Below, in pieces: positions 1 through 38,019 of a stretch of 38,019 nucleotides of DNA. Numbering within the stretch: the stretch's first letter is position 1; every line of letters begins with the position of its first letter. The translations under genes and the position numbers were made by a program. The stretch is from a virus, in IMG/VR virus record IMGVR_UViG_3300036766_000220, positions 1 to 38,019 of that record; one strand, written 5' to 3'. The notes below the pieces were generated by a model. That model had not been told where the DNA came from, ran no database searches, and saw only the letters and a list, made by a program, of their open reading frames with translations.

Positions 1-35
1 GCCGCTTTGTAGGTTCATCGCTTTGCCATCGAGAC

Positions 36-103
36 ATCTAACACGTCGCTCAACACGGACGCAGGCGATAAAGCCGCCTGCGCCGGTTAGCTAGGCGTTA
101 GCA
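36..103. other. integron attC-like folded recombination site
   Basis: The stretch begins with ATCTAAC at 36-42, which fits the R'' consensus RYYYAAC, and ends with GTTAGCA at 97-103, close to GTTRRRY. Between them CGCAGGC (60-66) pairs with GCCTGCG (76-82) around a nine-base loop. A59 is left unpaired, then C56-G58 pairs with C83-G85, and CAAC/GTTAG-like inner boxes follow. An unpaired base on one arm, inner boxes and outer CTAAC/GTTAG boxes are typical of attC sites. The stop codon of the leftward methyltransferase gene (91-93) lies inside it. In the usual orientation the cassette gene would lie left of the window. Chance or an unrelated terminator-like hairpin cannot be excluded. Confidence 0.5.
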
Positions 104-789
104 GGCAAAAGCATGTCGCCCTGCACCGCCGCTGCTGGCTTCGCGTCCTCGAACAGCCGGGGCTGTGCGTAGGCTTGCTCTATCCGGCGGCAGGCTATGT
201 CAAAGTATTTGCGCTCGCGCTCGATTCCGGTGAACTGCAAACCCCTCCGGGCGCAGGCAACTCCGGTCGTTCCGCTGCCCATGAACGGGTCGCAAACCGT
301 CCGCGCTTCTGGTGCAAAGCTCAGGCACCATTCCATCAGCGGTACAGGCTTTTGTGTTGGGTGCTCGTTCGCTTCTGCTGCCACAAAACCGCCGTTCGCG
401 CAGTGCTTGAACATTTGCGCCCTGCCGGTAAAACTTGTCCAAGCCATCTCCCACTCGGAGAGGTTCTTCTGGTTCGGCCTCACTTTGTCCCAGCAAAGGG
501 GCTTTTTTGTCGGTGGTATCTCAAAATAGTTTCCACCCCAAAAAATCTGGTTCTTCGAGTGGCCGAAGATCAAATCAAAAACTTCCTTTTCTGGCGTCAC
601 GTCCCACTCTGCCGCGTTCGCGGAAATCAAACGCTCAAACGATCCTCCGCGCCCACCTTTTACAAGCGCATCGCCAATCCCATAAGGCGGGTCGGTCAGC
701 ACCAGATCAACGGGCGGCAGCAGCGGCAGCACTTCCCGGCAGTCGCCGTGCCACAGTTCGCAATTCCCGATTGTCACTTTCTCAGCCAC
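91..789 (-). CDS. DNA methyltransferase (N6-adenine/N4-cytosine, beta-type order)
   Basis: Likely transfers a methyl group from S-adenosylmethionine to adenine N6 or cytosine N4 in DNA, for example to protect phage DNA from restriction. The 232-residue protein has the catalytic DPPY at 33-36, HPTQKP at about 143-148, and the SAM-binding DPFMGSGTTG at 167-176. Catalytic motif first and SAM motif last is the beta-class order. The start is GTG at 789, overlapping the stop of the upstream gene, with GAGGG upstream. It is the last gene of a leftward early operon. Its final codons and stop fall inside an attC-like hairpin. No cognate endonuclease is visible, so it looks like an orphan enzyme. Target sequence unknown. 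Confidence 0.9.
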   Translation of the reverse strand: MAEKVTIGNCELWHGDCREVLPLLPPVDLVLTDPPYGIGDALVKGGRGGSFERLISANAAEWDVTPEKEVFDLIFGHSKNQIFWGGNYFEIPPTKKPLCWDKVRPNQKNLSEWEMAWTSFTGRAQMFKHCANGGFVAAEANEHPTQKPVPLMEWCLSFAPEARTVCDPFMGSGTTGVACARRGLQFTGIERERKYFDIACRRIEQAYAQPRLFEDAKPAAAVQGDMLLPANA

Positions 790-991
790 GGCCAGCCCTC
801 GCGGAAATCAGCGCCTCTATCTGCTGCACCAGCCGGGCCGCGTCGCCAATCATCGGCAACAGAATCAGCGCCTCTACTGGGTCAGCGCCGGTCAGCGCCG
901 CGCGCAGGCAGGCGAGCATGTGGTGCAGATTGCTCGCGATCATCGAGAGCGCGCGGGCGCGTTCGAGCAGCATCTGTGGGTCACCGTTCAT
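782..991 (-). CDS. small hypothetical protein (69 aa)
   Basis: I do not recognise this protein. It is rich in Ala, Leu and Ile and predicted to be mostly helical, without an obvious membrane segment or signal peptide. It is translationally coupled on both sides: its ATG at 991 overlaps the stop of the membrane-protein gene (ATGA), and its own stop overlaps the GTG of the methyltransferase gene. The tight packing in a leftward operon supports a real gene. A role linked to methylation or anti-restriction is possible but rests only on position. Confidence 0.7.
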   Translation of the reverse strand: MNGDPQMLLERARALSMIASNLHHMLACLRAALTGADPVEALILLPMIGDAARLVQQIEALISARAGRG

Positions 992-1500
992 CGTTCACCG
1001 ATCGTGGCCATTACCGGCCGCTCGTAGGTCAGTTTCGGCCGCACGCCGAGGTCGGCGGTGATGTAGACGCAGGAAATGGTCGGCTGTTCGCCGTCGGCCT
1101 CGCTCCCGATCGCGATGACGAATTGCTCGAGCGGGTAATCGGGCGCGCGGCAGCGGGTGCGCGCGAGCAAACGGTCCAGTGGATCGTTTGCTCGCGGAGA
1201 GGCGAGAGGCGAGAGGCGAGAGGCGTGAAGTGCCGCATCGGCGTAGCGGGCGGCTTCGTCGCGCTGCGCGGTCCAGCTGGTGAGTCCGATCAGCGCGAGC
1301 GCGATGACGATGCCGGCGAGCCAGGCGGGGCGATGGGCGCGCGGCGTGAAATGCTTGATGTCCTGGTTGGGCTGGAAGTCGAACGCGCGATCGAGGCGGC
1401 GGCCGGCGAACCAGATGGCGCCGATGAGCGCGCCGGCGATCAGCATGATGATCACCACCGCGATGATCGCGGTGTCCTGCATGCCGGGGAGATGGGTCAT
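988..1500 (-). CDS. membrane protein with two predicted TM segments; heptamer repeat in gene
   Basis: A 170-residue protein of unknown function. The chosen ATG at 1500 has GGAGG five bases upstream; a longer reading to 1632 lacks such support. Residues about 9-30 and 54-74 are hydrophobic enough for two membrane segments, with a basic loop between, and the C-terminal ~100 residues would form a soluble domain. Four tandem copies of GAGAGGC (1197-1224) lie inside the gene. Because the unit is seven bases, loss or gain of one copy would shift the frame and alter the C-terminal half. It couples to the downstream gene by an ATGA overlap. Confidence 0.7.
   Translation of the reverse strand: MTHLPGMQDTAIIAVVIIMLIAGALIGAIWFAGRRLDRAFDFQPNQDIKHFTPRAHRPAWLAGIVIALALIGLTSWTAQRDEAARYADAALHASRLSPLASPRANDPLDRLLARTRCRAPDYPLEQFVIAIGSEADGEQPTISCVYITADLGVRPKLTYERPVMATIGER
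1197..1224. repeat. heptanucleotide tandem repeat, 4 copies of GAGAGGC
   Basis: Four uninterrupted copies lie inside the coding sequence of the leftward membrane protein gene. A seven-base unit is not a multiple of three, so slippage would change the reading frame. Two other heptamer repeats occur at 34131-34165 and 37828-37848. Confidence 0.9.
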
Positions 1501-1517
1501 GGCGCCCTCCGTTGGGT

Positions 1518-1901
1518 TTAAGCTGTGAAATTTCGACGGGGAGAAGACGATGAGCGATGAGCGGCTTCTGAAGATCGAGGCGGAATTATTGGCGCAGCGG
1601 GCGCTGCTGCGTGCTCTGATGGAAAGCCACAACGCGGTCGCGTTGCTTCAACGGAATTTTGAGACGGTGAGCGAAGCAATGATCGCGGAATTGTTGCCGA
1701 CTGGTCTTCCTGAGTCATTGCTTGACATGTGCAGGGCACGGCTGGAAGGAATCCGGGGATATCTCCTTCGCTTGCGAGATCGAGTATCCGGGCGAATTCG
1801 GAATCCCTGAGCCTCTCGCGCCGGCGCCGACGCGCGACGAGCCAGCAAAGCGTGAGCGCCAAGAAAGTCGCGACGAGCGAGAGAACTGCGGGGTGCTGCA
1901 T
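1518..1901 (-). CDS. possible small membrane protein, first gene of the leftward operon
   Basis: The ATG at 1901 has GGAGGGC upstream in the same 14-base context (ACCCAACGGAGGGC) found before the next operon gene at 1500. It lies ~30 bases downstream of the operator-bearing leftward promoter (1934-1969). Residues 6-23 form a hydrophobic segment followed by a run of five arginines, as in a single-pass membrane protein. Only the first ~55 residues look protein-like. The rest is Ser/Pro/Arg-rich and runs antisense to a competing ORF at 1550-1810, so the true protein may be shorter or the gene may be frameshifted. Confidence 0.4.
   Translation of the reverse strand: MQHPAVLSLVATFLALTLCWLVARRRRRERLRDSEFARILDLASEGDIPGFLPAVPCTCQAMTQEDQSATIPRSLLRSPSQNSVEATRPRCGFPSEHAAAPAAPIIPPRSSEAAHRSSSSPRRNFTA
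1550..1810 (+). CDS. possible small helical protein (86 aa), antisense to operon leader gene
   Basis: A rightward ORF with GGGGAG six bases before its ATG and a natural-looking helical composition (many Leu, Glu, Ala, Arg; few Pro or Ser). No family is recognised. It lies wholly within the opposite-strand reading 1518-1901 and inside a leftward operon, so only one of the two is likely to be the main product. Protein-like composition favours this one; promoter position favours the other. Confidence 0.45.
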   Translation: MSDERLLKIEAELLAQRALLRALMESHNAVALLQRNFETVSEAMIAELLPTGLPESLLDMCRARLEGIRGYLLRLRDRVSGRIRNP

Positions 1902-1933
1902 GCTGCCCTCCGTTGGGTGACGGAAGGCAGAAT

Positions 1934-1969
1934 ACGCCTATGGTTGTATGCTTGTCAACACCCGTAGTT
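1934..1969 (-). promoter_or_regulatory. leftward early promoter (PL-like)
   Basis: On the minus strand TTGACA is followed after 18 bases by TATTCT. The layout matches the rightward promoter at 3111-3140 almost base for base, including the two embedded operators. It points at the leftward operon that starts with the ATG at 1901. Confidence 0.75.
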
Positions 1970-1976
1970 GTATTCT
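1938..1976. promoter_or_regulatory. two repressor/Cro operators at the leftward promoter
   Basis: Read on the minus strand, two 18-base sites occur here: ATACAACTACGGGTGTTG (1959-1976) and ATACAACCATAGGCGTAT (1938-1955). Both are imperfect palindromes. The first overlaps the -35 element and the second fills the spacer and touches the -10. Near copies occur at 3099-3116 and 3120-3137, so one regulator should govern both promoters. Confidence 0.75.
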
Positions 1977-1985
1977 GATTTGAAG

Positions 1986-2594
1986 CTATTTTTTGCTGGT
2001 CTTGGGCTCGCCGACGACGAAATCGAGATATTGCAGCGCGAGCGGCAATCCGAGGGTGCCGTGCGTGTCGTCGTTATCGGCTCGATAAGGCCATTCCCAG
2101 TAACGCGTGGTTACCGAGTTTTCCCCGCTCATCGATGAGGCAATCTGACGAGCCGGGGCGCCGGACCATCCGGGCTCTGCGGCGCGGAAAATCTTTCCAC
2201 TTTCCAAACGCAGATGCACCAGGGATCGCGGGTAATGATTCGAGCCGACTGTGACCGCGAACTTGCCGCGGGTGTTCTGATAGATGCGAATGCGGAAATG
2301 TTTTAATTCGCACCAGCGATACCGGTCGATTTGGTCTATGCCGCAATCGACATCCCAGTGGCCGATCGAGCCTGTGCCATAGGCGTGATGGATAACGTAA
2401 CGAACACCATTAATCTCGCCTTGTTCGTCGACGCGAGACCACGCAAAAGATCCTTCTCCAAAACGTTGCTCTGACAGCTCGCTGTCCGCCCTAAATCTTT
2501 TGCCCTCCGGGATGAAACTGTCTGAGGCGTGCAGCGGGGGCTGAATTAAAACCGCGCAGATCATCAACAGGATCGCGGCGGTGGCTCTCGTCAT
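1986..2594 (-). CDS. secreted protein of unknown function, co-transcribed with the repressor
   Basis: A 202-residue protein with a clear N-terminal signal peptide (basic start, hydrophobic core about residues 6-20, likely cleavage near HAS/DS around 24), so it should be exported to the periplasm. The rest is a soluble, mixed-composition domain with Cys-Gly and several Trp/Tyr residues; I recognise no family. Its ATG at 2594 overlaps the stop of the repressor gene, so it should be made in the lysogen. Secreted or membrane genes in this position are often lysogenic conversion or superinfection-exclusion factors; that role is inference. Confidence 0.8.
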   Translation of the reverse strand: MTRATAAILLMICAVLIQPPLHASDSFIPEGKRFRADSELSEQRFGEGSFAWSRVDEQGEINGVRYVIHHAYGTGSIGHWDVDCGIDQIDRYRWCELKHFRIRIYQNTRGKFAVTVGSNHYPRSLVHLRLESGKIFRAAEPGWSGAPARQIASSMSGENSVTTRYWEWPYRADNDDTHGTLGLPLALQYLDFVVGEPKTSKK

Positions 2595-3061
2595 AAATCC
2601 AGCTTGAGTTGATCGATGTGTTGCCGATAATTCTGCTCGACGTCCTTTTCGAACAGATCGTAGGATACCTTGTCGGGCCGTCCGAATTTAAGCCACGGCA
2701 GAAGCGTTTCGGTCGCCGCGTCACGAAAAATGGTTTCTCGATAAAGGTCTTGTTTGAGTGGGGAGAGCTTCGTCCATGCCTTAGCAATCTCCAGTGCTCC
2801 TGGTGAAAGAGGAACATCGTACCTGACGGCTGGCGACTCGGCGGTTTGCGGCGTTTCCACCATCGCGCCCGCCCCGGTGGCAAGCCATTCCGGTCGAACT
2901 TCGCATGCGGTGGCGAACTGAACCGTAAAAGCGGAGGCGTCCTGCAATCCTCTCTCTATTTTCGAGATCGTTTGTTGACTGACGCCTGATTTGACCGCGA
3001 GCGCCACCTGGTTCAGCTTGGCATGTCGTCGGGCGGCTTTTAGTCGGTTGGAATAGTTCAT
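2591..3061 (-). CDS. CI-like phage repressor (XRE family HTH)
   Basis: A 156-residue DNA-binding protein expected to hold the lysogenic state. The N-terminal ~65 residues form a helix-turn-helix of the Cro/CI family, with the recognition region around GVSQQTISKIERG (about residues 25-37). The C-terminal part lacks the Ser/Lys peptidase of LexA-type repressors, so induction would not be by RecA-stimulated self-cleavage of the usual kind. The start at 3061 places the HTH at the usual distance from the N terminus; an upstream reading adds 35 unlikely residues. It is divergent from the Cro-like gene across the operators, and upstream of the secreted-protein gene. Confidence 0.85.
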   Translation of the reverse strand: MNYSNRLKAARRHAKLNQVALAVKSGVSQQTISKIERGLQDASAFTVQFATACEVRPEWLATGAGAMVETPQTAESPAVRYDVPLSPGALEIAKAWTKLSPLKQDLYRETIFRDAATETLLPWLKFGRPDKVSYDLFEKDVEQNYRQHIDQLKLDL

Positions 3062-3098
3062 TTTTTTGAAGTTACTCCCGAGGTTGTTGGGCGGCAAA

Positions 3099-3137
3099 CA
3101 ACTAAGGGTGTTGACTTTGATACAACCACGGGCGTAT
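3099..3137. promoter_or_regulatory. two repressor/Cro operators at the rightward promoter
   Basis: Two 18-base sites, AAACAACTAAGGGTGTTG (3099-3116) and ATACAACCACGGGCGTAT (3120-3137), are near copies of the pair at 1938-1976. They keep the same three-base gap and the same position relative to the -35 and -10 boxes. Binding at either site would occlude RNA polymerase. Confidence 0.8.
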
Positions 3138-3140
3138 TCT
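3111..3140 (+). promoter_or_regulatory. rightward early promoter (PR-like)
   Basis: TTGACT (3111-3116) and TATTCT (3135-3140) are separated by 18 bases and overlap two operators. A transcript would begin near 3147, giving a ~22-base leader before the ATG of the Cro-like gene. The leader has no clear Shine-Dalgarno sequence. Confidence 0.75.
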
Positions 3141-3168
3141 TCTGATCGTTTAGTCGAAACGCACATAA

Positions 3169-3435
3169 ATGGCTAAAGACTCTTTAAAAATGGCGATAGA
3201 AATTGTGGGCGGGCAGAGCGAGCTCGGGCGCGCCATCGGGGTGACCCAGCAACGAATTTCGAAGTGGCTCTTATCCGCGCGCGAACCTGTTCCGCCCGCG
3301 GAATTCGTGCGCGCAATCGTCGCGGCGGTCGATGCCAGAGGCAAGCGGATCTCTGCGCACGAATTGCGTCCCGATATATATCCGGATGGCTTTGAGTTTC
3401 CTTCTGAAACGTCCGGGCAAGCGGCCGCCGCATGA
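3169..3435 (+). CDS. Cro/YdaS-like transcriptional regulator
   Basis: An 88-residue HTH protein resembling the YdaS (Cro-like) family, recognisable from the start pattern leading into GGQSELGRAIGVTQQRISKW (about residues 15-34), which is a helix-turn-helix. It is the first gene of the rightward early transcript, divergent from the repressor across shared operators, and so is the likely lytic-side antirepressive regulator. The ATG lies ~22 bases after the predicted start of transcription without a good ribosome site. The stop overlaps an ATG of a possible 47-residue ORF. Confidence 0.85.
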   Translation: MAKDSLKMAIEIVGGQSELGRAIGVTQQRISKWLLSAREPVPPAEFVRAIVAAVDARGKRISAHELRPDIYPDGFEFPSETSGQAAAA

Positions 3436-3575
3436 GTTGCGCGCAGGCTCATGGGGTCAAGCTCAATGCCGCTGAGGTCCGGGCGAGGATTGTGCCCTGG
3501 CCGCCTGTAACACCTGTAAGTTTTCCTCGATTACCTGGACCAGAATCCGGGCCTGCAGGATGGGCAGCGCCGTGA
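3432..3575 (+). CDS. possible small ORF coupled to Cro-like gene (47 aa)
   Basis: The ATG overlaps the stop of the Cro-like gene (ATGA), the arrangement used through this operon. The product would be 47 residues, rich in Pro, Ala and Val, with no recognised domain. Competing evidence for a leftward small ORF at 3463-3591 in the same stretch lowers confidence. Confidence 0.3.
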   Translation: MSCAQAHGVKLNAAEVRARIVPWPPVTPVSFPRLPGPESGPAGWAAP

Positions 3576-3591
3576 TGTATTCCTCTTCCAT
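3463..3591 (-). CDS. possible leftward small helical protein (42 aa)
   Basis: A short ORF antisense to the early operon. Its ATG at 3591 has GGAGG four bases upstream. The sequence is strongly helix-like (pattern AxxILxARILVQVIEENLQVLQA over residues 8-30), more natural than the overlapping rightward reading. If expressed, it would be antisense to the leader of the 3668 gene, a place where lambdoid phages have antisense or PRE-type transcripts. No function can be assigned. Confidence 0.45.
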   Translation of the reverse strand: MEEEYITALPILQARILVQVIEENLQVLQAARAQSSPGPQRH

Positions 3592-3667
3592 GGAGCCTCC
3601 GTGTGAAAGTTGATCGCTTGGCAGCAATCAATCGTAGCACGGGGCGCTCCTGCTTCCTGGCGGCCGC

Positions 3668-3979
3668 ATGAGCGCCGAGCTCAAGGACCTGCGCGCCAAG
3701 ATCGGCGTCAAGGCGTACGCGTTCCTTGAAGCGCGCTCGCGGGTTACCGGCATCGATATCTCGACGCAGGTGCGCGAAATCCTCCACGAGTGGGCCAACG
3801 ATCAGCTGCATATCGCCACCGTAGCCGATGGCCTGATGCGCAGCGAGGGAATGCCGGGGATTGCGGGGGAACCTCAGGGAATCTCGGGGAAAAGAGACAA
3901 AACCACCGGCGTGAGGGCTCTCGTGGTCGAGGAACTCGCCCGTCAATTGAAGCCGGGAGGCTTACTTGCCAAGAGCTAA
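3668..3979 (+). CDS. small early protein, possibly ribbon-helix-helix-like
   Basis: A 103-residue protein of the early rightward operon. Residues about 1-50 are a compact alpha-rich unit with a pattern (strand, then helix ending in STQVREILHEWA) that recalls Arc/MetJ-type ribbon-helix-helix proteins. The C-terminal half is less ordered. No strong Shine-Dalgarno sequence precedes the ATG. Position after Cro is where CII-type regulators lie, so a regulatory role is plausible. Its 3' end overlaps the end of the leftward gene 3962-4189 by 18 bases. Confidence 0.65.
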   Translation: MSAELKDLRAKIGVKAYAFLEARSRVTGIDISTQVREILHEWANDQLHIATVADGLMRSEGMPGIAGEPQGISGKRDKTTGVRALVVEELARQLKPGGLLAKS

Positions 3980-4189
3980 CGAAAGGAAGGCCCGGGCTCG
4001 CGCTACTGCCAGACTTTCGATCTGCGCGAAGGTGAGGTCGCGCAATTCACGCTCTGGCTTCTCGATCATCGCGACAATGCGGATTGATTCCGCAATATCC
4101 GCCCCGTCTGGCTCGATGCCGAGATGCACGATCAGGCGATTCGGGAATGAGATGTGTGGATGTTCAATGCGGAATAGTTTGGCGTTCAT
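3962..4189 (-). CDS. small hypothetical protein (75 aa), leftward
   Basis: The start at 4189 is chosen because AAAGGAG lies just upstream; a longer reading to 4228 has no such site. The protein has a beta-rich N-terminal half and a helical C terminus ending AFLSLALGK. I do not recognise a family. It is oriented against the early operon and converges on the 3668-3979 gene, so it must have its own promoter, which I could not identify with confidence. Confidence 0.6.
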   Translation of the reverse strand: MNAKLFRIEHPHISFPNRLIVHLGIEPDGADIAESIRIVAMIEKPERELRDLTFAQIESLAVARARAFLSLALGK

Positions 4190-4213
4190 GGGGGCTCCTT
4201 TCGGGGTTGAACA

Positions 4214-4441
4214 ATGACGCGCAATCAAAGTTTAGCACCGGCTGGGGCTCCCGACCTTTCATCGGCGGCGACTATGCTGCCGCCCCTCGACCCCAACGCC
4301 GCGCCGCAACTCGCGGACGCGGACGAGGAGCGGCGGCGGGACTCGCTGCGGCGGCTGATCGCGACGGGCGAATTGTCGCCGTCACGCCGGCGTCTTGCGC
4401 AGGCGGAGCTGCGCGAGATCAAGGAAAGCCTTGCGGCATGA
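4214..4441 (+). CDS. small hypothetical early protein (75 aa)
   Basis: A 75-residue protein with a Pro/Ala-rich N terminus and a charged helical C terminus (many Arg, Glu, Leu). No family is recognised. Its stop overlaps the ATG of the next gene. It begins a run of short, overlapping early genes extending to 5549. Confidence 0.6.
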   Translation: MTRNQSLAPAGAPDLSSAATMLPPLDPNAAPQLADADEERRRDSLRRLIATGELSPSRRRLAQAELREIKESLAA

Positions 4442-4623
4442 CGCTCACGCGTGAGGAACGGCGCCGCGAGCTCGCCCAGGCGAAGCGCTGGGCGTCGCGC
4501 ATCAAGGGCGCGCGCAGCCGGCCGGACAAGCGCCGCTGCGCCGCGCAGGTCTGCCAGCATTTGCGCGCGATGCTGACCGGCGAGCCCGCCGATCCGGCGC
4601 CTGGGCAGGGGAGGTTGATATGA
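4438..4623 (+). CDS. small basic hypothetical protein (61 aa)
   Basis: The ATG at 4438 overlaps the preceding stop, and the stop overlaps the next ATG at 4620. The product is very basic (about one quarter Arg/Lys) with two Cys, suggesting nucleic-acid binding, but no domain is recognised. Upstream readings in the same frame would overlap the previous gene fully, so this start is preferred. Confidence 0.55.
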   Translation: MTLTREERRRELAQAKRWASRIKGARSRPDKRRCAAQVCQHLRAMLTGEPADPAPGQGRLI

Positions 4624-4949
4624 GGCCGCGCACGCACATGACGGTGCGGGACAAGGTCATCGAGGCGCTGCGCGCCGGGCCGGCGACGATGCGCGAGCTG
4701 GCCGAGCGCTTGGGCGTATGCAGACAGAGCGTATCGGCAGCTCTCACGGTGCTGCAGGCCATCGAACGCGTGCGCGCCGTGAACGACCTGATCAAGCGCA
4801 AGCGGCAATACGAGATCGCGCCGGATTATCGGCCGCCGGCGGTTCCGGTCCAGGCGACGGGTTCGCCGCTACAACCTGCGGCGAATGCCGCCGGACCGTG
4901 CTATCACCGCGGGTTGTGCGGCTGGGGCCGCTGGGGCAATTGGGCGTGA
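4620..4949 (+). CDS. winged-helix DNA-binding protein
   Basis: Residues about 5-65 form a winged helix-turn-helix: a helix (VRDKVIEALRAG), then MRELAERLGV and SVSAALTVLQAIERV as recognition helix, then a wing leading to KRKRQYEIA. The ~40-residue tail is Pro/Gly/Trp-rich. Proteins of this type in early phage operons are small regulators or replication helpers. It overlaps its neighbours by ATGA and GTGA junctions. Its target is unknown. Confidence 0.7.
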   Translation: MRPRTHMTVRDKVIEALRAGPATMRELAERLGVCRQSVSAALTVLQAIERVRAVNDLIKRKRQYEIAPDYRPPAVPVQATGSPLQPAANAAGPCYHRGLCGWGRWGNWA

Positions 4950-4951
4950 AG

Positions 4952-5143
4952 ATGAAAAACAACGCCACGCTGATCAAGGCCGCGCGACTGCTCGACGAGG
5001 AGGCCGAGGCGCTCAAGCGCTCGATCACGATCCCCGGCATCAATCCGTTGGCATGGATCAAAGCGACCGACGCCAAGCTATATCGCGAATTCACGCGCAC
5101 GGCCGACCGGCTGCGCGCGATCACGCTCGAAGCGAAACCGTGA
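4952..5143 (+). CDS. small helical hypothetical protein (63 aa)
   Basis: A 63-residue, mostly helical protein without a recognised family. ATG at 4952 is chosen; GTG at 4946, which overlaps the preceding stop, is an equally possible start adding two residues. The stop overlaps a GTG start at 5140. Coupled position in the early operon supports a real gene. Confidence 0.6.
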   Translation: MKNNATLIKAARLLDEEAEALKRSITIPGINPLAWIKATDAKLYREFTRTADRLRAITLEAKP

Positions 5144-5397
5144 ACCATGCGACTGGTGAACTTTTTGCGGATGCTGCTGCGGATGGTTGCCCACCAATGG
5201 GGCGGCACCCGATCTTCGATGCGGCGCTCGGTGAAAACGGCGGGTTCTGGCCGCGCCGCGCGGTCGACTTCATCTGCGGACTACGTTCCCACGCGGCACG
5301 CGCGCAGGCGTTCCGCGAAATCCCGGAGGCGTTCCAGGTGATGGCCGCGCGCATGCTGCACCGGACGTATTACAACCGCGCCGCGAGGGGCGGATGA
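5140..5397 (+). CDS. small hypothetical protein (85 aa), GTG start
   Basis: Begins with GTG at 5140 overlapping the previous stop, reading VNHATGELF..., and ends overlapping the ATG at 5394. The product is mixed alpha/beta with Trp, Cys and several Arg, and no family is recognised. The reading frame stays open far upstream, but the GTGA junction marks the most likely start. Confidence 0.6.
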   Translation: MNHATGELFADAAADGCPPMGRHPIFDAALGENGGFWPRRAVDFICGLRSHAARAQAFREIPEAFQVMAARMLHRTYYNRAARGG

Positions 5398-5549
5398 AGC
5401 TCGCGTTGAAACTATTGAGCGAAGCGGTGAGGTTGACCATCACCTTCGCCGGCATCGCCGCCGGGCTCATGGTCTGCATCCTGGTCAATCTCGGCTACCG
5501 GATGATCACGCTGCCAATGCGGGTGGTGCGATGGAAGCGGCGGGGATGA
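5394..5549 (+). CDS. single-pass small membrane protein (51 aa)
   Basis: A 51-residue protein with one clear membrane helix (about residues 14-34) flanked by Lys/Arg residues on both sides. The ATG at 5394 overlaps the preceding stop and its stop overlaps the ATG of the methyltransferase gene at 5546. Function unknown; it could be a host-interaction peptide. Confidence 0.6.
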   Translation: MKLALKLLSEAVRLTITFAGIAAGLMVCILVNLGYRMITLPMRVVRWKRRG

Positions 5550-6880
5550 ACCGCTGCATCACGGGCGATTGCCTCGACGTGCTGCCGACGCTGGAGGCGG
5601 CGAGTATTGATGCCTGTGTGACTGACCCGCCTTACGGCATCGGTTTCATGGGGCGCGAGTGGGATACTTTCAAGCCGGGACAAGACAGGCAAGCCAAGCG
5701 GCTGATCAAGGACGAGCCGATTGTTTCAGACAACCCGAACCTGAACGGTCGGCGCAGATCCCCGGCGATCTCACCGAGTCAGATCGACTACGATCGTGGT
5801 CTTGAGGGCCAGCGTGGTTTCCAGGCATGGACTGAGCGCTGGGCGCGAGAGGTCTTGCGCGTGCTGAAACCCGGCGCGCATATGTTAGTTTGCGGGGCGC
5901 CGCGCAGTTTCCATCGGATGGCGTGCGGACTTGAGGACGCAGGTTTTGATCTGCGCGACACGATCATGTGGGTTTTCGGCTCGGGGTTTCCGAAGTCTCG
6001 CAATCTCGACGGCGAATGGAAGGGCTGGGGGACAGCGCTCAAACCCGCATGGGAGCCGATTGCAGTCGCACGCAAGCCATTCATTGGCACCGTTGCTAAG
6101 AACATGGAACGGCATGGAGCCGGCGCGCTCAATATCGATGCATCCCGAGTCGGCTATATAAGCAGCAACGATAAAGCAGCAGCAGCAGCAGAGCAAAGAT
6201 CGCGCCAGACCGACCGCAATTTTGAAGGCTGGGGCATGAATGCTCAAGATTTATCGGCCGAAGCCTACATGCAGGGAGCCGCCGGCATTGGCCGCTGGCC
6301 TTCAAATTTGATCCACGACGGCAGCGAGGAGGTTGTGCGCTTGTTCCCCGCCGAAGCTGGCGCGTTCGCGCCAGTACGCGGCACCGAACCGAGTAAGCCA
6401 ACTAAGAATTGCTATGGAGAATTTGCGCGTGGTGGTGGTGCATTCCACGGTGATTTCGGCAGCGCGGCACGATTTTTTTATTGCGCGAAGGCGAGCGCCG
6501 AGGATCGCGATGAAGGATGCGAAGCCCTGAACGACAAGCTGTTCGGAATGTCAGGCGCTGCTGCTGCTGCTGCTGCTGCTGGCGAACATTACGATAATGG
6601 CGATGGCGGGGTCAATCAAACGAAAATAAGGAAAAATAATCACCCAACCGTAAAGCCCATTGAATTGATGCGTTACCTCTGTCGCCTCGTGACTCGGCCA
6701 GGCGGCACGATTCTCGATCCATTCATGGGATCCGGCAGCACCGGCAAGGCTTGCGCCTACGAGAAATTTAATTTTATCGGCATAGAGCGCGAGGCCGAAT
6801 ACCATCGAATCGCGGAAGCGCGAATAGCATTTGCCGCGCGGCAGGAATGCACCGCACAAATCGGGTTGGCGCTGGCATGA
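5546..6880 (+). CDS. DNA methyltransferase (N6-adenine/N4-cytosine), with poly-Ala tracts
   Basis: A 444-residue SAM-dependent DNA methyltransferase. DPPYGIGF is at residues 27-34, HPTVKP lies shortly before the SAM motif, and DPFMGSGSTG is near 391-400, giving beta-class order with a large target-recognition region between. ATG 5546 overlaps the previous stop and is preferred to ATG 5531. Two alanine runs are encoded by pure trinucleotide repeats: five GCA (6176-6190) and eight GCT (6557-6580). Their number can change without a frameshift, altering spacing in the recognition region. It is the second methyltransferase of the window and probably has a different specificity from the first. Confidence 0.9.
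   Translation: MNRCITGDCLDVLPTLEAASIDACVTDPPYGIGFMGREWDTFKPGQDRQAKRLIKDEPIVSDNPNLNGRRRSPAISPSQIDYDRGLEGQRGFQAWTERWAREVLRVLKPGAHMLVCGAPRSFHRMACGLEDAGFDLRDTIMWVFGSGFPKSRNLDGEWKGWGTALKPAWEPIAVARKPFIGTVAKNMERHGAGALNIDASRVGYISSNDKAAAAAEQRSRQTDRNFEGWGMNAQDLSAEAYMQGAAGIGRWPSNLIHDGSEEVVRLFPAEAGAFAPVRGTEPSKPTKNCYGEFARGGGAFHGDFGSAARFFYCAKASAEDRDEGCEALNDKLFGMSGAAAAAAAAGEHYDNGDGGVNQTKIRKNNHPTVKPIELMRYLCRLVTRPGGTILDPFMGSGSTGKACAYEKFNFIGIEREAEYHRIAEARIAFAARQECTAQIGLALA
6176..6190 (+). repeat. trinucleotide repeat (GCA)5 in methyltransferase gene
   Basis: Five GCA codons encode Ala 211-215. The tract is inverted relative to the (GCT)8 tract at 6557-6580, so the two could pair in single-stranded DNA or RNA. 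Confidence 0.85.
6557..6580 (+). repeat. trinucleotide repeat (GCT)8 in methyltransferase gene
   Basis: Eight identical GCT codons encode Ala 338-345. Perfect codon identity, rather than mixed Ala codons, points to slippage expansion and not to protein-level selection alone. Confidence 0.85.
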
Positions 6881-7398
6881 CCCGCCTCAAGCTCCCCGCC
6901 TACGGCAAGCAGCTCCTCGAGCGGCGGCGCGCGGGCGATCATCCGCTGGAGGTTGCTTTTATTCTCGGCGAGGATTGGCGCGATGGCCAGGAACCACGGC
7001 TCTGCATCAATCCGCAGGATTACGAGCCGGGCAGATATGATTTTCGCGTGGTGGCCGGCACGCGGGTGCTGGTGCTCGACCAGGCGCTCGGCGCCGGCGA
7101 ATGCGACGAGAATGCGCGCCCGCCGACGTTCGGCAAGTTTTACGATCTGATCGGCGAGCTTGCGGAATTCGCCGCCGTGGTCGAGATCGAATGGCCGCTG
7201 CGTTCGGGATGGATGCGGCGAGAAATCCAGGAGATGGCATGGACCGCGCGGTGGTATGACCCCTCTATTCGACGCATGATCTGGCCGCGTTGGTGGTCGG
7301 ATGAGCGCAATACCGCCTATAGCGATCGCTTCGAGCCGTGGATTTATGATTGTGCCGGCGTGGGCATGAATGGGCGCGCGGGTGCCGAAAAAACATGA
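6877..7398 (+). CDS. hypothetical protein (173 aa) upstream of VirE-like ATPase
   Basis: The ATG at 6877 overlaps the methyltransferase stop. The 173-residue product is rich in Trp, Arg and Glu and has no membrane segment or signal peptide. I do not recognise the family. It overlaps the start of the VirE-like gene by 29 bases, so the two should be co-translated. A role in DNA replication or methylation can be guessed only from its neighbours. Confidence 0.7.
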   Translation: MTRLKLPAYGKQLLERRRAGDHPLEVAFILGEDWRDGQEPRLCINPQDYEPGRYDFRVVAGTRVLVLDQALGAGECDENARPPTFGKFYDLIGELAEFAAVVEIEWPLRSGWMRREIQEMAWTARWYDPSIRRMIWPRWWSDERNTAYSDRFEPWIYDCAGVGMNGRAGAEKT

Positions 7399-8677
7399 AG
7401 CCCCGAATGCGGCAGCGGCGTTCCGGACGGTCGATCAGGCCGACTGGTTCAAACGCCTTGCGCGCAAGCGCAATAGCGACGGCAGCGACGGGCCGATTCT
7501 GGCGACACTCGATAATCTCGTCGCGATTCTGGCCAACGACGAAAGGTGGACCGGCGTGATCGGGCATGACGACTTCTCGGGCACGATCGTCAAGCGCAGG
7601 CCGCCGCCGACGCAGATGGCGGCCGGGGGCGAATGGCTCGACGAGGATGATCACCGGCTCACGCTGTGGTTCGCGCAGGTTTATTACCTGCGGCGCATCG
7701 CGTCCTACGATCTGCAGAGCGCGGTATTCCTGATCGCGGACCTGAACCGCTATCACCAGGTGCGTGATTATCTCGACGGGCTCGAATGGGACGGCAAGCC
7801 GCGGCTCGACGATTGGCTGTCGGCATGGCTCGGCGCGCAGCAGGCGGATTACACGCGGGCGGTCGCCTCGAAATTTCTGATCCAGGCGGTCGCGCGGGTT
7901 TACAAGCCCGGCTGCAAGGCGGAGAACGTGCTGATCCTCGAGAGTCCTGAGCAGGGAACGCTCAAGAGCTCGGCGCTGGAGGTGTTATTTTCGCCGTGGT
8001 TTTCGGACGCCGCGTTCGAGCTGCGAAATACCCAGGAGGCTGGCCAGATCATCCGCGGCATGTGGTGCATCGAGCTGGCCGAGCTCGACGGCTTTTACCG
8101 CGCCGAATCGGCGACAGCAAAAGCGTTTTTTTCACGGCCGCGCGACCGCTACCGCAATCCCTACGGGCGCAAACCGGTCAACGTGCCGCGCCAGCAGGTT
8201 TTCTGCGGCACGGTCAACCATTCGACTTATTTCACGGATGAGACCGGCAACCGGCGTTATTGGCCGGTGCGCGTCGCGCTCGACATCGCGATCGACCTCA
8301 AGGGCCTCGCCGAAGTGCGCGATCAGTTGTTGGCGGAAGCGGTCACGCGGTTCAAGGCCGGCGAAGTCTGGTGGGTGCGCGCCAAGGAGAAGCCGCTGTT
8401 CGACGAGGCGCAGGAGGCGCGCTATGTCGGCGACGCCTACGAAACTAAAATCCTGCATTATCTCAATGAGATCCCGGTCGGGGGCGTGAGATTGACGTGC
8501 GTGAGCATCGCGGAGATTCTCGGCGCCGGGCTGCATCTGGATACCAGCAAGTGGACACGCGCTGAACAGATGAGAGTGGGGCGCATCATGCAGCGCATCG
8601 GCTGGTCCCGGCAGCGCGAGTCTGGTGGCGAACGCCAGTGGCGTTATATCCGCCCCGGGAATGAGAGTGACGAATGA
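7370..8677 (+). CDS. VirE-like (virulence-associated E family) phage ATPase, primase/helicase type
   Basis: A 435-residue P-loop protein of the VirE family, which in phages usually supplies helicase or primase-associated ATPase activity for replication. The N-terminal ~150 residues lead to the family signature (DYLDGLEWDGKPRLDDWL, about 133-150). The P-loop region reads ESPEQGTLKSS (191-201), Walker B is CIELAELD (233-240), and the sensor stretch CGTVNHS...RRYWPV is at 279-300. The P-loop is unusual: the common form is EGxQGxGKS[ST], whereas here Gly is replaced by Ser and by Leu. C-terminal ~80 residues look like a winged-helix-type domain. It is the only replication protein seen. Confidence 0.85.
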   Translation: MGARVPKKHEAPNAAAAFRTVDQADWFKRLARKRNSDGSDGPILATLDNLVAILANDERWTGVIGHDDFSGTIVKRRPPPTQMAAGGEWLDEDDHRLTLWFAQVYYLRRIASYDLQSAVFLIADLNRYHQVRDYLDGLEWDGKPRLDDWLSAWLGAQQADYTRAVASKFLIQAVARVYKPGCKAENVLILESPEQGTLKSSALEVLFSPWFSDAAFELRNTQEAGQIIRGMWCIELAELDGFYRAESATAKAFFSRPRDRYRNPYGRKPVNVPRQQVFCGTVNHSTYFTDETGNRRYWPVRVALDIAIDLKGLAEVRDQLLAEAVTRFKAGEVWWVRAKEKPLFDEAQEARYVGDAYETKILHYLNEIPVGGVRLTCVSIAEILGAGLHLDTSKWTRAEQMRVGRIMQRIGWSRQRESGGERQWRYIRPGNESDE

Positions 8678-8701
8678 AATCCGTCCTACTCCGTCATACC
8701 T

Positions 8702-8730
8702 CGTCCCACCTGATAAAGCGAAGTGGGACG
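8702..8730. repeat. small inverted repeat, CGTCCCAC/GTGGGACG
   Basis: CGTCCCAC (8702-8709) and GTGGGACG (8723-8730) form an eight-base-pair stem with a 13-base loop. The same core recurs in the larger inverted repeat at 8766-8882. Confidence 0.75.
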
Positions 8731-8765
8731 GCGTTAAACCACGGATTTTTATGTGCAAAAGTTCG

Positions 8766-8882
8766 AATCCGTCCCACTGTCCTACCTGCCTCGTGCGCAC
8801 AGGGGCGCGTGCGTGCGCTCGCGCGCGCGCGCAAGTGCTATGTGATGTTTCTAGTAGGACAAGTAGGACAGTGGGACGGATT
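8766..8882. repeat. 20-bp perfect inverted repeat with GC-alternating loop
   Basis: AATCCGTCCCACTGTCCTAC (8766-8785) is repeated as its exact reverse complement at 8863-8882. The 77-base centre includes an alternating GC tract (8820-8832) that could adopt Z-DNA. GTAGGAC occurs twice in tandem (8854-8869). With the small stem at 8702-8730, this ~210-base noncoding stretch holds a cluster of GTCCCAC/GTCCTAC motifs directly after the replication ATPase gene. Candidate replication origin or regulatory element. Confidence 0.85.
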
Positions 8883-8887
8883 GACGA

Positions 8888-9082
8888 ATGGCTGACATCG
8901 TCGAGCGATGGATGTGGCGTGCGCCAGGCGAGATTATCGAGCGGCTGGTCGCACGCTCCGGGCGTTGCGAACAACGTGGTGAGGCGGTGTCGACGCGCGC
9001 GCCCTCGCATACGACCCGCGACCGTTATTACACCCAGGCGCGCAGGTTGCACGTGAAACAGTTGATGAGGGGGAAAGCGTGA
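8888..9082 (+). CDS. small hypothetical protein (64 aa)
   Basis: A basic, helical 64-residue protein. Residues 3-30 look like a short DNA-binding or packing helix pair, but no family is recognised. The ATG at 8888 lies just after the inverted repeat. The stop overlaps the GTG start of the putative antiterminator gene, so the two are coupled. Confidence 0.6.
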   Translation: MADIVERWMWRAPGEIIERLVARSGRCEQRGEAVSTRAPSHTTRDRYYTQARRLHVKQLMRGKA

Positions 9083-9477
9083 GCGAGAAAATCTACCATG
9101 CAATCACCGACCGGTTCCGCTGCCGGATGCAGTTCTGGGCCGCCAACCGCGAGGCTGCGGTGGTGTCGAGCTCGTGGCCAATCGAGGGCGCGCTGGGCGA
9201 CGGCGGTGTCAGCGGCCCCCGGACGCCGATCATGCTCGGCGGCGTGCACGACACCGAGATGGCGATCGCTGCGCTGCCGATTCGCTATCGGCAGGCGGTC
9301 AAGCAGTTCTGGCTATTCGAGGGGCAGAGCCTGAGGTGGCATGGCCGGCATCGCGGCATTCATCGCGAGACATTCGAAGAATGGGTGATCAAAGGACACG
9401 AATTACTCAAAGCCGAGTTTGCGGTCAGGTCAGCCAACTGGAAGCGCTGGCGCCATGAGGCTCGATTGTCCGCTTGA
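9079..9477 (+). CDS. putative late antiterminator Q
   Basis: A 132-residue basic protein with the layout of the phage antitermination Q family: an N-terminal WAANREAAVVSSSWP region, a central segment with a conserved Asp-rich start (HDTEMAIAALP), a helix ending in YRQAVKQFWLFEGQ, and a helical ending RETFEEWVIKGHELLKAEF like a sigma-region-4-type unit. Family assignment is by eye and is not secure. Position strongly supports it: the gene ends on the -35 box of a consensus promoter followed by two intrinsic terminators and then all late genes, as at lambda Q-pR'-tR'. Starts with GTG at 9079. Confidence 0.7.
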   Translation: MSEKIYHAITDRFRCRMQFWAANREAAVVSSSWPIEGALGDGGVSGPRTPIMLGGVHDTEMAIAALPIRYRQAVKQFWLFEGQSLRWHGRHRGIHRETFEEWVIKGHELLKAEFAVRSANWKRWRHEARLSA

Positions 9478-9502
9478 CATTCCTTTCCCGCCAAAATATG
9501 AT
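9474..9502 (+). promoter_or_regulatory. late promoter (pR'-like), near-perfect sigma-70 match
   Basis: TTGACA (9474-9479) and TATGAT (9497-9502) are 17 bases apart. The -35 overlaps the stop codon of the putative Q gene. Transcription would start near 9509 and meet a terminator ~55 bases later, the arrangement used for Q-dependent antitermination. Confidence 0.85.
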
Positions 9503-9536
9503 GCAAATCGATATTGGTGGAAATTGTCACCAAGCC

Positions 9537-9566
9537 AACCCGAGCCGGCAACGCCTCGGGTTTTTT
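9537..9566 (+). terminator. intrinsic terminator (tR'-like) just after the late promoter
   Basis: AACCCGAG (9537-9544) pairs with CTCGGGTT (9555-9562) around a ten-base loop, followed by a run of T to 9566. Without antitermination the promoter at 9474 would give only a ~58-base RNA. Confidence 0.9.
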
Positions 9567-9766
9567 ATTCTCCGAACACATCCCGCGCGAAGCTGGAGCT
9601 TATACGGGGATATGTGCTGACAAGCGGCCGGCAGAGCACCGCCGGCCGCATCAGCGTCACATCGCAATCCCGTAAACGCGCACCGAGTTTATTGAGAGAC
9701 CAGTCTCTCCCCTCGCCGGGGCACCATTCTTTGCTTGCCGTGGACTTCCTCCTCCTCACGGTCTTC
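9567..9766. other. noncoding leader with stacked hairpins
   Basis: No convincing gene lies here. It holds three further stems: GCGGCCGGC/GCCGGCCGC (9624-9649, nine base pairs), GAGAGAC/GTCTCTC with a two-base centre (9694-9709), and CCGTG/CACGG (9738-9761). As part of the leader crossed by antiterminated polymerase it could carry RNA signals or be an unrecognised small RNA. Confidence 0.6.
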
Positions 9767-9792
9767 GCCCGGTTTGCTGACCGGGCGTTTTT
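9767..9792 (+). terminator. second intrinsic terminator before the late genes
   Basis: GCCCGGT (9767-9773) pairs with ACCGGGC (9780-9786) around six bases and is followed by G and five T. It is the second terminator between the late promoter and the HNH gene and reinforces the off state without Q. Confidence 0.85.
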
Positions 9793-9810
9793 ATTCGAGC
9801 GCGCCGCAAG

Positions 9811-10125
9811 ATGCATACCCGAGACTCCTCGGCGCGACGTGGCTACGGCGCTGCGTGGCAGAAATATCGAGCAGGTTACCTGCGCAAGCATCCATTATGC
9901 GCGATGTGCGCGAAGCAAGCCATGGTGACTGCGGCGACGGTTGTTGATCACATAGAGCCGCACAAAGGAGACCAGAAGAAATTCTGGGACAAGACCAATC
10001 ATCAGGCGCTGTGCAAACCGTGCCATGACTCGCATAAGCGACGGCTGGAGAAATCAGGCAAGGTCGTCGGGTGCGACATCGATGGCATTCCGATCGACGC
10101 GAACCACCACTGGTCGCTTCACTGA
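9811..10125 (+). CDS. HNH endonuclease
   Basis: A 104-residue HNH nuclease of the kind found beside terminase genes, where it assists packaging. Visible features are the zinc-type CxxC at about 30-33, the DHIEPHKG histidine core at about 46-53, the central Asn in TNHQALC, and CKPCHDSH closing the zinc site at about 68-75. It is the first late gene after the two terminators and is separated from the terminase genes by the inserted leftward three-gene block. Confidence 0.9.
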   Translation: MHTRDSSARRGYGAAWQKYRAGYLRKHPLCAMCAKQAMVTAATVVDHIEPHKGDQKKFWDKTNHQALCKPCHDSHKRRLEKSGKVVGCDIDGIPIDANHHWSLH

Positions 10126-10244
10126 TACTGTGTGTGGTGTGGGAGGGGCGAGTGAAATCTCTGGAGCCTTTTTTCCCTAGACCGTGCGTAGCACTCCGCA
10201 CATAAATGCGGGATATCCAGACCAGGGGTATCCTCACGTCGCGC

Positions 10245-10430
10245 CTATTTCCCGTAGGGTGGTAGGTTCATTGCGGCGGCTGATGCAGCGAGGGCAATAT
10301 TTTTGGGGATTTTCATAACGCCTTTTTCCCAGTTGCTGATCGATCGGATCGAACAGCCCAGTTTAGATGCTGCCTCGGACTGCGACCAACGAAACCGCTT
10401 CCGCAGTTTGATTAATTCGCTCGCTGTCAT
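10245..10430 (-). CDS. small XRE-type HTH regulator (moron gene 3)
   Basis: A 61-residue protein that is essentially one Cro/CI-type HTH, with SQSEAASKLGCSIRSISNWEKG (about residues 15-36, quoted in part) as the two core helices. It is the last of three leftward genes opposed to the late operon and is likely the regulator or antitoxin of the block. It follows the previous gene after two bases. Confidence 0.8.
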   Translation of the reverse strand: MTASELIKLRKRFRWSQSEAASKLGCSIRSISNWEKGVMKIPKNIALAASAAAMNLPPYGK

Positions 10431-10432
10431 TT

Positions 10433-10699
10433 TTATGATGCCTTCTCGATATGCTTCGACGATGCTTCAATGTCCGTTTTTGTCGGAAGCAGTTTCAAGA
10501 GGCCCGGGCCAGGCTTTTCGCCTCGCATTTTGTAATATTCGAGTTGAATCTTTAACAAGGAACTGATTTTCCCGACGCCATTGTGTATCTCGACAACGTC
10601 CTTGGGTTTTATAGTCCCGTCGCATAGGCGGTTGTGTATTTCCAGCACGTTGGTGGTCAAGTCCATGATGGTGGCCGCTTTAGGCAGATTCAGGTTCAT
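10433..10699 (-). CDS. hypothetical protein (88 aa), moron gene 2
   Basis: An 88-residue, mainly helical, soluble protein with AAGGAG upstream of its ATG at 10699. I recognise no family. It overlaps the end of the upstream zinc-ribbon gene by 20 bases and is followed two bases later by the HTH gene. Its base composition looks more AT-rich than the phage genes around it, suggesting recent transfer. With the HTH gene it might form a toxin-antitoxin-like or exclusion pair; this is inference. Confidence 0.7.
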   Translation of the reverse strand: MNLNLPKAATIMDLTTNVLEIHNRLCDGTIKPKDVVEIHNGVGKISSLLKIQLEYYKMRGEKPGPGLLKLLPTKTDIEASSKHIEKAS

Positions 10700-11180
10700 C
10701 TTTCAACTCCTTGATTTTGCGCGAGAGGAGGAGCTGCGCGCGCTTCAGCTTAATTAGTTCTAGCGGGATGTCGGATCTACGTAAGGTCGTGCCGGTGAAA
10801 AGACGCTGGGCTACGTACCAATCAGGGAGATTTTCCCAGGCAGCCTTCCGTGAAGCAATCTGTTTATCCGGGTTGTTTTTTCTCCACGCGTCCCTATGCG
10901 CCTTGGTTTCTACGGGGTGTCTGCGCCGGTAAGCGCGCACTCGTGCATTATATTCTTTCCGGTGACGCCCCCTCCATCGCGCGTCTGCCGCCCGCGCTTT
11001 TGATTTAAACCGTTCGGGGTCTCTCGCTCTCTGGCGAGCAAGCCGAGCTTTTTTCTGTTCGGGGTGGGCTTTCTTCCATCGCTTGTTGGTAGCGCGATTC
11101 CTACATCTCTTACACAGCGTTTTCACGGCTTGCGCGGTCAATTGTTGGCCGCAATTTGTGCATAGTCTGGATTGTTCCAT
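10680..11180 (-). CDS. zinc-ribbon, lysine/arginine-rich protein, moron gene 1
   Basis: A 166-residue protein. The N terminus has a four-cysteine zinc ribbon, CxxC at about 6-9 and CxxC at about 21-24. A long central region is extremely rich in Arg, Lys, Ala and Trp, with AxxRxWRxxHRxxxNARVRAYRRRH-like repeats reminiscent of phage HNH/zinc proteins. The C-terminal half ends with a hydrophobic helix pair. ATG 11180 is chosen because a promoter with TATACT ends six bases away, predicting a leaderless mRNA. It is probably nucleic-acid binding. Transcribed against the late operon. Confidence 0.75.
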   Translation of the reverse strand: MEQSRLCTNCGQQLTAQAVKTLCKRCRNRATNKRWKKAHPEQKKARLARQRARDPERFKSKARAADARWRGRHRKEYNARVRAYRRRHPVETKAHRDAWRKNNPDKQIASRKAAWENLPDWYVAQRLFTGTTLRRSDIPLELIKLKRAQLLLSRKIKELKDEPESA

Positions 11181-11186
11181 AGCGGA

Positions 11187-11216
11187 AGTATAATGCATAT
11201 ATACACAAGCAGGCAA
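11187..11216 (-). promoter_or_regulatory. promoter of the leftward moron, probably leaderless mRNA
   Basis: On the minus strand TTGCCT (11211-11216) and TATACT (11187-11192) are 18 bases apart. The expected start falls at about 11180, the A of the ATG. On the plus strand TATAAT (11189-11194) overlaps the same site, so a divergent promoter towards the terminase genes is also possible. Confidence 0.6.
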
Positions 11217-11236
11217 TACCGTATTGGCATATATGC
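11195..11236. promoter_or_regulatory. GCATATAT/ATATATGC inverted repeat, candidate operator
   Basis: GCATATAT (11195-11202) recurs inverted as ATATATGC (11229-11236), the latter inside the ten-base palindrome GCATATATGC. The sites flank the -35 region of the moron promoter and are plausible targets for the HTH protein at 10245-10430. Confidence 0.5.
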
Positions 11237-11280
11237 TTATCCGCCTGGCCAGTCACCGGACATCAAGAGGAACCAAAAAA

Positions 11281-11802
11281 ATGAACCCTGGTCGCAGGAC
11301 TCTTCCGGCGAACGTCCACCGGCTGAACAACAACCCGTCGAAAAAATCCGACAGCGAGCTGAGGGAGGACATCAACCCCGATGTGGTGCTGCCGGACCCG
11401 CCGGAGCATTTGTTGCCCGAGGCGAAGACCGAGTGGGGGCGCCTCGGGCCCGAGATGATCCGGCTCGGGTTGATTACGCAGCTTGACCGCGCCGAATTCG
11501 CTCTTTATTGCCAGCACTGGGCGCGGTGGGTGCATGCGGAAGTGAAGCTAAAAGAACTCCAGGAAGCCGGGCTCGTCGAGATTACGCCGTCCGGTTACCG
11601 GCAAATCGGCGTGTGGCTGCAGATCAGTAATCGCGCAGCGGAAGGAATGCATAAATCCGCGTGCGAATTCGGCATGACACCGAGCGCGCGCACCGGATTC
11701 GCCGGCCGCCTGACGCCTCAAATGTCCTTGTTCCCAGATGCCAATCCGAAAACCGACGGCGCCGAAATCCCCGCGAACCCAGCGGCGCGCCACTTCGATT
11801 GA
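11281..11802 (+). CDS. terminase small subunit (P27 family)
   Basis: A 173-residue protein that binds phage DNA and starts packaging with the large subunit. It has the P27-type layout: a basic N terminus, PPEHLLPEAKTEWGRLGPEM around 41-60, then a long helix with LYCQHWARW and a conserved C-terminal region ending in GMTPSARTGFA. ATG 11281 is preferred because AGAGGA lies upstream and the longer reading begins inside the moron promoter. It overlaps the large-subunit gene by 65 bases. Confidence 0.85.
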   Translation: MNPGRRTLPANVHRLNNNPSKKSDSELREDINPDVVLPDPPEHLLPEAKTEWGRLGPEMIRLGLITQLDRAEFALYCQHWARWVHAEVKLKELQEAGLVEITPSGYRQIGVWLQISNRAAEGMHKSACEFGMTPSARTGFAGRLTPQMSLFPDANPKTDGAEIPANPAARHFD

Positions 11803-13495
11803 TCGCGCGACTAATTACGCCCGAAGGGTTGTAGCGAAGAAGATCGTTGCCGGCCCGCATGTGCGCGACGCTTGCGCGCGGCACTTGCGGGACATGAAAG
11901 AAGGCGCTTCGCGCGGATTTAAATGGGACAAGGCCGCGGCGGAAAAATCAATCAGTTTTTTCTCCGATGTGCTGCGCCTGACCGGCGGGCGGTTCGAGGG
12001 CAAACCGTTCCACCTCTTGGACTGGCAATGTTTCATCGTCGGCAGCATTTACGGCTGGAAAAATGCCGACGGCTTGCGCCGATTTCGCAAGGCCTACATC
12101 GAGACCGGAAAGGGCTCAGGAAAATCGCCGCTCGCCGCGGGTATCGGTATCAAGGGTCTTACGGCGGACAACGAAGCGCGCGCGGAAATTTACAGCGCCG
12201 CGACCAAGAAAGACCAGGCCGAAATCGTTTTCCGCGACGCGGTGGCGATGGTCCGCTATTCGCCGGAATTGAGCAGCCGCTGCCACATCAGCGGCGCGCT
12301 CGGTCGCGAGACGAACATCGCTTTCAACAAGACGATGTCGTTTTTCCGGCCGATCAGCTCGGACGAGAAGAAATCCGGCCCGCGGCCGCACGTCGGCCTG
12401 GTCGACGAGCTGCACGAACATAAAGACGCATCCGCAATCGAGATGTTGATCGCGGGTTTCAAAGGGCGCCTGCAAGCGTTGCTGGCCGCGATCACCAACG
12501 CCGGCAGCGGCAAGACCAGCGTGTGCTGGAATTATCATGAATACGCCTGCCAGGTCTGCAGCGGCATGCTCGCTGACGACGAGTTTTTCGGTTACGTCTG
12601 CGCGCTCGACGAGAACGACGACCCGTTCGCGGACGAGAAATGCTGGTTCAAGACCAATCCCAGCTTGCCGGCGCTGCCGGGGCTGAATTATCTGCGCGCC
12701 CAGGTCAAATCGGCGCGCGGCATGCCGGCGAAGGAATCGCTGGTGAAGCGGTTGAATTTCTGCATCTGGACAGAGGCCGATAGCCCGGCGATTTCATCGC
12801 ATGTGTGGATGTCTGCACGGCGCGATCTCGCGATCAAGGATTTCATCGGGCGCCGCTGCCGAGCCGGCCTCGATTTGTCGAGCACGACGGACCTGACCGC
12901 GGCGGTGCTGGCTTTCGAGCCGCGCGACGAAATCGAACCGTGGGCGGTGTTCCCCTATTTCTGGCTGCCGGGCGACGGGCTGGCCGACAAGGCGGAAAAA
13001 GACCGCGTGCCGTATCTCGCCTGGCGCGATGCGGGGTATCTCGAGACCCATCCGGGACGCGCGATCAACAAGCTTGCGGTCATCCGTCGCCTGGCCGAGA
13101 TCTGCGCCAGCTTCGAAGTGATCAGCATCGCGTATGACCGGTGGCGGATCGAAGACCTGAAAATGTTGATGACGGAAGAAGGCATCGAGCTTCCGCTCGT
13201 GCCCTTCGGCCAGGGCTACAAGGACATGGGGCCGGCGTGGGATGAATTCGAGCGCCTGCTGCTCAACAACCGGCTCGTGCACCCCGGCAATCCGGTATTC
13301 ACCTGGAATGCCGCCAACGCGATCGTGGTGGAAGACCCGGCGGGCAACAAGAAGCCGGCGAAAGACCGCGTCACGGGCCGGATGGATGGCATTGTAGCGG
13401 CCGTCATGGCGATCGGGCCGGGATCGAACGTACCGAGCGAACGCTCGTTTTGGGAAACTCAGCATGCGCCAAATCCTGATCAAGCTGCTGCCTGA
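11738..13495 (+). CDS. terL: terminase large subunit
   Basis: A 585-residue packaging motor. The N-terminal ATPase has Walker A GKGSGKS at 124-130 and Walker B VGLVDE at 219-224. The C-terminal RNase-H-like nuclease has acidic residues in AGLDLSSTTD (around 375), then AYDRW, and an Asp in RMDGIVAAV near the end. Length and domain order are usual for HK97-type terminases. It cuts concatemers and pumps DNA into proheads through the portal encoded two genes downstream. The start overlaps the small-subunit gene; the first ~20 residues may be non-native if a later start is used. Confidence 0.95.
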   Translation: MPIRKPTAPKSPRTQRRATSIDRATNYARRVVAKKIVAGPHVRDACARHLRDMKEGASRGFKWDKAAAEKSISFFSDVLRLTGGRFEGKPFHLLDWQCFIVGSIYGWKNADGLRRFRKAYIETGKGSGKSPLAAGIGIKGLTADNEARAEIYSAATKKDQAEIVFRDAVAMVRYSPELSSRCHISGALGRETNIAFNKTMSFFRPISSDEKKSGPRPHVGLVDELHEHKDASAIEMLIAGFKGRLQALLAAITNAGSGKTSVCWNYHEYACQVCSGMLADDEFFGYVCALDENDDPFADEKCWFKTNPSLPALPGLNYLRAQVKSARGMPAKESLVKRLNFCIWTEADSPAISSHVWMSARRDLAIKDFIGRRCRAGLDLSSTTDLTAAVLAFEPRDEIEPWAVFPYFWLPGDGLADKAEKDRVPYLAWRDAGYLETHPGRAINKLAVIRRLAEICASFEVISIAYDRWRIEDLKMLMTEEGIELPLVPFGQGYKDMGPAWDEFERLLLNNRLVHPGNPVFTWNAANAIVVEDPAGNKKPAKDRVTGRMDGIVAAVMAIGPGSNVPSERSFWETQHAPNPDQAAA

Positions 13496-13619
13496 TCTGC
13501 TGTTGGTGGGCGGCGCCGCGGGCGTCTCATACGGTGCATGGCTTGCGTACCCACCCGCCGGATTCATCATCGCCGGAGCGCTCTTGATCGTCGCCGGGCT
13601 GAAATTGGCGGCTGCGTAA
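13464..13619 (+). CDS. small membrane protein between terminase and portal (51 aa)
   Basis: A 51-residue protein with two hydrophobic stretches (about 10-28 and 32-50) and almost no charged residues after the first eight. It starts with ATG at 13464, within the last codons of the large terminase gene, and its stop overlaps the portal ATG at 13619. Small membrane proteins in this slot are common in siphophages, with unknown function. Confidence 0.7.
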   Translation: MRQILIKLLPDLLLVGGAAGVSYGAWLAYPPAGFIIAGALLIVAGLKLAAA

Positions 13620-14848
13620 TGGCGTTTCTCGCTGATGCCTTTGCGCGGAAAGCATCCAGCGGTGGTTATGCCCTGCTGCGGGAAATCGCTGGATGGGGCC
13701 GCACATCCGCAACCGGGAAAATCGTTAACGTCAAGACCGCGATCGAGGTCGCGGCGGTGCTGGCCTGCGTGCGGGTGAAGGCGAACGGAATCGCGCAAGT
13801 ACCGCTGAAATTAATGCGGTCAAGCAAGGATGGGCGGACACGGCGCCCGGCAATCGATCATCCGCTGCATGACATTCTCAAAAGCCGTCCAAACGAGTGG
13901 CAAACGAGCTTCGAATACCGCGAAATGCTCGCGATTCACCTGGCTTTATGCGGCAATGCGTTCTCATTCGTGAACCGATCGAACCGTGCCGGGATCATGG
14001 AATTGATCCCCTTCGAGCCCGGTAATGTGACGGTGAAACGCGCGGATGACCGGACGCTCACTTACGAAGTCCGGATGCAGAACGGCAGCATGCAATCCTT
14101 CCCGGCGAAGTCGATATGGCACGTGCGCGGGCCTTCATGGAACTCCTGGATGGGCTTGGAAGCGGTGCAGATCGCGCGCGAAGCGGTGGGCTTGGCAATG
14201 GCGACGGAAGAACAGCAAGCCAAGATGCAAAAAAATGGTGTCCGAGCGTCCGGCACTTACAGCGTCGAAGGCACGCTCAAGGAGGAGCAATACAAGGCGC
14301 TCAAAACGTGGATTAATGAGAATTATGCCGGACCGGAGCACGCTGGTGCGCCGATGGTCCTGGACCGCAACGCCAAATGGCTGCAGAACAGCATGACGGG
14401 AGTGGATGCGCAGACCATCGAGACGCGCCGCTTCCAGGTCGAGGAAATCGCGCGGCATCTCGGCGTGAACCCGATCATGATCTTTGCCGAGAGTAAGAAC
14501 ACGACCTACGCGAGCGCCGAGCAGATGTTTCTCGCCCACGTCGTTCACACGCTGGCGCCGGATTATTCTCGCATCGAACAATCGATCGACGCCAATCTGC
14601 TTACGGAAGCCGATCGCGCGGACGGGTTGTACTCGAACTTCGTGGATGCCGGGCTGCTACGCGGCTCGATCACGAATCAGAAAGACGTGATTCTCGGATA
14701 CGTCAATGGTGGCGTGATGTTCCCGAACGAAGGCCGCGCGCTGCTTGATCTCAATCCCGACACGGACCCGGCCAGCGACAAGCTGCGCATCCCCGCGAAT
14801 ATCGTCGGGGCTGTGCCGACAGAAAAACCGACAGGAGCAACGGCATGA
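13619..14848 (+). CDS. portal protein (HK97 family)
   Basis: A 409-residue portal that forms the dodecameric ring at one head vertex, through which DNA passes. The family pattern is clear: TAIEVAAVLACVRVKANGIAQVPLKLM near 40-65 (quoted in part), HPLHDILKSRPNEWQTSFEY near 78-97, and RRFQVEEIARHLGVNP near 265-280, ending in an NPDTDPASDKL tail. The ATG at 13619 overlaps the preceding stop; an upstream reading is not supported. Its stop overlaps the protease ATG (ATGA). Confidence 0.95.
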   Translation: MAFLADAFARKASSGGYALLREIAGWGRTSATGKIVNVKTAIEVAAVLACVRVKANGIAQVPLKLMRSSKDGRTRRPAIDHPLHDILKSRPNEWQTSFEYREMLAIHLALCGNAFSFVNRSNRAGIMELIPFEPGNVTVKRADDRTLTYEVRMQNGSMQSFPAKSIWHVRGPSWNSWMGLEAVQIAREAVGLAMATEEQQAKMQKNGVRASGTYSVEGTLKEEQYKALKTWINENYAGPEHAGAPMVLDRNAKWLQNSMTGVDAQTIETRRFQVEEIARHLGVNPIMIFAESKNTTYASAEQMFLAHVVHTLAPDYSRIEQSIDANLLTEADRADGLYSNFVDAGLLRGSITNQKDVILGYVNGGVMFPNEGRALLDLNPDTDPASDKLRIPANIVGAVPTEKPTGATA

Positions 14849-15594
14849 ACGAACTCAAGGCAATTTCTCAGACCGATACCGAGTTGCGCGTCGGAAATTA
14901 CATGGTGCTGTTCGGCGGGCGCGACCTGACCGGTGAGTTCTTTACCAAGAGCACGGATTTTCGGAGCAATTATACCGATTTGGGCGTGCTCTATGTCGAT
15001 TTCGAGCATGGCCGTGATGCTGAAAAGGCCGGCAATTCGCAGGACAACGTCCTCGGAATCGTCGACTGGAAATCTTCGAAGGTGGACGAAACCGGCATTT
15101 TCGTCGAGCGCGTGCTCAACCGCCGCGCGAAATACATCGAATTTCTGAGACAGCTGATTGAGGCCGGAGTCATGGGCACTTCGAGCGAGGCCATTCCCGG
15201 CGCCACGCGGAGAAAAAGCGGAGGCGAGATCGTTGAATGGCCGCTGATGCGCGACTCTCTCACGGTCACACCGATCGATCTGCGCATGATGACTGGCAAC
15301 GTAATCAGCGCGGCGAAGGCGCTCGCCGATATTTTTCCGAACAGCAAGTCGCTGGCATTGATTACCGGGGACGGCGCAGAGAAACCCAGCGGCCGCATCA
15401 AGATTATCGAAACGATTGCATCGCTCGGCGATGCGGAAGACTGCCTGCGGGATGCAGGCTGGAGCCGCAAGGAAGCCAAGGCGCTGCTGTCGCGCGTTAA
15501 AGGTCTTCCGCAGCGGGATGCTGATGAGGGCGAAATACAAAGGGCCGCGGAAGCGCTCAAGCGCACAGCGGCAATGCTCTATCCATCAATCTGA
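14845..15594 (+). CDS. HK97-type prohead protease
   Basis: A 249-residue assembly protease that trims the capsid protein during head maturation. The catalytic His is in DFEHG (about 55) and the catalytic Ser in GVMGTSSEA (about 113 or 114). Helical C-terminal ~60 residues resemble a scaffolding-like tail that may help core assembly. It lies between portal and capsid genes, as usual, and overlaps the portal stop. Confidence 0.9.
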   Translation: MNELKAISQTDTELRVGNYMVLFGGRDLTGEFFTKSTDFRSNYTDLGVLYVDFEHGRDAEKAGNSQDNVLGIVDWKSSKVDETGIFVERVLNRRAKYIEFLRQLIEAGVMGTSSEAIPGATRRKSGGEIVEWPLMRDSLTVTPIDLRMMTGNVISAAKALADIFPNSKSLALITGDGAEKPSGRIKIIETIASLGDAEDCLRDAGWSRKEAKALLSRVKGLPQRDADEGEIQRAAEALKRTAAMLYPSI

Positions 15595-15605
15595 AAGGAC
15601 ACATC

Positions 15606-16823
15606 ATGGAACTCAAGGATCTCGCCGCCCTGATCGAAGACCAGGGCAGGGCGTGGGAAGCATTCAAGAAAGCGAACGATGCGCGGCTTGCCGCCATAGA
15701 GGCCAAGGGCTACGCGCCCGCCGAGCTTACCGAGAAGGTCGAGAAGATCAACGCCGATATCGCATCGATCGGCAAGCAGATGACCGACATCGAAAAGAAA
15801 GCTGGGCGCCCGAAAGCTGATGGCGACAAGGAGGTTACGCCCGAGCAGGCCGAATACCGCAAGGCGTTCGGTCTCTACCTGCGCAAGGGACGCGCCGATG
15901 GGCTGGAAGAACTCGGCCGCAAGGCGATGAATACAGGTTCCGATCCGGACGGCGGCTATCTGGTGGTGCCGGAAATGGATCTGGCCATCGACCGCGTTGC
16001 AGGGACGATGGGCGGGCTCGCTCCACTGTGCGACACCATCACCATCGGCACTGCGAAGTGGGAAAAGCTGGTGAAGACTTCCGGCATGGCGATGCGTCGG
16101 GTTGCCGAGGGGGCCACGGGTGGGGAAACCACCGAGCCGAAGTTCGCCAAGGTCGCGATCGAGGTCTTTCCGGCCGAGGTCGAGCCGTGGGTATTCAACG
16201 AAACGCTGGAGGATTCGCGCATCGATCTGGAATCCGATCTAGCGAATGAAGCGGCGATCGGGTTCACGGAAGGGGCCAACGCGGAATACATCACCGGCAA
16301 CGGTGTTGGAAAAGCCCGCGGTATCACGGCCTATACCAACGTTTTGAATTCCGCCTACGCCTGGGGCTCGGTTGGCTATGTCGTATCAGGGAAGACCGCT
16401 GCGTTTGCTTCCGTCGCGCCCTCGGACAAGATCGTCGATTTGCAGCACGCCCTCAAGTCGCAGTATCGCCAGGGCGCGGCGTTCGTTATGAACGATTCCA
16501 CGCTCGGCACGGTGCGGCAACTGAAGGACGGTAGCGGAAGCTACTATCTGTGGAATCCGGATGCCGCGGCCGGATTTGGTGGGCGGCTGCTTGGTTCTCC
16601 GGTGGTGATCGACGACAACATGGCGAACGTCGGCGCCGGCGCCTATGCCATTGCCTTTGGCAACTGGAAGCGCGCCTACAAGATCGTCAATCGCGCCGGG
16701 ACGACTCTGATCCGCGACAACATCACGGCCAAGGGTCAGACCAAATTTAATTTTAGGCGCAGGTTCGGCGGTGGCGTCGTCAACTACGAGGCGTTCAAGC
16801 TGTTCAAGGTGGCGACTTCGTAG
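15606..16823 (+). CDS. major capsid protein (HK97 fold)
   Basis: A 405-residue capsid protein. The first ~105 residues are a charged coiled-coil-like delta domain expected to be cleaved by the upstream protease. The mature part starts near the GSDPDGGYLVVPEM stretch (about 118-131), typical of the N-arm of HK97 folds. Further family features are the EVEPWVFNETLEDS region and FVMNDSTLGTVRQLKD. A terminator with a UUCG loop follows, so this gene ends a strongly expressed transcript segment. Confidence 0.95.
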   Translation: MELKDLAALIEDQGRAWEAFKKANDARLAAIEAKGYAPAELTEKVEKINADIASIGKQMTDIEKKAGRPKADGDKEVTPEQAEYRKAFGLYLRKGRADGLEELGRKAMNTGSDPDGGYLVVPEMDLAIDRVAGTMGGLAPLCDTITIGTAKWEKLVKTSGMAMRRVAEGATGGETTEPKFAKVAIEVFPAEVEPWVFNETLEDSRIDLESDLANEAAIGFTEGANAEYITGNGVGKARGITAYTNVLNSAYAWGSVGYVVSGKTAAFASVAPSDKIVDLQHALKSQYRQGAAFVMNDSTLGTVRQLKDGSGSYYLWNPDAAAGFGGRLLGSPVVIDDNMANVGAGAYAIAFGNWKRAYKIVNRAGTTLIRDNITAKGQTKFNFRRRFGGGVVNYEAFKLFKVATS

Positions 16824-16845
16824 GCTGGTTCAAGCAACGAAACAT

Positions 16846-16866
16846 AGCCCGCTTCGGCGGGCTTTT
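16846..16866 (+). terminator. intrinsic terminator after capsid gene
   Basis: AGCCCGC (16846-16852) pairs with GCGGGCT (16857-16863) across a TTCG tetraloop, followed by TTTTC. It separates capsid from the accessory block and should lower expression of the downstream genes. Confidence 0.9.
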
Positions 16867-16906
16867 CATTGTGGGTAGCAAACTTCTTACCTGAAAGGTA
16901 ATCATC

Positions 16907-17341
16907 ATGACGATCAGAGACATGCACGACAACGTGCGCACGAAAACAGGCATCAAAGCGGGGGCATTTGCATCTGCTGCTGGACAGGCCGGCAAGATCA
17001 TCGACCGGCAAGGCTATGGTGGCGTGGAATTCGTGTTCGCTTATGGCGAGATCACGTCTTCCGCCGCGACCATTCCCGTGGTTATCAAGGAGGGCCTTGT
17101 CACGACTACGCTGACCAGCGTCGCAGATGCCGATCTTCTGGGCACCGAATTGCTGGCTGGTATTGCGGCCGGTGCGCGGACTTCCGGGACCGGCAAGAAC
17201 GTGACGAAGCGGATCGGTTACATCGGCCAGAAACGCTATGTTCAGGCGAGCCTCGGAGCGGCTACGACATCGGCGGCGGTGCCTGTGTCGATCACGGCCA
17301 TTCTGCACAGCCCGGCCAACGCGCCGCAAACGAACCCGTAA
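16907..17341 (+). CDS. putative head decoration or minor structural protein
   Basis: A 144-residue Ala/Thr/Gly-rich protein, predicted beta-rich with repeated short strands and no membrane segment. It lies immediately after the capsid terminator, the slot of decoration or minor structural proteins in phages such as lambda and HK97 relatives, so a virion role is likely but inferred. Ser and Thr make up a large share of its residues. A GGTAA-type spacer with AAAGG precedes the ATG. Confidence 0.7.
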   Translation: MTIRDMHDNVRTKTGIKAGAFASAAGQAGKIIDRQGYGGVEFVFAYGEITSSAATIPVVIKEGLVTTTLTSVADADLLGTELLAGIAAGARTSGTGKNVTKRIGYIGQKRYVQASLGAATTSAAVPVSITAILHSPANAPQTNP

Positions 17342-17379
17342 AAGGGACACGGACGCGCTGCTCACCCAGCGCGCCGCCG

Positions 17380-17402
17380 GATAACGTAACCGGCATTTTC
17401 AA
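17380..17402 (+). terminator. weak terminator-like hairpin
   Basis: GCCGG and CCGGC pair across nine bases and are followed by ATTTTC, after a further stem (GCGCTG/CAGCGC) just upstream. The T-run is short, so it may only attenuate transcription into the next gene. Confidence 0.4.
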
Positions 17403-17421
17403 TTTCTGGTGAGAGAAAATC

Positions 17422-18765
17422 ATGAATGAAGGCGAAAGACAAGTTGCGCCAACGCTGGACGGCATCCGGCGCGATCACGTGGCGCGGTACGAATTCGCGG
17501 CACGCATATTGCCCAAGGGCAGCCGCATCATAGACTTCGCCTGCGGGGTCGGGTACGGAACGCGCATCCTGGAAGACGCCGGACATCAGCCGCGCGGTTT
17601 TGATTGCGACAGCGAGGCGCTGGCATACGGCCGCGAGCATTATACGCACCATAATTCGCCGCAGGGCCTGTTTTGTTTCGGTGATGGTGATACCACTGGC
17701 GAGCTCGGCGAATACGATGCGGCGGTCTGTTTCGAGACTGTCGAGCACATTGAAGACCCGCGCCCGCTGTTAAAGGCTCTGAGGGTATCTGCGCCGCTCT
17801 TGATCGCCAGCGTGCCGAATGAAGATGTGATTCCGTTCCAGAATGCTGCTGGTGATACAGCGCCGTTTCATTTTCGCCACTATACGAAACACGAATTCAA
17901 AGCTCTGTTGCAACAATGTGGCTGGTGCGTGACAGAGTGGCATGGACAGGAGGGACCGGAGTCCGAAGTCGAGCCGAACGTGAACGGGAGGACGCTGATT
18001 GCGATAGCAAGACGCGAGGCAGTGCCGGATGAGACGATTTCCGGTAAGCACGTTGCAATCCTTGGGCTTGGCGGGAGCTTGGATCAGTATCTGGAAATTA
18101 CCAAGCGATTGGGCGGCAGGTCGAAATTCTGCGACGAGACGTGGGCAATCAATGCGCTGGGCGACATCTTCCAATGCGATTTGGTTTTCCACATGGACGA
18201 CGTGCGTATTCAGGAGATCCGTGCGGCTGCTGCGCCGGAATCGAACATAGCGGCAATGCTGCCGTGGTTGAAGGCGAGCAAGGTTCCAGTGGTGACGAGC
18301 CGCGCGCACCCGGATTACCCGGCGCTGGTCGAATACCCGCTTGAGGATGTGCTGAACAACCTCGGGCATGACTATTTCAATTCAACCAGTGCATATGCGG
18401 TGGCGCTTGCGATCCACATCGGGGTGGCGAAGATCAGCCTGTTCGGGATTGATTTCACATTACCAAATCAGCACCAGGCGGAAAAGGGCAGGGCGTGTGT
18501 TGAATACTGGTTAGGCAAGGCGCAGGAACGCGGGATCAAGATCAGCCTGCCGAAGACTACGACGCTGATGGACGCCTGCCACACGAGGGCCGAACGGCTT
18601 TACGGCTACGACACGGTAGACGTGCGATTTGACATTCAGCCTGACGGCGGGGTGAAACTGAATTTTGTTCCACGGGAAACGCTGCCGACAGCAGCAGAGA
18701 TTGAGGCTAACTACGATCACTCGGCACCGATTGCCGATCAGCACTTGAGAAAGGAAACATCATGA
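17422..18765 (+). CDS. SAM methyltransferase fused to Maf/DUF115-like glycosyltransferase domain
   Basis: A 447-residue two-domain protein. Residues about 1-200 are a class I methyltransferase (IDFACGVGYG at 37-46, acidic VCFETVEHIEDP near 102-113). Residues about 205-400 show the pattern of DUF115 (MptE-like, related to the Maf flagellin glycosyltransferases): GLGGSLD at 215-221, HMDD at 257-260, STSAYAVALAIH at 321-332, and LFGID at 340-344. The combination suggests a sugar or phosphate transferase joined to an O- or N-methyltransferase. In a structural gene block it may modify virion proteins or protect the virus. Assignment to the glycosyltransferase relatives is inference. Confidence 0.7.
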   Translation: MNEGERQVAPTLDGIRRDHVARYEFAARILPKGSRIIDFACGVGYGTRILEDAGHQPRGFDCDSEALAYGREHYTHHNSPQGLFCFGDGDTTGELGEYDAAVCFETVEHIEDPRPLLKALRVSAPLLIASVPNEDVIPFQNAAGDTAPFHFRHYTKHEFKALLQQCGWCVTEWHGQEGPESEVEPNVNGRTLIAIARREAVPDETISGKHVAILGLGGSLDQYLEITKRLGGRSKFCDETWAINALGDIFQCDLVFHMDDVRIQEIRAAAAPESNIAAMLPWLKASKVPVVTSRAHPDYPALVEYPLEDVLNNLGHDYFNSTSAYAVALAIHIGVAKISLFGIDFTLPNQHQAEKGRACVEYWLGKAQERGIKISLPKTTTLMDACHTRAERLYGYDTVDVRFDIQPDGGVKLNFVPRETLPTAAEIEANYDHSAPIADQHLRKETS

Positions 18766-19727
18766 GCCTGAGAGACAATCTACTCGCGGTCGGAATTGAT
18801 CCGGCGGTTGCCAATATCCTCGATGATTGGTATGAGCGGGCCGACGCGCTCGCCTCTGCTGGGGTTGTAAATAATAATGGCGGAACGGTAACAGTTGCCG
18901 AGCAGGGCGACGGGACGATACACAAGAGCATTTTCAACCTGACGGCGGCGCCGGTAACATTGACGGACGACGCGGGCGCGGGTCAGTGGGCGGCGCTGAA
19001 GCTGTACGATTTTCCGGCAGGCAACATCGTAACGCTTGGGGCGGTAATCGACGCCGCGCTGACGCTGAATGAGGCATGGTGGCAGGACAACGCGCCTGGC
19101 GACGTCGGGCTGGGAACGGCGGCAACCACGGACGGCACGACGCTTGCCGCGGCGGAGCAGAACATTGCCCCCACCACGGCGATCACCGCCTCTGCGCAGA
19201 TCGCGCCGCTCGACACGCAGTCTACCGGCGTTGGCGTTTCTGGCGCTGCGGGCGGGACGGACGCTGACGGCGTGCTGAACATACGCATCGACGATCAGAC
19301 CGCACACATGCCCGACGTGGTGACCAACGGCGCGTTCACCACGGACACCGGCTGGACCAAGGGCACGGGCTGGACGGTGGACGCGGCGAACAGCAACACC
19401 GCGGCAAGCGATGGATCGCAGACCGCGGCATCCGATCTCGAGCAGGCGGTAGCGTTTGTCGCGGGCGTGACTTACAAGACGGTGTTCGATGTTACGCGCT
19501 CGGCTGGCAGTGTGCGTCTCAGCATCGGCGGCACGCTCGGCACTGCCCGTTCCTCGGGCGCCACGTTCACCGAGAACATCGTCGCGGGGTCGGATGGCGT
19601 GCTCGCAGTAGTGGCGGACGCGGACTTTGTCGGCACCATCGATAACTTGGTTGTGACTCCGCTGACTGGCACTGGCACGGTCACCGGGACGGTAACGGTG
19701 GCGTGGATCAACACAGGGGACTTCTGA
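18762..19727 (+). CDS. putative virion decoration protein with carbohydrate-binding-like domain
   Basis: A 321-residue protein. The N-terminal ~170 residues are Thr/Ala/Gly-rich and beta-like. A second domain from about 185 begins VVTNGAFTTDTGWTKGTGW, the opening typical of CBM4/9-type carbohydrate-binding jelly rolls, and runs to about 305. It probably sits on the capsid and may bind host or environmental polysaccharide. Translation couples to the methyltransferase gene (ATGA overlap) and to the next gene. High Thr/Ser content makes it a possible glycosylation target. Confidence 0.6.
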   Translation: MSLRDNLLAVGIDPAVANILDDWYERADALASAGVVNNNGGTVTVAEQGDGTIHKSIFNLTAAPVTLTDDAGAGQWAALKLYDFPAGNIVTLGAVIDAALTLNEAWWQDNAPGDVGLGTAATTDGTTLAAAEQNIAPTTAITASAQIAPLDTQSTGVGVSGAAGGTDADGVLNIRIDDQTAHMPDVVTNGAFTTDTGWTKGTGWTVDAANSNTAASDGSQTAASDLEQAVAFVAGVTYKTVFDVTRSAGSVRLSIGGTLGTARSSGATFTENIVAGSDGVLAVVADADFVGTIDNLVVTPLTGTGTVTGTVTVAWINTGDF

Positions 19728-19942
19728 TGCTTTACGAAATCCTCAGGGATTTTCCCGGCTCGCAGGATGGCCGTTTCACCGATCAATTTAAGGCTGGCAC
19801 GCGGCGCGAATTGTCCGACTATCTTGCTGCAATCGTTGTCCCTGCCGGATGGGCGCGGGCGGTTGGCGAGAAAGTCGAGATCAACAACAAAGCCGTGGTT
19901 AGCGACGGAAGCAATCAGGCGATGCGGCGCGGGAAGAAGTAA
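19727..19942 (+). CDS. small hypothetical protein (71 aa)
   Basis: ATG 19727 overlaps the preceding stop (TGATG). The product is soluble and basic at its C terminus (RRGKK). No family is recognised. Its place among candidate decoration proteins suggests a minor structural or assembly role. Confidence 0.65.
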   Translation: MLYEILRDFPGSQDGRFTDQFKAGTRRELSDYLAAIVVPAGWARAVGEKVEINNKAVVSDGSNQAMRRGKK

Positions 19943-19975
19943 CGTTTCCAAACACGGTAACGAAAGGAACCTGTC

Positions 19976-20401
19976 ATGGCGAGCAAACTGAACTACGTCG
20001 CGGCGTTAGAAAAAGCCCGCATGGACGAAATCACTACGGCGGTAGGCAGTGCGGGCAAGCTGTTTATGTTCAAGGGAACACAACCGGCCGGCCCCGGCAC
20101 AACGCACGCCGAGGTATTGGTGGCGGGCCCGTTCACTCTCGGTTCGCCGTTCGCGCCTGGCGCGACGAGCGCGCTGCCCTCGGTGCTGTCTCCGACGCTG
20201 CCCAGCAACGTCAATGCGACGACGAGTGACCAGCCGACGTGGTGGCGGGTGACGACCTCGGCGGGATCGGCGACCAGCGCCGGTATCGTTGACGGCAGTG
20301 CGGCTACATCGGGCGCGGACATGACCGTTGGCCCGACGACCGCCGGCCAGCCGGTGGCGATCACCGCTTGGACTCTGAGCAGCGCGACTTACGGGCATTA
20401 A
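19976..20401 (+). CDS. Ser/Thr/Ala-rich structural protein (141 aa)
   Basis: A 141-residue protein; after a short N-terminal helix it is mostly Ser, Thr, Ala, Gly and Pro, with little charge. Such low-complexity beta-rich sequences are usual in virion decoration or fibre subunits. AAAGGA precedes the ATG. It lies directly before a DUF115/Maf-like gene, so it could be a substrate of that enzyme. Confidence 0.65.
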   Translation: MASKLNYVAALEKARMDEITTAVGSAGKLFMFKGTQPAGPGTTHAEVLVAGPFTLGSPFAPGATSALPSVLSPTLPSNVNATTSDQPTWWRVTTSAGSATSAGIVDGSAATSGADMTVGPTTAGQPVAITAWTLSSATYGH

Positions 20402-20410
20402 GACGATGTC

Positions 20411-21277
20411 GTGTTCAAGACGCCTCTCACAGCCACGGAGCGCCTCGCGCGAATGCGAGAGAACGCGCAGCGTTTCGATTGCGCACGGCTGCATCCCACG
20501 CCGCCCGGCATCAAGCGCGGGATAATCTCCGTCTGCGGTTTCGGCCCCTCCCTTGCCGATACATGGCGAGAGATCAAGGGCCGCGTCATGACGACAAGTG
20601 GCGCGCATGATTTTTTGATCGGGAAGGGCGTGATTCCGAAGTATCACGTCGAAACAGACCCGCGCGAGCACAAGGTAAATTTCGTCCGCAATTCGCACCC
20701 GGACGTGACTTACCTGATTAACTCGCAATGCCATCCGAAGATGTTTGAAATGTTGCTGGCGGCTGGCCGGCGCGTGCTGATGTGGCATGGCTTTACAGAC
20801 GATGACGCTGAGGCGCAAATCGCGCTGATGGAATCCCTTGAGCCGGGCGCGCGCCTGATGGCCGGCGGCACCAACGCCGGGATGCGCGCAATTGTAGCAG
20901 CGCGCGAGTTGGGTTACACCCGCTTCTATCTTCACGGCATGGATTGCTGCTACCGGGGCGAGGAACAGTGGGCGGGCGAGCACTTCACCAAAAAATGCTA
21001 CCCGGTCAAGATCGAGGTTGAAGGCCGCGTGTTTGAGACTTCCGAGCAGATGATGCAATCCACGGACGATTTTTTCAACACGCTTCACATGCTTTCCGGG
21101 TGCAGCTTCAAGATTTACGGTGACGGACTGCTGGAAGCGCGGATGCAGATGTTCATGCGCGACCGCGATAAGGCGCTTAACTGGGGCTGGTGGAAGCCGG
21201 TGGATTTTGCGCTGAAAAAACTTATTATTGAGCGCCCATTGCCGGACGCCGAACCTAAACTGCGGCGTTCGGCATGA
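20411..21277 (+). CDS. Maf/DUF115-like (MptE-like) protein, candidate glycosyltransferase
   Basis: A 288-residue protein with the core pattern of the DUF115/Maf family: VCGFGPSL at 41-48 (the GxGPSL nucleotide-binding loop), YHVETDP at 78-84, GGTNAGMRAIVAA at 152-164 and YLHGMD at 173-178. Maf family members transfer pseudaminic- or legionaminic-type sugars to flagellin. Here no flagellar genes are present; the gene precedes a Ser/Thr-rich fibre, so virion glycosylation is the attractive reading. Starts with GTG at 20411; the alternative ATG at 20453 would cost 14 residues. Confidence 0.7.
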   Translation: MFKTPLTATERLARMRENAQRFDCARLHPTPPGIKRGIISVCGFGPSLADTWREIKGRVMTTSGAHDFLIGKGVIPKYHVETDPREHKVNFVRNSHPDVTYLINSQCHPKMFEMLLAAGRRVLMWHGFTDDDAEAQIALMESLEPGARLMAGGTNAGMRAIVAARELGYTRFYLHGMDCCYRGEEQWAGEHFTKKCYPVKIEVEGRVFETSEQMMQSTDDFFNTLHMLSGCSFKIYGDGLLEARMQMFMRDRDKALNWGWWKPVDFALKKLIIERPLPDAEPKLRRSA

Positions 21278-22968
21278 CAACCGAAACCTTCGTCACTCCC
21301 GGACAGGCCATCTGGACGTGTCCCGCCGGAGTCACGACCGTCAAGGCAGAATTGTGGGCCGGCGGTGGCGGTGGTGGTGGAAACTCGGTTACGTCAGACG
21401 GCGGCGGTGGGGGTGCTGGCGGTGGCTACGGTCAGCTTGACGCTTACACGGTCGTTGCAGGAAGCCTCTATACCTATTTCGTCGGCACGCAGGGCGTGGG
21501 AGTCACGAGCCTTGACGGGACTTCCGGCAGCGCAACGTGGTGGCGTTCTGCCGCAGATTTCGCGGTTCCCGGCGGGCCGTTTGGCGGCGTCAGGGTTGCC
21601 AATGGCGGCCCCGGCGGCGTTGCGATCCTCACGAATGCTGCTGGCTTTGTCGGCACGTTCACCGTCAAGACCAAAGGCGGGGACGGTGGCGCTGGCGTCA
21701 ACAATAATTCAGGCGGTGGGGGCGGCGGCGGTGGTAGCGGCGGCGATACGACCTCTGGCAGCAATGGCGGGGTCGGCACTGCGGGCGCGGGTGGCGCGGG
21801 CGGCGTAGCAGGCACGACGAACGGCGGTATCGGCGGGGTCGGCGGTTCGGGCACCGCCAACGGCATCGCGCCAGTATCCGGTAACGGCGGCGGCGGCGGC
21901 GGATCAGGTGAAGGCGTAGTCAAAGGCGGGGATGGGGCGGTCGGCAAGATCATCCTGAATTACACCGCTGTAACTCCAGCAAGTATCAGCGCGATAGATT
22001 CAAGTGACACGGCGGCAGTCACCGCAGCGAACTGGAGAACGGCTCAGGTAGCTGCGGTCGAAACGACAGATGCTGCATCTGTCAGCGTGACGGTAACAAC
22101 CGGCGCTACGGTCGCGGCAACTGAATCTACCGACACGGCAGCAGTCAGCGGAGCAGCGACGCAACCCGCGAGTATCTCCGCGACTGATTCTAGCGACACG
22201 GCATCGATAGCGGCAACCATAACAACTGGCGCGGCACTGGCTGCGACCGAGACCGGCGATGCTGCGGCGGTAACAGCGGCGAATTGGACTACCGCGCAGC
22301 TCGCCGCCAGCGATTCGAGCGACACGGCGAGCATTACCGCTGATGCAGGATCGGCTGCTACTCAAGTGACCATCGCGGCGACCGACGCCAGCGATACGGC
22401 GGCGCTCTCCACCACAGTAACCACGGGCGCGGCGTTGTCGGCCGCGGACGCCGGCGACACCGCGTCTGTATCAGCTGCCGTTTGGATGACGGCGCAGGTC
22501 GCAGCAGCGGACGGCAGCGATAGCGCTGTAGTCGCGGCGACGGTTACTACCGGCGCAAGTGCTGCGGCCACAGATTCAGCCGACACCGCAACGATCACGG
22601 CGGCGCTTTGGCGAACCGCTGAGATTGCGGCGAACGATGGAAGCGACAGCGCATCCGTTGCAGCGACCGTTACGACAGGCGCGGCAATCGCGGCGATGGA
22701 CGCGAGCGACGTTGCAGAGATTCTAGGCAGCGCGAATGTTGTGGCGAGTATCGAGGCGACGGACGCCAGCGACAGCGCATCACTGAGCGCTGTCAACTGG
22801 ACTACCGCACAGGTTGACACTGACGCATCGAGCGACGTTGTCTCAATAGCTGGCGCTGGGTACGGACTACCGTCTCGGCGCGGCGTATCGATCGAACATC
22901 TTGCGGCGCGGGCGGGCGGTACAGCGAGCCGCAGGCCGGCGCAAACATCAACGGGACGCAGAACATGA
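21274..22968 (+). CDS. glycine-rich and Ser/Thr/Ala-repeat virion fibre or spike
   Basis: A 564-residue fibrous protein. The N-terminal ~35 residues (TFVTPGQAIWTCPAGVTTVK) form the adhesion-type start seen in glycine-rich phage fibres. Residues about 30-225 are runs of Gly with Ala/Ser/Thr, probably a polyglycine sandwich or collagen-like region. From about 230 to 530 come ~20-residue repeats built around AxDxSDTAxxxA and TTGAxxAA alternating with WxTAQ, loaded with Ser and Thr. The basic C terminus ends in RRT. It probably decorates the head or tail and binds a host surface. It is flanked upstream by a Maf-like enzyme gene. Confidence 0.7.
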   Translation: MTTETFVTPGQAIWTCPAGVTTVKAELWAGGGGGGGNSVTSDGGGGGAGGGYGQLDAYTVVAGSLYTYFVGTQGVGVTSLDGTSGSATWWRSAADFAVPGGPFGGVRVANGGPGGVAILTNAAGFVGTFTVKTKGGDGGAGVNNNSGGGGGGGGSGGDTTSGSNGGVGTAGAGGAGGVAGTTNGGIGGVGGSGTANGIAPVSGNGGGGGGSGEGVVKGGDGAVGKIILNYTAVTPASISAIDSSDTAAVTAANWRTAQVAAVETTDAASVSVTVTTGATVAATESTDTAAVSGAATQPASISATDSSDTASIAATITTGAALAATETGDAAAVTAANWTTAQLAASDSSDTASITADAGSAATQVTIAATDASDTAALSTTVTTGAALSAADAGDTASVSAAVWMTAQVAAADGSDSAVVAATVTTGASAAATDSADTATITAALWRTAEIAANDGSDSASVAATVTTGAAIAAMDASDVAEILGSANVVASIEATDASDSASLSAVNWTTAQVDTDASSDVVSIAGAGYGLPSRRGVSIEHLAARAGGTASRRPAQTSTGRRT

Positions 22969-23534
22969 CCTTACGGATCGTTTCTCAGCCGGGCGCGGAA
23001 CCGGCGACGGCCGCGGAAGTCAAGACGGACGCCCGGATCGATACGACCGCGCTAGATACGACGATCGATCTGCTGATTACCGCCGCGCGCAAGGTTGCGG
23101 AAGATCGCACGGGACGCGCTTTCATCACGCAGACGTGGGAACTGGTGCTAGACACTTTCCCGTCGAACGAGATCGAAATCGGGATGCTGCCGATCCAGTT
23201 AATCACATCGGTCAAGTATTACGACAGCGCCAACGTGCTGCAAACGATGGCGGCAGCAGATTATGCGCTCGATGATGACACGCTGCCGGGCTGGGTGCTG
23301 CCCGCTTACGGTGTCTCGTGGCCTTCGACCTACGATATCGCGAACGCGGTTATCATCCGCTTCATTGCGGGCTACGGCGCCGCCGCGGCCGATGTGCCGG
23401 CAGAACTGCGCATGTGGATTCGCGCACAAGCGGCGCTGGCAGCGCGCAATCCCGATGGACTGCTCGATGGTCGGGCAGCACCGATCCCGTTCATTGACGG
23501 CCTGCTCGACAGCTATCGGCTGCGGTGGATTTGA
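22965..23534 (+). CDS. head-tail connector (HK97 gp6-like)
   Basis: A 189-residue connector that joins the portal ring to the neck. Features are the LDTTIDLLITAARKVAEDRTGR helix region (about 29-50), a short beta pair, and LRMWIRAQAALAARNPDGLL near the end, in line with the gp6-like family. In simpler HK97-type phages this gene directly follows the capsid gene; here it lies 6 kb away. ATGA overlap with the fibre gene couples them. Confidence 0.8.
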   Translation: MTLRIVSQPGAEPATAAEVKTDARIDTTALDTTIDLLITAARKVAEDRTGRAFITQTWELVLDTFPSNEIEIGMLPIQLITSVKYYDSANVLQTMAAADYALDDDTLPGWVLPAYGVSWPSTYDIANAVIIRFIAGYGAAAADVPAELRMWIRAQAALAARNPDGLLDGRAAPIPFIDGLLDSYRLRWI

Positions 23535-23869
23535 TGCGTATCCCGCTCAACGACCGGGTCTTGATCGAGCAGAAATCGGTGACGCAGGATGCAACCTATG
23601 GCACGCAGGTCGTCACCTGGACCCAACTTGCAACCGTGTGGGCGGATGTCGAGGACGTGCTGCCGTCGCGCTCGGAAGCGGTGCGCCAGGGTTTACAGGT
23701 CGCGCGCAATCAGACGCGGATTCGCTACATTTACCGCACCGACATTGATAGCAGCATGCGGATGACCCATCTCAGGAGCGTGAATCGCGTGTTTCAAATC
23801 GTCGGCGGTCCGGCCGAACTCGGGGCCAAAGAATATAGTGAAGTAATGTGCGAGTCGATCAGTTCGTGA
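23534..23869 (+). CDS. head closure protein (SPP1 gp16-like family)
   Basis: A 111-residue beta-rich protein with RIPLNDRVLIEQKSVTQD at the start and WADVEDVLPSRSEAV in the middle, a typical head-tail joining or closure protein pattern. ATG 23534 overlaps the connector stop (TGATG). It seals the portal after packaging and links to the tail. Confidence 0.75.
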   Translation: MRIPLNDRVLIEQKSVTQDATYGTQVVTWTQLATVWADVEDVLPSRSEAVRQGLQVARNQTRIRYIYRTDIDSSMRMTHLRSVNRVFQIVGGPAELGAKEYSEVMCESISS

Positions 23870-24123
23870 GCGAAGATAATCCGCTGTCCGTCTTCGAGTT
23901 TTCGAATGTGGTCAGATTGCGCGCTGGTGACGTGGTGCTGTTCCGTTGCCCGAAACCTTTGACCGGCAAGCAGCGCTCGGGCGCTGAAGAAGTTCTGAAT
24001 GCAGTTTTTCCCGACAATGAAACCATGATCCTCGACGGCGGGCAGGACATCGCGGTATTGCGGCCGGAGCCGGGGTTCATCGCTCGGACTATAAACAGAC
24101 TGTTTTTCAGGAAGGCACACTGA
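23866..24123 (+). CDS. small structural or neck protein (85 aa)
   Basis: An 85-residue protein with an open reading that starts with GTG at 23866 overlapping the closure-protein stop; a GTG at 23848 would extend it by six residues. The sequence is beta-rich with hydrophobic C terminus. No family is recognised. It ends overlapping the ATG of the next gene. Likely neck-assembly related. Confidence 0.6.
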   Translation: MSEDNPLSVFEFSNVVRLRAGDVVLFRCPKPLTGKQRSGAEEVLNAVFPDNETMILDGGQDIAVLRPEPGFIARTINRLFFRKAH

Positions 24124-24686
24124 TGGCTGAGATCGTCCACGTCAAGGGCCTTTCCGATCTCAACAAGTTTTTGCAGGAGTTGCCTGTCAAGCTCGAGCGG
24201 AACGTGCTGCGCGGCGCGCTGCGTGCCGGCGTGAAACCGATCAAAGCTGCTGCGGTTGCCGCCTGTCCTGTCGGTGAGCCGAGCGCGGAAGGCAAGCGGC
24301 TGTATGGTCATTACAAAGGGGCCTTGCGCGACAGCATCCGCATTACCACTCGCAGCAAGGGCGGCAGGGTCACCGCGAGCGTCATGGCCGGCGGCAAGAC
24401 GAAGAAAGGCGCGGATGTTTTCTACGCGCACATGATCGAATTTACCGGGGCGGTGGCGCACGTGATCAAAGCGCCGTTCTGGAAAGGGGTGAAGGCGCTT
24501 TTCATTGGCGGGCGTTTTCTGAAATCGGTACACCATCCGGGCATGCGCGCAAAACCGTTCATGCGCCCGGCGCTCGACGCCCAGGCACAAAATGCCGTGA
24601 TCGCCTCGGCTGAATACATGAAAAAACGCCTCGCCACGAAAGAGGGGCTGGATACCTCCGGTGTGCTGATCGAGGGCGACACGTGA
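24123..24686 (+). CDS. HK97 gp10-like tail/neck protein
   Basis: A 187-residue protein of the HK97 gp10 family: LSDLNKFLQELPVKLER near 10-26, then RGALRAGVKPIKAAAVAACPVG, a beta hairpin region, and the closing HPGMRAKPFMRPALD near 139-153. It lies between closure and tail terminator genes, as expected for a tail completion component. Confidence 0.85.
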   Translation: MAEIVHVKGLSDLNKFLQELPVKLERNVLRGALRAGVKPIKAAAVAACPVGEPSAEGKRLYGHYKGALRDSIRITTRSKGGRVTASVMAGGKTKKGADVFYAHMIEFTGAVAHVIKAPFWKGVKALFIGGRFLKSVHHPGMRAKPFMRPALDAQAQNAVIASAEYMKKRLATKEGLDTSGVLIEGDT

Positions 24687-25114
24687 GCGGCGTCAGCGTG
24701 ATCTGGTATTTGCTGAAGACCAATGCTCCGGTCCTGGCCGTTGTCCCCGCCGCTCGCATCATGGCAGGCAAGCTGCCGCTCAATACCGTGCTGCCCGCTA
24801 TCTCCGTGACGCAGATCAGCAGCGTACCGTTCAACCTGATTCGCGCGAACGAAACGAACAAACTGCACACCGACCGCGTGCAGGTAACGCCGCTGGTCAA
24901 GGGCCAGGAAGGTTTTCCCCAGGGACTCGGCCGGCCCGGCGTGTATGCGTTGTTGAAATTGATCCTGGCGGCGTGCCCGAGCCAGAGGGGGCCGGTGAAT
25001 TCGATCAGCGTGGACAGCATCACGCCTGACATCGAGGGGCCGGATTTAGACGACGAGGCGAACGCGATCTACAGCGGATCAAGGGATTTTCTTGTGCGCT
25101 GGATAGGCGCGTAG
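24683..25114 (+). CDS. tail terminator protein (DUF3168-like)
   Basis: A 143-residue protein starting with GTG at 24683 (GTGA overlap). Features are a short N-terminal helix, LPAISVTQISSVPFN, and a DRVQVTPLVKG strand, a layout like the tail terminator proteins that cap the tail tube and set tail length. Family recognition is by context and pattern only. Confidence 0.7.
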   Translation: MSGVSVIWYLLKTNAPVLAVVPAARIMAGKLPLNTVLPAISVTQISSVPFNLIRANETNKLHTDRVQVTPLVKGQEGFPQGLGRPGVYALLKLILAACPSQRGPVNSISVDSITPDIEGPDLDDEANAIYSGSRDFLVRWIGA

Positions 25115-25131
25115 TCTGGTGGGGAATCGTG

Positions 25132-25686
25132 ATGACGACGAGATGGGATGTCCCGAATGATCTATGGGCCGGCGAAACCATCGCCGTCCTGGCTGGCGGC
25201 CTTGGCCTGACGCAGGAATTGGCCGACAGCGTGCGCCATCACAAGCGCATCGTGGTCCGCCGCGCGTTCCGCCTCGCGCCCGACGCCGACATGCTGGTGG
25301 CGCTCGACGGCCCGATCGGGAGCGCGGACGATTCGTTCTGGGAAGACGCGAAGAATTTTCCCGGGGTGCGCATCTGCGGGACCGAATGCGATGTCGACGC
25401 GTTGTATCCCGGATTGATGTACGAGCGGGTCGTGATCGGGCCGGCGCACGTCATTGAAATCCGCAACAATGCCTTGGCCGCAATTCGTATTGCGGAGCAG
25501 GCCGGAGCCATCAGGATATTGCTGCTCGGCTTCGACCCCGAGAGGTACGAGAAACTCCACGCCCATACCGGGTTCTTCGGTTTCATCCAGGGTCTTGAGC
25601 AGATCACCGCCGAGCTGCGCGCGAAAGGGATCGAGGTCGAGCGGATCGAGTCTACAAAAGAGATTCACGGCGGCGAGCCCGCTTAA
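25132..25686 (+). CDS. short Maf/DUF115-like protein upstream of tail tube gene
   Basis: A 184-residue Rossmann-type protein. It keeps the same positional pattern as the other two: a Gly-rich loop AGGLGL at 21-26, VALDG at 56-60, RNNALAAIRIA at 111-121, and LLLGFD at 130-135. The nucleotide loop is less canonical (no GPSL) and the protein is shorter, so it may be a minimal or partner subunit. The ATG at 25132 has GGGGA upstream. Its place just before the major tail protein gene suggests it acts on the tail or its neighbours. Confidence 0.65.
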   Translation: MTTRWDVPNDLWAGETIAVLAGGLGLTQELADSVRHHKRIVVRRAFRLAPDADMLVALDGPIGSADDSFWEDAKNFPGVRICGTECDVDALYPGLMYERVVIGPAHVIEIRNNALAAIRIAEQAGAIRILLLGFDPERYEKLHAHTGFFGFIQGLEQITAELRAKGIEVERIESTKEIHGGEPA

Positions 25687-25786
25687 AAACGCAAGCGAAA
25701 TTAAGTTTTTCAGGCACTCCGCTTGAGCCCCGGCGGCGGATGCTCTAAAAGGTGTTCAACGCAGGGGCATATGAAAGGAAATCACT

Positions 25787-26248
25787 ATGGCTGCTCACAC
25801 CGCAGTTGCATCGCACACCGACGCGATTTATTCCGTCAGCGCGGGCCTTCCGGGAACCTACGATGCCTCAGGCTATGGCGCGACCACCATCGCATGGACA
25901 GTCGTCGGCAAGGTATCCGATTTTCTGCCCTATGGCAGCCGCCGGTCGATTAATGAATTTGTGCCCATCGCTGGCGCGGTCGAGTACACGAAAGGCGCGC
26001 CGCGTTACGGCCAAGGCGATATGCTGATGGGGGATGTCCCCGCCGACGCCGGGCAGGTGATCCTCAAGGCGGCCGAGGCCTCGGCGAATCATTACTCGCT
26101 CAAAATTGTCTACCCGGACAGCGAGACGCATTATCTCGACATCATCGTCGCGGCGTGGACACTCAGTGGCGGCCATGAAGGCGCGCCGATGGTGAGGACC
26201 GCAACGCTCGGCATCTGCAAGGCGCCGGTCGTCGTGGCTGCTTCGTAA
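25787..26248 (+). CDS. major tail tube protein
   Basis: A 153-residue beta-rich protein with a good AAAGGA ribosome site and a 100-base gap before it. Sequence features are an N-terminal strand pair, WTVVGKVSDFLPYG, a long beta stretch (TKGAPRYGQGDMLMG) and a C-terminal IVAAWTLSGGHEG strand, consistent with tail-tube folds. It precedes a large hairpin and the tail chaperone gene, which is the usual place for the tube protein. Confidence 0.8.
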   Translation: MAAHTAVASHTDAIYSVSAGLPGTYDASGYGATTIAWTVVGKVSDFLPYGSRRSINEFVPIAGAVEYTKGAPRYGQGDMLMGDVPADAGQVILKAAEASANHYSLKIVYPDSETHYLDIIVAAWTLSGGHEGAPMVRTATLGICKAPVVVAAS

Positions 26249-26258
26249 TCGGGCGCAA

Positions 26259-26318
26259 GCCCAACCCCGCACCGACCCGGCCCGCGGCGTCCCTTTCGTG
26301 GGGACACGCGGGTTGGGC
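26259..26318 (+). other. long nested RNA hairpin between tail tube and chaperone genes
   Basis: GCCCAACCC (26259-26267) pairs with GGGTTGGGC (26310-26318) and extends through GC/GC after one bulge; an inner stem GTCCC/GGGAC (26289-26305) sits inside. No U-run follows, so it is not a normal terminator. It may stabilise the abundant tail-tube transcript or pause transcription. Confidence 0.75.
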
Positions 26319-26349
26319 ACGGGCAAAATACTTCCACGAAAGGTAAAGA

Positions 26350-26790
26350 ATGGAACCCGATTTTGACATATCGAAGTACGAGCTTGAGGAAACGGCGACG
26401 CTCACCGTGCAGAACGCGAAAGGCGACGATGACCTGATTGGCGCCGACGGCAAGAACCCGGTCACCATCGAACTCTATGGGTCAGGCAGCCGGCAGGCGA
26501 TCAAGGCGCTGCACCGGGCGGGACAGCAGGCGCAGCTACGTTTCCAGGCCTTGTTCCGCGGCAAGGTGGACAAGCGCGCCGCGGAAGACGCCGACGCAGA
26601 GATGGTTGAGAAGTTGGTGGCCTGCACCAAGGCGATCAACAATTTTCCGATCGAGCCGAAATCGTTGTATTCGAATCCGAAGCTCGGCTACATCACCAAG
26701 GCCGTGATCAAGTTCCTGGATGACGACGGCAATTTCGCGAAGCCCTCTTCGGCGAGCTCGCCCTCTACGTTCGGCAACTCGCTTACCTGA
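26350..26790 (+). CDS. tail assembly chaperone (G-like)
   Basis: A 146-residue chaperone protein needed for tail assembly; AAAGGT precedes its ATG. It is followed by an overlapping reading in the -1 frame, as in the lambda G/GT pair. The first half is beta-rich, followed by a helical segment about 48-100. It ends soon after a low-complexity Ser/Pro stretch (SSASSPSTF) that probably exists because the same bases also encode the fused frame. Confidence 0.75.
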   Translation: MEPDFDISKYELEETATLTVQNAKGDDDLIGADGKNPVTIELYGSGSRQAIKALHRAGQQAQLRFQALFRGKVDKRAAEDADAEMVEKLVACTKAINNFPIEPKSLYSNPKLGYITKAVIKFLDDDGNFAKPSSASSPSTFGNSLT

Positions 26791-27239
26791 ACACCGCGCC
26801 GGAGAGGGCGAAGCACGACAAGTCCGAGACGCCGCCGATCTCGCGCCTGGAACGATTGCGGCGCGACTGGACGCCTGAATGGGCGGGCTGGGTTTCCGGA
26901 TCGACCGTTGAGGCGCTGCGGGCCGACTACATGCCCGATATGCCGCCGCTGGAACGCGGCGCTTATCTCATCAACTATCTGTTCCAGATAGGTCCCGTCA
27001 TGGCCGCCGGGATGGGGGCGGGGCCGATCACGCACGGCGAATTGCTGGCGTGGCAGGAGAACGTGGGGGTCGATCTCAAGCCGTGGGAGATCAGTTTCCT
27101 GCGGCGGTTGTCGGGTGAATACCTGGTTGAATCGCACAAGGCCGAGAAACGGGGTGCCCAAGCGCCGTGGCTCCCGGCGGACGCTAAACCTGAAGTCTCG
27201 GATACGCAGCGCGCGATCCGCGTATTGGCAAATCTCTAG
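26724..27239 (+). CDS. tail chaperone extension (T-like), probable -1 frameshift product
   Basis: An open reading in the -1 frame, bounded on the left by TGA at 26721-26723 and overlapping the G-like gene to 26790. Its first residues (EALFGELALYVRQLAYL, from 26739) are protein-like although no start codon is in frame before TTG 26856. That favours ribosomal frameshifting in 26724-26790 over independent initiation. No canonical X XXY YYZ heptamer is visible; the AAT TTC GCG codons at 26731-26739 are the only weak candidate. The protein after the switch is ~165 residues, as in GT. Confidence 0.65.
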   Translation, partial: RRQFREALFGELALYVRQLAYLNTAPERAKHDKSETPPISRLERLRRDWTPEWAGWVSGSTVEALRADYMPDMPPLERGAYLINYLFQIGPVMAAGMGAGPITHGELLAWQENVGVDLKPWEISFLRRLSGEYLVESHKAEKRGAQAPWLPADAKPEVSDTQRAIRVLANL

Positions 27240-27248
27240 GAAAAAGTC

Positions 27249-29114
27249 ATGGCGCTTGCCGGCACTCTCGAGATCCAGATGCTCGCCAACATGGCGCGCC
27301 TGCAGACCGACATGAACCAGGCGAAGACCGTTGTCGGCAGCGCGATGGCGAACATCGAGAGCACGGTCGCCAGCGCCAAAGCCGCGCTCGGCGCGCTCGG
27401 CATCGGGCTCGGCGTCGGTTATTTCGTGTCGCTGATCAAAGGCTCGATCGACGCGGCCGACCATCTGGACAAGCTCCACAAGTCCACCAATATCTCGGTC
27501 GAAGACCTGGCGGGGCTGAGTCTGCTGGCGCGGCAAACCGGCACCGATATCGACGGTCTCGCCAAGGGCATCAACAAGATGTCGGTCGAGATAGGCAAGG
27601 ACCCCGAGAAGTTCCGCGCGCTCGGCGTCACCGCCAAGGACAACAAGGAGGCGTTCAAGCAGCTTGCCGATATTTTCAACCTGCTGCCGGATATCCAGCA
27701 GCGCAACGCATTGGCGCAGGCCGTGTTTGCCAAATCGTGGGCCGAGATGGCGCCCGCGCTGTCCGAGGGCGGCAAGAAAATCGGCGAGGTCATCGACAAG
27801 GGAGCGAAGCTCTCCGGCGTGACCGAGGAAATGGTGCAGCAGGCGCATGCGCTTAATAATAAGTGGGCCGAGCTGCATGGCACCGGCGGACTGTTGACGC
27901 GGTTGACCGGGCCGATGCTGCCGCTGCTGAATTCGCTCGCGGATAGCATGTTGGATGTCGGCAAAAAAACCGATGGAGCCACTTCTGCATTTCAGCCACT
28001 GGCAGAAATTCTGAGAGTGCTCCTTATTCTGGGGGCGAACGTGATATTCACCTTCGAGACGATCGGCAAGGATATTGCGCGCGCGGTCGAAAACGTAAAG
28101 CTGATCGCCAAAGGGGATTTCGCCGGATCGCGCGCTCTCGGCGAAATGTTCCGCAAGGACGCCGAGGCGGCGCGCAAGGCGCTCGACGCTTACGAAAAGA
28201 AAATCATGGGGCTCGGACTGACCGGCACGGCGGCGCCAGGCGCGCCGCTTCCCGATCCGGCCGCCGCCGCCGCCGCGGCTGCCAGGGCCGCCGCGTTTCT
28301 GAACAAGGACAAGGCGGTAAAGGATCGCACGGCCGAATACGAACGCGCGGCGCGCGCGATGGTCGAGGGCGAAGAGCAGGCCGCCAGGGATATCACCGAG
28401 GCGTGGAAGGCGTGGGAAGACATCCAGCTCAAGAACCACAATGACATGACCGCCGCCTGGACTCTCAACTGGAAACAGGTGTTCGACACCATCGACCAGG
28501 AGCAGGCCGACGCGATCGAGCAGGGACGGCAGTATCTCGAAGCGCTCAACAAGGACGCGAAGAAAAACGATGAGATATTCCGCCAGCTCGGCCTCACCTT
28601 CAGCTCCGCGTTCGGGCAACTGATCACCGCCGGCGGCACGGCGGGCGACGTCATGCGCGCATTCGGCAAGGACATCGCTCAACTGATCGCGAAAATCACC
28701 ATCCTCGAGCCGCTCGCCGAGAATTTGAGAAAGATTTTCAAGGACATGGGGGGCGCCGGCGGGAGCAGCATTCTGGACTGGTTTCGCGGCGGAGGCTCCA
28801 ATAGCGGTGTCGGACACGTCGATACCATCTCGGCTGAACTCGCCGCCGGCAACATCATGGGGCCGTACGCGACCGGAACGAATTACGTGCCGCGCACCGG
28901 CCTGGCATGGGTCGACCGCGGCGAGATCATTACTCCGGCCGCAGAAAACCGCGCCGGCGGAAGCGGTGGCGTGCAGAATATTTTCTACGTCGACATGTCC
29001 GGAGCCTATCCGGAATCGATGCGGGATCTGCGCAAGCTGGTCGTATCCGTCAACGGCTCGGTGGAGTCTCGCGCGCTGAACGTAATGAAACAGGCCCGTG
29101 TGCGCGGCGCGTAA
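27249..29114 (+). CDS. tail tape measure protein
   Basis: A 621-residue protein that sets tail length and is injected with the DNA. A ~60-residue helical N terminus leads into a GVGYFVSLIKGSIDAADHL membrane-active segment (about 55-75) and long alpha-helical stretches with Ala runs (around 338-350). The Gly/Asp-rich end (GGAGGSSILDWF) precedes a short C-terminal domain. At about 0.15 nm per residue, it predicts a tail of roughly 90 nm, short for a siphophage but within the usual range. Confidence 0.9.
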   Translation: MALAGTLEIQMLANMARLQTDMNQAKTVVGSAMANIESTVASAKAALGALGIGLGVGYFVSLIKGSIDAADHLDKLHKSTNISVEDLAGLSLLARQTGTDIDGLAKGINKMSVEIGKDPEKFRALGVTAKDNKEAFKQLADIFNLLPDIQQRNALAQAVFAKSWAEMAPALSEGGKKIGEVIDKGAKLSGVTEEMVQQAHALNNKWAELHGTGGLLTRLTGPMLPLLNSLADSMLDVGKKTDGATSAFQPLAEILRVLLILGANVIFTFETIGKDIARAVENVKLIAKGDFAGSRALGEMFRKDAEAARKALDAYEKKIMGLGLTGTAAPGAPLPDPAAAAAAAARAAAFLNKDKAVKDRTAEYERAARAMVEGEEQAARDITEAWKAWEDIQLKNHNDMTAAWTLNWKQVFDTIDQEQADAIEQGRQYLEALNKDAKKNDEIFRQLGLTFSSAFGQLITAGGTAGDVMRAFGKDIAQLIAKITILEPLAENLRKIFKDMGGAGGSSILDWFRGGGSNSGVGHVDTISAELAAGNIMGPYATGTNYVPRTGLAWVDRGEIITPAAENRAGGSGGVQNIFYVDMSGAYPESMRDLRKLVVSVNGSVESRALNVMKQARVRGA

Positions 29115-29734
29115 TGGCGATCATTTACCCGATCACGCCGCCCGCCAGCGGAGTCGCGCGCATGACGTTTCGCATGGTCGACGTGGTCGGCGTGGGGACA
29201 TCTCCTTACACGCTGTCGGATGAAATTTTCGAACACCAGGGCAAACGGTTTGCCGTGGATGTGGATGTGCGCAGACTGGAGCGCGCCGATGCCGAGGAGT
29301 GGATCGGGGGGTTTCTCGCTCCTCTCAATGGCCGAAAAGGGACTTTTCTTCTGGGCGATCCCTATAGTCTCGTGGCGCGCGGGGCGCTGGGCGGCGCGCC
29401 GCTGGTCAAAGGTGCAGGCCAGCTCGGCCAAGTGCTCGCCATTGGCGGCTGTTCGAACAACATCACCAATTGGCTGCGCAAGGGCGACTGGGTGCAGCTC
29501 GGGACCGGTTCGTCCGCGCGGCTGCATAAGAGTATGTCGGATGTCAACACGAACGGGAGCGGCGAGGCGTCGCTCGATTTGTGGCCCGGTTTTGCGGTCG
29601 CGCCCGCGGACAATGCGCCGCTGATTTTCAACAACGCCGTCGGGGTGTGGAGGCTCGCGGCGAACGAACGCGGCTGGAACGTCGACAATGCAATCCAGTA
29701 TGGCATCAACTTCACTGCGTTCAGTCTGCCATGA
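29114..29734 (+). CDS. minor/distal tail protein
   Basis: A 206-residue protein of the minor tail type: opening PITPPASGVARMTFRMVDVVGV, then RADAEEWIGGFLAPLNGRKGTFLLGDP, a common motif among distal or minor tail proteins after the tape measure gene. The ATG at 29114 overlaps the tape measure stop (TAATG). It probably forms part of the tail tip base. Confidence 0.75.
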   Translation: MAIIYPITPPASGVARMTFRMVDVVGVGTSPYTLSDEIFEHQGKRFAVDVDVRRLERADAEEWIGGFLAPLNGRKGTFLLGDPYSLVARGALGGAPLVKGAGQLGQVLAIGGCSNNITNWLRKGDWVQLGTGSSARLHKSMSDVNTNGSGEASLDLWPGFAVAPADNAPLIFNNAVGVWRLAANERGWNVDNAIQYGINFTAFSLP

Positions 29735-30294
29735 GCAATCGCGCCCTCACCGCCGGCATGCTGGCCGCGATCGCCACCGGTTCGGTCAGGCCGCTGCTAT
29801 TGTACGAGGGCGAATTCTCCGGCGCGCCGCTGCGGCTCTTCACCGGCTACGGCACGCTGGCGTGGAATGGCAACACGTTCACGGGCGCCGGGCAGATACT
29901 GCGCATCACAGACATTCAGGAGGTCTCGGAGCTGCAGGCGGTCAATTTCACGGTGTCGCTCAATGGCGAGCTGCCGTCGCTGATCGCGATCGCGCTCGGC
30001 CAGGTTCGGCGCGGCAAGTCCGGCAGCGTGTGGCTGGGGCTGCTGGATTCCGCCGGCGCGCTGATCGCCGACCCGTTTCTGTGCTTCAGGGGTCGCGCGG
30101 ATAAACCCGGCATTGTTCCTGATCCGGTGCACACGGTGATCTCGGTGGCCTACGAATCGCGCCTGATCGATGCCGCGCGGCGCCGCGAGCGGCGTTATAC
30201 CTCCGAGGATCAGCAGATCGACTACCCGGCCGACCTTGGCTTCGATTACGTACCGAGCCTGCAGGATACAGTGTTCGCCTGGGGGCGGCGCTAG
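29731..30294 (+). CDS. minor tail protein
   Basis: A 187-residue tail-tip protein with beta-rich sequence including GYGTLAWNGNTFTGAGQILRI (about 45-65, quoted in part), then a central RKGKSG-like loop and SYES/RRYTSEDQ near the C terminus. ATGA overlap with the previous tail gene. Genes of this type lie between the distal tail and J-like proteins, and the pair probably builds the tip complex. Confidence 0.7.
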   Translation: MSNRALTAGMLAAIATGSVRPLLLYEGEFSGAPLRLFTGYGTLAWNGNTFTGAGQILRITDIQEVSELQAVNFTVSLNGELPSLIAIALGQVRRGKSGSVWLGLLDSAGALIADPFLCFRGRADKPGIVPDPVHTVISVAYESRLIDAARRRERRYTSEDQQIDYPADLGFDYVPSLQDTVFAWGRR

Positions 30295-30365
30295 GCCTTC
30301 GGGCCGACAACCGAATTGGCCGGCGTGCGTTAAACTGGCAGGATCATGACCGCCAGGAGGCCAAA

Positions 30366-30713
30366 ATGCGGACGTCTGCACTGATCCCGTTAGAGACGAA
30401 GTCTCTAACGGGACTGATCGGGTTGATATTGCTGGCAGCCGGATGTTCGACACAGCAGATTGTCGAGCGCAACGCAGTGTCGTCGGACCGATATCAGGAA
30501 GGCACGCCGGCCTATCGCGCCGGATGGGAGCACGGTTGCGGCTCGCGTATTCACGAAGGCCGCGGTTGGATGGGAATTGCCGGCGATCGGTTCGTGCGCG
30601 ATGACGCGCGCATGCAGACCGATTCCGATTACGCGCTGGGTTGGCATGACGGCGCGCGCAATTGCGATGTAACCAGCGGCGGCGGATCCTTCATTTACGC
30701 ACCGCGCAAATAG
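30366..30713 (+). CDS. lipoprotein moron with hairpin inserted in its signal peptide
   Basis: A 115-residue lipoprotein: the signal ends in the lipobox LAAGC (Cys 27 as the lipidation site), followed by a small soluble domain with two Cys. AGGAGG precedes the ATG, and a strong terminator follows at 30735, so this gene is an independent cassette between tail genes. Bases 30387-30419 look inserted: removing them leaves MRTSALIGLILLAAGC, a standard lipoprotein signal. Present protein has an extra PLETKSLTGLI that puts a charged stretch into the signal. Position and type suggest superinfection exclusion; inference. Confidence 0.75.
   Translation: MRTSALIPLETKSLTGLIGLILLAAGCSTQQIVERNAVSSDRYQEGTPAYRAGWEHGCGSRIHEGRGWMGIAGDRFVRDDARMQTDSDYALGWHDGARNCDVTSGGGSFIYAPRK
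30380..30419. mobile_element. 26-bp perfect hairpin flanked by 7-bp direct repeats
   Basis: CCCGTTAGAGAC (30386-30397) and GTCTCTAACGGG (30401-30412) pair perfectly around GAA. The seven bases ACTGATC occur on both sides (30380-30386 and 30413-30419). This looks like a tiny palindromic insertion with a target-site duplication; 33 bases keep the frame. Confidence 0.6.
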
Positions 30714-30734
30714 AGAGTTTTTTCCCGTTTCACG

Positions 30735-30758
30735 AAAGCCGCCCGCGGGCGGCTTTTT
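30735..30758 (+). terminator. intrinsic terminator after lipoprotein gene
   Basis: AAAGCCGCCC and GGGCGGCTTT form a long GC-rich stem with a very short loop, followed by a T-run (30754-30758). Placing a terminator inside the tail operon marks the lipoprotein gene as a separately regulated moron. Confidence 0.85.
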
Positions 30759-30773
30759 CATTGGTGCCCTGAA

Positions 30774-31223
30774 ATGAAGATCCGCCGCGAGCCGTTCGCG
30801 CAATGGCACGCCGAGGCCGCGCCGCTGTTCGCGGCGCACTGGCAGGAAGTCGGCTCGTTCAAGGACCGGATTGCGCTCGATATCGATATCGAGCGCATTG
30901 TCGCGCTCGAGAAAGCCGGGCTGTGGCACGCCTGGACGGCGCGGGATGAGTCGTCCGGCGCGCTCGCCGGCTACTGCTGCGTGCTGGTAGCGCCGCACCT
31001 GCATTACCGCGGGCTGCCGTTCGCCTATGTAGACGTGATTTACCTCGCGCCGGCATACCGCGGCGCACGGACCTCGCTGCGCATGATCGAGACCATGGAG
31101 AGCGGATTGCCGCCGGTCGCGAAAATCGTCTTCCACGTCAAGGTCGAGCACGACTTCGGCGCGCTGCTCGGGCGGCTCGGTTATGTCTGCACCGAAAAAA
31201 ATTTCGAGAAAGTGATGATTTGA
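30774..31223 (+). CDS. GNAT-family acetyltransferase-like protein
   Basis: A 149-residue protein with the GNAT fold pattern: N-terminal helix, GALAGYCCVLVAPHLHYRGLPFAYVDVIYLAPAYRG across strands 4-5 (the last part at motif A, with V-Y-L-xP-x-YRG), and a C-terminal FGALLGRLGYVCTEKNFEKVM. GNAT enzymes transfer acetyl from acetyl-CoA to amines. Phage GNAT proteins beside tail-tip genes are widespread with unknown targets; a tail-tip modification or host target is possible. Confidence 0.8.
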   Translation: MKIRREPFAQWHAEAAPLFAAHWQEVGSFKDRIALDIDIERIVALEKAGLWHAWTARDESSGALAGYCCVLVAPHLHYRGLPFAYVDVIYLAPAYRGARTSLRMIETMESGLPPVAKIVFHVKVEHDFGALLGRLGYVCTEKNFEKVMI

Positions 31224-31224
31224 C

Positions 31225-34125
31225 ATGGGCGGCATCGTCGGGGTCATCGCCGGCGCATTCATCAGCGAGACAATCGGCCCGATTATCGGCGGCGCCGTCG
31301 GTAGCGCCATCTTCGGACGCGTCGCGGGGTCCGTCATCGGCGGCCTGGCCGGCGGCTTCATCGGCAGCATTTTCGGCGGCGGCCGGCAAGAGCCGCAGGC
31401 GCCGACGTTCACGCAGGAGTTGCGCGACAATCTGATCACGATCCGCCAGCCGATCACGCACTGGCAGTACATCTATGGCCGCGCACGGGTGGGCGGCGCG
31501 CTCACCTTCGCGCACGAGTCCGCCGACGACAATTTTCACCTGATCATCACGTTCGCCGGGCATGTCTGCCAGGAGATCGAGCAGGTCCAGCTCAACGACG
31601 AGGTGGTGCCGCTCGACGGCAGCGGCAATGCCACGGGCAAGTATGCGGGCTACGTGCGCATCATCAAGTCGCTCGGCGACGAAGCGGGGCAGCCGTTTCC
31701 GGCGCTGGTCGCGGAATCGGGGGGCAAGTGGACGGACGCGCACCGGCAGAGCGGGCGCGCCAAGATTTACGTGCGCCTCACGCCCAATGCGGACCTCTTC
31801 CCGACCGGCGTGCCGAACATCACGGCGGTGATCAAGGGCAGGAGGATTTACGACCCGCGCAGCGGCCTCACGGTGTGGAGCGACAGCGCTTCATTGTGCG
31901 ATGTGGATTATCTGCGAGACCTGCCGGCCGGACTGGGCGCGGTCTATGCGAGCGAGATCGATAACGCGCAACTGATCGCGGCGGCCGACATCGATGACGA
32001 GGCGGTTGCGCTCGCGGCCGCGACCCCGACCGCGACCTTCACGGCGGATGCCGCCACGGATGCCTTGACGCTGGCGGCCGGCGCGAAGGTCGCGGCTCTC
32101 GGCGGCGGGGTGCGGGTCGCTTCGAGCGGCGCGCTGCCGGCCGGGCTGGCCGCGGCGACGACTTATTACGTGGCGATCGCCGGCGGCGGGGCGATCAAGC
32201 TCGCGACGACGCTCGCCAACGCGCGCGCGGGCACCGCGATCGACATCACCTCCGCGGGGAGCGGTACGCACACGCTCACCTATTTCGACGAGCCGCGCTA
32301 TACGCTGAACGGATCGTTCAGCGTCAACCAGGCGCCGCGCGAAATACTCGGCCGGATGCTCTCCGCCAACGCGGGCAAGGCGCGTTACGTGGGCGGGGTC
32401 TGGCGGCTGCACCCGGCGGCCTACGTGGCGCCGACGATCACGCTCTCGGAGGACGACTGCCGCGCGGTGCCGAATATCACTCCGCGGCTCTCGGGTGATG
32501 AGCTTTCCAACGCGGTCAAGGGCGTGTTCGTTTCGGAGGCCAATCTTTGGCAGCCGAGCGATTTCCCGCCGGTGACGAATGCGACCTATCTGGCCGAGGA
32601 CAATACCGAGCGCTCGTGGCGCGAGCTCGATCTGGCGTACACCAAGAGCAGCGCGACCGCGCAGCGCATCGCCAAGATCGAGCTCGAGCGCATGCGCCAG
32701 CAGATCAGCGTCGAGTGGCACGGCAAGTTCAACTGCTACCGCCTGCAGCCGGGCGACACGGTCAAGATCACCTTCGCGCTCCTGGGCTGGAGCGAGAAAA
32801 TCTTCGAGGTGACGCAGGCAGGGCTCGCGTTCGAGGAAGACAGCGACGGCGGTGTGCGCATCGGGTGCGATCTCATGCTGCGCGAGACCGCCTCGGCGGT
32901 GTTCGACTGGGACTCCGGCGAGGAGACCGTGGTCGATGCCGCGCCGGACACCAATCTGCCGGACCCGTTCACCGTCGGCGTTCCCGGCACGCCGAGCGTC
33001 GCCGAGACGCTTTACGAAACCACCGGCAGCGCCGGAGTGAAGGCCCGCGCCACCGTCACCTGGGCGGCTGCGGCCGATCAGAATGTGGCGCAGGGCGGCT
33101 ATTACGAGCTCGAATACAAGCTCGCGGCGGACTCCGGGTACACGCGCATCAGTCCGATCAGCGCCGCCACGCAGGCGCTGGATGATCTCGCGCCGGCGAC
33201 TTACAACTTCCGGGTGCGCGCGGTCAACTCGATTGGCGTGCATTCGGCGTATTCGGGCGTCTCCACGAAGGAGCTGCTCGGACTTATCGCCGATCCCGCG
33301 GATGTGACCGGCTTCGCGGTGCAGGTGATTTCCGGCCAGGCGCTGGCGATGCTCGATCAATCGCCGGATCTCGACGTGCGGATCGGCGGGCGGCTTTTTC
33401 TGCGCTGGTCACCGCTCAGCGCGGGGGCGATCTGGAACGACGGCATGTTGCTCTCGCCCGATGGCTGGCCGGGGGATTCGGTCTCGGTGTTCGCGCCGCT
33501 CATGGGCGGCACCTATCTGGCCAAGTTCCGCGATTCGTCCGGCAACTGGAGCGCGAACGCGGCGTCGTTCGTGCTGACCGAAGCGCACCTGACCGGTTTC
33601 ACCACGCTCGCAACAGTCACCGAGCATCCGGGTTTTAGCGGCGTGAAGGTCAACACCGCGGCGGTCGATGGCGGCGTGCAGCTCGTCGGCGCGACACTGT
33701 GGGACGATCTTGGGCTGATCGATTCCGAGGGCATGATCGACTCGGCGGGCGGCATCGTGACCGCCGGCAGCTACACCTTCGCCAACCGCGTCGATCTCGG
33801 CTCGGTGCTCACGGTGCGTTTGTTCCCGAACCTGAAATCGCTCGCGTTCGATACGGCGGATTTGTGGGACAGCCGCACCAACCCGATCGACGACTGGGGG
33901 TTCGTCGACGGCAGCGTGATCGAGGACGCCGAGGTGGCGCTCGAAGTGAGGATCACCAATGACGATCCGGCCGGTGCTCCCACCTGGGGCCCGTGGCATG
34001 CGCTTCCCGGGCAGGCCGACTACAGCGCGCGTGCGTTCGAGTTCCGCGTGCAGTTCACGAGCGCCAACGTGACGCACAACCGCAAGGTGACGGAATTATC
34101 CGTCGCCGCGAAACAACCGACGTAG
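31225..34125 (+). CDS. tail tip / host specificity protein (J-like)
   Basis: A 966-residue receptor-contact or tip-base protein. The first ~50 residues are a glycine-zipper membrane-like segment (AGAFISETIGPIIGGAVG...). Then comes a tail domain with YIYGRARVGGALTF near 82-95, an inserted Ala/Thr-rich repeat domain around 265-355, DUF-type core to about 575, then a fibronectin III-like domain (about 583-690) with the standard YELEYKLAADSGYTRI core, and a beta-rich C terminus. It follows the order of lambda-like tails (GNAT between tip proteins and J is typical). Starts two bases after the previous stop. Confidence 0.85.
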   Translation: MGGIVGVIAGAFISETIGPIIGGAVGSAIFGRVAGSVIGGLAGGFIGSIFGGGRQEPQAPTFTQELRDNLITIRQPITHWQYIYGRARVGGALTFAHESADDNFHLIITFAGHVCQEIEQVQLNDEVVPLDGSGNATGKYAGYVRIIKSLGDEAGQPFPALVAESGGKWTDAHRQSGRAKIYVRLTPNADLFPTGVPNITAVIKGRRIYDPRSGLTVWSDSASLCDVDYLRDLPAGLGAVYASEIDNAQLIAAADIDDEAVALAAATPTATFTADAATDALTLAAGAKVAALGGGVRVASSGALPAGLAAATTYYVAIAGGGAIKLATTLANARAGTAIDITSAGSGTHTLTYFDEPRYTLNGSFSVNQAPREILGRMLSANAGKARYVGGVWRLHPAAYVAPTITLSEDDCRAVPNITPRLSGDELSNAVKGVFVSEANLWQPSDFPPVTNATYLAEDNTERSWRELDLAYTKSSATAQRIAKIELERMRQQISVEWHGKFNCYRLQPGDTVKITFALLGWSEKIFEVTQAGLAFEEDSDGGVRIGCDLMLRETASAVFDWDSGEETVVDAAPDTNLPDPFTVGVPGTPSVAETLYETTGSAGVKARATVTWAAAADQNVAQGGYYELEYKLAADSGYTRISPISAATQALDDLAPATYNFRVRAVNSIGVHSAYSGVSTKELLGLIADPADVTGFAVQVISGQALAMLDQSPDLDVRIGGRLFLRWSPLSAGAIWNDGMLLSPDGWPGDSVSVFAPLMGGTYLAKFRDSSGNWSANAASFVLTEAHLTGFTTLATVTEHPGFSGVKVNTAAVDGGVQLVGATLWDDLGLIDSEGMIDSAGGIVTAGSYTFANRVDLGSVLTVRLFPNLKSLAFDTADLWDSRTNPIDDWGFVDGSVIEDAEVALEVRITNDDPAGAPTWGPWHALPGQADYSARAFEFRVQFTSANVTHNRKVTELSVAAKQPT

Positions 34126-34130
34126 CGAAC

Positions 34131-34165
34131 GAATGGTGAATGGTGAATGGTGAATGGTGAATGGA
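34131..34165 (+). repeat. heptanucleotide tandem repeat (GAATGGT)4 plus one near copy
   Basis: Four perfect copies of GAATGGT (34131-34158) and a fifth (GAATGGA) lie between the tail-tip gene and the next gene, just before its ribosome site. Every copy contains ATG, and with a 7-base step these fall in all frames. Copy number change could alter expression or an upstream peptide. Confidence 0.9.
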
Positions 34166-34178
34166 AAACGGAGAAACC

Positions 34179-34592
34179 ATGAGCACTGAAATCGAAGTTC
34201 CGGCGGACGCGCCGGAGGTCCCGCCTTGCGCATGTCGCGCCAAGCTCGATGCCGATGGCATCTATTGGGGCGTCGAGGAAGTGGCGGCGATCGCCCCCGG
34301 CGATGTGCCGGTGCCCGCCGGCTGCGATCTCAAGCCCGGGCATTACCGGTGGAACCCGGAGGCCAAACCGGCGCCGCGTTTCGATCCGCTCGAGCGCGCC
34401 GCGCGCAAGACCGAGCCCGGCTCGCCGCTCGCCGACCGCGCGCTCTATGAGCTGCTGTGGCAGCTGCACCAGGCCGGGCAGGGCGTGCCGCAATACTGCG
34501 CCGACTGGGCGTGCTGGTACGAAACGACCGTGGATGCGGACAACGGCAAATTGTTCGGACGCCAATTCGCCCGGGCACTGGGCCGCGCTTAG
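34179..34592 (+). CDS. hypothetical protein (137 aa) downstream of heptamer repeat
   Basis: A 137-residue soluble protein. ATG 34179 is chosen with GGAG eight bases upstream; an ATG at 34161 in the same frame adds six residues and lies at the end of the repeat. It has two Cys near the start and a Pro-rich first half, then a helical second half with Trp pairs. I do not recognise a family. Its 7-bp repeat leader makes it the best candidate in the window for variable expression. Confidence 0.65.
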   Translation: MSTEIEVPADAPEVPPCACRAKLDADGIYWGVEEVAAIAPGDVPVPAGCDLKPGHYRWNPEAKPAPRFDPLERAARKTEPGSPLADRALYELLWQLHQAGQGVPQYCADWACWYETTVDADNGKLFGRQFARALGRA

Positions 34593-34601
34593 GAGATGAG
34601 G

Positions 34602-36197
34602 ATGGAATTCATGGATCGCATTCGCCGTCGCGCGCAAGAACGCCGCATCGAGGCGTGGCTCGAAAACCGGCGTTATTGTTTTGCGCAGCACGACATGGAC
34701 CTCGCCAATCAGGCGGGCGCCGGCTATCGATCCGATAACAACAACGCGCTGCAGGCGCTCGCCACCATCTCCTCTGGCGCGACGGCCCCGGCGACGATGT
34801 TCGCTTACATGTTGTGGGCCGATACCACGAGCGGCCTGCTCAAGCAGCGCAACGCCGCCAACAACGGCTGGCTCGTGCGAAGCACGCTGGCTGAAACGTT
34901 CGTCATCGATCGGGCCTCGAACACGATACTCGCGTCCGGTGATTTCGCGCGCACCTTCCGCGCCACCGCTGGCTTCACTCAGACACTGACGGCGGCGGCG
35001 ACGCTCGGCGATGGCTGGCTCTGCTATTACCGCGTCGAATCCGGCGCGACCATCACGTTCGATCCGAATGGCTCCGAGAACATAGATAGCGCAACGACCA
35101 AGAGCGTGGTCGGGCCTTCGAGCGGGGTGATCTTTTGCAACGGCTCGGCGTTTTTTACGGTTTCGTTTACTGGCACCGGCACGGTCAATGCCGCGTCGCT
35201 GACGGGCAGCGCCATTGGATTTGTCGGCATGATCAATGGCACCATCGTAACATCGCGTGCCGCCAACGCGGAGACGATCGCCATCAAGACGCTGGCCGGC
35301 GTCGATCCGTCCGCCAGCGATCCGGTGATCTTCGTGTTTCGCAACGCGACCGCCGGTAACGGCGATTACGTTTTTCTCGCGGCAACCGCCGCGCTGTCGA
35401 TCACGATCTCATCCGGCTCGACGATGGGCGCGACCAACAGCGTGCTCTTCCGCTTATGGCTCACCGTGTTCAACGATGGGAGCACTCTGCGACTCGGCGT
35501 GGTGAACTGTCTATCCGGCACCAGCATCATGGCGCTGAAGGACGACGATCTGCTCTCCTCGACGGCAGAAGGCGGCGCCGGCGGCGCCGACAGCGCGCAG
35601 GTGATCTACACCGGCACCGCGGTAACAAATAAAGCTCTGCGTGTGCTCGGCTACCTCGAATATACACTGGCGGCGGTCGGCACCTGGAACGCGGCGCCGA
35701 CGAAAATTCAGTTGTTCGGCCCCGGCGTGCCGCTAGCGAATCAGGTCGTGCAAACGCGGATCGTAAAAACCGGGACGGTTGCAACGGGGACGACCCAAAT
35801 TCCGGCCGACGACACGATTCCAACGAATGCAGAAGGAACTGCGTGGGGAGCGATGGATAACATCATCACGCCGACTTCCGCCGCGAACATATTGAGCTGC
35901 ACCATATCGACCGAATGCGCGAACAGCTCGTCAGGAGCGAATCTTCAACTCGCGCTTTATCAAGACTCAAGTGCCGCGATCGCCGCTACGCGCACTCGCT
36001 CAACCGCTGTCAACGCGGAAGCCACGATTACGATGTTTTATTCGAAGCTTGCCGGCGCGACCAGCGCGACGACGTTCAAGGTGCGCTTCGGTCCTGACGG
36101 GACCGGGGGAACAATGACCGTGTTAGGCACGAACGGCAACGGAGCCTATGGCGGCGTATGTCCAGCGATCCACCAAATTGAGGAGATCATGGCATGA
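34602..36197 (+). CDS. tail fibre or receptor-binding protein
   Basis: A 531-residue protein. ATG 34602 is preferred over ATG 34596 because AGGAG has proper spacing only to the former. A charged ~35-residue N terminus (possible tail-tip attachment) leads to a long beta-rich region of Ser, Thr, Ala, Gly and Asn, then a small C-terminal jelly-roll-like domain. It lies after the tail-tip gene and before the lysis genes, where receptor-binding fibres reside. The next gene, at 36194, overlaps its stop. Confidence 0.7.
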   Translation: MEFMDRIRRRAQERRIEAWLENRRYCFAQHDMDLANQAGAGYRSDNNNALQALATISSGATAPATMFAYMLWADTTSGLLKQRNAANNGWLVRSTLAETFVIDRASNTILASGDFARTFRATAGFTQTLTAAATLGDGWLCYYRVESGATITFDPNGSENIDSATTKSVVGPSSGVIFCNGSAFFTVSFTGTGTVNAASLTGSAIGFVGMINGTIVTSRAANAETIAIKTLAGVDPSASDPVIFVFRNATAGNGDYVFLAATAALSITISSGSTMGATNSVLFRLWLTVFNDGSTLRLGVVNCLSGTSIMALKDDDLLSSTAEGGAGGADSAQVIYTGTAVTNKALRVLGYLEYTLAAVGTWNAAPTKIQLFGPGVPLANQVVQTRIVKTGTVATGTTQIPADDTIPTNAEGTAWGAMDNIITPTSAANILSCTISTECANSSSGANLQLALYQDSSAAIAATRTRSTAVNAEATITMFYSKLAGATSATTFKVRFGPDGTGGTMTVLGTNGNGAYGGVCPAIHQIEEIMA

Positions 36198-36442
36198 AAT
36201 CCACTATCGGGATGGTCATCGGTTGGAAATTCAATCATCAGCAAGGAATGGCGACCGAGGACGGTGTGATCACCGCGTTTCCCGGCGGCATTCCCTCGCA
36301 GTCGGATCAGAATACGTGGACGGCGGAATACGAGGCATGGCTCGTGGCGAATCCTATGAAGAGCGAGGCTGAGCTTTTGGTTGATCTGATCAAGACTGAT
36401 CCTAAAGCCCTGGCGGCGTTTAAAGCCGAGATGGTTAAATGA
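36194..36442 (+). CDS. small protein after fibre gene (82 aa)
   Basis: An 82-residue protein with an alpha/beta start and helical end (EAELLVDLIKTDPKALAAFKAEM). ATGA overlap with the fibre gene. Genes at this site are often fibre assembly chaperones or small structural proteins; no family is recognised. Confidence 0.6.
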   Translation: MKSTIGMVIGWKFNHQQGMATEDGVITAFPGGIPSQSDQNTWTAEYEAWLVANPMKSEAELLVDLIKTDPKALAAFKAEMVK

Positions 36443-36458
36443 CGACACAGGAGCAACC

Positions 36459-36848
36459 ATGCCGCAACTTCTGCTCGCCTTACTGATCGCCGCACCACTC
36501 GTCGTGCTGGCCGCATCCAGCTCGTCGGCGCCGATCTCGTGGGACGGATTCCGGGAACTCTTGCCGGTATTGTTTATCGCGCTCCTCGGCGGGCTGGTCG
36601 CCTTCATCAACAAGGTGCGCTCTGGGGACACGCGGCCATTCAATGTTGCCGAGTTTGCGGGCGAGATGATCATCTCGGGGTTCTCGGGCGTTCTCGCGTT
36701 TTGGATTTGCTCCGGGTTCGACATTAACTCGTGGCTCACTGCCGCCATTGTCGGTATTTCAGGGCACATGGGCAGCCGCGGAATCTTCATGTTCGAAAAG
36801 TGGGCCGAGGCAAAGCTGAACGAGCTCGGCCTGACGAAGCCGAAATGA
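36459..36848 (+). CDS. holin
   Basis: A 129-residue protein with three hydrophobic segments, about 3-20, 32-52 and 67-100 (part quoted: IISGFSGVLAFWICSGFDI), and a basic C terminus. It lies directly before the endolysin gene, and the pattern PFNVAEFAGEMIISGFSGVLAF resembles holin superfamily III (LydA-like). It would open the inner membrane for lysis at a set time. Confidence 0.75.
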   Translation: MPQLLLALLIAAPLVVLAASSSSAPISWDGFRELLPVLFIALLGGLVAFINKVRSGDTRPFNVAEFAGEMIISGFSGVLAFWICSGFDINSWLTAAIVGISGHMGSRGIFMFEKWAEAKLNELGLTKPK

Positions 36849-37036
36849 AAAGCTACGTCAGACTCGCTTGGCTGATCTTCGCGCTCGTCGTCGCGCCGCT
36901 GCTCTGGTTGCCGCAAATCTTGCACGCACAGGCGCCGGTTCTGGCGGTCTGTGATAACGGCTGGTGCATGATCTCCGAGCATGCTCTTGACCTGCTGCTG
37001 GAACTCGCCAAAAAAGCCGGGAAGAACTGCGTCTGA
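36845..37036 (+). CDS. small exported or membrane lysis-cassette protein (63 aa)
   Basis: A 63-residue protein with an N-terminal hydrophobic segment (about 7-26, ending near HAQA, a plausible cleavage site) and a short periplasmic part with three Cys (VCDNGWC and NCV). ATGA overlap with the holin gene. Not recognised; it may assist lysis. Confidence 0.6.
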   Translation: MKSYVRLAWLIFALVVAPLLWLPQILHAQAPVLAVCDNGWCMISEHALDLLLELAKKAGKNCV

Positions 37037-37485
37037 TGATTACTCTTGAATCTTATTGGATGGACCGCGTATCGAAATACCGCGGCGAGTGGACGGCCGA
37101 GATCCAGACGAACGGCTCGCGCACGGTCGAGGCGATCAATCCGCTGCTGCAGGTCTACCAGGACGAGACCGGCATCGAGTTGACCGAGGTTTCCTCGGGT
37201 TGGCGACCTCAGAGCGTGAACGATGCGACAGCCAACTCCGGTGCGCACTCGAAGCACATCCTCGCGCTCGCGGTCGATGTGCGCGACGCGAGCGGCGCCT
37301 TCCCGCGCTGGTGCGCACGCCATCCGGCGCGGCTGCAGTCCCTCGGATTACACATGGAGGATTGGCACTGGACGCCGACCTGGTGCCACCTGCAGCCCGT
37401 GCCGCCAGCGTCCGGCAAAACGATGTATTACCCGTTTGACCCGGCCGAGCACCCGCCGGCGATCCCGCTATCGGAACAACCATGA
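37036..37485 (+). CDS. endolysin, M15 peptidase type
   Basis: A 149-residue zinc peptidase of the M15 (D-Ala-D-Ala/VanY-like) family that cuts cell-wall peptide links. SGWRP is at 54-58, the zinc signature SKHILALAVD at 72-81 (Ala 77 replaces the usual Gly), and the later EDWHWTPTWCHLQ region at 108-120 with His 111 and His 118. Length is typical for single-domain phage endolysins. The ATG overlaps the previous stop (ATG after TG), and no signal peptide is seen, so holin release is needed. Confidence 0.85.
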   Translation: MITLESYWMDRVSKYRGEWTAEIQTNGSRTVEAINPLLQVYQDETGIELTEVSSGWRPQSVNDATANSGAHSKHILALAVDVRDASGAFPRWCARHPARLQSLGLHMEDWHWTPTWCHLQPVPPASGKTMYYPFDPAEHPPAIPLSEQP

Positions 37486-37820
37486 ACGCACCCGAAGAAT
37501 TCGATCTTGACCTTGGTGATGGGCACAGCATGAGATACTTTTGCTGGAGCCCTGATCGCTCTATCCCGTCGACCGCCGAGCGATACAAGGGCGTGCCAGA
37601 CATACCAAAGGCAGGAGTCACAGTCAAACACCTGACGCCGGACGGGAAGCCTTGCATGGGCGCGGTCAACTTCGACGTGCCCGGTGCTAAAGAGATATTC
37701 GGCGGGGAGAGGCATGTATGGCAAGTCCAATCATGGGACCCGTTGACGATCTCGCCGAGCCTGCTCTGTAGCTGTGGCGATCACGGATTTATTCATGGAG
37801 GCAAATGGGTCCGCGCGTAA
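37482..37820 (+). CDS. hypothetical protein (DUF6527-like)
   Basis: A 112-residue protein that resembles a common phage family by its C-terminal SPSLLCSCGDHGFIHGGKWV, with a Cys-x-Cys-Gly-x-His core that may bind zinc. Family name given from memory and pattern. ATGA overlap with the endolysin gene. Function unknown. Confidence 0.6.
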   Translation: MNAPEEFDLDLGDGHSMRYFCWSPDRSIPSTAERYKGVPDIPKAGVTVKHLTPDGKPCMGAVNFDVPGAKEIFGGERHVWQVQSWDPLTISPSLLCSCGDHGFIHGGKWVRA

Positions 37821-37827
37821 GATTTTC

Positions 37828-37848
37828 CCCTTCACCCTTCACCCTTCA
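37828..37848 (+). repeat. heptanucleotide tandem repeat (CCCTTCA)3
   Basis: Three copies lie directly before the ribosome site (AGGAG at 37848-37852) of the next small gene. Reverse complement TGAAGGG differs by one base from TGAATGG of the repeat at 34131. Confidence 0.85.
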
Positions 37849-37857
37849 GGAGTCATC

Positions 37858-38004
37858 ATGGACCACCCTTTTCTGACTGGCTTCGCGCTTGGCTCATTCC
37901 TCACCGCAGCGTTTACGGTCTGGTGGTGCCATTTCGCCGGCGCGGTTTACGTCAGCGCGTGGCGGCAGCGTCTCGCGGACAAAATCAGGGGCTGGATCGC
38001 ATGA
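37858..38004 (+). CDS. small membrane protein (48 aa)
   Basis: A 48-residue protein with one membrane segment (about 6-30) and a basic amphipathic C terminus. ATG 37858 has AGGAG at the right spacing, immediately after the heptamer repeat. It may be a lysis accessory; there is not enough sequence to assign a family. Its stop overlaps the next ATG. Confidence 0.6.
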   Translation: MDHPFLTGFALGSFLTAAFTVWWCHFAGAVYVSAWRQRLADKIRGWIA

Positions 38005-38019
38005 TCGGCAAACTCGAAC
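38001..38019 (+). CDS. partial gene cut by window edge
   Basis: ATG at 38001 overlaps the preceding stop and opens MIGKLE, then the window ends. Only six codons are visible; nothing can be said of function beyond its place in the lysis region. Confidence 0.4.

What the first reader, a model, noticed from the sequence alone, without database searches (positions are those of the whole stretch)
17422..25686. Three Maf/DUF115-like proteins beside Ser/Thr-rich virion proteins: candidate virion glycosylation system
Proteins at 17422-18765 (C-terminal domain), 20411-21277 and 25132-25686 share a common order: Gly-rich GxGxSL-type loop, an aspartate after a beta strand, an N/S...A..IA helix, and a strand ending GxD. 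This is the DUF115 pattern known from Maf flagellin glycosyltransferases and MptE. They are spaced among a carbohydrate-binding-like protein, a Ser/Thr/Ala-rich structural protein, a repeat fibre and the major tail tube gene. One is fused to a SAM methyltransferase, as sugar methylation would need. Together they could sugar-coat the virion. No sugar-synthesis genes are seen, so host nucleotide sugars would be used.
Basis: partly seen in the sequence, partly recalled or inferred. Interest (0 to 1): 0.9.

Follow-up and report, generated by a model that had tools for sequence, protein, structure and literature searches.

The report
Phage sugar-transferase-like enzymes among virion genes
This virus carries three related proteins built like bacterial enzymes that attach sugars to flagella, each lodged next to a different particle-building gene in this phage and its relatives, so the phage probably decorates its own particle with sugars, although no sugar has yet been shown.

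Summary
A's C-terminal domain (17422-18765), B (20411-21277) and C (25129-25686) share the DUF115/Maf/sialyltransferase fold. B passes Pfam PF01973 (51.3 bits, cut-off 34.6), and its profile finds the Maf crystal structure 5mu5 first (E 4.7e-6). C's model (pLDDT 92) matches Maf best (Z 12.9 over 160 of 185 residues). A's weaker model matches CstII-type sialyltransferases (Z 7.7). The three profiles align end to end.

Comparative data add more. In relatives, A sits directly behind the capsid gene and a small capsid-associated gene. C stays inside the neck gene block while changing slots, usually overlapping its neighbours. B overlaps (ATGA) a Gly-rich fibre gene in all four loci. Distant homologs lie in virion modules of D3, PAJU2, P1/P7, Caulobacter jumbo phages and S20, several beside other glycosyltransferases and methyltransferases.

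The best reading is a virion-glycosylation system working like Maf with its flagellin. Catalysis, donor and acceptors are not shown, and the fold also occurs in pyrophosphokinases. The Ser/Thr repeat is not the constant partner of B. Phage virion glycosylation is known; this enzyme fold and one-enzyme-per-substructure layout appear undescribed in the papers searched.

The parts
15606..16823 (+). HK97-type major capsid protein
   Evidence: phrog_10 E 1.5e-59
16907..17341 (+). small capsid-associated protein (phrog_5707), candidate acceptor; conserved immediate neighbour of A
   Evidence: phrog_5707 E 6.2e-17; next to A in nearly all relatives with that flank; 18% Ser+Thr
17422..18765 (+). A: SAM methyltransferase domain (residues 1 to about 195) fused to a DUF115/CstII-like domain (about 200-447)
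   Evidence: PF13489 46.3 bits; model pLDDT 69, CstII first in Foldseek (prob 0.99, E 2.9e-3) and Z 7.7; homologs 49-75% identical in 17 viral contigs
18762..19727 (+). virion-protein-like, carbohydrate-binding-like, 19% Ser+Thr; candidate acceptor
   Evidence: weak phrog_30593 match only, E 2.8e-6; composition
19976..20401 (+). small virion structural protein (phrog_3758), 25.5% Ser+Thr; candidate acceptor
   Evidence: phrog_3758 E 1.4e-11; composition
20411..21277 (+). B: DUF115/Maf-like protein
   Evidence: PF01973 51.3 bits over cut-off; profile hits Maf 5mu5 E 4.7e-6, MptE 8sd5 E 2.8e-3
21274..22968 (+). Gly-rich fibre-like protein with variable Ser/Thr/Ala repeat tail; overlaps B by ATGA; candidate acceptor of B
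   Evidence: PF21722 33.9 bits; B-Gly-rich pair kept in L002, L037, L038; tail differs or is absent among them
22965..23534 (+). head-tail adaptor
   Evidence: phrog_442 E 8.2e-25
23525..23869 (+). head closure protein
   Evidence: phrog_25 E 2.3e-11
24123..24686 (+). neck/tail completion protein
   Evidence: phrog_5 E 4.5e-17
24683..25114 (+). tail-terminator-position protein
   Evidence: position and conserved order with neck genes in relatives; no PHROG match
25129..25686 (+). C: compact DUF115/Maf/sialyltransferase-fold protein
   Evidence: phrog_4603 E 6.8e-11; model pLDDT 92, Maf Z 12.9, MptE 11.6, CstII 9.4
25787..26248 (+). major tail protein; candidate acceptor
   Evidence: phrog_158 E 4.7e-8

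Best explanation
A, B and C are Maf/CstII-fold glycosyltransferases made together with the virion proteins late in infection. Each adds a sugar from a host nucleotide-activated donor to a nearby virion protein before or during assembly: A probably to the capsid or its small associated protein, B to the Gly-rich fibre (or the small protein before it), C to a neck or tail protein. A's methyltransferase domain probably caps or modifies the sugar. Shown here: the fold, purifying selection, the conserved positions, and the co-location of homologs with other glycosyltransferases and methyltransferases. Inferred: enzymatic activity, a CMP-linked donor (nonulosonate or Kdo), the acceptors, and the benefit (stability, adsorption, or hiding from defence).
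For: Fold. A paper in the library states that the PF01973 domain of Maf resembles CstII and that Maf O-glycosylates flagellin Ser/Thr (PMC11339370). Position: A lies directly behind capsid plus phrog_5707 gene in 16 contigs; C always lies inside the neck block, commonly with overlapping start/stop codons, but in at least four different slots; B overlaps the Gly-rich gene in four of four. Cassettes: S20 has two phrog_4603 genes after the capsid with GT-D (89.6 bits), GT2 and methyltransferase; L009 has a C-like gene, a protein with a heptosyltransferase-like motif, a GT29-like match (18.4 bits, under its cut-off of 23) and methyltransferase within the neck block; L039 has a capsid-like gene, small gene, PF01973-methyltransferase fusion, FkbM and methyltransferase-GT9 fusion; CcrColossus has tail protein, phrog_4603, sugar transferase, methyltransferase, GT9; D3 has capsid, orf7, neck genes, methyltransferase. 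Methyltransferase is joined to this fold in two orders (A and L039) and is dispensable (L025, L026, L029 have the domain alone). P1 pmgO is non-essential (PMC10695390), as expected of a modification enzyme. The four most Ser/Thr-rich of the virion and packaging genes examined are the direct neighbours of A and B.
Against: No catalytic residue was tested, and the fold also serves MptE and thiamine pyrophosphokinases, which match C nearly as well. This window's A and C have an altered Gly/Pro loop. PAJU2's homolog is annotated 'structural protein'. No donor-synthesis gene was recognised in the window, and NeuB was found in only 2 of 5 genomes holding C-bearing prophages. Virion proteins are often Ser/Thr-rich without any sugar.
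Confidence: 0.6

Rival explanations
1. The proteins act on the host surface (LPS or capsule), as in serotype conversion or superinfection exclusion, not on the virion.
For: The fold is that of CstII, which builds lipooligosaccharide; GT9-like partners in related cassettes resemble LPS heptosyltransferases.
Against: The genes overlap structural genes and hold fixed late-gene positions in relatives; no strongly hydrophobic stretch (max 19-residue hydropathy 1.79 or less) in A, B or C.
Confidence: 0.17
2. They are pyrophosphokinase-like or other nucleotide-binding enzymes (MptE type) acting on a small molecule.
For: Foldseek's first hit for C is MptE/HPPK (E 4.5e-4), followed by thiamine pyrophosphokinases.
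Against: No pterin or thiamine pathway gene was recognised among the window proteins scanned; B's profile prefers Maf to MptE; A prefers sialyltransferases; related cassettes hold glycosyltransferases.
Confidence: 0.1
3. They have become non-catalytic assembly or structural proteins that keep only the fold.
For: PAJU2 homolog annotated structural protein; P7 HdmB annotated head morphogenesis; altered loop in this window's A and C; C's tight slot in the neck block.
Against: P1 pmgO is non-essential; C changes slots freely; neighbouring methyltransferases and glycosyltransferases would be unexplained; methyltransferase fusions occur in two orders.
Confidence: 0.13

Closest known systems
Maf flagellin glycosyltransferases (PF01973; 5mu5)
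   Same: Central domain fold (C: Z 12.9; B: profile E 4.7e-6); gene beside the likely acceptor; A also has a methyltransferase domain before the fold, while Maf's N-terminal domain is a degenerate Rossmann fold with weak similarity to methyltransferase motifs (PMC11339370).
   Different: Phage-encoded, no flagellin; B and C are too short for Maf's flanking domains; A's N-terminal domain is a Pfam-recognised methyltransferase.
CstII / GT42 sialyltransferases
   Same: Fold (A: Foldseek prob 0.99, Z 7.7; C: Z 9.4); PHROG 4603 carries that annotation.
   Different: Sequence identity about 10-22%; catalytic residues not mapped; acceptor would be a protein.
PHROG 4603 (D3 orf7, P1 PmgO, P7 HdmB, CcrColossus gp126)
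   Same: C, and more weakly B and A, match it; members sit in virion or late modules.
   Different: A, B and C are separate branches; none found by tblastn in isolate phages, apart from short partial matches to A.
Mycobacteriophage virion glycosylation
   Same: Phage glycosyltransferase genes are thought to modify capsid or tail (PMC11256854 abstract).
   Different: As far as I recall those enzymes are ordinary GT-A/GT-B types; not compared here.
MptE 6-hydroxymethylpterin diphosphokinase
   Same: Same fold superfamily and Pfam family.
   Different: No pterin pathway genes recognised; B, C and A rank Maf or CstII at or above MptE in profile or VIA-align comparison.

Membership tests
Pfam PF01973 (MptE-like/DUF115) | B scores above the curated cut-off | tested here: met
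   51.3 vs 34.6 bits
Pfam PF01973 (MptE-like/DUF115) | A and C score above the curated cut-off | tested here: not met
   A 12.2 bits; C no match. They share the fold, not curated membership.
DUF115/Maf/GT42 fold superfamily | C: structural match over most of the domain, well above background | tested here: met
   C: 5mu5 Z 12.9, 160 of 185 residues; unrelated rows from about Z 5
DUF115/Maf/GT42 fold superfamily | A C-terminal domain: structural match over most of the domain, well above background | tested here: inconclusive
   CstII Z 7.7, Maf 6.5 from a pLDDT 69 model, unrelated rows at 4.2 or less; Foldseek prob 0.99
Maf flagellin glycosyltransferase | Three-domain architecture with flanking N- and C-terminal domains | tested here: not met
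   B 288 aa, C 185 aa; A has one methyltransferase domain in front
Maf flagellin glycosyltransferase | Transfers a nonulosonate to Ser/Thr of a protein | not testable with these tools
   needs biochemistry
GT42 sialyltransferase | CMP-binding and catalytic residues of CstII | not tested
MptE pyrophosphokinase | ATP-dependent pyrophosphoryl transfer to a pterin | not testable with these tools
   fold compatible (Z 11.6); no pathway genes recognised
Virion glycosylation system | Sugar present on virion proteins | not testable with these tools
   needs mass spectrometry

The most novel reading that the evidence does not exclude
Many tailed phages, including the classics P1 and D3, carry an overlooked Maf-like protein-glycosylation system inside their head and neck operons, with one dedicated enzyme per virion substructure, optional methyl capping, and enzyme-acceptor pairs (such as B with its Gly-rich fibre) that move between unrelated phages as units.
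Probability: 0.45. Interest if true: 0.78.

Novelty: new variant of a known kind. Interest (0 to 1): 0.63.

Why it matters
Homologs (PHROG 4603) sit in the genomes of P1, P7 and D3 as genes of unknown or nominal function. If they glycosylate virions, sugar coating would be an old and common trait of tailed phages and testable at once in laboratory strains, bearing on particle stability, adsorption and immune recognition. The gene-beside-acceptor layout would also give natural enzyme-substrate pairs for protein glyco-engineering.

Tried and rejected
tblastn of B and C against isolate phages found nothing, and A only three partial matches; the link to isolates came through C's longer relative in L009. 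Sequence searches of the PDB with single B or with the profiles of A and C found no believable relative; only B's widened profile reached Maf. The first A-B profile comparison covered only 18 columns and became end to end after adding distant B relatives. Rejected: the Ser/Thr repeat as B's fixed substrate, since L002 has B and the Gly-rich domain without it and L037 and L038 have different repeats. Rejected: strict need for host nonulosonate synthesis (NeuB in 2 of 5 host genomes of unstated completeness), whereas the CMP-sugar synthetase family that includes KdsB is in 5 of 5. Maf of C. botulinum accepts Kdo as donor (abstract of PMC11339370), so CMP-Kdo is a possible donor. A scan with the L041 protein only returned the contigs already known. 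Literature searches for DUF115 or MptE-like with phage found no prior description of this system; subscription papers are not covered.
Full report
WHAT THE WINDOW IS. The record is a 38,019-base viral contig with a siphovirus-type late module: terminase 11738-13495, portal 13538-14848, HK97-type capsid 15606-16823, neck proteins 22965-24686, major tail protein 25787-26248, tape measure 27249-29114, tail fibre J-like 31225-34125. Its terminase is close to those of prophages in Nitrosomonas genomes (E 9e-219 and 9e-206), so a betaproteobacterial host is plausible but not shown.

STRUCTURE. The C model is good (pLDDT 92.2, pTM 0.90). The VIA-align second look gives Maf 5mu5 Z 12.9 (160 residues, 3.1 A), SteA 11.8, MptE 11.6, thiamine pyrophosphokinase 10.9, CstII 9.4 and mammalian sialyltransferases about 9, with unrelated folds from about 5 downward. 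The A domain model is weaker (pLDDT 68.9); CstII holds the first two Foldseek ranks (prob 0.99 and 0.96; all other listed rows 0.33 or less), and in VIA-align CstII and a Pasteurella sialyltransferase reach 7.7 and 7.6, Maf 6.5, MptE 5.7, with unrelated folds at 4.2 or less. B's widened profile finds Maf first in the PDB (E 4.7e-6, two colinear stretches) and MptE second (2.8e-3). That the PF01973 domain of Maf resembles CstII is stated in PMC11339370. The fold is thus settled for B and C and likely for A. The fold alone does not decide between sugar transfer and pyrophosphoryl transfer.

CONSERVED POSITIONS. Loci were fetched by searching with A, B or C alone, so their neighbours are informative. 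A follows the capsid gene and the phrog_5707 gene, with gaps of 67-117 bases in nearly all of 16 viral contigs that show this side (508 in L029; in L016 the two ORFs as called overlap). In L025, L026 and L029 the domain stands alone without methyltransferase in the same place; in L028, a different phage type, the same methyltransferase is joined to a different domain with a similar loop. C is found between adaptor and closure genes (for example L003, L012, L045-L047), between closure and neck genes (L008, L009, L022), between neck and terminator-position genes (L010, L011, L018, L048), or between terminator-position and tail genes (this window), commonly with overlapping start and stop codons. 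It changes slots but never leaves the block, including in prophages of Nitrosomonas, Sterolibacterium and Massilia. B overlaps the Gly-rich gene by ATGA in this window, L002, L037 and L038; L002 and L037 show no other recognisable relative of this phage's genes within the fetched stretch, so the pair seems to move as a unit. The Gly-rich part is conserved (81% to L037) whereas the tail repeat differs in each and is missing in L002.

WIDER FAMILY. A longer relative of C in L009 reaches 63 isolate-phage records: D3 orf7 directly behind the capsid gene and before the neck genes, PAJU2 ORF010 in the same area, annotated structural protein, P7 HdmB and P1 PmgO in the late morphogenetic operon, CcrColossus gp126 behind a tail protein and before a sugar transferase, a methyltransferase and a GT9 protein, Brevundimonas phage Bambus near tail, lectin-like and lysis genes, and virus S20 with two copies after the capsid among GT-D, GT2 and methyltransferase genes. 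Distant B relatives sit behind capsid-like genes too: L041 (67.1 bits to PF01973) and L039, where PF01973 (56.8 bits) is joined to a methyltransferase in the opposite order from A and is followed by an FkbM methyltransferase and a methyltransferase-GT9 fusion. A's methyltransferase domain alone is found near a TibC-type glycosyltransferase and a PLP-enzyme gene beside the terminase of a podovirus. Such repeated company of glycosyltransferases and methyltransferases inside virion modules is the main argument for sugar transfer to the particle.

MECHANISM. Most likely each enzyme is made in the cytoplasm together with its acceptor, as Maf is with flagellin, and adds a sugar from a host donor to Ser/Thr residues; A then methylates or caps it. 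Shown: fold, selection, position, company. Inferred: activity, donor, acceptors, benefit. The four most Ser/Thr-rich of the virion and packaging proteins compared (141-aa protein 25.5%, Gly-rich 24.5%, 321-aa protein 19.0%, phrog_5707 18.1%) are the neighbours of A and B; this is suggestive only, as decoration and fibre proteins tend to be Ser/Thr-rich. Donor: NeuB was found in 2 of 5 genomes holding a C-bearing prophage and the CMP-sugar synthetase family in 5 of 5, so a host nonulosonate cannot be assumed, while CMP-Kdo is probably available; a Maf enzyme is reported to accept Kdo (abstract of PMC11339370). P1 pmgO is dispensable for growth in the laboratory (PMC10695390), which fits a modification enzyme better than an essential assembly part.

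DOUBTS. The glycine-rich loop has lost its proline in this window's A and C, though it is kept in nearly all relatives; activity of these two copies may differ. MptE-like chemistry, host-surface glycosylation and a non-catalytic assembly role remain possible. None of these was excluded by experiment.

NOVELTY. Virion glycosylation by phage glycosyltransferases has been proposed for mycobacteriophages (PMC11256854 abstract). The searches made here found no description of DUF115/Maf-type enzymes in phage virion modules. I call it a new variant of a known kind.

Noticed in passing
L009:2604-6461: Four- to five-gene cassette inside the neck block: long C-like protein, a 314-aa protein with a heptosyltransferase-like GLGDxLxxxP motif, a GT29-like protein (18.4 bits, below cut-off) and two methyltransferase-like proteins, ahead of a second C-like gene.
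   Followed up: partly
L039:7863-12332: PF01973-methyltransferase fusion in the opposite domain order to A, then a possible sugar transferase, an FkbM methyltransferase and a methyltransferase-GT9 fusion, right behind a capsid-like gene and a small gene.
   Followed up: partly
window 18045-18090 and 25170-25230: The Gly/Pro nucleotide-binding loop is altered in both A (GLGGSL) and C (GGLGL) of this window, while nearly all relatives keep GxGP.
   Followed up: partly
window 22000-22968: The tail of the Gly-rich fibre gene is a degenerate Ser/Thr/Ala repeat that is replaced by unrelated repeats in L037 and L038 and absent in L002.
   Followed up: yes
window 30774-31223: Weak acetyltransferase-like protein (phrog_1249 E 2.9e-5; GNAT 17.6 bits, under the cut-off) within the tail genes.
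   Followed up: no
L033:5118-5810 (phage P7) and P1 ppp: A gene for a putative Ser/Thr protein phosphatase lies two genes behind the PHROG 4603 member hdmB/pmgO in P7 and P1.
   Followed up: no
L028:5525-6892: Same methyltransferase domain as A (49% identity over the match) joined to a different C-terminal domain with a similar loop, behind capsid-like and two small genes of another phage type; its relative in a Microcystis phage lies beside the terminase.
   Followed up: partly
window 26688-28817 (- strand): A 709-aa open frame antisense to the tape measure gene; probably a by-product of high G+C coding, not examined.
   Followed up: no
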